Positions 1 to 64,000 of a stretch of DNA of 64,000 nucleotides are shown one piece after another; positions within the stretch are counted from its first letter, which is position 1; each line of letters starts with the position of its first letter. The notes beneath the pieces are model-generated. The model was not told the DNA's origin and searched no databases. It worked only from the letters and a program-made list of their open reading frames with translations. The stretch is from Salvelinus alpinus (Eukaryota > Chordata > Actinopteri > Salmoniformes > Salmonidae). The stretch lies in contig NC_092091.1 in NCBI RefSeq assembly GCF_045679555.1, positions 84,511,657 to 84,575,656 of the forward strand. The letters are read 5' to 3'. The position numbers and the translations under genes are program-made.

Positions 1-409
1 TTCTACTGCCTGATTGTTAAAAAAGCTTTGTTAAAGAACAAGAAGGCCCGCACACTGTTTACAAAAGCTTTGTTTAATCAGCACAACAGTTTTCAGCTGT
101 GCTATCATTATTGCAAAAGGGTTTTCTAATGATCAATTAGCATTTTAAAATGACAAACTTGGATTAGCTAACACAACATGCCATTGTAACACAGGAGTGA
201 TGGTTGCTGATAATGGGCCTCTGTACGTCTATGTAGATATTCCATAAAACAATCAGCCGTTTCCAGCTGCAATAGTCATTTACAACATTAACAATGTCTA
301 CACTGTATTTCTGATCATTTTGATGTTATTTTAATGGACAACATTTTTTGATTTTCTTTCAAAAACAAGGACATTTCTAAGTGACCCCAAACTTTTGAAC
401 GGTAGTGTA
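1..409. mobile_element. Tc1/mariner-like element end (unit A)
   Basis: The segment finishes with the terminus CTTTTGAACGGTAGTGTA, a common salmonid Tc1-family inverted-repeat end, preceded by transposon 3' sequence. The other end lies before the window or is lost. The first 90 bases include a degenerate part of the 42-bp repeat seen in full at 27760-27920. No transposase reading frame remains. Confidence 0.7.
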
Positions 410-745
410 CATCTACATGATGTATTGTTACACCATGTAGGAGCAGTATAGACCTAGTCTGTTCATTATATACATCTACATGATGGAGCAGTATAGACCT
501 AGTCTGTTCATTATATACATCTACATGATGTATTGTTACAACATGTAGGAGCAGTATAGACCTAGTCTGTTCATTATATACATCTACATGATGTATTGTT
601 ACACCCTGTAGGAGCAGTATAGACCTAGTCTGTTCATTATATACATCTACATGATGTATTGTTACACCGTGTAGGAGCAGTATAGACCTAGTCTGTTCAT
701 TATATACATCTACATGATGTATTGTTACACCATGTTGGAGCAGTA
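410..745. repeat. 63-bp minisatellite, about 5.5 copies
   Basis: Tandem 63-base unit starting ACATCTACATGATGTATTG, with one copy internally shortened. It abuts the Tc1 terminus directly. The same array in unit B has about 17 copies. Because 63 is divisible by three, it makes a long spurious open frame in unit B. Confidence 0.95.
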
Positions 746-769
746 TAGACTGACAGTAGCTGGCAATTT

Positions 770-1251
770 ATTTAGATTTAGTTTGACTTAATGAACTGCC
801 TTAAATGTGCTGTAGTAAAATAAAATGTATTCGCACTAATCAATCAACACATTCCTGTCTTTGTATGTCTCAATATAATAGTATTATTTAATGAAATCCA
901 TTTAAAATAATATTTTCCTCAACTGCGTTTCCCACTCCAGTCAGCAGACGGCGATTTGCGTCGTTCAGGCGATGCTGCTATCGTGACGTATAATGTAGTG
1001 GACGGTTCTTCAAAAACAACAAGTCAACCACCTCGGTAGCTTGCTAGCCAACGTAGCCGAAAGATTCAAGCTGTTTTTACGCTTTCGGTGTATATTAGCT
1101 GCTGTGTTTTAGACACACTTCTATCGTATCTACTTGTTAACCTATTTAATTTAATATGACGTTATTTTTTATAGTCAGATATAGTAGCTGGCTGGTTAAA
1201 TTAGCACTAGCTTAGTCGCTAATGATAGCTAGCTAGCTAATATCCCCGAAC
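770..1251 (+). promoter_or_regulatory. 5' flank and 5' UTR of zinc-finger pseudogene A
   Basis: Non-coding sequence conserved with 29310-29806, containing a small CpG-containing patch around 945-1000. This is where the promoter and 5' UTR of the following zinc-finger gene should lie. I see no convincing TATA box, and the assignment rests on position and conservation between units only. Confidence 0.3.
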
Positions 1252-2228
1252 ATGAGCTCACTAAGCTTCTCTCCTCCTGCTAAAGAAGAGGTCTGCTGGA
1301 CGGAGAAAGAAGCTCTGGGGCTGAACATTGTAGTGAAAGAGGAGGAGGAAGAGGAGGATGTCATGGTTAAAAAATAAATTGAGGGCGAGGCTGTTACAGT
1401 GAAAGAAGAGGAAGACGCGTTCACAGTGAAAGGAGGATGAGAAAGAGGATGCCGTTTTTGACGTGAAGAAGGAAGGGGAGATTTCTGTCACATTGAAAGA
1501 TGAAGAGGTGGAGATAGGAGATCTGATTTACATCAGTAAGTACCGCTTTAAATTGGGTTTTCACTTTGGATATTCTGAGTTGTCTCGTCAATACCTCATC
1601 AAGGGAGGGCCCTAGGATGATGACTGATATGTCTAGAATCAGACGACGTAGAGAGCAAGCTACCCCTTGTTTTCTCCGTTCCGTTTTCAAAAAGTGACTT
1701 AACATATATATTTGAGAAGGGTCTATCTGGGGGCCACGGCATGTAGTGATTTTAATGTAGTTATGATTTACTAAACACCGTGCCCCCCAATAGTGCCATG
1801 CGAGAGTTGGGTTGGCTACACCAACGATTATGGATATACTGACAATAAGTCTCTGCCCTAACAAGCCGAGTCGTTGTCCACAAAGCGGCACTGTGGGTTG
1901 TCTAGCTCCCGCCTATCCTTTCTTTGGATTGGTGGATCTTATTATTATTGTTATCTATTGTTTATATTCTATGAGGGTTGTTGTCGTCAACCGCATGTAT
2001 TCAATGGAGAGAGATGCTAAGCTACTAGCATGAATATGCATAGCGATCTGGAGACAACTCCTATAGTGTTTTTTTATCAAAGTTGTCGGTATGTCACGTG
2101 TCCACATAACAATTGAAGAATTACGACACTTCTGTTAGATCAAGTAAACCTCATGTAGCAAATAAGCCATTCATTTTGTTGTTGACCAAATTCAACACTT
2201 TCCACATTGGGTTGATAATTGTTTCCAC

Positions 2229-2413
2229 TAGAGAGACAACCAATTGGGTACAACCTACTGTAACCTACTGGCATGACCTAGAGAGAAAACCAATTGGGTA
2301 CAACCTACTGTAACCTACTGACACGACCTAGAGAGAAAACCAATTGGGTACAACCTACTGTAACCTACTGACATGACCTAGAGAGAGAACCAATTGGGTA
2401 CAACCTACTGTAA
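2229..2413. repeat. 50-bp minisatellite in zinc-finger intron A
   Basis: About four copies of a 50-base unit containing CCAATTGGGTACAACCTACT. The matching array in unit B (30783-31016) has about five. Confidence 0.9.
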
Positions 2414-2725
2414 TTGCATGAGAAAATAATGGTACCAGTCAAAAGTCTCCATGACTCTGCCGTTGTGCTGTAGAATTTGTGAATTTTGTCGCTTGTATAA
2501 TAAGGGACTATCATTTGTCCCAACATGACAGGCCACAGACTTTGATAAAGACTTCCAAAAGTTTTTCCACAGTTTGAGATCGACTGAGTTTTTTTAATGG
2601 GGTTTCTCCCTGTGCACCTGCCAATGTAAATCCATTGAACGAGACAAGTTACCAGACAGGACATATTGCTGATGCTCTTCCTATTGATAACCCGAATGAC
2701 AATTAACTTGTTGGTGGTGGTCGTG

Positions 2726-2883
2726 GAGTCAGATGTGAAGGAGGAGGTTGATCATCAGGAGTCAGATGTGGAGGAGGAGGTTGATCATTAGGAGTCAGAT
2801 GTGAAGGAGGAGGTTGATCATCAGGAGTCAGATGTGAAGGAGGAGGTTGATCATCAGGAGTCAGATGTGAAGGAGGAGGTTGA
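2726..2883. repeat. 33-bp minisatellite joined to truncated Tc1 (A)
   Basis: Nearly five copies of a 33-base unit around GTCAGATGTGAAGGAGGAGG. In frame it would read ESDVKEEVDHQ, which resembles the acidic exon of the neighbouring zinc-finger gene. It runs directly into the 5' break of the Tc1 fragment. Confidence 0.9.
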
Positions 2884-3716
2884 TGGCCACATCGGTGAAT
2901 CGTACTTTTTGAAGAAATGTCCTCTGGTCTGATGAAACAAATATAGAACTGTTTGGCCATAATGACCATCGTTATGTTTGGAAGAAAAAGGGAGAGGCTT
3001 GCAAGCCAAAGCTCACCATCCCAACTGTGAATCAAGGCGGTGGCAGCATCATGTTGTGGGGGTGTTTTGCTGCAGGAGAGAGTAGTGCACATCACAAAAT
3101 AGATGGCATCATGAGGTGGGGAAATTCCGTGGATATATTGAAGCAAAATCTCAAGACATCAGTCAGGAAGTTAAAGCTTGGTCGCAAATGGGTCTTCCAA
3201 ATGGACAATGACCCCAAGCATACTTCCAAAGTTGTGGCAAAATGGCTTAAGGACAACAAAGTCAAGGTATTGGAGTGGCCCTCACAAAGCCCTGACCTCA
3301 ATCGTATAGAAAAGTTGTGGGCAGAACTGAAAAAGCGTGTGCGAGCAAGGAGGCCTACAAACCTGACACAGTTACACCAGCTCTGTCAGGAGGAATGGGC
3401 CAAAATGCACCCAACTTATTGTGGGAAGCTTGTGGAAGGCTACCCGAAACGTTTGACCCAAGTTAAACAATTTAAGGGCAATGCTACCAAATACTAATTG
3501 AGTGTAGGTAAACTTCTGACCCACTGGGAATTTGATGACATAAAAGCTGAAATAAATCATTCTCTCTACTATTATTCTGACATTTCACATTCTTAAAATA
3601 AAGTGGTGATCCTAACTGACCTAAGACAGGGAATTTTTATTAGGATTAAATGTCAGGAATTGTGATGAAATTAAATGTATTTGGCTAAGGTGTATGTAAA
3701 CTTTCGACTTCAACTG
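2884..3716 (+). mobile_element. 5'-truncated Tc1 transposon in zinc-finger intron A
   Basis: The C-terminal half of a Tc1 transposase remains open at 3027-3497: HGGGSIMLWG-like block, catalytic Asp in MDNDPKHTS and the final acidic motif SQSPDLNRIEKLW. It is followed by 3' UTR and the terminal repeat ending ACTTCAACTG, then TA. The N-terminal half and left terminus are missing and earlier codons contain stops, so it cannot make a functional enzyme. Copy B is at 31555-32390, so the insertion predates the duplication. Confidence 0.88.
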
Positions 3717-4086
3717 TAGGTACCGTTACTGTGTTAAAAACAGAGGCAGTGGTGGGACTGATGTGTGGTGTTAAAGGGGAAATCTGAAATTTGTTTCTAA
3801 ACATTGGAGTAAAAAAATAATGACATCTTTGTTATTGTTTCAACTGCAGATTGGTTGTTTGTTGCGTGGCTTTTTTAAAGGGGCAACCTAGGTTTTAAAC
3901 AGAAACAAAATGGCAGCCCAGAGACCTGAGCTGTGTTGGAATACTCATACTAACTGTACTATTTGTGACGTACATTGAGTTTGTAGTATGCTTATTGGTC
4001 GTAGTATGATATAGTTGGTTTAGCCAAAAGTTCCCTGGTAAGCAAGCATTTCTAAACTTTATTCACTGTTATGGGGTACTATTTTG

Positions 4087-4172
4087 GTGTGATGTCATTA
4101 TGGGGTATTGTGATGTCATTATGGGGTATTGTGATGTCATTATGGGGTATTGTGATGTCATTATGGGGTATT
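4087..4172. repeat. 21-bp tandem repeat, 4 copies
   Basis: Unit ATTATGGGGTATTGTGATGTC. Unit B has only two copies at 32764-32810. Confidence 0.85.
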
Positions 4173-4961
4173 GTCTGAAGATAGATCATTTAAAAAAAAA
4201 TGTCATCCATTTTAGAATAATAGCCAAAGAACATTTTACTGGTTGAAGTCGTTTTTAAATACAAAGTAGTACATTTTCGACAAAAACATAAACATTATAT
4301 AGGACATTCAAATGAACCTTACAATTATAATCCAAAGTAGTTTGAAATGCACTCATAAGCAACCTGGAAATGGAGGCTATATTTGCTGTCAGCCTATGAG
4401 AACTCCCCTGAGTTTTCCCCCACGGTGGTGAATTAGTGAATAGACACAGAGCTTAATGTGAGTTTCCTTGAGTAGCACTCCTGATCTTGCACTGATAGTG
4501 TGTTGTCATATTCAGAATACATTGTGGAAAAACTAAAATCTTTGCTCACCTTTTTTGCTCCAGGCAGATATACAACATCCATAACTAGTGATTTCTGCAT
4601 TATCAGGGAGGTGTTTCTGCAACCAAATTGCATGTGCATCGCCCTTGTCGCAATTTTAGAAAACACAGAAAGGGGCCTATATTGGAGACCAAAAGTCATC
4701 TGACACACTGCTTAGGATTTCAAAAACTTTTACTTTTTTCTAGCCTAAAATCATTGATGTTACTACTAATGTGAAAAAAAGACTAAATATGACTATTGTT
4801 GCTCACTTGACTGTCTTAAGACAATTGTCAAGTAATTTTAACATTCATTACAGACGTCAATTGTTGTACAACATCATGGCTACGCTGTTGGCATCACCTT
4901 TTACAGTGGATTTCTGCTGTTGTGGGTCTTTAACCATCTGTCTGACTTGTTGTTCACACAG

Positions 4962-5210
4962 GAGAGAGACGTGACTATCGTGGATCCTCTGGGGAGCCTC
5001 AACAACATCATGATGCTAACAGGAGAGAGACGTGACTATCGTGGATCCTCTGGGGAGCCTCAACAACATCATGATGCTAACAGGAGAGAGACGTGATTAT
5101 CGTGGATCCTCTGGGGAGCCTCAACAACATCATGATGCTAACAGGAGGGAGATGTGACTATCGTGGATCCTCTGGGGAGCCTCAACAACATCATGAAGCT
5201 GACGAGGCAG
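4962..5210 (+). repeat. 61-bp tandem duplication at the zinc-finger exon acceptor, 4 copies
   Basis: Copies start at 4962, 5023, 5084 and 5145, exactly 61 bases apart, and cover the first part of the finger exon (RDYRGSSGEPQQHH). Copy B has a single unit. Each unit ends in AACAG before GAGAGAG, so each extra copy brings a possible 3' splice site. Three extra units add 183 bases, which keeps the overall frame, but reading straight through meets a TGA in the second copy. Confidence 0.9.
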
Positions 5211-5939
5211 AGAAGAGTCTCTCCCGATCATATCACCTCAAGAAACACCAGAGGAGACCCACAGGGAAGAAATCTCACTGCTGCTCTGACTGTGGGAAAG
5301 GTTGCAAATCTTCATCAGAACTTAAAATACACCAGCGAGTACACACAGGAGAGAAATCTCACCGCTGTTTTGATTGTGGGAAGAGTTACTTAAGATCAGA
5401 ATCACTAAAAGTACACATGAGAATTCACACTGGAGAGAAACCTTATAGCTGTGATCAATGTGGGAAAAATTTGACTCACTCAAACTGCCTGATAGTACAT
5501 CTGAGAGCACACACTGGAGAGAAACCTTATAGCTGTGATCAATGTGGGAAGAGTTTTACTCACTCAAGCTGCCTGATAGTACATCTGAGAGCACACACTG
5601 GAGAGAAACCTTATAGCTGTGATCAATGTGGGAAGAGTTTTACTCACTCAAGCTGCCAGATAGTACATCTGAGAGCACACACTGGAGAGAAACCTTATAG
5701 CTGTGATCAATGTGGGAAGAGATTTGTTTACATCTAGCCATCTGACTATACACCAGAGAACACACACAGGAGAGAAATCTTATAGCTGTAGTCAATGTGG
5801 GAAGAGTTTTATTCAGTCAAGCAGCCTGGTATCACACCAGAGAACACACACAGGAGAGAAATCTCATAGCTGTGATCAATGTCACAAGAGATACTCTGAT
5901 AAAAGATCTCTGATCAAACATCAGAAAATACATCCATGA

Positions 5940-6394
5940 AGTAGTTGTTTCATGATATCAATGAAATGTCACAATGTAGAATATTTGAATGATGTCACAA
6001 TGTAGAATGTTTTAACATTGTAGTAGGAATACAAAGGATTTGAATTTGTTAAAAGTCCATATTGATACAGAAACACTAAACCATGATTTAGATGTATTAA
6101 GAACAAGTTGATTGACAAAGTCATGAAAAATGGAATAAACCACATTTTGGCTCTGATAAAAGATATGCCTCTGGGGTCAAAATGATCCATGTCAGAACTA
6201 TGGTTCAATGTAAATATGTAGTGGGTCTAAAGTTTGTTTTAAATTGTCACTCATTAAACACGAATCAATCAACACATGCTTCTCGTTGAACGACTTAATA
6301 TAATATTACACTTTTATGAAATAAATGAAAATAAACTTTTGGTTCCTCAACTGCGTTGCCCCTCCAGTCAGCAGAAAGAGACGCAGCAGAAGTG
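5940..6394 (+). other. 3' region of zinc-finger pseudogene A
   Basis: AT-rich non-coding sequence conserved with 34219-34680. It contains AATAAA-like motifs, for example near 6134 and 6319, that could have served as poly(A) signals. No coding content is seen. Confidence 0.4.
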
Positions 6395-7842
6395 CCTCTT
6401 TTTATATTTGATTTATATATTTTTTTATTCAAAATGCAGATCTACAATTTACATTGTTACATCATACAAAACAGAACATAGGTATTAACAAGAAAATACT
6501 AAAACAGACAAAAAATATAAATAATTAACTATTCTAGTGTAGTTGTAATCACTCTGAAAAAATCTATAATGATTCAGGAAGATGTTATTGTTGTTGTTAT
6601 TCACTAGGATTAATGTTTTAATAAAATGGTTAAATTCAATCAGAAAAATGTGTAATTTTGGTATAGAATTTTGGAATTTTTGTTTGTGTATAAAGTATTT
6701 GGCAACAAGAATAAAAAAAAATGAACAATCATTTCAATGGTCTTGTTATCATTGCAATAGTAACATATTATATCTTTCATGTCAAAAACATGGGTCGTGT
6801 TCATAATGGTAAATAAGTATTTTTCAAGGTTTTCCCAAAATTCTGACACAAATTTAAATTAAAGAACAAGTGGGACAGATTCTCACCTTTTCTTCACAGA
6901 AAACGCAGATATCATCAACAGCCACAAATGTGGATATCATAGAATTACATGGATATACAGTATCTTATGTAAAATTTTAAAGTGCTCTTCCTTAACTTTG
7001 TTTGGTATACAATATTTGTAAGGCCTTAACCAGGCATTTTTCCAGACAATGTCAGGAATAATAAGCATGTTCCAGAAACATTTTCCTCTCGGTGGAAGTT
7101 GGTTTTGTGAATGAAGAATTTGTCTTATATATTTATTACAACCAGATTTCTCAAGTAAGCCCACGCCTTCCAATCTGAGTTCTGGATGAACTTTGTGATC
7201 ATTACCAAAGCTAAGATGAGTTTTCATGAGTGTAGTTAGACCACTGGGAACGGCTTTGATCACAGAAATAAACACTGAAAGGAATTGGAAACTCTTTCAA
7301 TGTTATAAATTGTTCATATGTGAGAATATTACCTCTGTTGTCAAAAACATCAAGAACAAAGTCAATATTCCTCTCATGCCAGTTGGGGTAGAACAATGAC
7401 TTATTCCTTACAGTAATGTCTGAATTATTCCACAAAAGAGCTTTATGTGGGGAAAAATTGTGTAGGAAACATATTTTCCAGGCCATTAAAGCTTGTTGGT
7501 GAAACCTAGCCAATTTAGCGGGTAATCTTTCAGGAATATAATGACATTTCAGTAAAAATTGAAGACCTCCCAACTTATGAAACACATTATTTGGAATGAA
7601 ATACCATATTGAATCAGTATTGATCAAACATCTTGTCAACCAGTTGATCTTGAAAGTGTTATTTATGTCACAAAGTCCAACACTTCCAGACCTCCTTCAG
7701 CTCTTTTATTACAGAGGACTGACTTCTTCAGTTTGTGAGACTTATTTTTCCAGATGAAGTCAAGAAAGGTCTTATTGATCTCTTTACAAGTAGCTGGATT
7801 TACACATAACGATAATGAGGGATACACAAAAACGAGACAGTC
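6395..7842 (-). mobile_element. L1/Tx1-like LINE 3' remnant (A)
   Basis: Two minus-strand frames (7639-7211 and 7275-6937) read as the C-terminal part of a fish L1/Tx1-type reverse transcriptase: DSIWYFIPNNVFHK, RLPAKLARFHQQAL, LLWNNSDITVRNKSLF and, in the next frame, WKNAWLRPYKY. They are split by a frameshift, and the RT core and endonuclease are absent. The copy at 34680-36345 extends further 5', so in unit A the element was cut at about 7842, where unrelated sequence begins. Confidence 0.7.
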
Positions 7843-8690
7843 CCTCTAAATTAATGAACGTGTTAAATTATTGTGTGACGTGGAGTCATATTCAGGTCCT
7901 GATTGGTAAAGAAGCTTATTTGACGTGTCAAATAGTGTTATTTGACGTGTATCTTTTTGACACGCAAAGCCCAAACGGCGTTTCATAATTCTGGCACAGG
8001 GGGCGCTCTCCTTCACGGAGTGAATGGGAGTCTACTGGGCACTCAAAAATCCAACATTAACACGAATTTAGTCAACAAGAAGTACAACATTACTAATCTT
8101 TTCCGAGATGTGAGGTAATTAACTTGCTATCTGTAGTATCGTATAGCTTTGGAATCGTGGCATTACGTACCTTCGAAGAAAATAGCCATATTTCTCGACA
8201 TACAGTATACTGACTATGAGAAGGGATTGCGTGACGATTATCTTAACAACCGCGTGACGCAGCATGACAACCTGAACGTGATTGGTCGACAGTCTGCTGA
8301 GAAGGGCGTTATACACTGTTCCATTAAATTGGATTCCTATCTCCTTTCTATAATGTATCTGGCAAAGGCACCACGCAATGCATCCTGGACTAAAGAGGCA
8401 GACAAATAGGAGAAACCTGTTAGACCATCCGTTAAATTAACAGTTTCTCAAGGCAGGAATATCACAAAAATATGATCAATGGCTCAGTCGACAGACGACC
8501 TCCCGAGTTATATCGTCCATTATTGAAATCTGACATGTATGAATAACGTTTTGGCGATCTAAAAGTCATATTCCTATTAACTTCCAGTGTAGTGAGAGAC
8601 TTTATCACGGTGATACGTCATACCGGACATATTTCTGCCTGCTTGAAGGCAAATAACTCAGATACACATGAAAACATGAAATGACGCAGG
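7843..8690. other. Unclassified sequence unique to unit A
   Basis: This stretch replaces the 36,110-36,515 part of unit B. It has repeated TTTGACGTGT motifs near 7918-7950, more CpG than its surroundings and one 86-codon open frame (8149-8409, starting MESWHYVPSKKIAIF) with no family I recognise. The layout suggests an old interspersed repeat, but I cannot see clear termini. Confidence 0.35.
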
Positions 8691-9220
8691 GAATCGATAG
8701 AACATCACTCAGAAATGAACAAAAACAATTAAATATTTAAGCCCTAGGATAGCAAACATAGACCCAACCAAATCATGAGAAAACAAAAAGATAATTACTT
8801 GACACATTTTAAAGAATTAACAAAAAAAGAGCAAACTAGAATGCTATTTAGCCCTAAACAGAGAGTACACAGAATACCTGACCACTGTCACTGACCCAAA
8901 CTTAAGGAAGCTTTGACTATGTACAGACTCAGTGAGCATAGCCTTGCTATTGAGATTGGCCGCCATAGGCAGACCTCGAATCAAATCAAATTGTATTAGT
9001 TACGAGCCCCTAACCAACAATGTAGTAAAAAAAATATGAATACGAATAAGAAATGAAAGTAACAAGTAATTAAAGAGCAGCAGTAAAATAACAATAGCAA
9101 GACTATATACAGGTGGGTACCTGGCTCTCAAGAGAAGACAGGCTATGTGCACACAGCCCACAAAATGAGGTGGAAACTGAGATGCACTTCCTAACCTCCT
9201 GCCAAATGTATGACCAGTTC
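8691..9220 (+). mobile_element. Old LINE-like fragment, interrupted
   Basis: The pieces TMYRLSEHSLAIE (before 8978) and LCAHSPQNEVETEMHFL (after 9113) look like the C-terminal zinc-binding end of a non-LTR reverse transcriptase (Cys...His...Cys spacing). They are separated by the insertion at 8978-9113 and broken elsewhere. Family uncertain. Confidence 0.4.
8978..9113 (-). mobile_element. Short 5'-truncated Rex1-like LINE tail
   Basis: Begins AATCAAATCAAATTG and continues with GCCCTAACCAAC-like and ACTATATACAG motifs, as does the 3' end of the larger LINE at 41032. It interrupts the older LINE fragment; flanks share ACCT. Only the 3' end is present. Confidence 0.6.
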
Positions 9221-9231
9221 GTTCTGTATGT

Positions 9232-9466
9232 TATACTGTATGTTGTAGTCTGTCCAAGAGGGGAATCACACAGACTGATCTCAGTTAATTCATAATGTAT
9301 GTTGTAGTCTGTCCAAGAGGGGAATCACACAGACTGATCTCAGTTAATTCATACTGTATGTTGTAGTCTGTCCAAGAGGGGAATCACACAGACTGATCTC
9401 AGTTAATTCATACTGTATGTTGTAGTCTGTCCAAGAGGGGAATCACACAAGACTGATCTCAGTTAA
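9232..9466. repeat. 59-bp minisatellite, about 4 copies
   Basis: Unit contains GTAGTCTGTCCAAGAGGGG and CAGTTAATTCAT. The last copy is split by the TTAA element at 9467-10883 and resumes at 10888. A related single unit is at 38780 in unit B. Confidence 0.92.
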
Positions 9467-10883
9467 CTTTTTTGGGATAGGGGGCAGCATTTTCACTTTT
9501 GGATGAATAGCGTGCCCAGAGTGAACTGCCTCCTACTCTGTCTCAGATGCTAATATATGCATATTAGTATTACTATTGGATAGAAATCACTCTGAAGTGA
9601 AACTGTTTGAATGATGTCTGTGAGTATAACAGAACTCATATGGCAGGCGAAATCCTGAGAAGAAATCCAAACAGAAAGTGGGATATCTGAGGCTGGTCGA
9701 TTTTCAACTCATCGCCTATTGAAAACACAGTAGGATATGGATCTGTTTGCACATCCTACGGCTTCCACTAGATGTCAACCGTCTATAGAAACTTGAATGA
9801 GGCGTCTACTATGTTGTGGGGCTGAATAAGAGCTGAATTAGTCAGTGGTCTGGCAGAGAGCCAAGTCCTGGTCATGCACATTTCACATGGTAGCGACTTG
9901 CGTTCCATTACTTCTACAGACACAAAGGAATTCTCCGGTTGGAACGTTATTGAAGATTTATGATAACAACATCCTAAAGATTGATTCTATACTTGGTTTG
10001 AAATGTTTCTTCGACCTGTAATATAACTTTTTGAAGTTTTTGTCCGAAGTTATGCGGGGACCTGCACGAGCGTTTGGATATGTGAACTAAACACGCTAAC
10101 AAAAGTAGCTACTTGGACATTATCGAACAAAACAACAATTTATTGTGGAACTAGGATTCCTGGGAGTGCATTCTGATGAAGATCATCAAAGGTAAGGGAA
10201 TATTTATATTGTAATTTCTGATTTATGTTGACTCCAACATGGCAGATATTATTTTATTTTTTTCTGAGCACCGTCTCAGATTATTGCATGGTTCGCTTTT
10301 TCCGTAAAGTTTTTGGGAAATCTGACATAGCGGTTGCATTAAGAACAAGTGTATCTTTAATTCTATGTAAAACATGTATCTTTCATCAAAGATTATGAGT
10401 ATTTCTGTTATTTGATGTGGCTCTCTGCAATTTCTCCCGATATTTTGGAGGCATTTCTGAACATGGCGCCAATGTATACTGAGATTTTTGGATATAAATA
10501 TGCAGATTATCGAACAAAACATACATGTATTGTGTAACATGATGTCCTATGAGTGTCATCTGATGAAGATCATCAAAGGTTAGTGATTAATTTTATCTCT
10601 ATTTCTGCTTTTTGTTACTCCTCTCTTTGGCTGGAAAAATGGCTGTGTTTTTCTGTGACTTGGCTCTGACCTAACATAATCGTTTGGTGTGCTTTCGTCG
10701 TAAAGCCTATTTGAATTCTGACATGTTGGCTGGATTCACAACAAGTGTAGCTTTAATTTGGTATCTTTCATGTGTGATTTAATGAAAGTTAGATTTTTAT
10801 AGTAATTTATTTGAATTTGGTGCTCTGCATTTTCACTGGCATTTGGCCAAGTGGGACGCTAGCGTCCGCCTATCCCAGAGAAG
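9467..10883. mobile_element. TTAA-flanked non-autonomous element (piggyBac-like), 1417 bp
   Basis: Flanked by TTAA at 9463-9466 and 10884-10887, inside a 59-bp repeat unit whose uninterrupted copies read CAGTTAATTCAT. The empty site and the 4-base target duplication are therefore visible. Termini are CTTTTTTGGGATAGGGGG and the reverse complement of CCTATCCCAGAGAAG, an imperfect inverted repeat of about 18 bases. There is no transposase frame. TTAA duplication is the hallmark of the piggyBac superfamily; assignment to it is inferred. Two roughly 390-bp internal parts are related to each other, both containing GATGAAGATCATCAAAGG. Relatives lie at 42453 and 52665. Confidence 0.82.
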
Positions 10884-10948
10884 TTAATTCATACTGTATG
10901 TTGTAGTCTGTCCAAGAGGGGAATCACACAAGACTGACAGCCTGTAAT

Positions 10949-10954
10949 TTTATT
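10949..10954 (-). terminator. Candidate poly(A) signal of receptor gene A
   Basis: Minus-strand AATAAA in a block conserved with unit B (38836-38841), about 1.5 kb beyond the stop codon of the SRCR-Ig gene. If it is used, the 3' UTR would include both minisatellites between 11270 and 12215. Confidence 0.4.
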
Positions 10955-11269
10955 AAAAGCATTCAGTTGATTACATGGCAGTTTAGAGAGCAACATCATA
11001 ACAGTAATCTACTTCATAATCAATAATCTATATCATAACATTTATAATCAATTCAATTATTATCTCTAGACTACTCACAACATTCAAACAATAATCTACA
11101 TCATAACATTTATAATCAATAACATCATGGGATGTAAACAACAACAACCAAAATGATTTGAGAAAAAGATGACCCCTTTATCAAAGAATTTTTCAAAATA
11201 CAAAGAATGACCAGATGATTATAATAATACATGGATTAATAATGGAGACACTTCAAGATAAAGAATCTA

Positions 11270-11628
11270 AGAGACACTAAATAAGATAAAGAATCTAAGA
11301 GACACTAAATAAGATAAAGAATCTAAGAGACACTAAATAAGATAAAGAATCTAAGAGACACTAAATAAGATAAAGAATCTAAGAGACACTAAATAAGACA
11401 AAGAATCTAAGAGACACTAAATAAGATAAAGAATCTAAGAGACACTAAATAAGATAAAGAATCTAAGAGACACTAAATAAGATAAAGAATCTAAGAGACA
11501 CTAAATAAGATAAAGAATCTAAGAGACACTAAATAAGACAAAGAATCTAAGAGACACTAAATAAGATGAAGAATCTAAGAGACACTAAATAAGATAAAGA
11601 ATCTAAGAGACACTAAATAAGATAAAGA
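11270..11628. repeat. 28-bp minisatellite, about 13 copies (A)
   Basis: Unit TAAGATAAAGAATCTAAGAG plus ACACTAAA. The unit B array has about 19 copies (39130-39668). It probably lies in the 3' UTR of the receptor gene. Confidence 0.95.
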
Positions 11629-11699
11629 CAAAAGTAAAAGCAATACATTCTGGAACACTAAACAGACGTAATTGAGCTACTCACTTAAAATAATCATAA

Positions 11700-12215
11700 C
11701 CCCATGTTACCCCAAACCCCATGTTACCCCAAACCCCATGTTACCCCAAAACCCCATGTTACCCCAAAACCCCATGTTACCCAAACCCCATGTTACCCCA
11801 AACCCCATGTTACCCCAAACCCCATGTTACCAAAACACCATTTTACCCCAAAACCCATGTTACCCAAAACCCCATGTTACCCCAAACACCATGTTACCCC
11901 AAACCCCATGTTACCCAAAACTCCATGTTACCCCAAAACTCCATGTTACCCAGAACCCCATGTTACCCAGAACCCCATGTTACCCAAAACCCCATGTTAA
12001 CAAAATCCCATGTTACCCAAACCCCACGTTACCCAAAGCCCCACGTTACCCAAAGCCCCACGTTACCCCAAACCCCACGTTACCCAGAACCCCACGTTAC
12101 CCAGAACCCCACGTTACCCAGAACCCCACGTTACCCAGAACCGCACGTTACCCAGAACCCCATGTTACCCAGAACCCCAAGTTACCAAAACGCCATGTTA
12201 CCCTGGTGGTAAAAA
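11700..12215. repeat. 17-bp CCCCATGTTACCCAAAA minisatellite (A)
   Basis: About thirty degenerate copies, 15-18 bases long, with GTTACCCAGAACCCCA variants clustered on the right. Open frames of up to 201 codons here are repeat artefacts. The unit B array (39745-40030) is about half as long. Confidence 0.95.
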
Positions 12216-12424
12216 CTAAACTAAAAGGAATAATGGTGGTTGCAGTCACTCCTTTTAGATTTCTTCCAAGGTTCTAGAAAGATAAACTAATTCTGAACTT
12301 GTTATTAAAATTAGAACCACTTCAGGTTTGTCACCACATTTTAAACACCAGTCCACTGCTGACCATCGATTTAAAACACAAAACTGACCTAAGATCAGCA
12401 TGTAGGATCAGCTTCATTCTACTC

Positions 12425-12559
12425 CTACTCCGTCCCCTGGGCTGCTCTCTCCTCTCCCGGTCCAGCTTCAGCTCTGGAGCTCAGAGAGACCATCTCCATG
12501 GCATTGACATCAAGATCCATGCTGCTCACCCTGTTCACTCTCTTCTGCCTCCTGGTGGG
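12425..12559 (-). CDS. Receptor A cytoplasmic tail exon and stop
   Basis: Acceptor CCCTAG then [18 protein letters not shown] and a further 26 residues ending AAQGTE and TAG. The basic start (RRQKR) suits a stop-transfer anchor. I see no ITAM or ITIM tyrosine motif, so any signalling would need a partner. Unit B has the same exon at 40248-40382. Confidence 0.75.
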   Translation of the reverse strand, partial: PTRRQKRVNRVSSMDLDVNAMEMVSLSSRAEAGPGEERAAQGTE

Positions 12560-15500
12560 CTAGGGAGACACAGCACCAACAGTCAGACATTTACTCTGTA
12601 GTATCTCCATTCTCTCTCTCTCCCTCTCCCTCTCACCCTCTCCCTCTAGTTTAAATGACTTGTAACGTCTGAGTAAATGTCTTTACCTTGTAGTACAGGT
12701 AGGAGGTGGTGATGGCTGTCAGTAGGAGCAGCAGCACTACAACGTGTCTGATGATGAAGGCTGGTAGAGGAGAGGCTGCAAACAGAAACACCTTTGATGA
12801 GGGGACTGATCATCATCACATAGATCTGTGGGAAATCTGTCAATGACAAAGTTAAAAGTCTGGTTCATGTTCAGTTACCTGTGATGGTGAGGGAGAGGAG
12901 CTCACTCTCAGAGGAGAAGTAATGAGAGAAAACATAATTCTCATAAACACAGCTGTAGTTCCCTTGGTGGGAGTCATCTGCAGCAGGGAAGAGGAAGGCA
13001 GCAGAGTGATTGACAGCTGGCTGGGTCTGGGTTCTGTTGGAGCCGGTGAACGTGAGGAGGAAGGAGCCTCCTGGGTACTGTGGCTGAGTGGAGCAGGTGA
13101 TGGTGAAGCTGTAGCCCCTGAACACCTCGGGCCCCTGGTGGCCCCTGGAGACCCCTCCCATTGAGTCAGTCAGGGAGATATCAGGCTGGACCAGGAGATC
13201 TGTAACAATAAAAGAGAAGAAGAAAAACCTCTTCAACTAGTTTCCTATAGATATGACAATAACATCAGCATGTAACAGTGCTAGCCACCCTCCCTCACAG
13301 GGAAACATGAGTAGTGGGCCTACAGTCACTGAGACAACATATGTTGATATCAGGCTTAAGCAGGACATCTGGAACAAGAGGAGAGAAAAAGAAAACGTAG
13401 CTCCTCAACTACTTTCCTCATTTAGATATGACAATAACATGACATGTGACAGTGGTAGTGAGTAGAGACGTTCACTGAGATAACACTCAAATACAAAAGC
13501 ATTCTGGGATATTTAAGTTGTATTTGATTCCTACTTGACTGAGTGATCTATTTAGCAAAGCAGACTGACAAGCTAAACAGTCATCATGAGAGGTCCAGAG
13601 GAAGTTGTATGAATGAAGGAAATCAGTTGAATATAATTATAATATGTTGATATTTCCTGAGCAGATCACTGTGAGTCCAGGAAGGAGATATAATACATGG
13701 ACAAAAGTATGTGGAACTCAGCAGTGAGTTTTACAACAGTCACTGAGATCTTCAGTAAGGCCATTCTACTGTCAATGTTTGTCTATGGAGATTGCATGGC
13801 TGTGTGCTCGAGTTTATACACCTGTCAGCAACAGGTGCGGCTGAAATAGCCAAATCCACTGATGTCCACATACATTTGGCCATATAGTGTATATTGTTAT
13901 TACCTGAGCAGATCACTTTGAGTCCAGGAAGGTGATCATAGCTTCTGGAACACTCTCTCAGTGCGCGCTCAGACCCAGAACAGTGAACTAAAAACCCTCT
14001 AGTGGTGTATCCAGGTAGTACTGAAACAGTGTAGCCACAACCCAGCTGTCTACACACTACTGCAGCTACAGCCTTCACGTCAGAGAAAGATCCCACAATC
14101 CTCCACTCTCCCTGGTCGTACCGCTCCACTCCACCAGCACAGCGACTGCCTCCTCCCACCAGCCTCACATCATCAGGCTCTGAGAAAAGAAAAGAGAGAG
14201 ACAGTAATCTTACTATTTTCTCACTAAAACACACCTATATTGTCTCTCATATTCTTCACTCCAGGTGAGAAACAATGTTGATTGAGTGACAAACTGTTTC
14301 TTACCTGAGCAGGTGAGTCCAACAGCATTATCAGGTAGGCAGGTGTTGTGTTTTCTGTCTGAGGTGTCACAGTCCAGGAGAAGGGACTCATTGCCTTTAC
14401 ACTGGAACTCTTTATCCCAGGTCTGACCCTCACCTCCTCCATAGAGCCCCCCCTGTAGAGCTGCAGGACCCCACAGTCAAGCTCCCCACAGACTACCTCT
14501 GCATCCTGCCGGTCAAAGTCAGCTTCACACACTGAGGCCCAGGACTGATTGGACTTCACCTCCACTCTCCCAGAGCAGAGACCAGCTCCATCCACAAGCC
14601 GCACAGACTCTGGCGAAAAAGAGTTGGTTGAACATTCAATCAGTTTTGTTGATGACACTGTCAAGGACTAAACACAAATATGTTGGATAAAAGATTGTAG
14701 TTTGCTATGTTTGATACTGTAAGAGGTAGAAATGGGTTCTTAGTCACTCAGGATCGGGTTGGGAATAATGCAGGCAGGAGACAGGAATAAGTTCGCTTCA
14801 CTTTATAGAAAATAAACAGCTGGACATCCATCAGGCAGCTTCACTTCAGTAACATCTGAACTACAATGATCTGCCCATGAACATCTCCCATAAACCAATA
14901 TGACAAACACAAATATAATGTTTAAATACATCTGACATCTCTCCCTCTATTTAAATGAAATAAAAACACATAAAACATGATACATGGTAATATTGTATAA
15001 TGTATAAATAAATCTCTCAATATGACCAGTCTCTTACCTGAACAGGTCACATGACGATAATATTCACCATCACAGACACCAGGTTCTCCTATGAAGCCAC
15101 ACTGTCTAATAGAAGACTCAATTCCACTACATCTCAATAGTGCGACTCCTCTTCCATCTTCAATCAGAGGTCCTCTATATTCAGCTACAGGATTCCCACA
15201 GTCCAGCTCTCTACACAAAACCTTAGTCTCTCTCATTCTCCACCTCCCAGAACATAGACCCAACCACTCTCCTTCATAGAAGACTTCCACTGTCCCAGAA
15301 CAGGAAGTGGTCCCATCCACCAGTCTGACTGAGTCTTCAGCTGTAAACAGCAGAGAGGAAAACACAGTGGTGAGGACAGATGATGACAGTGATTCTGTTA
15401 TTCTAACAGCAGTAATGCTTTGTGGTTGACAAGTATTAGTAGTTCCATAAAACACTACTTGTTATTGGGTTTTAGAATGGTTTGTATGGACACATGACTT

Positions 15501-18500
15501 TCTCCATGTGGGATAATAAAGTTGACTAATATTGAACTGCTATAATCACTGTAGATTTATACTCTACCTACCTGTTGGACTGAAGCTTTGAGCCTGGAGA
15601 TCTGAGGAGAAAGAGAGGAGTCAGAGGAAGAGAGAGACAGAGGTTAAATGAACATCAACATGACCTTTCATGATGTGATGGGAAGACAGGCTTATCGTTG
15701 GTATGGTGCAACAACACCCATGTGTACAAACACTATATATACAAAAGTATGTGGACACCCCTTCAAATTAGTGGATTCTATTTCAGCCACACCCCTTCCT
15801 GACAGATGTATAATCAAGCACTCAGCCATGCAATCTCCATAGACAAACATTGTCAGTAGAATGGCCTTAATGAAGAGCTCAGTGACTTTCAACATGGCAA
15901 CATCATAGGATACCACCTTTCCAAGTCAGATGGTCAAATTTCATAATCCCCCAACTCCTCATCTCCCTTCTTCTCTCCTCTCCTCTCCTCCCCTCTCCCC
16001 TCTCCTCTTCCTCTCCCCTCTCCTATTCCTCTCCTCTTCTCCCCCCTCTCCTATTCCTCTCCCCCTCTCCTCTCCTCTCCTCCCCCTCACTTCTCCTCTT
16101 ATCGTCCTCTCTACTCCTCTTCTCCCCATCTCTACTCCTCTTCTCACCCTCTTGTCTTTACCCCCTCCCCCCTCAACATGGATCTAGTCCAATCAGACGT
16201 GTCTCACCTCAACATGGATCTAGTCCAATCAGACGTGTCTCACCTCAACATGGATCTAGTCCAATCAGACGTGTCTCGCCTCAACATGGATCTAGTCCAA
16301 AAGTGTTCCCTTTATTTTTTTGAGCAGTGTATATATACAGTGGGGAGAACAAGTATTTGATACACTGACAATTTTGCAGGTTTTCCTACTTACAAAGCAT
16401 GTAGAGGTCTGTAATTTTTATCATAGGTACACTTCAACTGTGAGAGACGGAATCTAAAACAAAAATCCAGAAAATCACATTGTATAATATTTAAGTAATT
16501 AATTAGCATTTTATTGCATTTTATTGCATGACATAAGTATTTGATACATCAGAAAAGAAGAACTTAATATTTGGTACAGAAACCTTTGTTTGCAATTACA
16601 GAGATCATACGTTTCCTGTAGTTTTTGACCAGGTTTGCACACACTGCAGCAGGGATTTTGGCCCACTCCTCCATACAGACCTTCTCCATATCCTTCTGGT
16701 TTCGGGGCTGTCGCTGGGCAATACGGACTTTCAGCTCCCTCCAAAGATTTTCTATTGGGTTCAGGTCTGGAGACTGGCTAGGCCACTCCAGGACCTTGAG
16801 ATGCTTCTTACGGAGCCACTCCTTAGTTGCCCTGGCTGTGTGTTTCGGGTCGTTGTCATGCTGGAAGACCCAGCCACGACCCATCTTCAATGCTCTTACT
16901 GAGGGAAGGAGGTTGTTGGCCAAGATCTCGCGATACATGGTCCCATCCATCCTCCCTTCAATACGGTGCAGTCGTCCTGTCCCATTTGCAGAAAAGCATT
17001 CCCAAAGAATTATGTTTCCACCTCCATGCTTCACGGTTGGGATGTTGTTCTTGCGGTTGTACTCATCCTTCTTCTTCCTCCAAACACGGCGAGTGAAGTT
17101 TAGACCAAAAAGCTCTATTTTTGTCTCATCAGACCACATGACCTTCTCCCATTCCTCCTCTGGATCATCCAGATGGTCATTGGCAAACTTCAGACGGGCC
17201 TGGACATGCGCTGGCTTGAGCAGGGGGACCTTGTGTGCGCTGCAGGATTTTAATCCATGACGGTGTAGTGTGTTACTAATGGTTTTCTTTGAGACTGTGG
17301 TCCCAGCTCTCTTCAGGTTATTGACCAGGTCCTGTCGTGCAGTTCTGGGCTGATCCCTCACCTTCCTCATGTTCATTGATGCCCCACGAGGTGAGATCTT
17401 GCATGGAGCCCCAGACCGAGGGTGATTGACCGTCATCTTGAACTTCTTCCATTTTCTAATAATTGCGCCAACAGTTGTTGCCTTCTCACCAAGCTGCTTG
17501 CCTATTGTCCTGTAGCCCATCCCAGCCTTGTGCAGGTCTACAATTTTATCCCTGATGTCCTTACACAGCTCTCTGGTCTTGGCCATTGTGGAGAGGTTGG
17601 AGTCTGTTTGATTGAGTGTGTGGACAGGTGTCTTTTATACAGGTAACAAGTTCAAACAGGTGCAGTTAATACAGGTAATGAAAAACTAACAGGTCTGTGA
17701 GAGCCGGAATTCTTACTGGTTGGTAGGTGATCAAATACTTTTGTCATGCAATAAAATGCAAATTAATTACTTAAAAATCATACAATGTGATTTTCTGGAT
17801 TTTTGCAGAAATTACAGACCTCTACATGCTTTGTAAGTAGGAAAACCTGGAAAATCGGCAGTGTATCAAATACTTGTTCTCCCCACTGTATATATATATA
17901 TATATATATTATTAAAAACAATTTAGAAAACGTCACTCAAATCCTGTTAAATGTATATAGAGGTATTACTCTCATGCTACAGTATATAAATGATATTGTT
18001 CCATTTGAAACAGCCTAACAGGCTCTCCCACCATCTCTAATGATCTGGTCTGCTTGATGATGAACAAAATGTAGACCACAGCATGATTATTATATGACTA
18101 CCACATCTCTGTACCCCCCCACACACAATCCATGTTTGGTAGATGCTCTTTTCATTTACAATTTAACCCTTAGTCTACCATTTCTGCGGCCGTGTGGAAA
18201 TCTGTAACGTCCGATCAGTTTGGCCTTTAAACTGTGGAAAGATGAGACTCAGGAACACGATGATGTTCTCCGTTTTGCACTACAACCCCATAAGCATCGT
18301 CTGAAGTCATACAGTCCATCTGCCAACTTCTGTCTGTAGTGTCAGAACCGTTTGGACTACACACTAACATGACCCCACTATGGAAAGGTGAGTCTCTCAG
18401 GAACACGTACAGGTTGTATTGATCTAGGACACACTAACATGACCCCACTATGGAAAGGTGAGTCTCTCAGGAACACGTACAGGTTGGTTTGATCTAGGAC

Positions 18501-21500
18501 ACACTAACATGACCCCACTATGGAAAGGTGAGTCTCTCAGGAACACGTACAGGTTGTATTGATCTAGGACACACTAACATGACCCCACTATGGAAAGGTG
18601 AGTCTCTCAGGAACACGTACAGGTTGTATTGATCTAGGACACACTAACATGACCCCACTATGGAAAGGTGAGTCTCTCAGGAACACGTACAGGTTGTATT
18701 GATCTAGGACACACTAACATGACCCCACTATGGAAAGGTGAGTCTCTCAGGAACACGTACAGGTTGGTTTGATCTAGGACGCCCACAAGCTTTACAAGAC
18801 TCGTCTGAAGGTCTCCTGGTACCAGTTTAACACATTTATGGAAGTATATATGGAGATTGTTTAGTGTAGAAAATAAGGGTGAAATACATGTAAAATATTA
18901 ATATGAGTTTCAGCAGTGAGTTTTACAACAGAGGATTATTTTTACGCTCTACGTGGTTCAACACTCGGCGGTCCGTTCTGTCAGCTTGTGTTGTCTACCA
19001 CTTCACGGCTGAGCCGTTGTTGCTCCAAGACGTGCCACGTTAAGTCACTGAGATTATCAGTAAGGACATTTTACTGCCGATGTTTGTCTATGGAGATTGC
19101 ATGGCTGCATGCTCGAGTTTATACACCTGTCAGCAACAGGTGTGGCTGAAATAGCCAAATCCACTGATGTCCACATACATTTGGCCATATAGTGTATATT
19201 GTTATTACCTGAGCAGATCACTTTGAGTCCAGGAAGGTGATCATAGCTTCTGGAACACTCTCTCAGTGCGCGCTCAGACCCAGAACAGTGAACTAAAAAC
19301 CCTCTAGTGGTGTTTCCAGGTAGTACTGAAACAGTGTAGCCACAACCCAGCTGTCTACACACTACTGCAGCTACAGCCGTCACGTCAGAGAAAGATCCCA
19401 CAATCCTCCACTCTCCCTGGTCGTACCACTCCACTCCACCAGCACAGCGACTGCCTCCTCCCACCAGCCTCACATCATCAGGCTCTGAGAAAAGAAAAGA
19501 GAGAGACAGTAATCTATCTATTTTCTCACTAAAACACACCTATATTGTCTCTCATATTCTTCACTCCAGGTGAGAAACAATGTTGATTGAGTGACAAACT
19601 GTTTCTTACCTGAGCAGGTGAGTCCAACAGCATTATCAGGTAGACAGGTGTTGTGTTTTCTGTCTGAGGTGTCACAGTCCAGGAGAAGGGACTCTTTGCC
19701 TTTACACTGGAACTCTTTATCCCAGGTCTGACCCTCACCTCCTCCATAGAGCCCCCCCTGTAGAGCTGCAGGAGCCCCACAGCCAAGCTCCCCACAGACT
19801 ACCTCTGCATCCTGCCGGTCAAAGTCAGCTTCACACACTGAGGCCCAGGACTGATTGGACTTCACCTCCACTCTCCCAGAGCAGAGACCAGCTCCATCCA
19901 CAAGCCGCACAGACTCTGGAGAAAAAGAGTTGGTTGAACATTCAATCAGTTTTGTTGATGACACTGTCAAGGACTAAACACACTTCACTTTATAGAAAAT
20001 AAACAGCTGGACATCCATCAGGCAGCTTCACTTCAGTACCATCTGAACTACAATGATCTGCCCATGAACATCTCCCATAAACCAATATGACAAACACAAA
20101 TATAATGTTTAAATACATCTGACATCTCTCCCTCTATTTAAATGAAATTAAAACACATAAAACATGATACATGGTAATATTGTATAATGTACAAATAAAT
20201 CTCTCAATATGACCAGTCTCTTACCTGAACAGATCACATGATGATAATATTCACCATCACAGACACCAGGTCTTCCTATGATGTTACACTGTCTAAATGA
20301 AGACTCATTTCCACTGCATCTCAATAGTATGACTCCTCTTCTTCCATCTTCAATCAGAGGTCCTCTAGATTCAGCTACAGGATTCCCACAGTCCAACTCT
20401 CTACACACAACCTTAGTCTCTCTCATGCTCCACCACCTAGAACATAGACCTGACCACTCTCCTCTGTTGAAGACTTCCACTGTCCCAGAACAGGAAGTGG
20501 TCCCATCCACCAGTCTGACTGAGTATTCAGCTGTAAACAGCAGAGAGGAAAACACAGTGGTGAGGACAGATGATGACAGTGATTCTGTTATTCTAACAGC
20601 AGTAATGCTTTGTGGTTGACAAGTATTAGTAGTTCCATAAAACACTACTTGTTATTGGGTTTTAGAATGGTTTGTATGGATACATGAATTTCTCCATGTG
20701 GGATAATAAAGTTGACTAATATTGAACTGCTATAATCACTGTAGATTTATACTCTACCTACCTGGTGGACTGACGCTTTGAGCCTGGAGATCTGAGGAGA
20801 AAGAGAGAGACAGAGGAGAAAAAGAGAGACAGAGACAGAGAGACAGAGAGAAACAGAGGAGAAAGGGAGGAGTCAGAGGAAGAGAGAGACAGAGGAGAAA
20901 GGGAGGAGTCAGAGGAAGAGAGAGATAGAGGAGAAAGGGAGGAGTCAGAGGAAGAGAGAGACAGAGGAGAAAGGGAGGAGTCAGAGGAAGAGAGAGACAG
21001 AGGAGAAAGGGAGGAGTCAGAGGAAGAGAGAGACAGAGGAGAAAGGGAGGAGTCAGAGGAAGAGAGAGACAGAGGAGAAAGGGAGGAGTCAGAGGAAGAG
21101 AGAGACAGAGGAGAAAGGGAGGAGTCAGAGGAAGAGAGAGACAGAGGAGAAAGGGAGGAGTCAGAGGAAGAGAGAGACAGAGGAGAAAGGGAGGAGTCAG
21201 AGGAAGAGAGAAAGACAGAGGAGAAAGGGAGGAGTCAGAGGAAGAGAGAGAGAGGAGAAAGGGAGGAGTCAGAGGAAGAGAGAGACAGAGGAGAAAGGGA
21301 GGAGTCAGAGGAAGAGAGAGACAGAGGAGAAAGGGAGGAGTCAGAGGAAGAAAGAGACCGAGGAGAAAGGGAGGAGTCAGAGGAAGAGAGAGACAGAGGA
21401 GAAAGGGAGGAGTCAGAGGAAGAGAGAAACAAAGGAGAAAGGGAGGAGTCAGAGGAAGAGAGAGACAGAGGAGAAAGGGAGGAGTCAGAGGAAGAGAGAG

Positions 21501-22671
21501 ACAGAGGAGAAAGGGAGGAGTCAGAGGAAGAGAGAGACAGAGGTTAAATGAACATCAACATGACATTTCATGATGTGAATGGGAAGATAGGCTTATTGTT
21601 GGTATTGTGCAACAACACCCATGTGTACATACACTATATATACAAAAGTATGTGGACACCCCTTCAAATTAGTGGATTCTATTTCAGCCACACCAACAAC
21701 CACGTGTACACACACTCTCTCGTATACCCTTTCTCTCCCCTACCTTCCCTTTCTCTCTACCTTAGCCTCTCTCCCCTCCCCTCCTCTCTCCTCTCCACTT
21801 CTCTCTCCTCTACCCTCCTCTCTCCCCTCCCCTACTCTCTCCTCTCCACTTCTCTCTCCTCTACCCTCCTCTCTCCCCTACCCTACTCTCTCCAATACAC
21901 TTATCTCTCTCCTCTACCTTCCTCTCTCCTCTCCACTTCTCTCTCCCCTATCCTCCATTCTCCCCTCCCTTTCTCTCTCCTCTTCCCTTTCTCTCTCCCC
22001 TACCCTCCTCTCTCCCCTACCCTACTCTCTCCAATACACTTATCTCTCTCCTCTACCCTCCTCTCTCCCCCACCCTCCTCTCCCCTCTCCACTTCTCTCT
22101 CCTCTACCCTCCTCTCTCCTCCTCTCTCCCTACCCTCCTCTCTCTCTCTCCTCCTCCTCAAATCTCTCTCCCCACCCCTTCTCTCTCTTCTCATCTCTCT
22201 CTCTCTCTTTCTCTCTCTCTTCGTGACATACAGTGTTGGACCTGTTGATCTTGACTCAGCTCATAGACCTCTATCATCTACACCCCTCCCTTCTCCTACT
22301 CTAACATAACACCAATATAATATATACTCTCATTCATTTACATAGAGACAGATACAATCAATCATTGACACACTGAATATACAACAGTCAGATGCAGGAC
22401 ACCATCACAACTTAACTGACATTAGTGCCTGTCCCCAGATGGACAGTTAGGCTACAGTAAAGTACATTTACAGGTGATCACATCATTGTCCTGCTTTGAG
22501 ACACATTTTTACTGTCTGCTTCCAGTTGCATGTTATTTTACTAGCCCTGCAAATGGTAATATATCTTACAATATCAAAACATATCTCAGTAACTGGCACA
22601 AGTGTATATCAGTAAAACAGCATCATACCTGTGCTCCACAACAGGATGGTCAGTACCACTGCAGGTATCAT
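12425..22671 (-). CDS. SRCR-Ig type I membrane receptor gene, unit A (12 exons)
   Basis: Multi-exon gene read right to left. The model is signal exon 22671-22629; linker 20791-20762; SRCR 20530-20225, 19915-19610 and 19484-19209; linker 15601-15572; SRCR 15340-15038, 14609-14305 and 14179-13904; Ig 13199-12879; transmembrane 12775-12687; tail 12559-12425. All have AG/GT borders. Boundaries up to the transmembrane exon are phase 1, and lengths sum to 807 codons if the one-base loss in exon 14609-14305 is discounted. The product would be a cell-surface protein with six SRCR domains, one Ig-like domain, one membrane helix and a 44-residue tail; SRCR proteins of this build are typically leukocyte pattern-recognition or scavenger receptors. 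The frameshifted exon means this copy is either a young pseudogene or relies on skipping that symmetric exon. Exon calls are by eye. Confidence 0.75.
12687..12775 (-). CDS. Receptor A transmembrane exon
   Basis: 89 bases, bounded by TTTGCAG and GTAAAG. In phase with the Ig exon it reads [19 protein letters not shown] then [11 protein letters not shown], a clear single membrane helix. It converts phase 1 to phase 0. Confidence 0.8.
12879..13199 (-). CDS. Receptor A Ig-like domain exon
   Basis: 321 bases, phase 1-1. It opens [13 protein letters not shown], has [14 protein letters not shown] with the first Cys, N-glycosylation sites (NRT, NHS), and the second Cys in [12 protein letters not shown], the D-x-G-x-Y-x-C pattern of an Ig fold; it ends SLTIT. 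Donor ACAG/GTAACT. Near-identical exons are at 40702-41022 and 50759-51079. Confidence 0.85.
13661..13689 (-). pseudogene. Broken SRCR exon stub
   Basis: About 29 bases matching the 3' end of the six-cysteine SRCR exon (CCTGAGCAGATCACTGTGAG on the + strand), cut by the Tc1 fragment at 13690. The donor GT has become GA. A matching stub is at 51562-51597 in unit C. Confidence 0.6.
13690..13891 (-). mobile_element. Tc1 terminal remnant beside SRCR exon
   Basis: Ends GGCCATATAGTGTA and contains the CTATGGAGATTGCATGGCTG segment of a salmonid Tc1 family. It stops 11 bases from the GT donor of the next SRCR exon. The copy at 18905-19192 has the same relation to its SRCR exon. Confidence 0.7.
13904..14179 (-). 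CDS. SRCR exon, six-cysteine type (A, membrane-proximal set)
   Basis: 276 bases, phase 1-1. [19 protein letters not shown] start, VVCRQLGCG core and VICSG end. Six cysteines, the group A pattern, unlike the eight-cysteine exons next to it. Confidence 0.82.
14305..14609 (-). pseudogene. SRCR exon, eight-cysteine type, frameshifted (A)
   Basis: 305 bases where the other three copies have 306. [18 protein letters not shown] is intact up to VVCGELDCG, then one base is missing near 14472 and the frame is lost. AG and GT borders are intact. Because the intact form is symmetric (phase 1-1), skipping this exon would restore the rest of the protein. Confidence 0.85.
15038..15340 (-). CDS. SRCR exon, eight-cysteine type, first of proximal set (A)
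   Basis: 303 bases, phase 1-1. [20 protein letters not shown] start, [10 protein letters not shown] core, VTCSG end. Eight cysteines (group B pattern). Confidence 0.82.
15572..15601 (-). CDS. 10-residue linker exon, proximal set (A)
   Basis: 30 bases between CTCCTCAG and GTAGGTAG, phase 1-1, reading [10 protein letters not shown]-like residues. It sits before an eight-cysteine SRCR exon in every set. Tiny, but conserved at four places (15572, 20762, 48819, 62650). Confidence 0.65.
15710..15930 (+). mobile_element. Tc1 left-end remnant
   Basis: Starts near ACAAAAGTATGTGGACACCC and runs through the 5' UTR of a salmonid Tc1 element (CAATCTCCATAGACAAACAT) before breaking off. No transposase remains. 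It belongs to the same family as the 24030 and 49300 fragments. Confidence 0.75.
15931..16178. repeat. Pyrimidine-rich low-complexity tract
   Basis: Almost pure C/T on the + strand, with degenerate CTCCTCTCCC-type units. Lies in the long intron of receptor gene A. Confidence 0.85.
16179..16305. repeat. 36-bp minisatellite, 3.5 copies
   Basis: Unit ATGGATCTAGTCCAATCAGA followed by CGTGTCTCACCTCAAC. Confidence 0.9.
16338..17888 (-). mobile_element. Complete Tc1 transposon, 1551 bp
   Basis: Flanked by TA on both sides (16336-16337 and 17889-17890). Termini are CAGTGGGGAGAACAAGTATT and its reverse complement. The two ends match for about 80 bases with few differences, and related inner sequence (CATTTTATTGCATGACA) extends the inverted repeats to about 200 bases, as in IR/DR-type Tc1 elements. 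It carries one transposase gene. It lies in the long intron of receptor gene A, in the same orientation. Confidence 0.93.
16564..17586 (-). CDS. Tc1 transposase, apparently intact, 340 aa
   Basis: Cut-and-paste DNA transposase acting in the nucleus on its own terminal repeats. Starts [20 protein letters not shown] and runs 340 codons without a stop, the usual length for Tc1 family members such as Sleeping Beauty. The N-terminal half has the paired helix-turn-helix region ([17 protein letters not shown]; later [17 protein letters not shown]). Catalytic residues are visible as D153 ([10 protein letters not shown]), D244 ([10 protein letters not shown]) and E279 ([10 protein letters not shown]), at the same numbers as in Sleeping Beauty. 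A glycine-rich block (KHGGGN) is present. One residue in the WGCFSA-type block is E instead of G (IILWECFSA). Ends GFCTKY. Activity is not shown by sequence alone. Confidence 0.92.
17891..18360. other. Intronic spacer without recognised features
   Basis: A short (TA)n run, then unique-looking AT-rich sequence inside the long intron of receptor gene A. No coding or transposon signal seen. Confidence 0.5.
18361..18780. repeat. 70-bp minisatellite, 6 copies
   Basis: Copies start at 18361 and every 70 bases. Unit contains CCACTATGGAAAGGTGAGTC and ends GATCTAGGAC. The units are nearly identical (TTGTATT/TTGGTTT variants). Confidence 0.95.
18905..19192 (-). mobile_element. Tc1 terminal remnant beside distal SRCR exon
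   Basis: Contains AACACTCGGCGGTCCGTTCT and GGCTGAGCCGTTGTTG, the minus strand of a Tc1 transposase N-terminal region, and ends GGCCATATAGTGTA near the SRCR donor at 19208. Internally deleted. Confidence 0.75.
19209..19484 (-). CDS. SRCR exon, six-cysteine type (A, distal set)
   Basis: 276 bases, phase 1-1, [20 protein letters not shown] to VICSG, intact. Differs from 13904-14179 at only a few codons, so the three-exon set was itself duplicated within the gene. Confidence 0.83.
19610..19915 (-). CDS. SRCR exon, eight-cysteine type (A, distal set)
   Basis: 306 bases, phase 1-1. [29 protein letters not shown], then [13 protein letters not shown]. All eight cysteines present; intact counterpart of the frameshifted exon at 14305. 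Confidence 0.85.
20225..20530 (-). CDS. SRCR exon, eight-cysteine type, N-terminal-most domain (A)
   Basis: 306 bases, phase 1-1. [35 protein letters not shown], then [13 protein letters not shown]. Eight cysteines. First domain after the signal peptide and linker. Confidence 0.85.
20762..20791 (-). CDS. 10-residue linker exon, distal set (A)
   Basis: 30 bases, phase 1-1, reading [10 protein letters not shown] after the signal exon, so it would form the mature N-terminus. Its acceptor pyrimidine tract merges into the 36-bp repeat array that follows. Confidence 0.68.
20795..21545. repeat. 36-bp purine minisatellite, about 18 copies (A)
   Basis: Unit GACAGAGGAGAAAGGGAGGA plus GTCAGAGGAAGAGAGA, nearly all purine on the + strand and so pyrimidine on the transcribed strand of the receptor gene. 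It begins at the acceptor of the linker exon. Homologous arrays: 48852-49220 and 62690-63065; a single unit follows 15602. Confidence 0.95.
21546..21705 (+). mobile_element. Tc1 left terminal remnant
   Basis: CACTATATATACAAAAGTATG and GGACACCCCTTCAAATTAG mark a Tc1 end, cut off after about 75 bases, preceded by the conserved intron piece AACATCAACATGACATTTCA. Confidence 0.65.
21706..22230. repeat. Pyrimidine-rich microsatellite tract
   Basis: CTCTCTCCTCTACCCTCCTC-type degenerate repeat on the + strand for about 500 bases. Long open frames here (up to 253 codons) are composition artefacts. Lies in intron 1 of receptor gene A. Confidence 0.92.
22231..22628 (-). other. Remainder of receptor gene A intron 1
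   Basis: Unremarkable AT-rich sequence between the pyrimidine tract and the signal exon. No further feature seen. Confidence 0.5.
22629..22671 (-). CDS. Receptor A signal-peptide exon with start codon
   Basis: ATG at 22671-22669, then [14 protein letters not shown] and a phase 1 GTATGATG donor. A short hydrophobic signal-peptide core, of the right size and phase to join the linker exon and give [19 protein letters not shown]. No equivalent is present in unit B or in the visible part of unit C/D. Confidence 0.75.
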
Positions 22672-23160
22672 ATCTGTCTCTAACTGGGGCTCCGCTGAGC
22701 GAAACAAGTCTACTGTCATGAAGAGTCGACTGAAGAGTGAGAAATACTGCTAGGCTTTATGACTTCTATCTCATTACGTCCTAACTTCAATGATGTGAGA
22801 TAAACTTCTTAGCAACTTATCTTGGATCAGTGGTTGAACACACTACAGCAAACTGATATGTTAAAAAAACTCCACAGGAAACTGCTGACAGAGCAGCAAA
22901 GTTACACATAGTGTGCCCTATAATATCGCCTCTAACTTTCTACTGCTTGAGTTCACCTCTTATAGAATATTGGCTTAATGTTCCAGCACCTCAATATAAA
23001 CAGTACCAGCACCCAAAATGAGTACTGATGAGGTCTCATGTTAGAGCAGGAGAAGGGGGGATGTGGTGTAGAAGCTAGAGGTCTGTTACCCAAGTCAACT
23101 CAACAGGCCTGATAATATATGTCAGGGTCAGGCTGGGCTGGGACAAGAGAAGAACAGGTT
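22672..23160 (-). promoter_or_regulatory. Upstream region of receptor gene A
   Basis: On the minus strand there is CCAAT directly followed by a TATA-like TCTATAAGA at about 22973-22958, some 290 bases before the start codon. This could be the core promoter, but the spacing between the two motifs is tighter than usual. Confidence 0.3.
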
Positions 23161-23204
23161 ACTGGTTATGATGACATCACTGGTGAGAAGTCAGTGAATA
23201 AAAG

Positions 23205-23320
23205 ATGAAGGGGAGAGGAAGGAGGAGAGGAGAGGGAGGAGAGAGGAGAGAGAGAAGAGGAGGATGGGAGAGGAGAGGAGAGAGGAGAGGAGAGGAGAGG
23301 AGAGGAGGATGGGAGAAAGG
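23205..23320. repeat. Purine-rich GGAGA microsatellite
   Basis: GAGGAGAGGAGAGG-type run. Its inverted counterpart is the CTCCTCTCC and CCCTCT tract at 50535-50620. Confidence 0.85.
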
Positions 23321-23930
23321 GAGAGGAGGTACTGTTTGTCTCCCACCGTTCCACTCAGAGGACTCTACCTTCTGTTATCAAGTGGCCGTTTCCACTATAT
23401 TTAGTTTACCAGTCATTTCAGTGAAGGGAACAAGTGCACACTTTAGGAGAAAGGAGAGATAATTGGTGCAATGCTTCTTTCTAGTCTACAGTCCTGCGTC
23501 TGTGTCACCAGATTATCACCTAGTGGCCATAAGAGGAACTGTCCTGTCAGTGTGTTTTTACTGCTGGCTCAAAACAACACATGACCTGCATACAGGATAT
23601 GATTCATGTGTGAGTACTAAAAGCATATGAATATAGTATATTATAGTATATTTATTATATATGTGGGTCTGATAAGTAAACACTCTTAATGTTTGCTGTT
23701 TTATCACTCAGAAGAACATTGGGCACTATGTAACCAAACACATGTGAAACCTCATGATATGAGTGATAACAAGTGTTTAAAAAGGTGAGTTCTGCACCCT
23801 GTAGACTACTGCACTACTTCTGAAGAAGACCAGAGTCATTTCAGAACGAAGACTGCTATAGTTCTGACGGTGTTGCTGTTCTGTCTGGGGCCTGGACTCA
23901 GGGAGAGAGTGGAGGGGTGACTAGTAGGTA
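23318..23930. repeat. Inverted repeat arm 1 (upstream of receptor A)
   Basis: The reverse complement of this 613-base block is at about 49931-50545, with only scattered mismatches. Matching landmarks: GTCTCCCACCGTTCCACTCA here against TGAGTGGAACGGTGGGAGAC there, and GAAGAAGACCAGAGTCATTT here against AAATGACTCTGGTCTTCTTC there. No coding content. Confidence 0.92.
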
Positions 23931-24024
23931 GGTAGGTAGGTCGGTAGGTCGGTAGGTCGGTCGGTCGGTCGGTCAGTCGGTCGGTCGGTCGGTCGGTCGG
24001 TCGGTCGGTCGGTCGGTCGGTCGG
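23931..24024. repeat. (GGTC/GGTA)n tetranucleotide array
   Basis: GTAGGTAGGTCGGTAGGTCG and onward, pure 4-base periodicity. It joins the inverted repeat arm to the Tc1 fragment exactly after the CACAAAGCC codons of the transposase. Confidence 0.92.
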
Positions 24025-24845
24025 CTTTGTGAAGTTCTTCCACACCAATCTCGACTAACCATTCATGTATGGAACTTGCTTTGCGTACAAGGGCATTGTC
24101 ATGCTGAAACAGGAAAGGGCCTTCCCCAAACTGTTGCCACAAAGTTGGAAGCACAGAATCTTCTAGAATGTCATTGAATGCTGTAGGGTTAAGATTTCCC
24201 TTAACTGAAACTAAGGGGCCCGAACCATGAAAAACAACCCCAGACCATTATTCCTCCTCCACCAAACTTTACAGTTGGCACTATGCATTGGGGCAGGTAG
24301 CATTCTCCTGGCATCCGCCAAACCCAGAATAGTCCTTTAGATTGCTAGAAGGTGAAGCATGATTCATTACTCCAGAGAATACGTTTCCACTGCTCCAGAG
24401 TCCAATGGCAGCTAGCTTTACACCACTCAAGCCTACACTTGGCATTGCACATGGTGATCTTAGGCTTGTATGCAGCTGCTCGGCCCTGGAAACCCATTTC
24501 ATGAAGCTCCTGACAAACAGTTTATTGTGCTGATGTTGCTTCCAGAGGCAGTTTGGAACTTGTTAGTGAGTGTTGCAACCAAGTACAGATGATTTTTACA
24601 CGTTACACGCTTCAGCACTCGGCGGTCCCGTTCTGTGAACATGTGTGGCCCACTACTTCTTGGCTGAGCCGTTGTTGGTCCTAGATGTTTCCACTTCTCA
24701 GTAACAGCACTTACAGTTTACCGGAGAAGCTCTAGCAGGTCAGAAACTTGACAAACTGACTTGTTGGAAAGGTGCCATCCTCTGACGGTGCCACGTTGAA
24801 AGTTACGGAGATCTTCAGTAAAGCCATTCTACTGCCACTTGTTTG
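24025..24845 (-). mobile_element. Tc1 transposase fragment, degenerate
   Basis: Minus-strand frames read GEGPFLFQHDNALVRKASS and IHEWLVEIGVEELHK, the middle of a Tc1 transposase, with the second catalytic Asp in QHDNA. The N-terminal part, up to about 24840, is broken by stops and frameshifts. The C-terminal SQSPDLN part is absent here; the matching C-terminal piece lies at 49345-49690. Confidence 0.8.
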
Positions 24846-25018
24846 GTTACTACATGATTCCATATGTGTTATTTCATAGTTTCAATGTCTCCACTATTAT
24901 TCTACAATGTAGACAATAGTTAAAACTGATCCTAGATCTGTACAATGTAGACAATAGTTAAAATAAAGAAAAAACATTGAATTTGTAGGTGTGTCCAAAC
25001 AATTGATCGGTACTGTAT
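24846..25018. mobile_element. Second Tc1-type terminus remnant
   Basis: Contains GTAGGTGTGTCCAAACAATT and ends GGTACTGTATAT, the end of another salmonid Tc1 family. Only about 170 bases remain. Confidence 0.6.
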
Positions 25019-25029
25019 ATGCATTGTGG

Positions 25030-25400
25030 AGGTGAACTGGTCCTAGATCTGTGCAAAGGCATAACATCTACAGCAGGAACAACTGTCTGTGTTAGAGAAC
25101 ATATAAAACGAACTGATCCTAGATCTGTGCAAAGGCATAACATCTACAGCAGGAACAACTGTCTGTGTTAGAGAACATATAAAACGAACTGATCCTAGAT
25201 CTGTACAAAGGCATAACATCTACAGCAGGAACAACTGTCTGTGTTAGAGAACATATAAAACAAACTGATCCTAGATCTGTACAAAGGCATAACATCTACA
25301 GCAGGAACAACTGTCTGTGTTAGAGAGCATATAAAACGAACTGATCCTAGATCTGTACAAAGGCATAACATCTACAGCAGGAACAACTGTCTGTGTTAAA
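25030..25400. repeat. 76-bp minisatellite, about 5 copies
   Basis: Unit starts CTGATCCTAGATCTGTACAA and ends ATATAAAACGAA. Spacing of 76 bases checked at 25113 and 25189. Confidence 0.93.
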
Positions 25401-25529
25401 AGGCCCAGCTGGATTTAAAATGACGTATTTGAATGTCAAATGATTTGTTTGTCAGTACAAGACAGGGTCTGTGGAGGCTTGGCCTATTAGTGGTAGATTT
25501 TTGGAGGGATCCTTGTCCCTACAGCCAAT

Positions 25530-26765
25530 CAGTGAGCAGCTTCCCTTCCCCTACATCTCAGGCAGTTCTGTTACTCACAACACCCCCCTGCTTTCCTCAA
25601 CAATGGAACAGCTTCCCTTCCCCTACATCTCAGGCAGTTCTGTTACTCACAACACTCCCCCTGCTTTCCTCAACAATGGAGCAGCTTCCCTTCCCCTACA
25701 TCTCAGGCAGTTCTGTTACTCACAACACTCCCCCTGCTTCCCTCAACAATGGAACAGCTTCCCTTCCCCTACATCTCAGGCAGTTCTGTTACTCACAACA
25801 CCCCCCTGCTTTCCTCAACAATGGAGCAGCTTCCCTTCCCTTACATCGCAGGCAGTTCTGTTACTCACAACACTCCCCCTGCTTTCCTCAACAATGGAGC
25901 AGCTTCCCTTCCCCTACATCTCAGGCAGTTCTGTTACTCACAACACCCCCCTGCTTTCCTCAACAATGGAACAGCTTCCCTTCCCCTACATCTCAGGCAG
26001 TTCTGTTACTCACAACACTCCCCCTGCTTTCCTCAACAATGGAGCAGCTTCCCTTCCCCTACATCTCAGGCAGTTCTGTTACTCACAACACCCCCCCTGC
26101 TTTCCTCAACAATGGAACAGCTTCCCTTCCCCTACATCTCAGGCAGTTCTGTTACTCACAACACTCCCCCTGCTTTCCTCAACAAAGGAACAGCTTCCCT
26201 TCCCCTACATCTCAGGCAGTTCTGTTACTCACAAAACTCCCCCTGCTTTCCTCAACAATGGAACAGCTTCCCTTCCCCTACATCTCAGGCAGTTCTGTTA
26301 CTCACAACACTCCCCCTGCTTTCCTCAACAATGGAACAGCTTCCCTTCCCCGACATCTCAGGCAGTTCTGTTACTCACAACACCCCCCCTGCTTTCCTCA
26401 ACAATGGAACAGCTTCCCTTCCCCTACATCTCAGGCAGTTCTGTTACTCACAACACCCCCCCTGCTTTCCTCAACAATGGAACAGCTTCCCTTCCCCTAC
26501 ATCTCAGGCAGTTCTGTTACTCACAACACTCCCCCTGCTTTCCTCAACAATGGAACAGCTTCCCTTCCCCTACATCTCAGGCAGTTCTGTTACTCACAAC
26601 ACCCCCCTGCTTTCCTCAACAATGGAACAGCTTCCCTTCCCTTACATCTCAGGCAGTTCTGTTACTCACAACACCCCCCCTGCTTTCCTCAACAATGGAA
26701 CAGCTTCCCTTCCCCTACATCTCAGGCAGTTCTGTTACTCACAACACTTCCCCTGCTTTCCTAAA
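25530..26765. repeat. 72-73-bp minisatellite, about 17 copies
   Basis: Unit contains CAGCTTCCCTTCCCCTACAT and CTCAACAATGGA. The 439-443-codon open frames across it are artefacts of the near multiple-of-three period and lack stop codons in any phase. Present only between the units in this window. Confidence 0.96.
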
Positions 26766-26771
26766 AAAAAA

Positions 26772-27718
26772 AGTCCACCTGGCACACTGACAGGGTCTGA
26801 ATCAAACCCAATGTCCACCTGGCACACTGACAGGGTCTGAATCAAACCCAATGTCCACCTGGCACACTGACAGGGTCTGAATCAAACCCAATGTCCACCT
26901 GGCACACTGACAGGGTCTGAATCAAACCCAATGTCCACCTGGCACACTGACAGGGTCTGAATCAAACCCAATGTCCACCTGGCACACTGACAGGGTCTGA
27001 ATCAAACCCAATGTCCACCTGGCACACTGACAGGGTCTGAATCAAACCCAATGTCCACCTGGCACACTGACAGGGTCTGAATCAAACCCAATGACCACCT
27101 GGCACACTGACAGGGTCTGAATCAAACCAATGTCCACCTGGCACACTGACAGGGTCTGAATCAAACCCAATGTCCACCTGGCACACTGACAGGGTCTGAA
27201 TCAAACCCAATGTCCACCTGGCACACTGACAGGGTCTGAATCAAACCCAATGTCCACCTGGCACACTGACAGGGTCTGAATCAAACCCAATGTACACCTG
27301 GCACACTGACAGGGTCTGAATCAAACCCAATGTCCACCTGGCACACTGACAGGGTCTGAATCAAACCCAATGTCCACCTGGCACACTGACAGGGTCTGAA
27401 TCAAACCCAATGACCACCTGGCACACTGACAGGGTCTGAATCAAACCCAATGTCCACCTGGCACACTGACAGGGTCTGAATCAAACCCAATGACCAGCTG
27501 GCACACTGACAGGGTCTGAATCAAACAAATGTCCACCTGGCACACTGACAGGGTCTGAATCAAACCCAATGTCCACCTGGCACACTGACAGGGTCTGAAT
27601 CAAACCCAATGTACACCTGGCACACTGACAGGGTCTGAATCAAACCCAATGTCCACCTGGCACACTGACAGGGTCTGAATCAAACCCAATGTACACCTGG
27701 CACACTGACAGGGTCTGA
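26772..27718. repeat. 40-bp minisatellite, about 24 copies
   Basis: Unit GTCCACCTGGCACACTGACA plus GGGTCTGAATCAAACCCAAT, very homogeneous. Confidence 0.96.
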
Positions 27719-27759
27719 ATGTTAAGGGGAGGGAAGATTGGTCAAGAGGTGAAGAAGAA

Positions 27760-27920
27760 GAAGACCTGCACACTGTTTACAAAAGCTTTGTTAAAGAACA
27801 AGAAGACCTGCACACTGTTTACAAAAGCTTTGTTAAAGAACAAGAAGACCTGCACACTGTTTACAAAAGCTTTGTTAAAGAACAAGAAGACCCGCACACT
27901 GTTTACAAAAGCTTTGTTAA
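27760..27920. repeat. 42-bp minisatellite, 4 copies
   Basis: Unit TTAAAGAACAAGAAGACCTG plus CACACTGTTTACAAAAGCTTTG. Positions 1-90 hold about two units of the same repeat. Confidence 0.93.
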
Positions 27921-27924
27921 ATCA

Positions 27925-28248
27925 GCACAACAGTTTTCAGCTGTGCTAACATAATTGCAAAAGGTTTTTCTAATGATCAATTAGCATTTTAAAATGATAA
28001 ACTTGGATTAGCTAACACAACGTGCCATTGTAACACAGGAGTGATGGTTGCTGATAATGGGCCTCTGTACGTCTATGTAGATATTCCATTAAAAAATCAA
28101 CCGTTTCCAGCTACAATAGTCATTTACAACATTAACAATGTCTACACTGTATTTCTGATCAATTTGATGTTATTTTAATGGACAAAAAATGTGATGTTCT
28201 TTCAAAAACAAGGACATTTCTAAGTGACCCCAACTTTTGAACGGTAGT
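27925..28248. mobile_element. Tc1/mariner-like element end (unit B)
   Basis: Copy of 75-409, ending CTTTTGAACGGTAGTGTA. Marks the start of unit B. Confidence 0.75.
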
Positions 28249-29300
28249 GTACATCTACATGATGTATTGTTACACCATGTAGGAGCAGTATAGACCTAGT
28301 CTGTTCATTATATACATCTACATGATGTATTGTTACACCATGTAGGAGCAGTATAGACCTAGTCTGTTCATTATATACATCTACATGATGTATTGTTACA
28401 CCATGTAGAAGCAGTATAGACCTAGTCTGTTCATTATATACATCTACATGATGTATTGTTACACCATGTAGGAGCAGTATAGACCTAGTCTGTTCATTAT
28501 ATACATCTACATGATGTATTGTTACACCATGTAGGAGCAGTATAGACCTAGTCTGTTCATTATATACATCTACATGATGTATTGTTACACCATGTAGGAG
28601 CAGTATAGACCTAGTCTGTTCATTATATACATCTACATGATGTATTGTTACACCCTGTAGGAGCAGTATAGACCTAGTCTGTTCATTATATACATCTACA
28701 TGATGTATTGTTACACCCTGTAGGAGCAGTATAGACCTAGTCTGTTCATTATATACATCTACATGATGTATTGTTACACCATGTAGGAGCAGTATAGACC
28801 TAGTCTGTTCATTATATACATCTACATGATGTATTGTTACACCATGTAGGAGCAGTATAGACCTAGTCTGTTCATTATATACATCTACATGATGTATTGT
28901 TACACCATGTAGGAGCAGTATAGACCTAGTCTGTTCATTATATACATCTACATGATGTATTGTTACACCATGTAGGAGCAGTATAGACCTAGTCTGTTCA
29001 TTATATACATCTACATGATGTATTGTTACACCATGTAGGAGCAGTATAGACCTAGTCTGTTCATTATATACATCTACATGAAGTATTGTTACACCCTGTA
29101 GGAGCAGTATAGACCTAGTCTGTTCATTATATACATCTACATGATGTATTGTTACACCATGTAGGAGCAGTATAGACCTAGTCTGTTCATTATATACATC
29201 TACATGATGTATTGATACACCATGTTGGAGCAATATAGACCTAGTCTGTTCATTATATACATATAAATCATGTATTGTTACACCCTGTAGGAGCAGTATA
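28249..29300. repeat. 63-bp minisatellite, about 17 copies (B)
   Basis: Expanded counterpart of 410-745. The 337-codon minus-strand frame, a repeat of LLLHGVTIHHVDVYNEQTRSI-type 21-mers, is a by-product of the 63-base period and is not a gene. Confidence 0.96.
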
Positions 29301-30782
29301 GACTGACAGTAGCTGGCTACTTATTTAGATTTAGTTTGACCTAATGAAACTGCCTTAAATGTGCTGTAGTAAAAGAAAATGTATTCGCACTAATCAATCA
29401 ACACAATCCTGTCTTTGTATGTCTCAATATAATAGTATTATTTAATGAAATCCATTTAAAATAATATTTTCCTCAACTGCGTTTCCCACTCCAGTCAGCA
29501 GACGGCGATTTGCGTCGTTCAGGCGATGCTGCTATCGTGACGTATAATCTAGTGGACGGTTCATCAAAAACAACAAGTCAACCACCTCGGTAGCTTGCTA
29601 GCCAACGTAGCCGAAGGATTCAAGCTGTTTTTACGCTTTCGGTGTAAATTAGCTGCTGTGTTTTAGACACACTTCTATCGTATATACTTGTTAGCCTATT
29701 TAATTTAATGTTACGTTATTTTTTATTAGTCAGATATAGTAGCTGGCTGGTTAAATTAGCACTAGCTTAGTCGCTAATGATAGCTAGCTAGCTAATATCC
29801 CCGAACATGAGGTCAGTAAGCTTCTCCCCTCCTGCTAAAGAAGAGGTCTGCTGGACGGAGAAAGAAGCTCTGGGGCTGAACATTGTAGTGAAAGAGGAGA
29901 AGGAAGAGGAGGATGTCACAGTTAAAAAATAAATTGAGGGTGAGGCTGTTACAGTGAAAGAGGAAGACGCGTTCACAGTGAAAGAGGAGGATGAGAAAGA
30001 GGATGCCGTTTTTTTTCGTGAAGAAGGAAGGGGAGATTACTGTCACATTGATAGATGAAGAGGTGGAGGTAGGAGATCTGATTTACATCAGTAAGTACCG
30101 CCTTAAATTGGGTTTTCACTTTGGGTATTCGGAGTTGGCTCGTCAATACCTCATCAAGGGAGGGCCCTAGGATGATGACTGATATGTCTAGAATCAGACG
30201 ACGTAGAGAGCAAGCTACCCCTTGTTTTCTCCGTTCCGTTTTCAAAAAGTGACTTAACATATATATTTGAGAAGGGTCTATCTGGGGGCCACGGCATGTA
30301 GTGATTTTAATGTAGTTATGGTTTACTAAACACCGTGCCCCCCAATAGTGCCATGCGAGAGTTGGGTTGGCTACACCAAAGATGATGGATATACTGCAAG
30401 AAGTCTCTGCCCTAACAAGCGGAGTCGTTGTCCACAAAGCAGCACTGTGGGTTGTCTAGCTCCCGCCTATCCTTTCTTTGGATTGGTGGATTCAGCTTAT
30501 TATTGTAATCTATTGTTTATATTCTATGAGGGTTGTTGTCGTCAACCGCCTGTATTCAATGGAGAGAGATGCTAAGCTACTAGCATGAATATGCATAGCG
30601 ATCTGGAGACAACTCCTATAGTGTTTTTTATCAAAGTTGTCGGTATGTCAGGTGTCCACATAACAATTTAAGAATTACGACACTTCTGTTAGATCAAGTA
30701 AACCTCACGTAGCAAATAAGCCATTCACTTTGTTGTTGACCAAATTCAACACTTTCCACATTGGGTTGATAATTGTTTCCAC

Positions 30783-31016
30783 TAGAGAGAAAACCAATTG
30801 GGTACAACCTACTGTAACCTACTGACATCACCTAGAGAGAGAACCAATTGGGTACAACCTACTGTAACCTACTGGCATGACCTAGAGAGAGAACCAATTG
30901 GGTACAACCTACTGTAACCTACTGGCATGACCTAGAGAGACAACCAATTGGGTACAACCTACTGTAACCTACTGGCATGATCTAGAGAGAAAACCAATTG
31001 GGTACAACCTACTGTA
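30783..31016. repeat. 50-bp minisatellite in zinc-finger intron B
   Basis: About five copies of the unit described at 2229. Confidence 0.9.
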
Positions 31017-31399
31017 ATTGCATGAGAAAATAATGGTACCAGTCAAAAGTCTCCATGACTCTGCCGTTGTGCTGTAGAATTTGTGAATTTTGTCGCTTGT
31101 ATAATAAGGGACTATCATTTGTCCCAACATCACAGGCCACAGACTTTGATAAAGACTTCCAAAAGTTTTTCCACAGTTTGAGATCGACTGAGTTTTTTTA
31201 ATGGGGTTTCTCCCTGTGCACCTGCCAATGTAAATCCATTGAACGAGACAAGTTACCAGACAGGACATATTGCTGATGCTCTTCCTATTGATAACCTGAA
31301 TGACAATTAACTTGTGGTGGTGGTCGTGATGACGGCCTATTCGATGACGTCCATCGGGATTCCCCCCCAAAAAAGAAGACGCTCTGGATTGATCACTGG

Positions 31400-31554
31400 A
31401 GTCAGATGTGAAGGAGGAGGTTGATCATCAGGAGTCAGATGTGAAGGAGGCGGTTGATCATCAGGAGTCAGATGTGAAGGAGGAGGTTGATCATCAGGAG
31501 TCAGATGTGAAGGAGGAGGTTGATCATCAGGAGTCAGATGTGAAGGAGGAGGTT
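31400..31554. repeat. 33-bp minisatellite joined to truncated Tc1 (B)
   Basis: Nearly five units; open frame ESDVKEEVDHQ repeated and continuing into DGHISELYFLEKSPLV of the Tc1 piece before a stop. Confidence 0.9.
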
Positions 31555-32390
31555 GATGGCCACATCAGTGAATTGTACTTTTTGGAGAAAAGTCCTCTGG
31601 TCTGATGAAACAAATATAGAACTGTTTGGCAATAATGACCATCGTTATGTTTGGAAGAAAAAGGGGGAGGCTTGCAAGCCAAAGCTCACCATCCCAACTG
31701 TGAAGCATGGTGGTGGCAGCATCATGTTTGTGGGGGTGTTTTGCTGCAGGAGAGACTAGTGCACTTCACAAATTAGATGGCATCATGAGGTGGGGAAATT
31801 ATGTGGATATATTGAAGCAAAATCTCAAGACATCAGTCAGGAAGTTAAAGCTTGGTCGCAAATGGGTCTTCCAAATGGACAATGACGCCAAGCATACTTC
31901 CAAAGTTGTGGCAAAATGGCTTAAGGACAACAAAGTCAAGGTATTGGAGTGGCCCTCACAAAGCCCTGACCTCAATCGTATAGAAAATGTGTGGACAGAA
32001 ATGAAAAAGCGTGTGCGAGCAAGGAGGCCTACAAACCTGACACAGTTACACCAGCTCTGTCAGGAGGAATGGGCCAAAATGCACCCAACTTATTGTGGGA
32101 AGCTTGTGGAAGGCTACCTGAAACGTTTGACACAAGTTAAACAATTTAAAGGCGATGCTACCAAATACTAATTGAGTGTATGTAAACTTCTGACCCACTG
32201 GGAATTTGATGATGTAAAAGCTGAAATAAATCATTCTCTCTACCATTATTTTGACATTTCACATTCTTAAATTAAAGTGGTGATCCTAACTGACCTAAGA
32301 CAGGGAATTTTTACTAGGATTAAATGTCAGGAATTGTGATGAGATTAAATGTATTTGGCTAAGGTGTATGTAAACTTTTGACTTCAACTG
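31555..32390 (+). mobile_element. 5'-truncated Tc1 transposon in zinc-finger intron B
   Basis: Copy of 2884-3716. C-terminal transposase frame 31707-32171 with MDNDAKHTS (Pro changed to Ala) and SQSPDLNRIENVW. Frameshifted before HGGGSIM, so inactive. Ends ACTTCAACTG and TA. Confidence 0.88.
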
Positions 32391-34679
32391 TAGGTACTGT
32401 TACTGTGTTAAAAACAGAGTCAGTTGTGGGACTGATGTGTGTGGTGTTAAAGGGGAAATCTGAAATTTGTTTCTAAACATTGGAGTAAAAAAATAATGAC
32501 AGCTTTGTTATTGTTTCAACTGCAGATTGGTTGTTTGTTGTGTGGCTTTTTTAAAGGGGCAACCTAGGTTTTAAACAGAAACAAAATGGCAGCCCAGAGA
32601 CCTGAGCTGTGTTGGAATACTCATACTAACTGTACTATTTGTGACGTACATTGAGTTTGTAGTATGCTTATTGGTCGTATTATGATATAGTTGGTTTAGC
32701 CAAAAGTTCCCTGGTAAGCAAGCATTTCTAAACTGTATTCACTGTTATGGGGTACTATTTTGGTGTGATGTCATTATGGGGTATTGTGATGTCATTATGG
32801 GGTATTGTCTGAAGATAGATCATTAAAAAAAAATGTCATCCATTTTAGAATAATAGCCAAAGAACATTTTACTGGTTAAAGTTGTTTTTAAATACAAAGT
32901 AGTACATTTGACAAAAACATAAACATTATATTAATCAGGACATTCAAATGAACCTTACAATTGTAATCCAAAGTAGTGTGAAATGCACTCATAAGCAACC
33001 TGGAAATGGAGGCTATATTTGCTGTCAGCCTATGAGAACTCCCCTGAGTTTTCCCCCACGGCGGTGAATTAGTGAATAGACACAGAGCTTAATGTGAGTT
33101 TCCTTGAGTAGCACTCCTGATCTTGCACTAATAGTGTGTTGTCATTCAGAATACATTGTGGAAAAACTCAAATCTTTGCTCACCTTTTTTGCTCCAGGCA
33201 GATATACAACATCCATAACTAGTGGTTTCTGCATTATCAGGGAGGTGTTTCTGCAACCAAATTGCATGTGCATCACCCTTGTCGCAATTTTAGCAAACAC
33301 AGAAAGGGGCCTATATTGGATACCAAAAGTCATCTGGCACACTGCTTAGGATTTCAACAACTTTTACTTTTTTCTAGCCTAAAATCATCAATGTTACTAC
33401 TAATGTGAAAAAAAGACTAAATATGACTATTGTTGCTCACTTGACTGTCTTAAGACAATTGTCAAGTAATTTTAACATTCATTACAGACGTCAATTGTTG
33501 TACAACATCATGGCTACGCTGTTGGCATCACCTTTTACAGTGGATTTCTGCTGTTGTGGGCCTTTAACCATCTGTCTGACTTGTTGTTCACACAGGAGAG
33601 AGACGTGACTATCGTGGATCCTCTGGGGAGCCTCAACAACATCATGAAGCTGACGAGGCAGAGAAGAGTCTCTCCCGATCATATCACCTCAAGAAACACC
33701 AGAGGAGACCCACAGGGAAGAAATCTCACTGCTCTGACTGTGGGAAAGGTTGCAAATCTTCATCAGAACTTAAAATACACCAGCGAGTACACACAGGAGA
33801 GAAATCTCACCACTGTTTTGATTGTGGGAAGAGTTACTTAAGATCAGAATCACTAAAAGTACACATGAGAATTCACACTGGAGAGAAACCTTATAGCTGT
33901 GATCAATGTGGGAAACATTTTACTCACTCAAGCTGCCTGATAGTACATCTGAGAGCACACACTGGAGAGAAACCTAATAGCTGTGATCAATGTGAGAAGA
34001 GATTTGTTACATCTAGCCATCTGACTATACACCAGAGAACACACACAGGAGAGAAATCTTATAGCTGTACTCAATGTGGGAAGAGTTTTATTCAGTCAAG
34101 CAGCCTGGTATCACACCAGAGAACACACACAGGAGAGAAATCTCATAGCTGTGATCAATGTCACAAGAGATACTCTGATAAAAGATCTCTGATCAAACAT
34201 CAGAAAATACATACATGAAGTAGTTGTTTCATGATATCAATGAAATGTCACAATGTAGAATATTTGAATGATGTCGCAATGTAGAATGTTTTAACATTGT
34301 AGTAGGAATACAAAGGATTTGAATTTGTTAAAAGTCCATATTGATACAGAAACACTAAACCATGACTTAGATATATTAAGAACAAGTTGATTGACAAAGT
34401 CATGAAAAATGGAATAAACCACATTTTGGCTCTGATAAAAGATATGGCTCTGGGGTCAAAATGATCCATGTCAGAACTATGGTTCAATGTAAATATGTAG
34501 TGGGTCTGAAGTTTGTTTTAAATTATCACTCATTAAACACGAATCAATCAACACATGCTTCTCTTTGAACGACTTAATATAATATTACACTTTTCTGAAA
34601 TAAATGAAAATAACCTTGGTTCCTCAACTGCGTTGCCCACTCCAGTCAGCAGAAAGAGACGCAGCAGAAGTGCCTCTTT

Positions 34680-36345
34680 TTATATTTGATTTGATTTATA
34701 TATTTTTTTATTCAAAATGCAGATCTACAATTTACATTGTTACATCATACAAAACAGAACACAGGTATTAACAAGAAAATACTAAAACATACAAAAAATA
34801 TAAATAATGAACTATTCTAGTGTAGTTGTAATCACTCTGAAAAAATCTATAATGATTCAGGAAGATGTTATTGTTGTTGTTATTCACTAGGATTAATGTT
34901 TTAATAAAATAGTTAAATTCAATCAGAAAAATTTGTAATTTTGGTATAGAATTTTGGAATTTTTGTTTGTGTATAAAGTATTTGGCAACAAGAATAAAAA
35001 AATGATCAATCATTTGAATGGTCTTGTTATCATTGCAATAGTAACATATTATATCTTTCATGTCAAAAACATGGGTCGTGTTCATTATGGTAAATAAGTA
35101 TTTTTCAAGGTTTTCCCAAAATTCTGACACAAATTTACATTAAAGAACAAGTGGGACAGATTCTCACCTTTTCTTCACAGAAAACGCAGATATCATCAAC
35201 AGCCACACATTTGGATATCATAGAATTACATGGATATACAGTATCTTATGTAACATTTTAAAGTGCACTTCCTTTGTTTGTTATACAATATTTGTAAGGC
35301 CTTAACCAGGCATTTTTCCAGACAATGTCAGGAATAATAAGCATGTTCCAGAAACATTTTCCTCTCGGTGGAAGTTGGTTTTGTGAATGAAGAATTTGTC
35401 TTATATATTTATTACAACAAGATTTCTCAAGTAAGCCCACGCCTTCCAATCTGAGTTCTGGATAAACTTTGTGATCATTACCAAAGCTAAGATGAGTTTT
35501 CATGAGTGTAGTTAGACCACTGGGAACGGCTTTGATCACAGAAATAAACACTGAAAGGAATTGGAAACTCTTTCAATGTTATAAATTGTTCATATGTGAG
35601 AATATTACCTCTGTTGTCAAAAACATCAAGAACAAAGTCAATATTCCTCTCATGCCAGTTGGGGTAGAACAATGACTTATTCCTTACAGTTATGTCTGAA
35701 TTATTCCACAAAAGAGCTTTATGTGGGGAAAAATTGTGTAGGAAACATATTTTCCAGGCCTTAAAGCTTGTTGGTGAAACCTAGCCAATTTAGCGGGTAA
35801 TCTTTCAGGAATATAATGACATTTCAGTAAAAATTGAAGACCTCCCACCTTATGAAACACATTATTTGTAATGAAATACCATATTGAATCAGTGTTGATC
35901 AAACATCTTGTCAACCAGTTGATCTTGAAAGTGTTATTTATGTCACAAAGTCCAACACTTCCAGACCTCCTTCAGGTCTTTTATTACAGAGGACTGACTT
36001 CTTCAGGTTGTGAGACTTATTTTTCCAGATGAAGTCAAGAAAGGTCTTATTGATCTCTTTAGAAGTAGCAGGATTTACAAACAAAGATGAGGGGTACACA
36101 AAACCAGACAGTCCCTCTGCCTTGGACAGAAGTACTCTCCCAAGTATAGAAAGATCTCATTGTAGACAATTATTAAATATATTTTTGGTTTTCTTAATTT
36201 TAGGAGAGAAATTCATATGTTGTCTGACTGTGGTTTTTTGACAGATGAATTCCTAAATATTTAACACAGTCCTTTACAGGAATATTTTCTATTTCTTTAT
36301 CATCAGAGTCAAATAAACATAAGATTTCTGTACTATATTAACACT
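34680..36345 (-). mobile_element. L1/Tx1-like LINE 3' remnant (B)
   Basis: Copy of 6395-7842 extending about 240 bases further 5' (to about 36345). Frames at 35914-35690, 35711-35487 and 35551-35258 show the same RT C-terminal blocks, split by frameshifts independent of those in copy A. Confidence 0.7.
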
Positions 36346-36514
36346 GCTAATCCAACAATATTGCTAGGTTCCTGCACACTTGAATTAAAGGGGAACTACT
36401 CTCAAAAATGTAAATTTCTTAGATTTTCCCCAAACCTCAAAAGTGGTCTCCTGATTGGTTTAAATATTGTTATGGACTTAGAACAATTGCATTGTTTTTC
36501 TGTAAAAAAAAAGT

Positions 36515-38748
36515 CTGAACAGTACAGCTTGGGTTGGTCTACTATTATCCTACTGACCAGTACAGCTTGGGTTGGTCTACTATTATCCTACTGAACAGTA
36601 CAGCTTGGGTTGGTCTACTATTATCCTACTGAACAGTACAGCTTGGGTTGGTCTACTATTATCCTACTGAACAGTACAGCTTGGGTTGGTCTACTATTAT
36701 CCTACTGAACAGTACAGCTTGGGTTGGTCTACTATTATCCTACTGAACAGTACAGCTTGGGTTGGTCTACTATTATCCTGCTGAACAGTACAGCTTGGGT
36801 TGGTCTACTATTAGACTACTGAACAGTACAGCTTGGGTTGGTCTACTATTATCCTACTGAACAGTACAGCTTGGGTTGGTCTACTATTATCATACTGAAC
36901 AGTACAGCTTGGGTTGGTCTACTATTATCCTACTGACCAGTACAGCTTGGGTTGGTCTACTATTATCCTACTGAACAGTACAGCTTGGGTTGGTCTACTA
37001 TTATCCTACTATTATCCTACTGAACAGTACAGCTTGGGTTGGTCTACTATTATTCTACTGACCAGTACAGCATGGGTTGGTCTACTATTATCCTACTGTA
37101 CAGTACAGCTTGGGTTTGTCTACTATTATCCTACTGACCAGTACAGCTTGGGTTGGTCTACTATTATCCTACTGAACAGTACAGCTTGGGTTGGTCTACT
37201 ATTATCCTACTGAACAGTACAGCTTGGGTTGGTCTACTATTATCCTACTGAACAGTACAGCTTGGGTTGGTCTACTATTATCCTACTGACCAGTACAGCT
37301 TGGGTTGGTCTACTATTATCCTACTGACCAGTACAGCTTGGGTTGGTCTACTATTATCCTACTGAACAGTACAGCTTGGGTTGGTCTACTATTATCCTAC
37401 TGACCAGTACAGCTTGGGTTGGTCTACTATTATCATACTGAACAGTACAGCTTGGGTTGGTCTACTATTATCCTACTGACCAGTACAGCTTGGGTTGGTC
37501 TACTATTATCCTACTGAACAGTTCAGCTTGGGTTGGTCTACTATTATCCTACTATTATCCTACTGAACAGTACAGCTTGGGTTGGTCTACTATTATTCTA
37601 CTGACCAGTACAGCATGGGTTGGTCTACTATTATCCTACTATTATCCTACTGAACAGTACAGCTTGGGTTGGTCTACTATTATTCTACTGACCAGTTCAG
37701 CTTGGGTTGGTCTACTATTATCCTACTATTATCCTACTGAACAGTACAGCTTGGGTTGGTCTACTATTATTCTACTGACCAGTACAGCATGGGTTGGTCT
37801 ACTATTATCCTACTGTACAGTACAGCTTGGGTTTGTCTACTATTATCCTACTGACCAGTACAGCTTGGGTTGGTCTACTATTATCCTACTGAACAGTACA
37901 GCTTGGATTGGTCTACTATTATCTTACTGAACAGTACAGCTTGGGTTGGTCTACTATTATCCTACTGAACAGTACAGCTTGGGTTGGTCTACTATTATCC
38001 TACTGAACAGTACAGCTTGGGTTGGTCTACTATTATCCTGCTGAACAGTACAGCTTGGGTTGGTCTACTATTAGACTACTGAACAGTACAGCTTGGGTTG
38101 GTCTACTATTATCCTACTGAACAGTACAGCTTGGGTTGGTCTACTATTATCATACTGAACAGTACAGCTTGGGTTGGTCTACTACTTTCCTACTGACCAG
38201 TACAGCTTGGGTTGGTCTACTATTATCCTACTGAACAGTACAGCTTGGGTTGGTCTACTATTATCCTACTATTATCCTACTGAACAGTACAGCTTGGGTT
38301 GGTCTACTATTATCCTACTGACCAGTACAGCTTGGGTTGGTCTACTATTATCCTACTGAACAGTACAGCTTGGGTTGGTCTACTATTATCCTACTGAACA
38401 GTACAGCTTGGGTTGGTCTACTATTATCCTACTGAACAGTACAGCTTGGGTTGGTCTACTATTATCCTACTGACCAGTACAGCTTGGGTTGGTCTACTAT
38501 TATCCTACTGACCAGTACAGCTTGGGTTGGTCTACTATTATCCTACTGAACAGTACAGCTTGGGTTGGTCTACTATTATCCTACTGACCAGTACAGCTTG
38601 GGTTGGTCTACTATTATCCTACTGAACAGTACAGCTTGGGTTGGTCTACTATTATCCTACTGAACAGTACAGCTTGGGTTGGTCTACTATTATCCTACTG
38701 ACCAGTACAGCTTGGGTCGGTCTACTATTATCCTACTGAACAGTAGGT
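36515..38748. repeat. 38-bp minisatellite, about 58 copies with higher-order structure
   Basis: Unit GAACAGTACAGCTTGGGTTG plus GTCTACTATTATCCTACT. Rare variants recur at fixed distances: TTAGACTACTGAAC near 36810 and 38070, and CATACTGAACAG near 36891 and 38153, about 1.26 kb apart. Blocks of many units have therefore been copied together. Absent from unit A. Confidence 0.96.
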
Positions 38749-38835
38749 TAATTCATACTGTATATATATTCATATATTCATACTGTGTTGTAGTCTGTCT
38801 AAGAGGGGAATCACAGAAGACTGACAGCCTGTAAT

Positions 38836-38841
38836 TTTATT
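38836..38841 (-). terminator. Candidate poly(A) signal of receptor gene B
   Basis: Minus-strand AATAAA, conserved with 10949-10954, about 1.4 kb past the unit B stop codon. Confidence 0.4.
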
Positions 38842-39124
38842 AAAAGCATTCAGTTGATTACATGGCAGTTTAGAGAGCAACATCATAACAATAATCTACA
38901 TCATAATCAATAATCAATATAACATTTATAATCAATAACATCATTATCTATATACTACTAACAACATCATAACAATAATCTACATCATAATCAATATCAT
39001 AACATTTATAAACAATAACATCATGAGAGGTAAACAACAACAACAAACACCTTTATTAAAAAATGTTTCAAAATACAAAGAATGAACAGATGATTATAAT
39101 ACATGAACTAATAATGGAGACACT

Positions 39125-39668
39125 TCAAGATAAAGAATCTAAGAGACACTAAATAAGATAAAGAATCTAAGAGACACTAAATAAGATAAAGAATCTAAGA
39201 GACACTAAATAAGATAAAGAATCTAAGAGACACTAAATAAGATAAAGATTCTAAGAGACACTAAATAAGATAAAGAATCTAAGAGACACTAAATAAGATA
39301 AAGAATCTAAGAGACACTAAATAAGATAAAGAATCTAAGAGACACTAAATAAGATAAAGATTCTAAGAGACACTAAATAAGATAAAGAATCTAAGAGACA
39401 CTAAATAAGATAAAGATTCTAAGAGACACTAAATAAGATAAAGAATCTAAGAGACACTAAATAAGATAAAGAATCTAAGAGACACTAAATAAGATAAAGA
39501 ATCTAAGAGACACTAAATAAGATAAAGAATTTAAGAGACACTAAATAAGATAAAGAATCTAAGAGACACTAAATAAGATAAAGAATCTAAGAGACACTAA
39601 ATAAGATAAAGAATCTAAGAGACACTAAATAAGATAAAGAATCTAAGAGACACTAAATAAGATAAAGA
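39125..39668. repeat. 28-bp minisatellite, about 19 copies (B)
   Basis: Expanded form of the 11270-11628 array, with AAAGATTCT variants seen only here. Confidence 0.95.
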
Positions 39669-39744
39669 CATGAAGACAAAAGCAAAAAGTAATAAAAAAG
39701 TAATACAGACGTAATTAATCAAATTAATTAAATTATTCAAAACG

Positions 39745-40030
39745 CCAAGTTACCCAGAACCCCATGTTACCCAGAACCCCATGTTACCCAAAACCCCATG
39801 TTACCCAGAACCCCAATGTTACCCAGAACCCCAATGTTACCCAAAACCCCAATGTTACCCAAAACCCCATGTTCCCCAAAACCCCATGTTACCCAAAACC
39901 CCATGTTACCCAGAACCCATGTTACCCAAACCCCATGTTACCCAAAACCCCATGTTACCCAAAACCCATGTTACTCAAAACCCATGTTACCCAAAACCCC
40001 ATGTTACCCAGAACCCCATGTTTCTCTGGT
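39745..40030. repeat. 17-bp CCCCATGTTACCCAAAA minisatellite (B)
   Basis: About 17 copies; shorter than the unit A array, with CCCCAATGTTACC variants. Confidence 0.95.
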
Positions 40031-40247
40031 GGTAAAAACCAAACTAAAAGGAATAATGGTGGTTGCAGTCACTCCTTTTAGATTTCTTCCAAGGTTCTAG
40101 AAAGATAAACTAATTCTGGACTTGTTATTAAAATTAGAACCACTTCAGGTTTGTCACCACATTTTAAACACCAGTCCACTGCTGACCATCGATTTAAAAC
40201 ACAAAACTGACCTAAGATCAGCATGTAGGGTCAGCTTCATTCTACTC

Positions 40248-40382
40248 CTACTCCGTCCCCTGGGCTGCTCTCTCCTCTCCCGGTCCAGCTTCAGCTCTGG
40301 AGCTCAGAGAGACCATCTCCATGGCATTGACATCAAGATCCATGCTGCTCACCCTGTTCACTCTCTTCTGCCTCCTGGTGGG
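40248..40382 (-). CDS. Receptor B cytoplasmic tail exon and stop
   Basis: Same 45-codon exon as 12425-12559, ending AAQGTE and TAG. Confidence 0.75.
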   Translation of the reverse strand, partial: PTRRQKRVNRVSSMDLDVNAMEMVSLSSRAEAGPGEERAAQGTE

Positions 40383-43300
40383 CTAGGGAGACACAGCACC
40401 AACAGTCAGACATTTACTCTCTAGTATCTCCATTCTCTCTCCCTCCCTCTCCCCCTCCCCCTCACCCTCTAGTTTAAATGACTTGTAACGTCTGAGTAAA
40501 TGTCTTTACCTTGTAGTACAGGTAGGAGGTGGTGATGGCTGTCAGTAGGAGCAGCAGCACTACAACGTGTCTGATGATGAAGGCTGGCAGAGGAGAGGCT
40601 GCCAACAGAAACACCTTTGATGAGGGGACTGATCATCATCACATAGATCTGTGGGAAATCTGTCAATGACAAAGTTATAAGTCTGGTTCATGTTCAGTTA
40701 CCTGTGATGGTGAGGGAGAGGAGCTCACTCTCAGAGGAGAAGTTATGAGAGAAAACATAATTGTCATAAACACAGCTGTAGTTCCCTTGGTGGGAGTCAT
40801 CTGCAGCAGGGAAGAGGAAGGCAGCAGAGTGATTGACAGCTGGCTGGGTCTGGGTTCTGTTGGAGCCGGTGAACGTGAGGAGGAAGGAGCCTCCTGGGTA
40901 CTGTGGCTGAGTGGAGCAGGTGATGGTGAAGCTGTAGCCCCTGAACACCTCGGGCCCCTGGTGGCCCCTGGAGACCCCTCCCATTGAGTCAGTCAGGGAG
41001 ATATCAGGCTGAACCAGGTGATCTGTAACAAATCAAATCAAAGTTTATTTGTCAGGCGCACCGAATAGAACAGGTGTAGACCTGACAGTGAAATGCTTAT
41101 TTACAGGCCCTAACCAACAGTGCAATTTTTAAGTAAATAATAGATATTATGTGAACAATAGATTAGTAAGGGGAAAAAACAACAGTAAAAAGACAGTGAA
41201 TAATAGTGAGGCTATATACAGTAGTGAGGCTATATACAGTAGAGAGGCTATATACAGTAGAGAGGCTATATACAGTAGAGAGGCTATATACAGTAGAGAG
41301 GCTATATACAGTGGCAAGGCTATATATAGTAGTGAGGCTATATACAGTAGAGAGGCTATATATAGTAGTGAGGCTATATACAGTAGTGAGGCTATATACA
41401 GTAGAGAGGTTATATACAGTAGAGAGGCTATATACAGTGGCGAGGCTATATACAGTAGAGAGGCTATATACAGTAGTGAGGCTATATACAGTAGAGAGGC
41501 TATATACAGTAGTGAGGCTATATACAGTAGAGAGGCTATATACGGTAGAGAGGCTATATACAGTAGAGGTTAAATACAGTAGGGAGGCTATGTCAGTAGC
41601 GAGGCTATATACAGTAGAGAGGCTATATACAGTAGGGAGGCGATAACAGTAGCGAGGCTATATACAGTAGAGAGGCTGTATACAGTAGAGAGGCTATACA
41701 CAGTAGTGAGGCTATATACAGTAGAGAGGCTATACACAGTAGTGAGGCTATATACAGTAGTGAGGCTATATACAGTAGAGAGGCTATATACAGTAGGGAG
41801 GCTATAACAGTAGCGTGGCTATATACAGCAGAGAGGCTATATACAGTAGTGAGACTATACACAGTAGAGAGACGATAGACAGTAGAGATTTTATATACAG
41901 TAGAGAGGCTATATACAGTAGTGAGGCTATATACAGTAGAGAGGCTATATACAGTAGTGAGGCTATATACAGTAGTGAGGCTATATACAGTAGTGAGGCG
42001 ATATACAGTAGAGAGGCTATATACAGTAGTGAGGCTATATACAGTAGTGAGGCGATATACAGTAGAGAGGCTATATACAGTAGTGAGGCTATATACAGTA
42101 GTGAGGCTATATACAGTAGAGAGGCTATATACAGTAGTGAGGCCATATACAGTAGAGAGGCTATATACAGTAGTAAGGCTATATACAGTTGAGAGGCTAT
42201 ATACAGTAGAGAGGCTATATACAGTAGAGAGGCTATATACAGTAGAGAGGCTATATAGAGTAGTGAGGCTATATACAGTAGAGAGGCTATATGTAGAGAG
42301 GCTATATATAGTAGTGAGGCTATATACAGTAGAGAGGCTATATACAGTAGAGAGGCTATATACAGTAGAGAGGCTATATACAGTAGCGAGGCTATATACA
42401 GGCACTGGTTAGTCGGGCTAATTGAGGTTGTATGTGCAAGAATGTATGTTGAGGACCAGGGGGTGCTATTTTCACTTTTGGGGAAAATCGTATGATTTTT
42501 AAACGGCCTCGTACTCAATTCTTGCTTGTACAATATGCATATTATTATTACTATTGGATAGAAAACAGTCTCTAGTTTCTAAAAACGTTTGAATTATTTC
42601 TCTAAGTGAAACAGAACTCTTTTTACAGACCATTTCCTAACCGGAAGTGAGATTTCCAAAAGCGAAGTCTCTCTTTAAGAGCTTGTCTATAAAAGGGCAT
42701 GTCACTTATGACTGTAGAAACACGTCATACGCCTTCCCCTGGGTGTCATGCGGAAGTGAGAAAAGAAATCACTTGATTATCTCGTCCTGGGATTGAACAC
42801 AACCTCTTGGACTGAGACGTGCGCACTTTATATTTTTTCCTGGAAGCGAAGTTGGACCTGTACTCGGCTCATGGAAGAACCTTGTTAAAGGTGAATATGA
42901 TCTCTGGCTTCGATTTTATTTGATACATGTCACAATATCATCCTAAAGTATGTTTTTTCAATATAGTTTAATTATATTATTGAATTTTATTCTGGACTTT
43001 AGACGTGATGCGACGCAAGATTTGGTTCAAGAATGAGAGGTTAGCATCGCACGGCCAGTGTGCTTGCTAATTCAAGAGGGAAATCGTTCGTTCTGGATCG
43101 AAATAAAGACGTTTCTGAACAAAGGACCCCTTGGAGAACATTCTGATGGGAGATCAACAAAGATAAGGACCCAATTTGGGATGCTTTTTCATATATCTGT
43201 CGAACTGTGCTATGCTACCGTTTGACTAGAATCAATGCTGCTGTGTGCTAGCTATTGTAGTAAGCTAATATAACGATATATTGTGTTTTCGCTGTAAAAC

Positions 43301-46300
43301 ACTTCAAAAATCGGAAATATTGGCTATATTCACAAGATATTTGTCTTTCATTCGCTATCCACCATATATTTGCCTGAAATGTTTTATGATGAGTAATTAG
43401 GTAGTTGACGTTGGTGTCTGTATTTACTCTGGCTACTCCCATGCGATTTCTGACTGTAGCTATGATGGTAGCAGTAATGTAAAACTGATTTATAGCTAAA
43501 ATATGCACATTTTTCAAACAAAACATAGATTTATTGTGTAACATGTTATAGGACTGTCATCTGAGGTAGTTTTTTCTAGGTTATTTAGGTTGGTTCTAGG
43601 TTAGTTAGGTTGGCTTGTGCATGCTACCTGCATGCTACCGTTGCTGTGTCTGTCTGTCTTTTGTATTTGGTGGTGAGCTAACATAAATATATGTGGTGTT
43701 TTCTCTGTAAAACATTTTAAAAATCGGACATGTTGGCTGAATTCACAAGATGTTTATCTTTCAAATGCTGTATTGGACTTGTTAATGTGTGAAAGTTAAA
43801 TATTTCAAATTTTTGTTTTTTTGAATTTGCCGCTCTTCCTTTTCAGTGGAATGTGGGCGGAGTTCCGCTAGCGGAACGGGGGGGTCAGACAGGTTAAGGT
43901 GACTATGCACATATGATAAACAGAAAGTACCAGCAGCGTAAAAGTCCGGGTATCCATTTGATGACCTGTTCAGGAGTCTTACGGATTGGGGGTAAAAACT
44001 GTTGATAAGCCTTTTGGTCCTAGACTTGGCCCTCCGGTAACGCTTGCCGTGCGGTGGTAGAGAGAACAGTCTATGACTGGGGTGGCTGGGTCTTTGATTA
44101 TTGTTTAGGGCCTTCCTCTGACACCGTGCAGCTTAGCCCCAGTGATGTACTGGGCCGTACTCGCACTACCCTCTGTAGGGCCATGCGGTCGGAACCTGAG
44201 CAGTTACCATACCAGGTAGTGATGCAACCAGTCAGGATGCTCTCGATGTTGCAGCTGTAGAACCTTTTGAGGATCTGAGGACCCATGCCAAATCTTTTTT
44301 AGTTTCCTGAGTGGGAATAGGTTTTGTCGTGCCCTCTTTACGACTGTCTTGGTGTGTTTGGACCATTCTAGTTTGTTGGTGATGTGGACACCAAGGAACT
44401 TGAAGCTCTCAACCAGCTCCACTACAGCACCGTCGATGAGAATGGGGGCGTGCTCGGTCCTCCTTTTCCTTTAGTCCACAATCATATCCTTAGTCTTGGT
44501 TACGTTGAGGGACAGGTTGTTATTCTGACACCACCCGGCCAGGTCTCTGACGTCCTCCCTATAGGCTTGTCGTTGTCTCTGTCGTCTGCAAACTTAATGA
44601 TGGTGTTGGAGTCGTGCCTGGCCACGCAGTCGTGGGTGAACAGGGAGTACAGGAGGGGACTGAGCACGCACCCCTGAGGGGCTCCAGTGTTGAGGATCAG
44701 CGTGGCAGATGTGTTGCTACCTACCCTCACCACCTGTACCACCACACGTAGGTGTTCCTTTTGTCCAGGTGGGAAAGGGCAGTGTTAAGTGTAATAGAGA
44801 TTCCATCATCTGTGGATCTGTTTGGGCGGTATGCAAATTGGAGTGGGTCTAGGGTTTCTGGGATAATGGTGTTGATGTGAGCCATGACCAACCTTTCAAA
44901 GCACTTCATGGCTACGGATTTGAGTGCTACGGGTCTGTAGTCATTTAGGCAGGTTGCCTTAGTCTTCTTGGGCACAGGGACTATGGTGGTCTGCTTGAAT
45001 CATGTTGGCATTACAGACTCAATCAGGTACATGTTGAAAATGTCAGTGAAGACACCTGCCAGTTGGTCAGCACAAGCATAGAGCACACGTCCTGGTAATC
45101 TGTCTGGCCCTGTGGCCTTGTGAATGTTGACCTGTTTAAATGTCTTACTCACATCGACTAGAGCGTGATCACACAGTCATCCAGAACAGCTGGTGCTCTC
45201 ATGCATGCCTCAGTGTTGCTTGCCTCGAAGCGAGCACAGAAGCGATTTGGCTCGTCTCACTGGGAAGCTCGTGGCTGTGCTTCCTTTGTAGTCTGTAATA
45301 GTTTGCAAGCCCTGCCACAAGCCCTGCGTTGGAGCTGGTGTAGTACGATTCAGTCTTAGCCCTGTATTGGCGTTTTGCCTGTTTGATGGTTCGTCGGAGG
45401 CATAGCAGGATTTCTTATCAGCTTCCGGGTTAGAGTCCAGCACCTTGAAAGTGGCAGCTCTACACTTTAGCTCAGTGCGAATGCTGCCTGTAATTCATGG
45501 CTTCTGGTTGGGGTATGTACGTACAGCTACTGTGGGGATGATGTCCCTGATGAAGATATTTATAAAGCCAGTGAATGATGTGGTGTACTCCTCAATGCAA
45601 TCGGAAGAATCCCGGAACATGTTCCAGTCTGTGATAGCAAAACAGTCCTGTAGTTTAGCATCTGCTTCATCTGACCACTTTTTTAAAAACCCGAGTCACT
45701 GGTGCTTCCTGCTTTAATTTTAGCTTGTAAGCAGGAATCAGGAGGATAGTATTGTGGTCAGATTTACCAAATGGAGGGCGAGGGAGAGCTTTGTATGTGT
45801 CTCTGTGTCTGGAGTAGAGGTGATCTAGATTTTTTTCACTCTGGTTGCGCATTTAACATGTTGATAGAAATTAGGTAAAACTGATTTAAGTTTCCCTGCA
45901 TTAAAGTCTCCGGCCACTAGGAGCGCCGCCTCTGGGTGAGTGGTTTCCTTGTTTGCTCTTTTCCTTATACAGCTGACTGAGTGCGGTCTTAGTACCAGCA
46001 TCCGTCTGTAGTGGTAAATAAACAGCCACGAAGAGTATAGATGAAAACTCTCTTGGCAAACAATGTGGTCTACAGTTTATCATAAGATACTCTACTTCAG
46101 GCGAGCAAAATCTAGAGACTTCCTTAGATTTCGTGCACCAGCTGTTGTTCACAGATATGCACAGACCGCCCCCCTCGTCTTACCGGAGTGTGCTGTTCTA
46201 TCTAGCCGGTGCAGCGTATATCCTGCTATCTGAGTATCCATATCATCATTCAGCCACGATTCCGTGAAACATAAGATGTTACAGTTATTGATGTGCAGTT

Positions 46301-48848
46301 GGATATTCGTGTTCGTACGTCGTCTAATTTTTTGTCCCGTGATTGTATGTTGGCGAATAATATTAACGGTAACGGGAGCTTTCCCACTCGCCTTCTGCGG
46401 ATCCTTACGAGTTACCTCGGTGTCCTCTGTACCTGCGTCTCTTTCTATTGCCAATAATGGGGATGTCGGCCTTGTCGGGTGTTGCAGTATATCCTGTGCT
46501 TTCTGCTTGTTGAAGAAAAAATCTCAGTCTAATCAGAGATGAGTGATCGCTGTCCTGATGTCCAGAAGATCTTTCTTGCCGTAAGAGATGGTGGCAGAAA
46601 CATTATGTACAAAGTAAGTTACAAATAACAAAAACACCCCCTCATAAGAGTACAACTGGTTAGTCGCCCGTAAAACTGCTGCCATGTCTTCAGGCGCCAT
46701 TATATTTTATAACAACAAAAGAGAAGAAGAAAAACTTCTTCAACTAGTTTCCTATAGATATGACAATAACATCAGCATGTAACAGTGCTAGCCACCCTCC
46801 CTCACAGGGCAACATGAGTAGTGGGCCTACAGTCACTGAGACAACATATGTTGAAAGCAGGCTTAAGCAGGACATCTGGAACAAGAGTAGAGAAAAAGAT
46901 AACGTAGCTCCTCAACTACTTTCCTCATTTAGATATGACAATAACATGACATGTGACAGTGGTAGTGAGTAGAGACGTTCACTGAGATGACACTCAAATA
47001 CAAAAGCATTCTGGGATATTTCAGTTGTATTTGATTCCTTCTTGACTGAGTGATCTATTTTGCAAAGCAGACAGACAATCTATAAGTCAGATAATTGTAT
47101 GAATGAAGGAAATCAGTTGAATATAATTATAATATGTTGTTATTACCTGAGCAGATCACTGTGAGTCCAGGAAGGAGATCATAACTTCGGGAACACTCCC
47201 TCAGTGAAGACTCAGACCCAAAACAGGAAACTCCAAACCCTCTAGTGGTGTTTCCAGGAAGTACTGAAACAGTGGAGCCACAACCCAGCTGTCTACACAC
47301 TACTGCAGCTATATCCTCCTGGTACCAGATATCAACTCCCACAATCCTCCACTCTCCCTGGTCGTACCACTCCACTCCACCAGCACAGCGACTGCCTCCT
47401 CCCACCAGCCTCACATCATCAGGCTCTGAGAAAAGAAAAGAGAGAGACAGTAATCTTACTATTTTCTCAATAAAACACACCTATAGTGTCTCTCATATGC
47501 TTCACTCCGGGTGAGAAACAATGTTGATTGAGTGACAAACTGTTTCTTACCTGAGCAGGTGAGTCCAACAGCATTACCAGGTAGGCAGGTGTTGTGTTTT
47601 CTGTCTGAGGTGTCACAGTCCAGGAGAAGGGACTCTTTGCCTTTACACTGGAACTCTTTATCCCAGGTCTGACCCTCACCTCCTCCATAGAGCCCCCCCT
47701 GTAGAGCTGCAGGAGCCCCACAGCCAAGCTCCCCACAGACTACCTCTGCATCCTGCCGGTCAAAGTCAGCTTCACACACTGAGGCCCAGGACTGATTGGA
47801 CTTCACCTCCACTCTCCCAGAGCAGAGACCAGCTCCATCCACAAGCCGCACAGACTCTGGAGAAAAAGAGTTGGTTGAACATTCAATCAGTTTTGTTGAT
47901 GACACTGTCAAGGACTAAACACAAATATGTTGGATAAAAGATTGTAGTTTGCTATGTTTGATACTGTAAGAGGTAGAAATGGGTTCTTAGTCACTCAGGA
48001 TCAGGTTGGGAATAATGCAGGCAGGAGACAGGAATAAGTTCACTTCACTTTATAGAAAATAAACAGCTGGACATCCATCAGGCAGCTTCACTTCAGTACC
48101 ATCTGAACTACAATGATCTGCCCATGAACATCTCCCATAAACCAATATGACAAACACAAATATAATGTTTAAATACATCTGACATCTCTCCCTCTATTTA
48201 AATGAAATAAAAACACATAAAACATGATACATGGTAATATTGTATAATGTACAAATACATCTCTCAATATGACCAGTCTCTTACCTGAACAGGTCACACG
48301 ATGATAATATCCACCATCACAGACACCAAGTTCTTCTATGATGTCACACTGTCGAATAGAAGACTCATGTCCATCACAACTTAGTGTGACTCCTCTTCTT
48401 CCCTCTTCAACCAGAGGTCCTCTAGATTCAGCTACAGGATTCCCACAGTCCAACTCTCTACACACAACCTTAGTCTCTATCATTCTCCACCACCTAGAAC
48501 ATAGACCTGACCACTCTCCTCTGTAGAAGACTTCCACTGTCCCAGAACAGGAAGTGGTTCCATCCACCAGTCTGACTGAGAGTTCAGCTGTAAACAGCAG
48601 AGAGGAAAACACAGTGGTGAGGACAGATGATGACAGTGATTCTGTTATTCTAACAGCAGTAATGATTTGTGGTTGACAAGTATTAGTAGTTCCATAAAAC
48701 ACTACTAGTAATTTGGTTTTAGAATGGTTTGTATGGACACATGAATTTCTCCGTGTGGGATAATAAAGTTGACTAATATTGAACTGCTATAATCACTGTA
48801 GATTTATACTCTACCTACCTGGTGGACTGACACTTTGAGCCTGGAAAT
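40248..48848 (-). CDS. SRCR-Ig receptor gene, unit B, lacking a 5' end
   Basis: Exons on the minus strand: linker 48848-48819; SRCR 48587-48285 (eight Cys), 47856-47551 (eight Cys), 47425-47147 (six Cys); Ig 41022-40702; transmembrane 40598-40510; tail 40382-40248. All are open, with AG/GT borders and phase 1 joins, and the SRCR set has no frameshift. There is one SRCR set where unit A has two. No signal exon or promoter lies upstream: beyond the purine array come a Tc1 piece and an inverted block. The gene is therefore either a 5'-truncated pseudogene or the 3' half of a longer transcript starting in unit C/D. The intron before the Ig exon holds a 5.7-kb LINE. Confidence 0.7.
40510..40598 (-). 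CDS. Receptor B transmembrane exon
   Basis: 89 bases, same hydrophobic helix ([13 protein letters not shown]) as unit A. Confidence 0.8.
40702..41022 (-). CDS. Receptor B Ig-like domain exon
   Basis: 321 bases, intact, differing from unit A at a handful of residues (SHNFSSES for [14 protein letters not shown] for LLVQPD at the start). Its acceptor is followed on the + strand within 7 bases by the tail of the LINE at 41032. Confidence 0.85.
41205..42400. repeat. 18-bp tandem array in LINE 3' UTR, about 66 copies
   Basis: Unit GAGGCTATATACAGTAGA or ...GTAGT. The element family appears to carry a short version (ACTATATACAG also occurs in the 8978 fragment), here greatly expanded. The period of 18 gives false open frames on both strands, up to 260 codons. 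Confidence 0.95.
42453..43893. mobile_element. TTAA-type non-autonomous element nested in LINE
   Basis: Related to 9467-10883 and closer to 52665-53890: GGGGGTGCTATTTTCACTTT start, TATGCATATTATTATTACTA, CGCTGTAAAACA, and a GCTAGCGGAACGGG end followed by TTAA at 43894. The left flank is TTGA, probably a mutated TTAA. No protein coding. Confidence 0.7.
47147..47425 (-). CDS. SRCR exon, six-cysteine type (B)
   Basis: 279 bases, phase 1-1. [10 protein letters not shown] start and VICSG end. A segment after WRIVG reads [13 protein letters not shown] where the other copies have SFSDV(T/K)AVAAVV, one codon longer. This is the most divergent stretch among the four copies and could reflect gene conversion or selection. 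Confidence 0.83.
47551..47856 (-). CDS. SRCR exon, eight-cysteine type, middle (B)
   Basis: 306 bases, intact; almost identical to 19610-19915 (CLPGNAVGL for CLPDNAVGL). Confidence 0.85.
48285..48587 (-). CDS. SRCR exon, eight-cysteine type, first (B)
   Basis: 303 bases. [16 protein letters not shown] start, [18 protein letters not shown] in the middle, RVTCSG end; eight cysteines. More diverged from its paralogs than the middle exon. Confidence 0.83.
48819..48848 (-). CDS. 10-residue linker exon (B)
   Basis: 30 bases, phase 1-1, [10 protein letters not shown]. Directly preceded (5') by the 36-bp array. Confidence 0.65.
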
Positions 48849-48851
48849 CTG

Positions 48852-49220
48852 AGGAGAAAGGGAGGAGTCAGAGGAAGAGAGAGACAGAGGAGAAAGGGAG
48901 GAGTCAGAGGAAGAGAGAGACAGAGGAGAAAGGGAGGAGTCAGAGGAAGAGAGAGACAGAGGAGAAAGGGAGGAGTCAGAGGAAGAGAGAGATAGAGGAG
49001 AAAGGGAGGAGTCAGAGGAAGAGAGAGACAGAGGAGAAAGGGAGGAGTCAGAGGAAGAGAGAGACAGAGGAGAAAGGGAGGAGTCAGAGGAAGAGAGAGA
49101 CAGAGGAGAAAGGGAGGAGTCAGAGGAAGAGAGAGACAGAGGAGAAAGGGAGGAGTCAGAGGAAGAGAGAGACAGAGGAGAAAGGGAGGAGTCAGAGGAA
49201 GAGAGAGACAGAGGAGAAAT
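48852..49220. repeat. 36-bp purine minisatellite, about 10 copies (B)
   Basis: Same unit and same relation to the linker exon as 20795-21545. Confidence 0.95.
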
Positions 49221-49299
49221 GAACATCAACATGACCTTTCATGATGTGATGGGAAGACAGGCTTATCGTTGGTATGGTGCAACAACACACATGTGTACA

Positions 49300-49690
49300 T
49301 ACACTATATATACAAAAGTATGTGGACACCCCTTCAAATTGTGTGGTAAAACTTCACAAAGCCCTGACCTCAACTCCATCGAACACCTTTGGGATGAATT
49401 GGAACGCCGACTTCGAGTCAGGTCGAATCGCCCGACCTCACTAATGCTCTTGTGGCTGAATGGAAGCAAGTCCCTGCAGCAATGTTCCAACATCTAGTGG
49501 AAAACCTTCCCAGAAGAGTGGAGGCTGTTATAGCAGCAATGTTCCAACATCTAGTGGAAAGCCTTCCCAGAAGACTGGAGGCTGTTATAGCAGAAAGGGG
49601 GGACCAACTCCATATTAATACCCATGATTTTGTATTGAGATGTTTGAACAGCAGGTGTCCACAAACTTTTGGTGATTTAGTGTATATTCT
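49300..49690 (+). mobile_element. Internally deleted Tc1 with transposase C-terminus
   Basis: Left terminus ACAAAAGTATGTGGACACCC, then a jump to ACTTCACAAAGCCCTGACCT, reading SPDLNSIEHLWDELERRLR, the third catalytic region. It continues to the right terminus near GATTTAGTGTA. A 54-base part around CAATGTTCCAACATCTAGTG is tandemly doubled (49480 and 49536). It has no N-terminal half. Confidence 0.82.
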
Positions 49691-49710
49691 GCAGCTGGCT
49701 GGCTGGCTGG

Positions 49711-49715
49711 CTGGC

Positions 49716-49808
<93 letters not shown>
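49711..49808. repeat. (GACA)n microsatellite
   Basis: Perfect tetranucleotide run next to the Tc1 right end. Longer at 63255-63391. Confidence 0.96.
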
Positions 49809-49810
<2 letters not shown>

Positions 49811-49985
49811 ACTACTAGTCACCCCTCCACTCTCTCCCTGAGTCCATGCCCTAGACAGACAGACAGACCTACTAGTCACCCCTCCACTCTCTCCCTGAGT
49901 CCAGGCCCCAGACAGACAGACAGACAGAACTACTAGTCACCCCTCCACTCTCTCCCCGAGTCCAGGCCCCAGACAGACAGAACAG
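49809..49985. repeat. Composite minisatellite ACTACTAGTCACCCCTCC with GACA spacers, 3 copies
   Basis: About 47 bases (ending GTCCAGGCCCCAGACAG) plus a variable GACA run. Its inverse is a single copy at 23885-23932. The large version is at 63391-64000. Confidence 0.93.
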
Positions 49986-50545
49986 CAACACCGTCAGAAC
50001 TATAGCAGTCTTCATTCTGAAATGACTCTGGTCTTCTTCAGAAGTAGTGCAGTAGTCTACAGGGTTCAGAACTCACCTTTTTAAACACTTCTTATCACTC
50101 ACATCATGAGGTTTCACATGTGTTTGGTTACATAGTGTCCAATGTTCTTCTGAGTGATAAAACAGCAAACATTAAGAGTGTTTACTTATCAGACCCACAT
50201 ATATAATAAATATACTATAATATACTATCTTCATATGCTTTTAGTACTCACACATGAATCATATCCTGTTTGGAGGTCATGTGTTGTTTTGAGCCAGCAG
50301 TAAAAACACACTGACAGGACAGTTCCTCTTATGGCCACTAGGTGGTAATCTGGTGTCACAGACGCAGGACTGAAGACTAAAGAGAAGCATTGTCTCAATT
50401 ATCTCTCCTTTCTCCTAAAGTGTACACTTGTTCCCTTCCCTTCACTGAAATGACTGGTACACTAAATATGGTGGAAACGCCCACTTGATAACAGAAAGTA
50501 GAGTCCTCTGAGTGGAACGGTGGGAGACAAACAGTACCTCCTCTC
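49931..50545. repeat. Inverted repeat arm 2
   Basis: Reverse complement of 23318-23930. In unit A this block lies about 650 bases upstream of the receptor signal exon; here it lies between receptor exons B and C in the opposite orientation. Confidence 0.92.
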
Positions 50546-50627
50546 CCCTTCTCCTCCTCTCCTATCCTATCCTCAACCCTCTCCCTCTCCCTCTCCCTCT
50601 CCCTCTCCCTCTCCCTAAGCTATACAG

Positions 50628-50655
50628 TCATCGTGAGAGGCTGGTAAAGGAGAGG
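50628..50655 (-). pseudogene. Cut-off transmembrane exon (C)
   Basis: The acceptor side of the transmembrane exon (minus strand TTTGTAG then CCTCTCCTTTACCAGCCT) is present and then changes abruptly to unrelated sequence near 50640. The membrane helix and tail exons are missing for this unit. Confidence 0.7.
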
Positions 50656-50758
50656 CTACAAACAGAAACACCTTTGATGAGGGGACTGATCATCATCACA
50701 TAGATCTGTGGGAAATCTGTCAATGACAAAGTTATAAGTCTGGTTCATGTTCAGTTAC

Positions 50759-51079
50759 CTGTGATGGTGAGGGAGAGGAGCTCACTCTCAGAGGAGAAGT
50801 TATGAGAGAAAACATAACTGTCATAAACACAGCTGTAGTTCCCTTGGTGGGAGTCATCTGCAGCAGGGAAGAGGAAGGCAGCAGAGTGATTGACAGCTGG
50901 CTGGGTCTGGGTTCTGTTGGAGCCGGTGAACGTGAGGAGGAAGGAGCCTCCTGGGTACTGTGGCTGAGTGGAGCAGGTGATGGTGAAGCTGTAGCCCCTG
51001 AACACCTCGGGCCCCTGGTGGCCCCTGGAGACCCCTCCCATTGAGTCAGTCAGGGAGATATCAGGCTGGACCAGGAGAT
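50759..51079 (-). CDS. Ig-like domain exon of unit C
   Basis: 321 bases, open, AG/GT borders, [20 protein letters not shown]. With no transmembrane exon of its own, it could end a truncated gene or splice on (phase 1) to the unit B linker exon at 48848. Confidence 0.82.
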
Positions 51080-51561
51080 CTGTAACAATAAAACTAAATG
51101 TAAATGTAAATAAAAGAGAAGAAGAAAAACCTCTTCAACTAGTTTCCTATAGATATGACAATAACATCAGCATGTAACAGTGCCAGCCACCCTCCCTCAC
51201 AGGGCAACATGAGTAGTGGGCCTACAGTCACTGAGACAACATATGTTGATATCAGGCTTAAGCATGGACATCTGGAACAAGAGGAGAGAAAAAGAAAACG
51301 TAGCTCCTCAACTACTTTCCTCATTTAGATATGACAATAACATGACATGTGACAGTGGTAGTGAGTAGAGACGTACACTGAATTAACACTCAAATACAAA
51401 AGCATTCTGGGATATTTAACTTGTAATTCATTCCTACTTGACTGAGTGATCTATTTTGCAAAGCAGACTGACAAGTTAAACAGTCATCATGTGAGGTGCA
51501 GAGGAAGTTGTATGAATGAAGGAAATCAGTTGAATATAATTATAATATGTTGATATTTCCT

Positions 51562-51597
51562 GAGCAGATCACTGTGAGTCCAGGAAGGAGATATAAT
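51562..51597 (-). pseudogene. Broken SRCR exon stub (C)
   Basis: Same stub as 13661-13689, with the same lost GT donor, followed by a Tc1 remnant. Confidence 0.6.
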
Positions 51598-51599
51598 AC

Positions 51600-51907
51600 A
51601 TGGACAAAAGTATGTGGAACTCAGCAGTGAGTTTTACAACAGAGGATTATTTTTACGCTCTACGTGGTTCAACACTCGGCGGTCCGTTCTGTGAGCTTGT
51701 GTTGTCTACCACTTCACGGCTGAGCCGTTGTTGCTCCTAGACTTGACACGTTGAAAGTCACTGAGCTCTTCAGTAAGAACATTCTACTGTCAAGGTTTGT
51801 CTATGGAGATTGCATGGCTGTGTGCTTGATTTTATACACCTGTCAGCAACAGGTGTGACTGAAAAAGCCGAATCCACTAAAGTCCACTTACTTTTGGCAA
51901 TATAGTG
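51600..51907 (-). mobile_element. Tc1 remnant interrupted by the LTR element
   Basis: Same family as 18905-19192 (AACACTCGGCGGTCCGTTCT). Its terminus is split by the chromovirus fossil, and the ATAGTG of the end is repeated on both sides (51902-51907 and 60733-60738). Confidence 0.75.
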
Positions 51908-52428
51908 TGTCAGGATTTGGCCAGGATTGTTCAGGTTTTGGTCACTAGATGCCCCCATTGTGCTTTTTTGACTCATTTGTTTTTTCCCTTGTTCCAGTTA
52001 TTATTTGCACCTGTGCCTCATTTCCCTTGAAAGTATTTAAACCCTTAGTGTTCCTCAGTTCTTTGCTCTGTGTTTGTATGTTAGCACCCAGCCCCAGCCA
52101 TGCTGTGAACTTTTGTTTCTCCAGTTGGATTTTCTTGAGGTACTCTGGTTTTGTTCTTGTTTATTTTTGATTATTCTTTTGAGGTTTGTTTTTCCCTGCT
52201 GTTCTTACCAGTTTGTGGATTTTCCTTGTGTCTTGGAGGATATACATTTGTTCTCTTGGAATTACTTTTGACGTTGTGGATTTATATTCCTTTTTACTTT
52301 ATTAAATCACCGTCTCAAGTACTGCTGTGTCTGCCTCATCTTCTGGGTTCTGCCGACTATTAATGGCTCAGTTTACTAAGTGACTGTTTCTCACACCGGA
52401 GACCCGAGTTCGTAACCGGGTCCTGACA
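51908..52428 (+). repeat. 5' LTR of the chromovirus fossil
   Basis: 521 bases, TG...CA ends. Pairs with 60212-60732. Confidence 0.93.
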
Positions 52429-52664
52429 GAAACACAGAGCCAACAAAATGAACCCAGAGGCAGCCAGTACCCAGGACCTTTTTTCCATGCTGTCCCACCA
52501 CGAGGGGACTGTCCAACGCCACGAAGCTGCTCTGAGGCCTTAATGGGTAGACATTCTCAACTTCTGTCGTAGATGCTGACTTCCATAAAGCAGATATCTA
52601 ATCGACTTCCCCCGGCAACCGCTCCTGCCCCAGTACATCAGATTCAAGTGCCCGTGGCAGTTAA

Positions 52665-53890
52665 CCTTTTGTCAATCTAGGGGGTGCTGTTTCCACTTTG
52701 GAAAATATTGTTACCAAATTAAACTGCTTCATACTCAATTCTTGCTCGTACAATATGCATATTATTATTACTATTGGATAGAAAACACTCTCTAGTTTCT
52801 AAAACTGTTTGAATTATTTCTCTGAGTGAAACAGAAGTCATTCTGCAGCTCACTTCCTGTCAAGAAGTGAGATTTCTGAAATTGAGGTCTCTGTTCCAGG
52901 GTCGGTTTATAAATTCCCTTATAAGGTATGGGGCTACATGCACTGCATACGCCTTCCCCTAGATGTCAGTAAGCGGTGAGACTTTGAATGGAGCGGATAG
53001 CACCATCTGGGGGAGTATAAAACCTCTTGGAACGGAAGTATCGACCTTTTCGACGAGGCGCCTGACGCAGCAGGGACACCGGCATGGCTTCTTCAAAAGC
53101 TTTCGGTTTAGCAGTTCTTTATCTCCGGCTCTGATTTCATTTGTTTTTTGTCTTAAAAACTTCATAAGGTAGTTAATTTAAACCGACTTATAGCAGTTTA
53201 TTGCGATTTTCCTGGATTTCTTTGTGACGCGCTTTCACGAGTTGGACACCTCTCCAGTGGGTGGCTATCGTTGGCTGCTATTTCGACAGGACAAGAGGAC
53301 ATCTTTCAACCCAAAGACGATTGTTCTGGAGAAAGGACACCTTGCCCAAGATTCTGATGGAAGCTCAGCTAATAGTAAGCAGTCTTTATGCTGTTAATTC
53401 GTACTTATGTTGACAAATGTCAAATAATAATTCCGCCATGAATTATGGTGCGGTCTCGCTTTAGCGCACGCTGTATTGCGCAGTAACGTTAATTTTAAAA
53501 ATCTAACACAGCGGTTGCATTAAGAACTAATTTATCTTTCATTTGCTGTCCAACTTGTATTTTCTAGTCAAGTTTATGAATAGTTTTCGATTAGAATAGG
53601 TGCTTCTCCAAGATGGCGCCGGGCAGGTTGCTCTAAGTTTTGGCCACTATTCTCATTGTATAACCACGATTTGTGCCGCTAAATATGCACATTTTCGAAC
53701 AAACTCTATATGCATTGTGTAATATGATGTTATAGGATTGTCATCTGAAGAATTCTGAGAAGGTTAGTGAAAAAATTAATATCTTTTGGTGGCTTATACT
53801 TATCGCTATGTTTTTGCTTGAATCAATGCTGTTGTGATGTTTGCTATTGTGGTAAGCTAATATAACGTTATAATGTGTTTTCGCTGTAAA
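52665..53890. mobile_element. TTAA-type non-autonomous element, cut by LINE
   Basis: TTAA at 52661-52664, then CCTTTTGTCAATCTAGGGGG. Matches 42453-43893 through TATGCATATTATTATTACTA and TTTTCGCTGTAAAA, where the LINE tail starts. Its right end is not seen on the far side of the LINE. Confidence 0.72.
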
Positions 53891-54127
53891 ATCAAATCAA
53901 ATAAAGTTTATTTTATATAGCCCTTCGTACATCAGCTAATATCTCGAAGTGCTGTACAGACACCCAGCCTAAAACCCCAAACAGCAAGCAATGCAGGTGT
54001 AGAAGCACGGTGGCTAGGAAAAACTCCCTAGAAAGGCCAAAACCTAGGAAGAAACCTAGAGAGGAACCAGGCTATGAGGGGTGGCCAGTCCTCTTCTGGC
54101 TGTGCCGGGTGGAGATTATAACAGAAC

Positions 54128-54985
54128 ATGGCCAAGATGTTCAAAATGTTCATAAGTGACAAGCATGGTCAAATAATAATCATGAATAATTTTCAGTTGG
54201 CTTTTCATAGCCGATCATCAAGAGTTGAAAATAGCAGGTCCAGGACAGGTGGCGGTTCCATAACCGCAGGCAGAACAGCTGAAACTGGAATAGCAGCAAG
54301 GCCAGGTGGACTGGGGACAGCAAGGAGCCATCACGCCCGGCAGCCCCGACGCACGGTCCCAGGGCTCAGGTCCTCCGAGAGAGAGAAAGAAAGAGAGAAG
54401 GAGAGAATTAGAGAGAGCCAAGATTTTCAAAATGTTCATAAATGACAAGCATGGTCAAATAATAATCAGGAATAAATGTCAGTTGGCTTTTCATAGCCGA
54501 TCATTAAGAATTGAAAACAGCAGGTCTGGGACAGGTAGGGGTTCCATAACCGCAGGCAGAACAGTTGAAACTGGAATAGCAGCAGGGCCAGGCGGACTGG
54601 GGACAGCAAGGAGTCATCATGCCCGGTAGTCCTGACGTATGGTCCTAGGGCTCCGGTCCTCCGAGAGAGAGAAAGAAAGAGAGAAGGAGAGAATTAGAGA
54701 GAGCCAAGATTTTCAAAATGTTCATAAATGACAAGCATGGTCAAATAATAATCAGGAATAAAAGTCAGTTGGCTTTTCATAGCCGATCATTAAGAGTTGA
54801 ACAGGTAGGGGTTCCATAACAGCAGGCAGAACAGTTGAAACTGGAACAGCAGCAAGGCCAGGTGGACTGGGGACAGCAAGGAGTCATCATGCCCGGTTTG
54901 CCGTGACGTATGGTCCTAGGGCTCAGGTTCTCCGAGAGAGAGAAAGAAAGAGAGAACGAGAGAATTAGAGAGAGCATACTTAAAT
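54128..54985. repeat. ~290-bp tandem triplication in LINE 3' UTR
   Basis: Three successive units, each with TTCAAAATGTTCATAA, GACAAGCATGGTCAAATAAT, TTGGCTTTTCATAGCCGATC and a terminal GAGAGAGAAAGAAAGAGAGA run. Units two and three are closer to each other than to unit one. Confidence 0.9.
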
Positions 54986-55524
54986 TCACACAGGACACTG
55001 GATAAGATAGGAGAAGTACTCCAGGTATAACCAACTGACCCTAGCCCCCCGACACATAAACTACTGCAGCATAAATACTGGAGGCTGAGACAGGAGGGGT
55101 CAGGAGACACTGTGGCCCCATCCGATGATACCCCCGGACAGGGCCAAACAGGAAGGATATAACCCCACCCACTCTGCCAAAGCACAGCCCCCACACCACT
55201 AGAGGGATATCTTCAACCACCAACTTACAATCCTGAGACAAGGCCGAGTATAGCCCACAAAGATCTCCACCACAGCACAAACCAAGGGGGGGGCGCCAAC
55301 CCAGACAGGAAGATCACGTCAGTAACTCAACCCACTCAAGTGACGCACCCCTCCTAGGGACGGCATGAAAGAGCACCAGTAAGCCAGTGACTCAGCCCCT
55401 GTAATAGGGTTAGGGGCAGAGAATCCCAGTGGAGAGAGGGGAACCGGCCAGGCAGAGACAGCAAGGGCGGTTCGTTGCTCCAGAGCCTTTCCGTTCACCT
55501 TCACACTCCTGGGCCAGACTACAC

Positions 55525-56751
55525 TCAATCATATGACCTACTGAAGAGATAAGTCTTCAGTAAAGACTTAAAGGTTGAGACCGAGTCTGCGTCTCTCACA
55601 TGGGTAGGCAGACTATTCCATAAAAATGGAGATCTATAGGAGAAAGCCCTGCCTCCCGCTGTTTGCTTAGAAATTCTAGGGACAATTAGGAGGCCTGCGT
55701 CTTGTGACCGTAGCGTACGTGTAGGTATGTACGGCAGGACCAACTCGGAAAGATAGGTAGGAGCAAGCCCATGTAACGCTTTATAGGTTAACAGTAAAAC
55801 CTTGAAATCAGCCCTTGCCTTAACAGGAAGCCAGTGTAGGGAGGCTAGCACTGGAGTAATATGATCAAATTTCTTGGTTCTAGTCAGGATTCTAGCAGCC
55901 GTATTTAGCACTAACTGAAGTTTATTTAGTGCTTTATCCGGGTAGCCGGAAAGTAGAGCATTGCAGTAGTCTAACCTAGAAGTAACAAATGCATGGATAA
56001 ATTTTTCTGCATCATTTTTGGACAGAAAATTTCTGGTTTTTGCAATGTTACGTAGATGGAAAAAAGCTGTCCTTGAAACAGTCTTGATATGTTCGTCAAA
56101 AGAGAGATCAGGGTCAAGAGTAACGCCGAGGTCCTTCACAGTTTTATTTGAGACGACTTTACAACCATCAAGATTAATTGTCAGATTTAACAGAAGATCT
56201 CTTTGTTTCTTGGGACCTAGAACAAGCATCTCTGTTTTGTCCGAGTTTAAAAGTAGAAAGTTTGCAGCCATCCACTTCCTTATGTCTGAAACACAGGCTT
56301 CTAGCGAGGGCAATTTTGAGGCTTCACCATGTTTCATTGAAATGTACAGCTGTGTGTCATCCGCATAGCAGTGAAAGTTAACATTATGTTTTCGAACAAC
56401 ATCCCCAAGAGGTAAAATATATAGTGAAAACAATAGTGGTCCTAAAACAGAACCTTGAGGAACACCGAAATGTACAGTTGATTTGTCAGAGGACAAACCA
56501 TTCACAGAGACAAACTGATATCTTTCCGACAGGTAAGATCTAAACCAGGCCAGAACTTGTCCGTGTAGACCAATTTGGGTTTCCAGTCTCTCCAAAAGAA
56601 TGTGGTGATCGATGGTGTCAAAGGCAGCACTAAGGTCTAGTAGCACGAGGACAGATGCAGAGCCTCGGTCTGACGCCATTAAAAGGTCATTTACCACCTT
56701 CACAAGTGCAGTCTCAGTGCTATGATGGGGTCTAAAACCAGACTGAAGCAT
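55525..56751 (-). CDS. LINE ORF2, reverse transcriptase part (408 codons)
   Basis: Non-LTR reverse transcriptase, which copies the element RNA at a nicked target. Visible blocks: [35 protein letters not shown] (first catalytic Asp), [27 protein letters not shown] (the YADD active site), [11 protein letters not shown], and a C-terminal [16 protein letters not shown] region. It ends after FSRSYD. The first part of RT lies in the preceding frame; the two are separated by one short out-of-frame loss near 56,760-56,800, so the protein is not continuous. Confidence 0.88.
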
Positions 56752-56771
56752 TTCGTATACATTGTTTGTCT

Positions 56772-58577
56772 TCAGGAAGGCAGTGAGTTGCTGTGCAGGA
56801 ATGGAAGATTCGATATAGGCCGATAGTTTTTTATATTTTCCGGGTCAAGGTTTGGCTTTTTCAAGAGAGGCTTTATTACTGCCACTTTTAGTGAGTTTGG
56901 TACACATCCGGTGGATAGAGAGCCGTTTATTATGTTCAACATATGCGGGCCAAGCACAGGAAGCAGCTCTTTCAGTAGTTTAGTAGGAATAGGATCCAGT
57001 ATGCAGCTAGAAGGTTTAGAGGCCATGATTATTTTCATCATTGTGTCAAGAGATATAGTACTAAAACACTTGAGTGTCTCCCTTGATCCTAGGTCCTGGC
57101 AGAGTTGTGCAGACTCAGGACAATTGAGCTTTGGAGGAATACGCAGATTTAAAGAGGAGTCCATAATTTGCTTTCTAATGATCATTAACTTTTCCTCAAA
57201 GAAGTTCATGAATTTATTACTGCTGAAGTGAAAGCCATCCTCTCTTGGGGAATGCTGCTTTTTAGTTAGCTTTGCAACAGTATCAAAAAGAAATTTTGGA
57301 TTGTTCTTATTTTCCTCAATTAAGTTGGAAAAGTAGGATGATCGAGCAGCAGTGAGGGCTCTTCGGTACTGCACGGTACTGTCTTTCCAAGCTAGTCGGA
57401 AGACTTCCAGTTTGGTGTGGCGCCATTTCCGTTCCAATTTTCTGGAAGCTTGCTTCAAAGCTCGGGTATTTTCTGTATACCAGGGAGCTAGTTTCTTATG
57501 ACAAATGTTTTTCGTTTTTAGGGGTGCAACTGCATCTAGGGTATTGCGCAAGGTTAAATTGAGTTCCTCAGTTAGGTGGTTAACTGATTTTTGTCCTCTG
57601 ACGTCCATGGGTAGGCAGAAGGAGTCTGGAAGGGCATCAAGGAATATTTGTGTTGTCTGAGAATTTATAGCACGACTTTTGATGCTCCTTGGTTGGGGTC
57701 TGAGCAGATTATTTGTTGCGATTGCAAACGTAATAAAATGGTGGTCCGACAGTCCAGGATTATGAGGAAAAACATTAAGATCTACAACATTTATTCCATG
57801 GGACAAAACTAAGTCCAGAGTATGACTGTGGCAGTGAGTAGGTCCAGAGACATGTTGGACAAAACCCACTGAGTCGATGATGGCTCCGAAAGACTTTTGG
57901 AGTGGGTCTGTGGACTTCTCCATATGAATATTAAAATCACCAAAAATTAGAATATGATCTGCTATGACTACAAGGTCTGATAGGAATTCAGGGAACTCAG
58001 AGAGGACCGCTGTATATGGCCCAGGAGGCCTATAAACAGTGGCTATAAAAAGTGATTGAGTAGGCTGCATAGATTTCATGACTAGAAGCTCAAAAGACGA
58101 AAACGTCATTTTTTTTTTTGTAAATTGAAATTTGCTATCGTAAATGTTAGCAACACCTCCGCCTTTGCGGGATGCACGGGGGATATGGTCACTAGTGTAA
58201 CCAGGAGGTGAGGCCTCATTTAACACAGTAAATTCATCAGGCTTAAGCCATGTTTCAGTCAGGCCAATCACATCAAGATTATGATCAGTGATTAGTTCAT
58301 TGACTATAACTGCCTTTGAAGTGAGGGATCTAACATTAAGTAACCCTATTTTGAGATGTGAGGTATCACAATCTCTTTCAATAATGGCAGGAATGGAAGA
58401 GGTCTTTATCCTAATGAGATTGCTAAGGCGAACACCGCCATGTTTAGTTTTGCCCAACCTAGGTCGAGGCACAGACACAGTCTCAATGGGGATGGCTGAG
58501 CTGACTACACTGACTGTGCTATTGGCAGACTCCACTAAGCTGGCAGGTTGGCTAACAGCCTGCTGCCTGGCCTGCAC
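56772..58577 (-). CDS. LINE ORF2, endonuclease and start of RT (601 codons)
   Basis: APE-type endonuclease: [29 protein letters not shown] with the catalytic Glu, [20 protein letters not shown], and [10 protein letters not shown] at the end (the SDH motif). The linker to RT and the first RT block ([20 protein letters not shown]) follow, after which the frame is lost. EN motifs look intact. Confidence 0.88.
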
Positions 58578-58583
58578 CCTATT

Positions 58584-59579
58584 TCATTGTGGAGCTAGTG
58601 GAGTTAGAGCCCTATCTATGTTTGTAGATAAGATGAGAGCACCCCTCCAGCTAGGATGGAGTCCGTCACTCCTCAGCAGGTCAGGCTTGGTCCTGTTTGT
58701 GGGTGAGTCCCAGAAAGAGGGCCAATTATCTACAAATTCTATCTTTTGGGAGGGGCAGAAAACAGTTTTCAACCAGCGATTGAGTTGTGAGACTCTGCTG
58801 TAGAGCTCGTCACTCCCCCTAACTGGGAGAGGGCCAGAGACAATTACTCGATGCCGACACATCTTTCTAGCTGATTTACAGGCTGAAGCTATGTTGCGCT
58901 TGGTGACCTCTGACTGTTTCATCCTAACATCGTTGGTGCCGACGTGGATAACAATATCTCTATACTCTCTACACTCGCCAGTTTTAGCTTTAGCCAGCAC
59001 CATCTTCAGATTAGCCTTAACGTCGGTAGCCCTGCCCCCTGGTAAACAGTGTATGATCGCTGGGTGATTCGTTTTAAGTCTAATACTGCGGGTAATGGAG
59101 TCGCCAATGACTAGGGTTTTCAATTTGTCAGAGCTAATGGTGGGAGCCTTCGGCGTCTCAGACCCCGTAACGGGAGGAGTAGAGACAAGAGAAGACTCGG
59201 CCTCAGACTCCGACTCGCTACTCAATGGGGAAAACCGGTTGAAAGTTTCTGTCGGCTGAATGAGCGACACCGGTTGAGCATTCCAACAACATTTCCCTCC
59301 AGAAGCCATGAGAAAATTGTCCGGCTGCGGGGACAGTGCGGGGGGATTTATAATAACGTTACTATCTGTACTTACTGGTGGCACAGACGCTGTTTCACCC
59401 TTTCCTACACTGAAATTACCCTTGCCTAACGATTGCGTCTGAAGCTGGGCTTGCAGCACAGCTATCCTCGCCGTTAGGCGATCATTCTCCTGTATATTAT
59501 GAGTACAGCGAATGCAGTTAGAAGACATCATGTTAAAGTTACTACTTAGCTTCGGCTGTTGAAGGTGCTGAAGAACCAT
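58584..59579 (-). CDS. LINE ORF1 with SGNH esterase domain (331 codons)
   Basis: N-terminal CIRCTHNIQENDRLTARIAV (short CxxC plus coiled-coil-like stretch), a Ser/Pro-rich spacer, then an SGNH hydrolase fold: LVIGDSITRS (nucleophile Ser), GGRATD, VGTNDVRM, and SDGLHPSWRG with the Asp/His pair, about residues 155-325. Such esterase domains are known in ORF1 of CR1/L2 elements, where the role is thought to be RNA or membrane binding. Open from Met to stop. Five bases separate its stop from the ORF2 frame. Confidence 0.88.
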   Translation of the reverse strand: MVLQHLQQPKLSSNFNMMSSNCIRCTHNIQENDRLTARIAVLQAQLQTQSLGKGNFSVGKGETASVPPVSTDSNVIINPPALSPQPDNFLMASGGKCCWNAQPVSLIQPTETFNRFSPLSSESESEAESSLVSTPPVTGSETPKAPTISSDKLKTLVIGDSITRSIRLKTNHPAIIHCLPGGRATDVKANLKMVLAKAKTGECREYRDIVIHVGTNDVRMKQSEVTKRNIASACKSARKMCRHRVIVSGPLPVRGSDELYSRVSQLNRWLKTVFCPSQKIEFVDNWPSFWDSPTNRTKPDLLRSDGLHPSWRGALILSTNIDRALTPLAPQ

Positions 59580-60211
59580 GTCCAGATAAAGCGTCCGGAG
59601 TGAAAAAGTTGAATGAGGGAAAAAAGTTGTGATGGAAAAACTAAAAGTATAAACGTAAAGTTGTCAGCTAGCAAAGCAAAGCTAGCAAAGTAAAGTTGGC
59701 AACAAAACGCACAGCAACACGTCTGCAAATTCAAAAGTCTTAATCTTCTGCGTTCCTCACAGCGGTACCAACGACAAGCCAACAGACGTCGCCGTCCCGG
59801 GCCTACCCTGCGCCTCGGCCAGAGAGTCTGGCTCTCAACAAAGAACTTACCGCTACGGGTGGAGTCTCGCAAGCTGTCCCAGAAATACATCGGTCCCTTT
59901 AAGGTTGCCAGGAGAGTGAATCCCGTTACTTATCGCCTGCACTTACCCAGATCCCTTAAGATTAATCCCACGTTTCACATTTCTTTATTAAAACCTGTTG
60001 TTTTTTCTCCCCTTATCCCGGCAGGCAGACCTCCTCCTCCGGGTGCAGCGGTCCTGGCAGTATCTGGTGGACTGGGAAGGCTACGGTTCCGAGGAGCGCT
60101 CCTGGGTTCCTGCCAAAGACATACTGGACCCTGACCTCATTCGTCAGTTCAGGGTCCTCCACCCTGAGAAGGCTGGTAGGAACATCAGGAGCCGTTCCTA
60201 GGGGAGGCTTC

Positions 60212-60732
60212 TGTCAGGATTTGGCCAGGATTGTTCAGGTTTTGGTCACTAGATGCCCCCATTGTGCTTTTTTGACTCTTTTGTTTTTTCCCTTGTTCCG
60301 GTTATTATTTGCACCTGTGCCTCATTTCCCTTGAGTGTATTTAAACCCTTAGTGTTCCTCAGTTCTTTGCTCTGTGTTTGTATGTTAGCACCCAGCCCCA
60401 GCCATGCTGTGAACTTTTGTTTCTCCAGTTGGATTTTCTTGAGGTACTCTGGTTTTGTTCTTGTTTATTTTTGATTATTCTTTTGAGGTTTGTTTTTCCC
60501 TGCTGTTCTTACCACTTTGTGGATTTTCCTTGTGTCTTGGAGGATATACATTTTTTCTCTTGGAATTACTTTTGACGTTGTGGATTTATATTCCTTTTTA
60601 CTTTATTAAATCACCGTCTCAAGTACTGCTGTGTCTGCCTCATCTTCTGGGTTCTGCCGACTATTAATGGCTCAGTTTACTAAGTGACTGTTTCTCACAC
60701 CGGAGACCGGAGTTCGTAACCGGGTCCTGACA
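60212..60732 (+). repeat. 3' LTR of the chromovirus fossil
   Basis: 521 bases, preceded by a purine-rich GGGGAGG tract, the usual polypurine primer site. Confidence 0.93.
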
Positions 60733-60971
60733 ATAGTGTATCTTGACAATAACATGACATGTGACAGTGGTAGTGAGTAGAGACGTTCACTGAGATAACA
60801 CTCAAATACAAAAGCATTCTGGGATATTTAACTTGTATTTGATTCCTACTTGACTGATTGATCTATTTAGTAAAGCAGATTTACAAGCTAAACATTAATC
60901 ATGAGAGGTGCAGAGGAAGTTGTATGAATGAAGGAAATCAGTTGAATATAATTATAATATCTTGTTATTAC

Positions 60972-62679
60972 CTGAGCAGATCACTGTGAGTCCAGCAAGG
61001 AGATCATAGCTTCTGTAACACTCCCTCAGTGAAGACTCAGACCCAGAACAGATAACTCCAAACCCTCTAGTGGTGTTTCCAGGTAGTATTGAAACAGTGG
61101 AGCCACAACCCAGCTGTCTACACACTACTGCAGCTATAGCCTTCACGTCAGAGAGAGCTCCCACAGTCCTCCACTCTCCCTGGTCGTACCACTCCACTCC
61201 ACCAGCACAGCGACTGCCTCCTCCCACCAGCCTCACATCATCAGGCTCTGAGAAAAGAAAAGAGAGACACAGTAATCTTACTATTTTCTCACTAAAACAC
61301 ACCTATATTGTCTCTCATATTCTTCACTCCAGGTGAGAAACAATGTTGATTGAGTGACAAACTGTTTCTTACCTGAGCAGGTGAGTCCAACAGCATTACC
61401 AGGTAGGCAGATGTTGTGTTTTCTGTCTGATGTGTCACAGTCCAGGAGAATGGACTCTTTGCCTTTACACTGGAACTCTTTATCCCAGGTCTGACCCTCA
61501 CCTCCTCCATAGAGCCCCCCCTGTAGAGCTGCAGGAGCCCCACAGCCAAGCTCCCCACAGACTACCTCTGCATCCTGCCGGTCAAAGTCAGCTTCACACA
61601 CTGAGGCCCAGGACTGATTGGACTTCACCTCCACTCTCCCAGAGCAGAGACCAGCTCCATCCACAAGCCGCACAGACTCTGGAGAAAAAGAGTTGGTTGA
61701 ACATTCAATCAGTTTTGTTGATGACACTGTCAAGGACTAAACACAAATATGTTGGATAAAAGATTGTAGTTTGCTATGTTTGATACTGTAAGAGGTAGAA
61801 ATGGGTTCTTAGTCACTCAGGATCGGGTTGGGAATAATGCAGGCAGGAGACAGGAATAAGTTCACTTCACTTTATAGAAAATAAACAGCTGGACATCCAT
61901 CAGGCAGCTTCACTTCAGTACCATCTGAACTACAATGATCTGCCCATGAACATCTCCCATAAACCAATATGACAAACACAAATATAATGTTTAAACACAT
62001 CTGACATATCTCCCTCTCTTTAAATGAAATAAAAACACATAAAACATGATACATGATAATAATGTATAATGTACAAATAAATCTCGCAATATGACCAGTC
62101 TCTTACCTGAACAGATCACATGAAGATAATATTCACCAAAACAGTAACCAGGTCCTCCTCTGATGTCACACTGTCTAAAAAATGACTCATGTCCACTACA
62201 ACTATAAAGAAAGAATCCTCTTCTTCTTCCATCCTTAACCAGAGGTCCAATAGATTCAGCTTCAGGATTCCCACAGTCCAGCTGTCTACACACAACCTTG
62301 GCCTCTTTCATTATGCTCCACCAACTAGGACATAGACCCAACCACTCTCCTCTGTAGAAGACTTCCACTGTCCCAGAACAGGAAGTGGTCCCATCCACCA
62401 GTCTGACTGAGTATTCAGCTGTAAACAGCAGAGAGGAAAACACAGTGGTGAGGACAGATGATGACAGTGATTCTGTTATTCTAACAGCAGTAATGCTTTG
62501 TGGTTGACAAGTATTAGTAGTTCCATTAAACACTACTTGTTATTGGGTTTTAGAATGGTTTGTATGGACACATGAATTTCTCCATGTGGGATAATAAAGT
62601 TGACCAATATTGAACTGCTATAATCACTGTAGATTTATACTCTACCTACCTGGTGGACTGACGCTTTGAGCCTGGAGAT
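60972..62679 (-). CDS. SRCR exon set of receptor unit C/D
   Basis: Linker 62679-62650 ([10 protein letters not shown]), SRCR 62418-62107 (312 bases, eight Cys, the longest version of the first domain with extra residues around SWWSIMKEAKVVC and GRRRGFFLYSC), SRCR 61678-61373 (306, eight Cys) and SRCR 61247-60972 (276, six Cys). All are open with canonical borders and phase 1 joins. The next exon in the direction of transcription is the Ig exon at 51079, across an intron of about 9.9 kb made mostly of the LTR fossil and LINE. A signal exon, if present, lies to the right of the window. Confidence 0.8.
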
Positions 62680-62689
62680 CTGAGGAGAA

Positions 62690-63065
62690 AGAGAGAGACA
62701 GAGGAAGAGAGAGACAGAGGAGAAAGAGAGGAGTCAGAGGAAGAGAGAGAGAGGAGAAAGGGAGGAGTCAGAGGAAGAGAGAGACAGAGGAGAAAGGGAG
62801 GAGTCAGAGGAAGAGAGAGACAGAGGAGAAAGGGAGGAGTCAGAGGAAGAGAGAGACAGAGGAGAAAGGGAGGAGTCAGAGGAAGAGAGAGACAGAGGAG
62901 AAAGGGAGGAGTCAGAGGAAGAGAGAGACAGAGGAGAAAGGGAGGAGTCAGAGGAAGAGAGAGACAGAGGAGAAAGGGAGGAGTCAGAGGAAGAGAGAGA
63001 CAGAGGAGAAAGGGAGGAGTCAGAGGAAGACAGAGACAGAGGAGAAAGGGAGGAGTCAGAGGAAG
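62690..63065. repeat. 36-bp purine minisatellite, about 10 copies (D)
   Basis: Third large array of the unit found at 20795 and 48852, again immediately 5' of a linker exon. Confidence 0.95.
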
Positions 63066-63226
63066 CAAGTCCCAGCAGCAATGTTCCAACATCTAGTGGA
63101 AAACCTTCCCAGAAGACTGGAGGCTGTTATAGCAGAAAGGGGGGACCAACTCCATATTAATACCCATGATTTTGTATTGAGATGTTTGAACAGCAGGTGT
63201 CCACAAACTTTTGGTGATTTAGTGTA
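63066..63226 (+). mobile_element. Tc1 right-end remnant (D)
   Basis: CAGCAATGTTCCAACATCTA to GATTTAGTGTA, matching the last part of 49300-49690. Confidence 0.75.
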
Positions 63227-63254
63227 TATTCTGCAGCTGGCTGGCTGGCTGGCT

Positions 63255-64000
<746 letters not shown>

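Follow-up and report, generated by a model that had tools for sequence, protein, structure and literature searches.

Can two neighbouring receptor genes that each look broken be parts of a single gene? The question is raised by a 64-kb stretch of chromosome C6 (C6:84511657-84575656, hereafter the window), where the receptor genes lie on the minus strand and share a basic unit made of a short leader, three SRCR exons (z, y and x), an Ig exon, a transmembrane (TM) exon and a tail exon. Gene A starts with a leader and continues with two sets of z-y-x, in one of which y has lost 1 bp, before Ig, TM and tail. B consists of z-y-x, Ig, TM and tail, D of a z-y-x set, and unit C of one Ig exon plus a TM exon that is cut (Table 1). 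The arrangement is that expected of a fusion of tandem paralogues, with an upstream unit lacking a 3′ end and a downstream unit lacking a 5′ end on the same strand. A sequence-only reading had ascribed the missing leader of B and the missing anchor of C to one inversion. The present analysis suggests instead that D, C and B probably constitute one longer, still readable receptor gene.

Table 1. Coordinates of the features discussed, in window positions unless a C6 position is given.
Feature	Position	Strand	Basis or remark
Usual leader exon of gene A	22629..22671	-	
Block copy at A, common head-to-head arrangement; ORF with ACG for ATG, minus 4 bp	23248..23927	+	
Cytoplasmic exon of B, with stop	40248..40382	-	
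Intact TM exon of B	40510..40598	-	
Ig exon of B	40702..41022	-	
SRCR exon x of B	47147..47425	-	
SRCR exon y of B	47551..47856	-	
SRCR exon z of B	48285..48587	-	
Intron 1 of B, including the 5′ end of T1, a Tc1 element	49221..49345	+	
Tc1-type element T2, 3′ part	49346..49686	+	Right flank resembles T2's block-side flank in 12 other loci
Spacer between Tc1 and block: GGCT/GACA array plus 61-nt minisatellite copies	49687..49929	.	
Leader-like ORF MKTAIVLTVLLFCLSGAWTR..., candidate first exon of B, weak phase-1 donor from second minisatellite copy	49880..50015	-	
Inverted block: cluster upstream DNA, turned relative to the common arrangement	49930..50613	-	Alignment, genome copies
CCT, then a 21-nt match to the SRCR x - Ig intron (24 nt once the AGG overlap is counted); part of the recurrent TM/intron junction	50614..50637	+	
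5′ remnant (18 nt) of unit C TM exon, acceptor kept, no anchor; ASPLPASHDDCIA then stop	50638..50655	-	
Ig exon of unit C	50759..51079	-	
LTR retroelement within the intron separating x of D from Ig of C; 521-bp direct repeats (98.7%), 6-bp target duplication ATAGTG	51908..60732	+	
SRCR exon x of D	60972..61247	-	
SRCR exon y of D	61373..61678	-	
SRCR exon z of D	62107..62418	-	
D: same Tc1 3′ end, GACA array and minisatellite	63066..64000	+	
Block at D, past window end, oriented as at B	C6:84575669-84576278		

Group B SRCR proteins are characterized by one exon per SRCR domain and by six to eight cysteines per domain. In the window, whole SRCR domains are flanked by splice sites, which predicts one exon per domain, and the domains of gene A contain, by eye, 8 (z), 8 (y) and 6 (x) cysteines. 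The SRCR domain (PF00530) scores above the Pfam cut-off in all six exons of B and D, the SRCR exons to which the scan was applied; the Ig exon of C is likewise above its cut-off. An Rfam search of the window gave no match at the gathering score. In the z and x exons of A, unit 1, B and D, amino-acid-changing differences about equal or exceed the silent ones, as in x of A versus x of D (18 changing and 2 silent, on 206 and 70 sites), while the y and Ig exons are nearly identical among the paralogues, the frameshifted exon y of unit 1 being left out of the counts. Such a pattern would fit receptors under diversifying selection or patchy gene conversion.

Three further features of the window may be mentioned here. 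The y exon with the 1-bp loss belongs to the second set of A (14305-14609), and the frame is kept if it is skipped. Positions 1-13208 and 27861-41031 form a large tandem duplication, ~90-96% identical in its main pieces, which carries the 3′ ends of two receptor genes. The minus strand at 16564-17634 holds an unbroken 356-aa ORF for a Tc1/Sleeping-Beauty-like transposase.

Alignment within the 64-kb window shows that 49930-50613 is the reverse complement of 23248-23927, with 92.9% identity over 691 columns (E=0.0); when most of the CT tract is omitted (49930-50559), 598 of 621 aligned bases are identical (96.3%). The inverted match reported earlier between 49931-50545 and 23318-23930 is thus confirmed and slightly longer. 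To its left the GACA array adjoins, followed by the 3′ end of a Tc1-type element, as had also been described. On the right, the block had been thought to break inside the TM exon of unit C near 50640. The TM exon is indeed cut, at 50638, but the block homology stops at 50613, and the end of the block and the break in the exon are two different junctions. Between them lies CCT followed by AAGCTATACAGTCATCGTGAG, which matches the SRCR-Ig intron of the family at 13570-13593 with 2 mismatches in 24; a match to the 21-mer at ≤3 mismatches was found in 0 of 100 shuffled windows. The block joins DNA 21 bp beyond the TM/intron join. We also considered whether this filler is a templated insertion from nearby. 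A local test did not support this, since 121 of 200 shuffles reached an equally high score; a test over the whole window was positive, with 0 of 60 shuffles as high. The filler matches the SRCR-Ig intron, as described, and belongs to a join that is found elsewhere.

The remnant of the TM exon of C matches the two intact TM exons only from 50638 rightwards, and the window yielded neither a second-half TM exon nor a tail exon for C. A genome search with 50590-50720, in which 40 of 45 candidates were scored, located the TM/intron join at the B/C site and at six other places, the match running from 50617 or 50619 through the TM remnant. The other 33 of the 40 scored matches start only at 50638 and are plain TM starts. 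The additional joins were re-aligned in the fetched loci, and no block was found in their flanks (L032-L036, at least ~1.5 kb on each side). The proposal that a single rearrangement removed both leader and anchor is consequently not supported. Because the join occurs at six places without the block, the TM cut is, judging from these loci, an event separate from the inverted block and, by parsimony, an older one than the joining of the block.

The surroundings of these joins indicate that the TM cut is a recurrent joint able to sit inside longer arrays. Downstream of six of the seven joins, at a distance of 3.1-13.2 kb, the same strand carries a plain TM start; for the seventh (85723996), none of the 33 listed plain TM starts lies within 225 kb downstream. 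At C6:84266868-84286406 (L035/L036), five Ig exons in a run are followed by y-x-Ig-TM on one strand, and a dead TM start with the TM/intron join comes after every Ig exon of the run except the fifth. The nine SRCR and Ig exons of this locus are free of stops, and its final TM exon is open, of a longer variant and provided with a donor; in the 0.3 kb examined past it, no tail exon was found.

The orientation of the block was assessed by a search of the whole 2.37-Gb genome. Among the best 40 of 395 candidates, which were scored, at least 19 full-length copies were found, that of B included, all on chromosome C6. The flanks (10 kb) of 18 other full-length copies and of two partial ones (L027 and L028) were then compared. 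In 18 of these 20 the block stands head-to-head with the DNA upstream of a leader of the MIPAVV type, and in 16 of 20 the leader itself is present; beyond that leader, SRCR exons fall inside the fetched 10 kb at two loci (L022 and A). Only at B and D, among the copies examined, do SRCR exons follow on the other side, in the sense of the block, and the partial copy L027 has neither neighbour. Since 18 of the 20 copies are head-to-head with the leader DNA, B and D are taken to represent the turned state. The claim that the block is inverted at B thus agrees with the majority in the same genome, with the reservation that D is turned as well. The order Tc1 3′ end, array, block is identical at B, at D and at 12 of the 19 other fetched loci, and what changes at B and D is, as far as the flanks indicate, which side of the block faces the SRCR exons.

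Two other arrangements were tried at A. Its decayed ORF, viewed from the window alone, had suggested that A carries the inverted copy, which was rejected because the arrangement at A is the common one genome-wide. A single Tc1 element split by inversion at A was likewise rejected: the A piece and the Tc1 of unit 1 match in only 83 of 99 overlapping bases, and immediately beside that Tc1, unit 1 and A are 96.75% identical.

The comparison with D is informative about the leader. The leaders of the MIPAVV type that were read (n=16, including that of A) are all free of stops, begin with ATG and have their phase-1 donor in one common position. The leader of D, MIPAMKLMIMFWST, lies at C6:84586991-84586949, ~13 kb upstream of its first SRCR exon, and has the usual donor position and a lysine inside the hydrophobic stretch. 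Because D has the same block orientation as B and still possesses a leader of the MIPAVV type, the turned block alone does not remove a leader. We also discarded the idea that the whole leader region at D was simply inverted, as the leader there is further upstream in normal orientation and has not been turned round; up to C6:84601699, the limit of the stretch examined, no block was detected next to it. On whether the turned state of B and D arose once, the evidence is divided: the Tc1 3′ ends of the two, which are identical, favour a single origin, and the block tree opposes it, with the B+D grouping in 0 of 200 bootstrap trees and only one well supported inner branch out of 15.

On this basis, the following scheme is proposed for the formation of a D-C-B gene. 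The first 18 nt of a TM exon would have been joined to an SRCR-Ig intron at the recurrent joint, after which an Ig exon and a dead anchor would be followed by further cassettes, the Ig of unit C being one such internal Ig. In intron 1 of both D and B, the Tc1-array-block unit would have become turned relative to its usual head-to-head position with the MIPAVV leader. At B, the CT-tract end of the block (50613) would then have been joined to the intron piece (50614/50617), with the loss of B's own MIPAVV leader and of anything that once lay between B and C. The resulting minus-strand gene would consist of the leader upstream of D, z-y-x (D), Ig (C), z-y-x (B), Ig, TM and tail. We infer the order of events, as well as a transcript spliced as modelled and skipping the dead TM exon; this exon keeps its acceptor, and its use would give a stop.

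The joined exons of D, C and B encode 896 aa with no internal stop and one hydrophobic segment above threshold, located at the TM. All of them are in phase 1-1 up to the TM, and because such symmetrical phases keep the frame automatically, the 896 open codons are a consistency check and weak evidence of use. Between the TM of B (C6:84552237) and C6:84601699, a single usual-type leader is present, that of D, and no additional full TM exon; among the plain TM starts listed for the same strand, the next is at 84609513. Past the dead TM exon, the sense strand contains no AATAAA or ATTAAA for 4.9 kb. In the two tailed genes such a poly(A) signal follows the stop by 1.2 and 1.5 kb, and the minus strand of the window contains 61 such hexamers in 64 kb. 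The retroelement between D and C is flanked by a matching target duplication (ATAGTG), so the two units were contiguous before its insertion. Inside 51908-60732 there are also ORFs with endonuclease and reverse-transcriptase domains, LINE-like in character.

One counterpoint to the D-C-B fusion comes from the block itself. According to the earlier account, gene B has lost its signal exon. No leader of the MIPAVV type was indeed found between B and C, but within the block, on the strand of B and pointing into B, lies a leader-like ORF, MKTAIVLTVLLFCLSGAWT, with an ATG, a basic start and a hydrophobic core, which could start B by itself. B would then be a gene of its own, with promoter and leader supplied by the inverted block and spliced from 49880 to SRCR z; a phase-1 donor in the second 61-nt minisatellite copy, the strongest available, yields a 522-aa protein without a stop. 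The ATG of this MKTAIV ORF is kept in 19 of the 20 readable copies, the exception being A (21 copies were examined and L021 was left out). The 85 bp at 50016-50100 vary at 3 of 85 sites in 19 copies, compared with 70 of 445 in 50101-50545. These conserved 85 bp, here and in the copies, immediately precede the ORF and could represent either part of a promoter or a conversion tract.

Several observations nevertheless make such a swap of leaders unlikely. The donor scores 1.4, below the 15 other scored donors (3.3-7.0) and the three Ig donors (4.7), on the weight matrix used. The 20 codons tested show no coding signature, with third positions variable in 1/20 versus 1/20 and 4/20 at the other two. 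At the 19 fetched loci besides D, no SRCR or Ig exon follows the MKTAIV ORF in its sense within ~4 kb, and the ORFs of at least 60 aa beyond the block (up to four per locus) are by eye mostly repeats or transposon-like. Shuffled sequences gave a leader-like ORF in 25 of 300 cases and one with a donor in 2 of 300, at thresholds chosen after the candidate had been seen.

It is also conceivable that the two genes are simply broken, B being leaderless and C anchorless, with both of them pseudogenes or C a secreted form. That B has no MIPAVV leader beside it, and that the window contains no intact TM or tail belonging to C, would agree with this, as would the dead TM exon, which runs to a stop. Isoforms of SRCR receptors without the transmembrane region are moreover reported for CD163 and WC1 (PMC2681482). 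Yet D, C and B have open SRCR and Ig exons with canonical splice sites, and the stretch that they form when joined has a leader at one end and TM and tail at the other, which renders decay of both genes quite improbable.

Finally, the two joins specific to B, at ~49345 (T1/T2) and 50613/50617 (block/intron piece), lie inside repeats (Tc1 and CT tract), were each seen once in a single assembly, and are absent from the other fetched loci examined, but an assembly error in this repeat-rich cluster is very improbable, as the window contains no N, the order Tc1 3′ end, array, block recurs in 12 of the 19 fetched loci besides D, and the TM/intron join is present at six other places, so that other parts of this assembly show most of the unusual arrangement again. 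If the block had been turned by recombination between inverted Tc1 copies, a hybrid Tc1 with a homologous crossover point, together with the reciprocal join, would be expected. In the T1/T2 element the 5′ end is joined to a point far inside the element, at positions that by eye do not correspond, for which a later inner deletion could account; at D the MIPAVV leader has kept its orientation.

If the D-C-B gene is real, the locus would illustrate a way in which a fast-changing fish immune-receptor cluster can lengthen its receptors, through the death of internal anchors at a recurrent joint and the merging of neighbouring units with symmetrical exons. A "broken" pair of paralogues may then be one gene, which annotation could split. 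A more far-reaching idea, to which we assign little probability, is that the head-to-head MKTAIV/MIPAVV leader pair and the adjacent Tc1 copies make up a switchable 5′ cassette, in which turning of the block would swap leader and promoter and, together with the dead-TM joins, give receptors of varying length. Among the papers listed by literature searches (at most 15 per list), none, judged by its title and the opening of its abstract, concerned an SRCR-Ig cluster in salmonids.

Among the known systems, WC1 and CD163, which belong to group B SRCR with WC1 forming a multi-gene family, are the closest in organization. They share with the present cluster the one-exon-per-SRCR-domain structure (stated for WC1), a repeated SRCR block, one TM exon and clustered paralogues (PMC2681482), and SRCR cassettes have been described in PMC2906472. 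Among solved structures, exon y of B matches CD163/M130 best. The present cluster differs in that its cassette comprises three SRCR exons and an Ig exon and in that dead TM starts lie between the cassettes. CD6 and CD5L also match exon y of B, with three matched stretches each. These two proteins are not known to have an Ig domain, whereas the present cluster has one between the SRCR domains and the membrane. Fusions of the KIR or haemoglobin Lepore type arise by deletion between tandem paralogues. The proposed D-C-B gene resembles them in combining the 5′ part of one paralogue with the 3′ part of the next while keeping the frame, but an inverted block and an intron piece are found at its join, and the B/C join is therefore unlikely to be the product of a simple unequal crossover.
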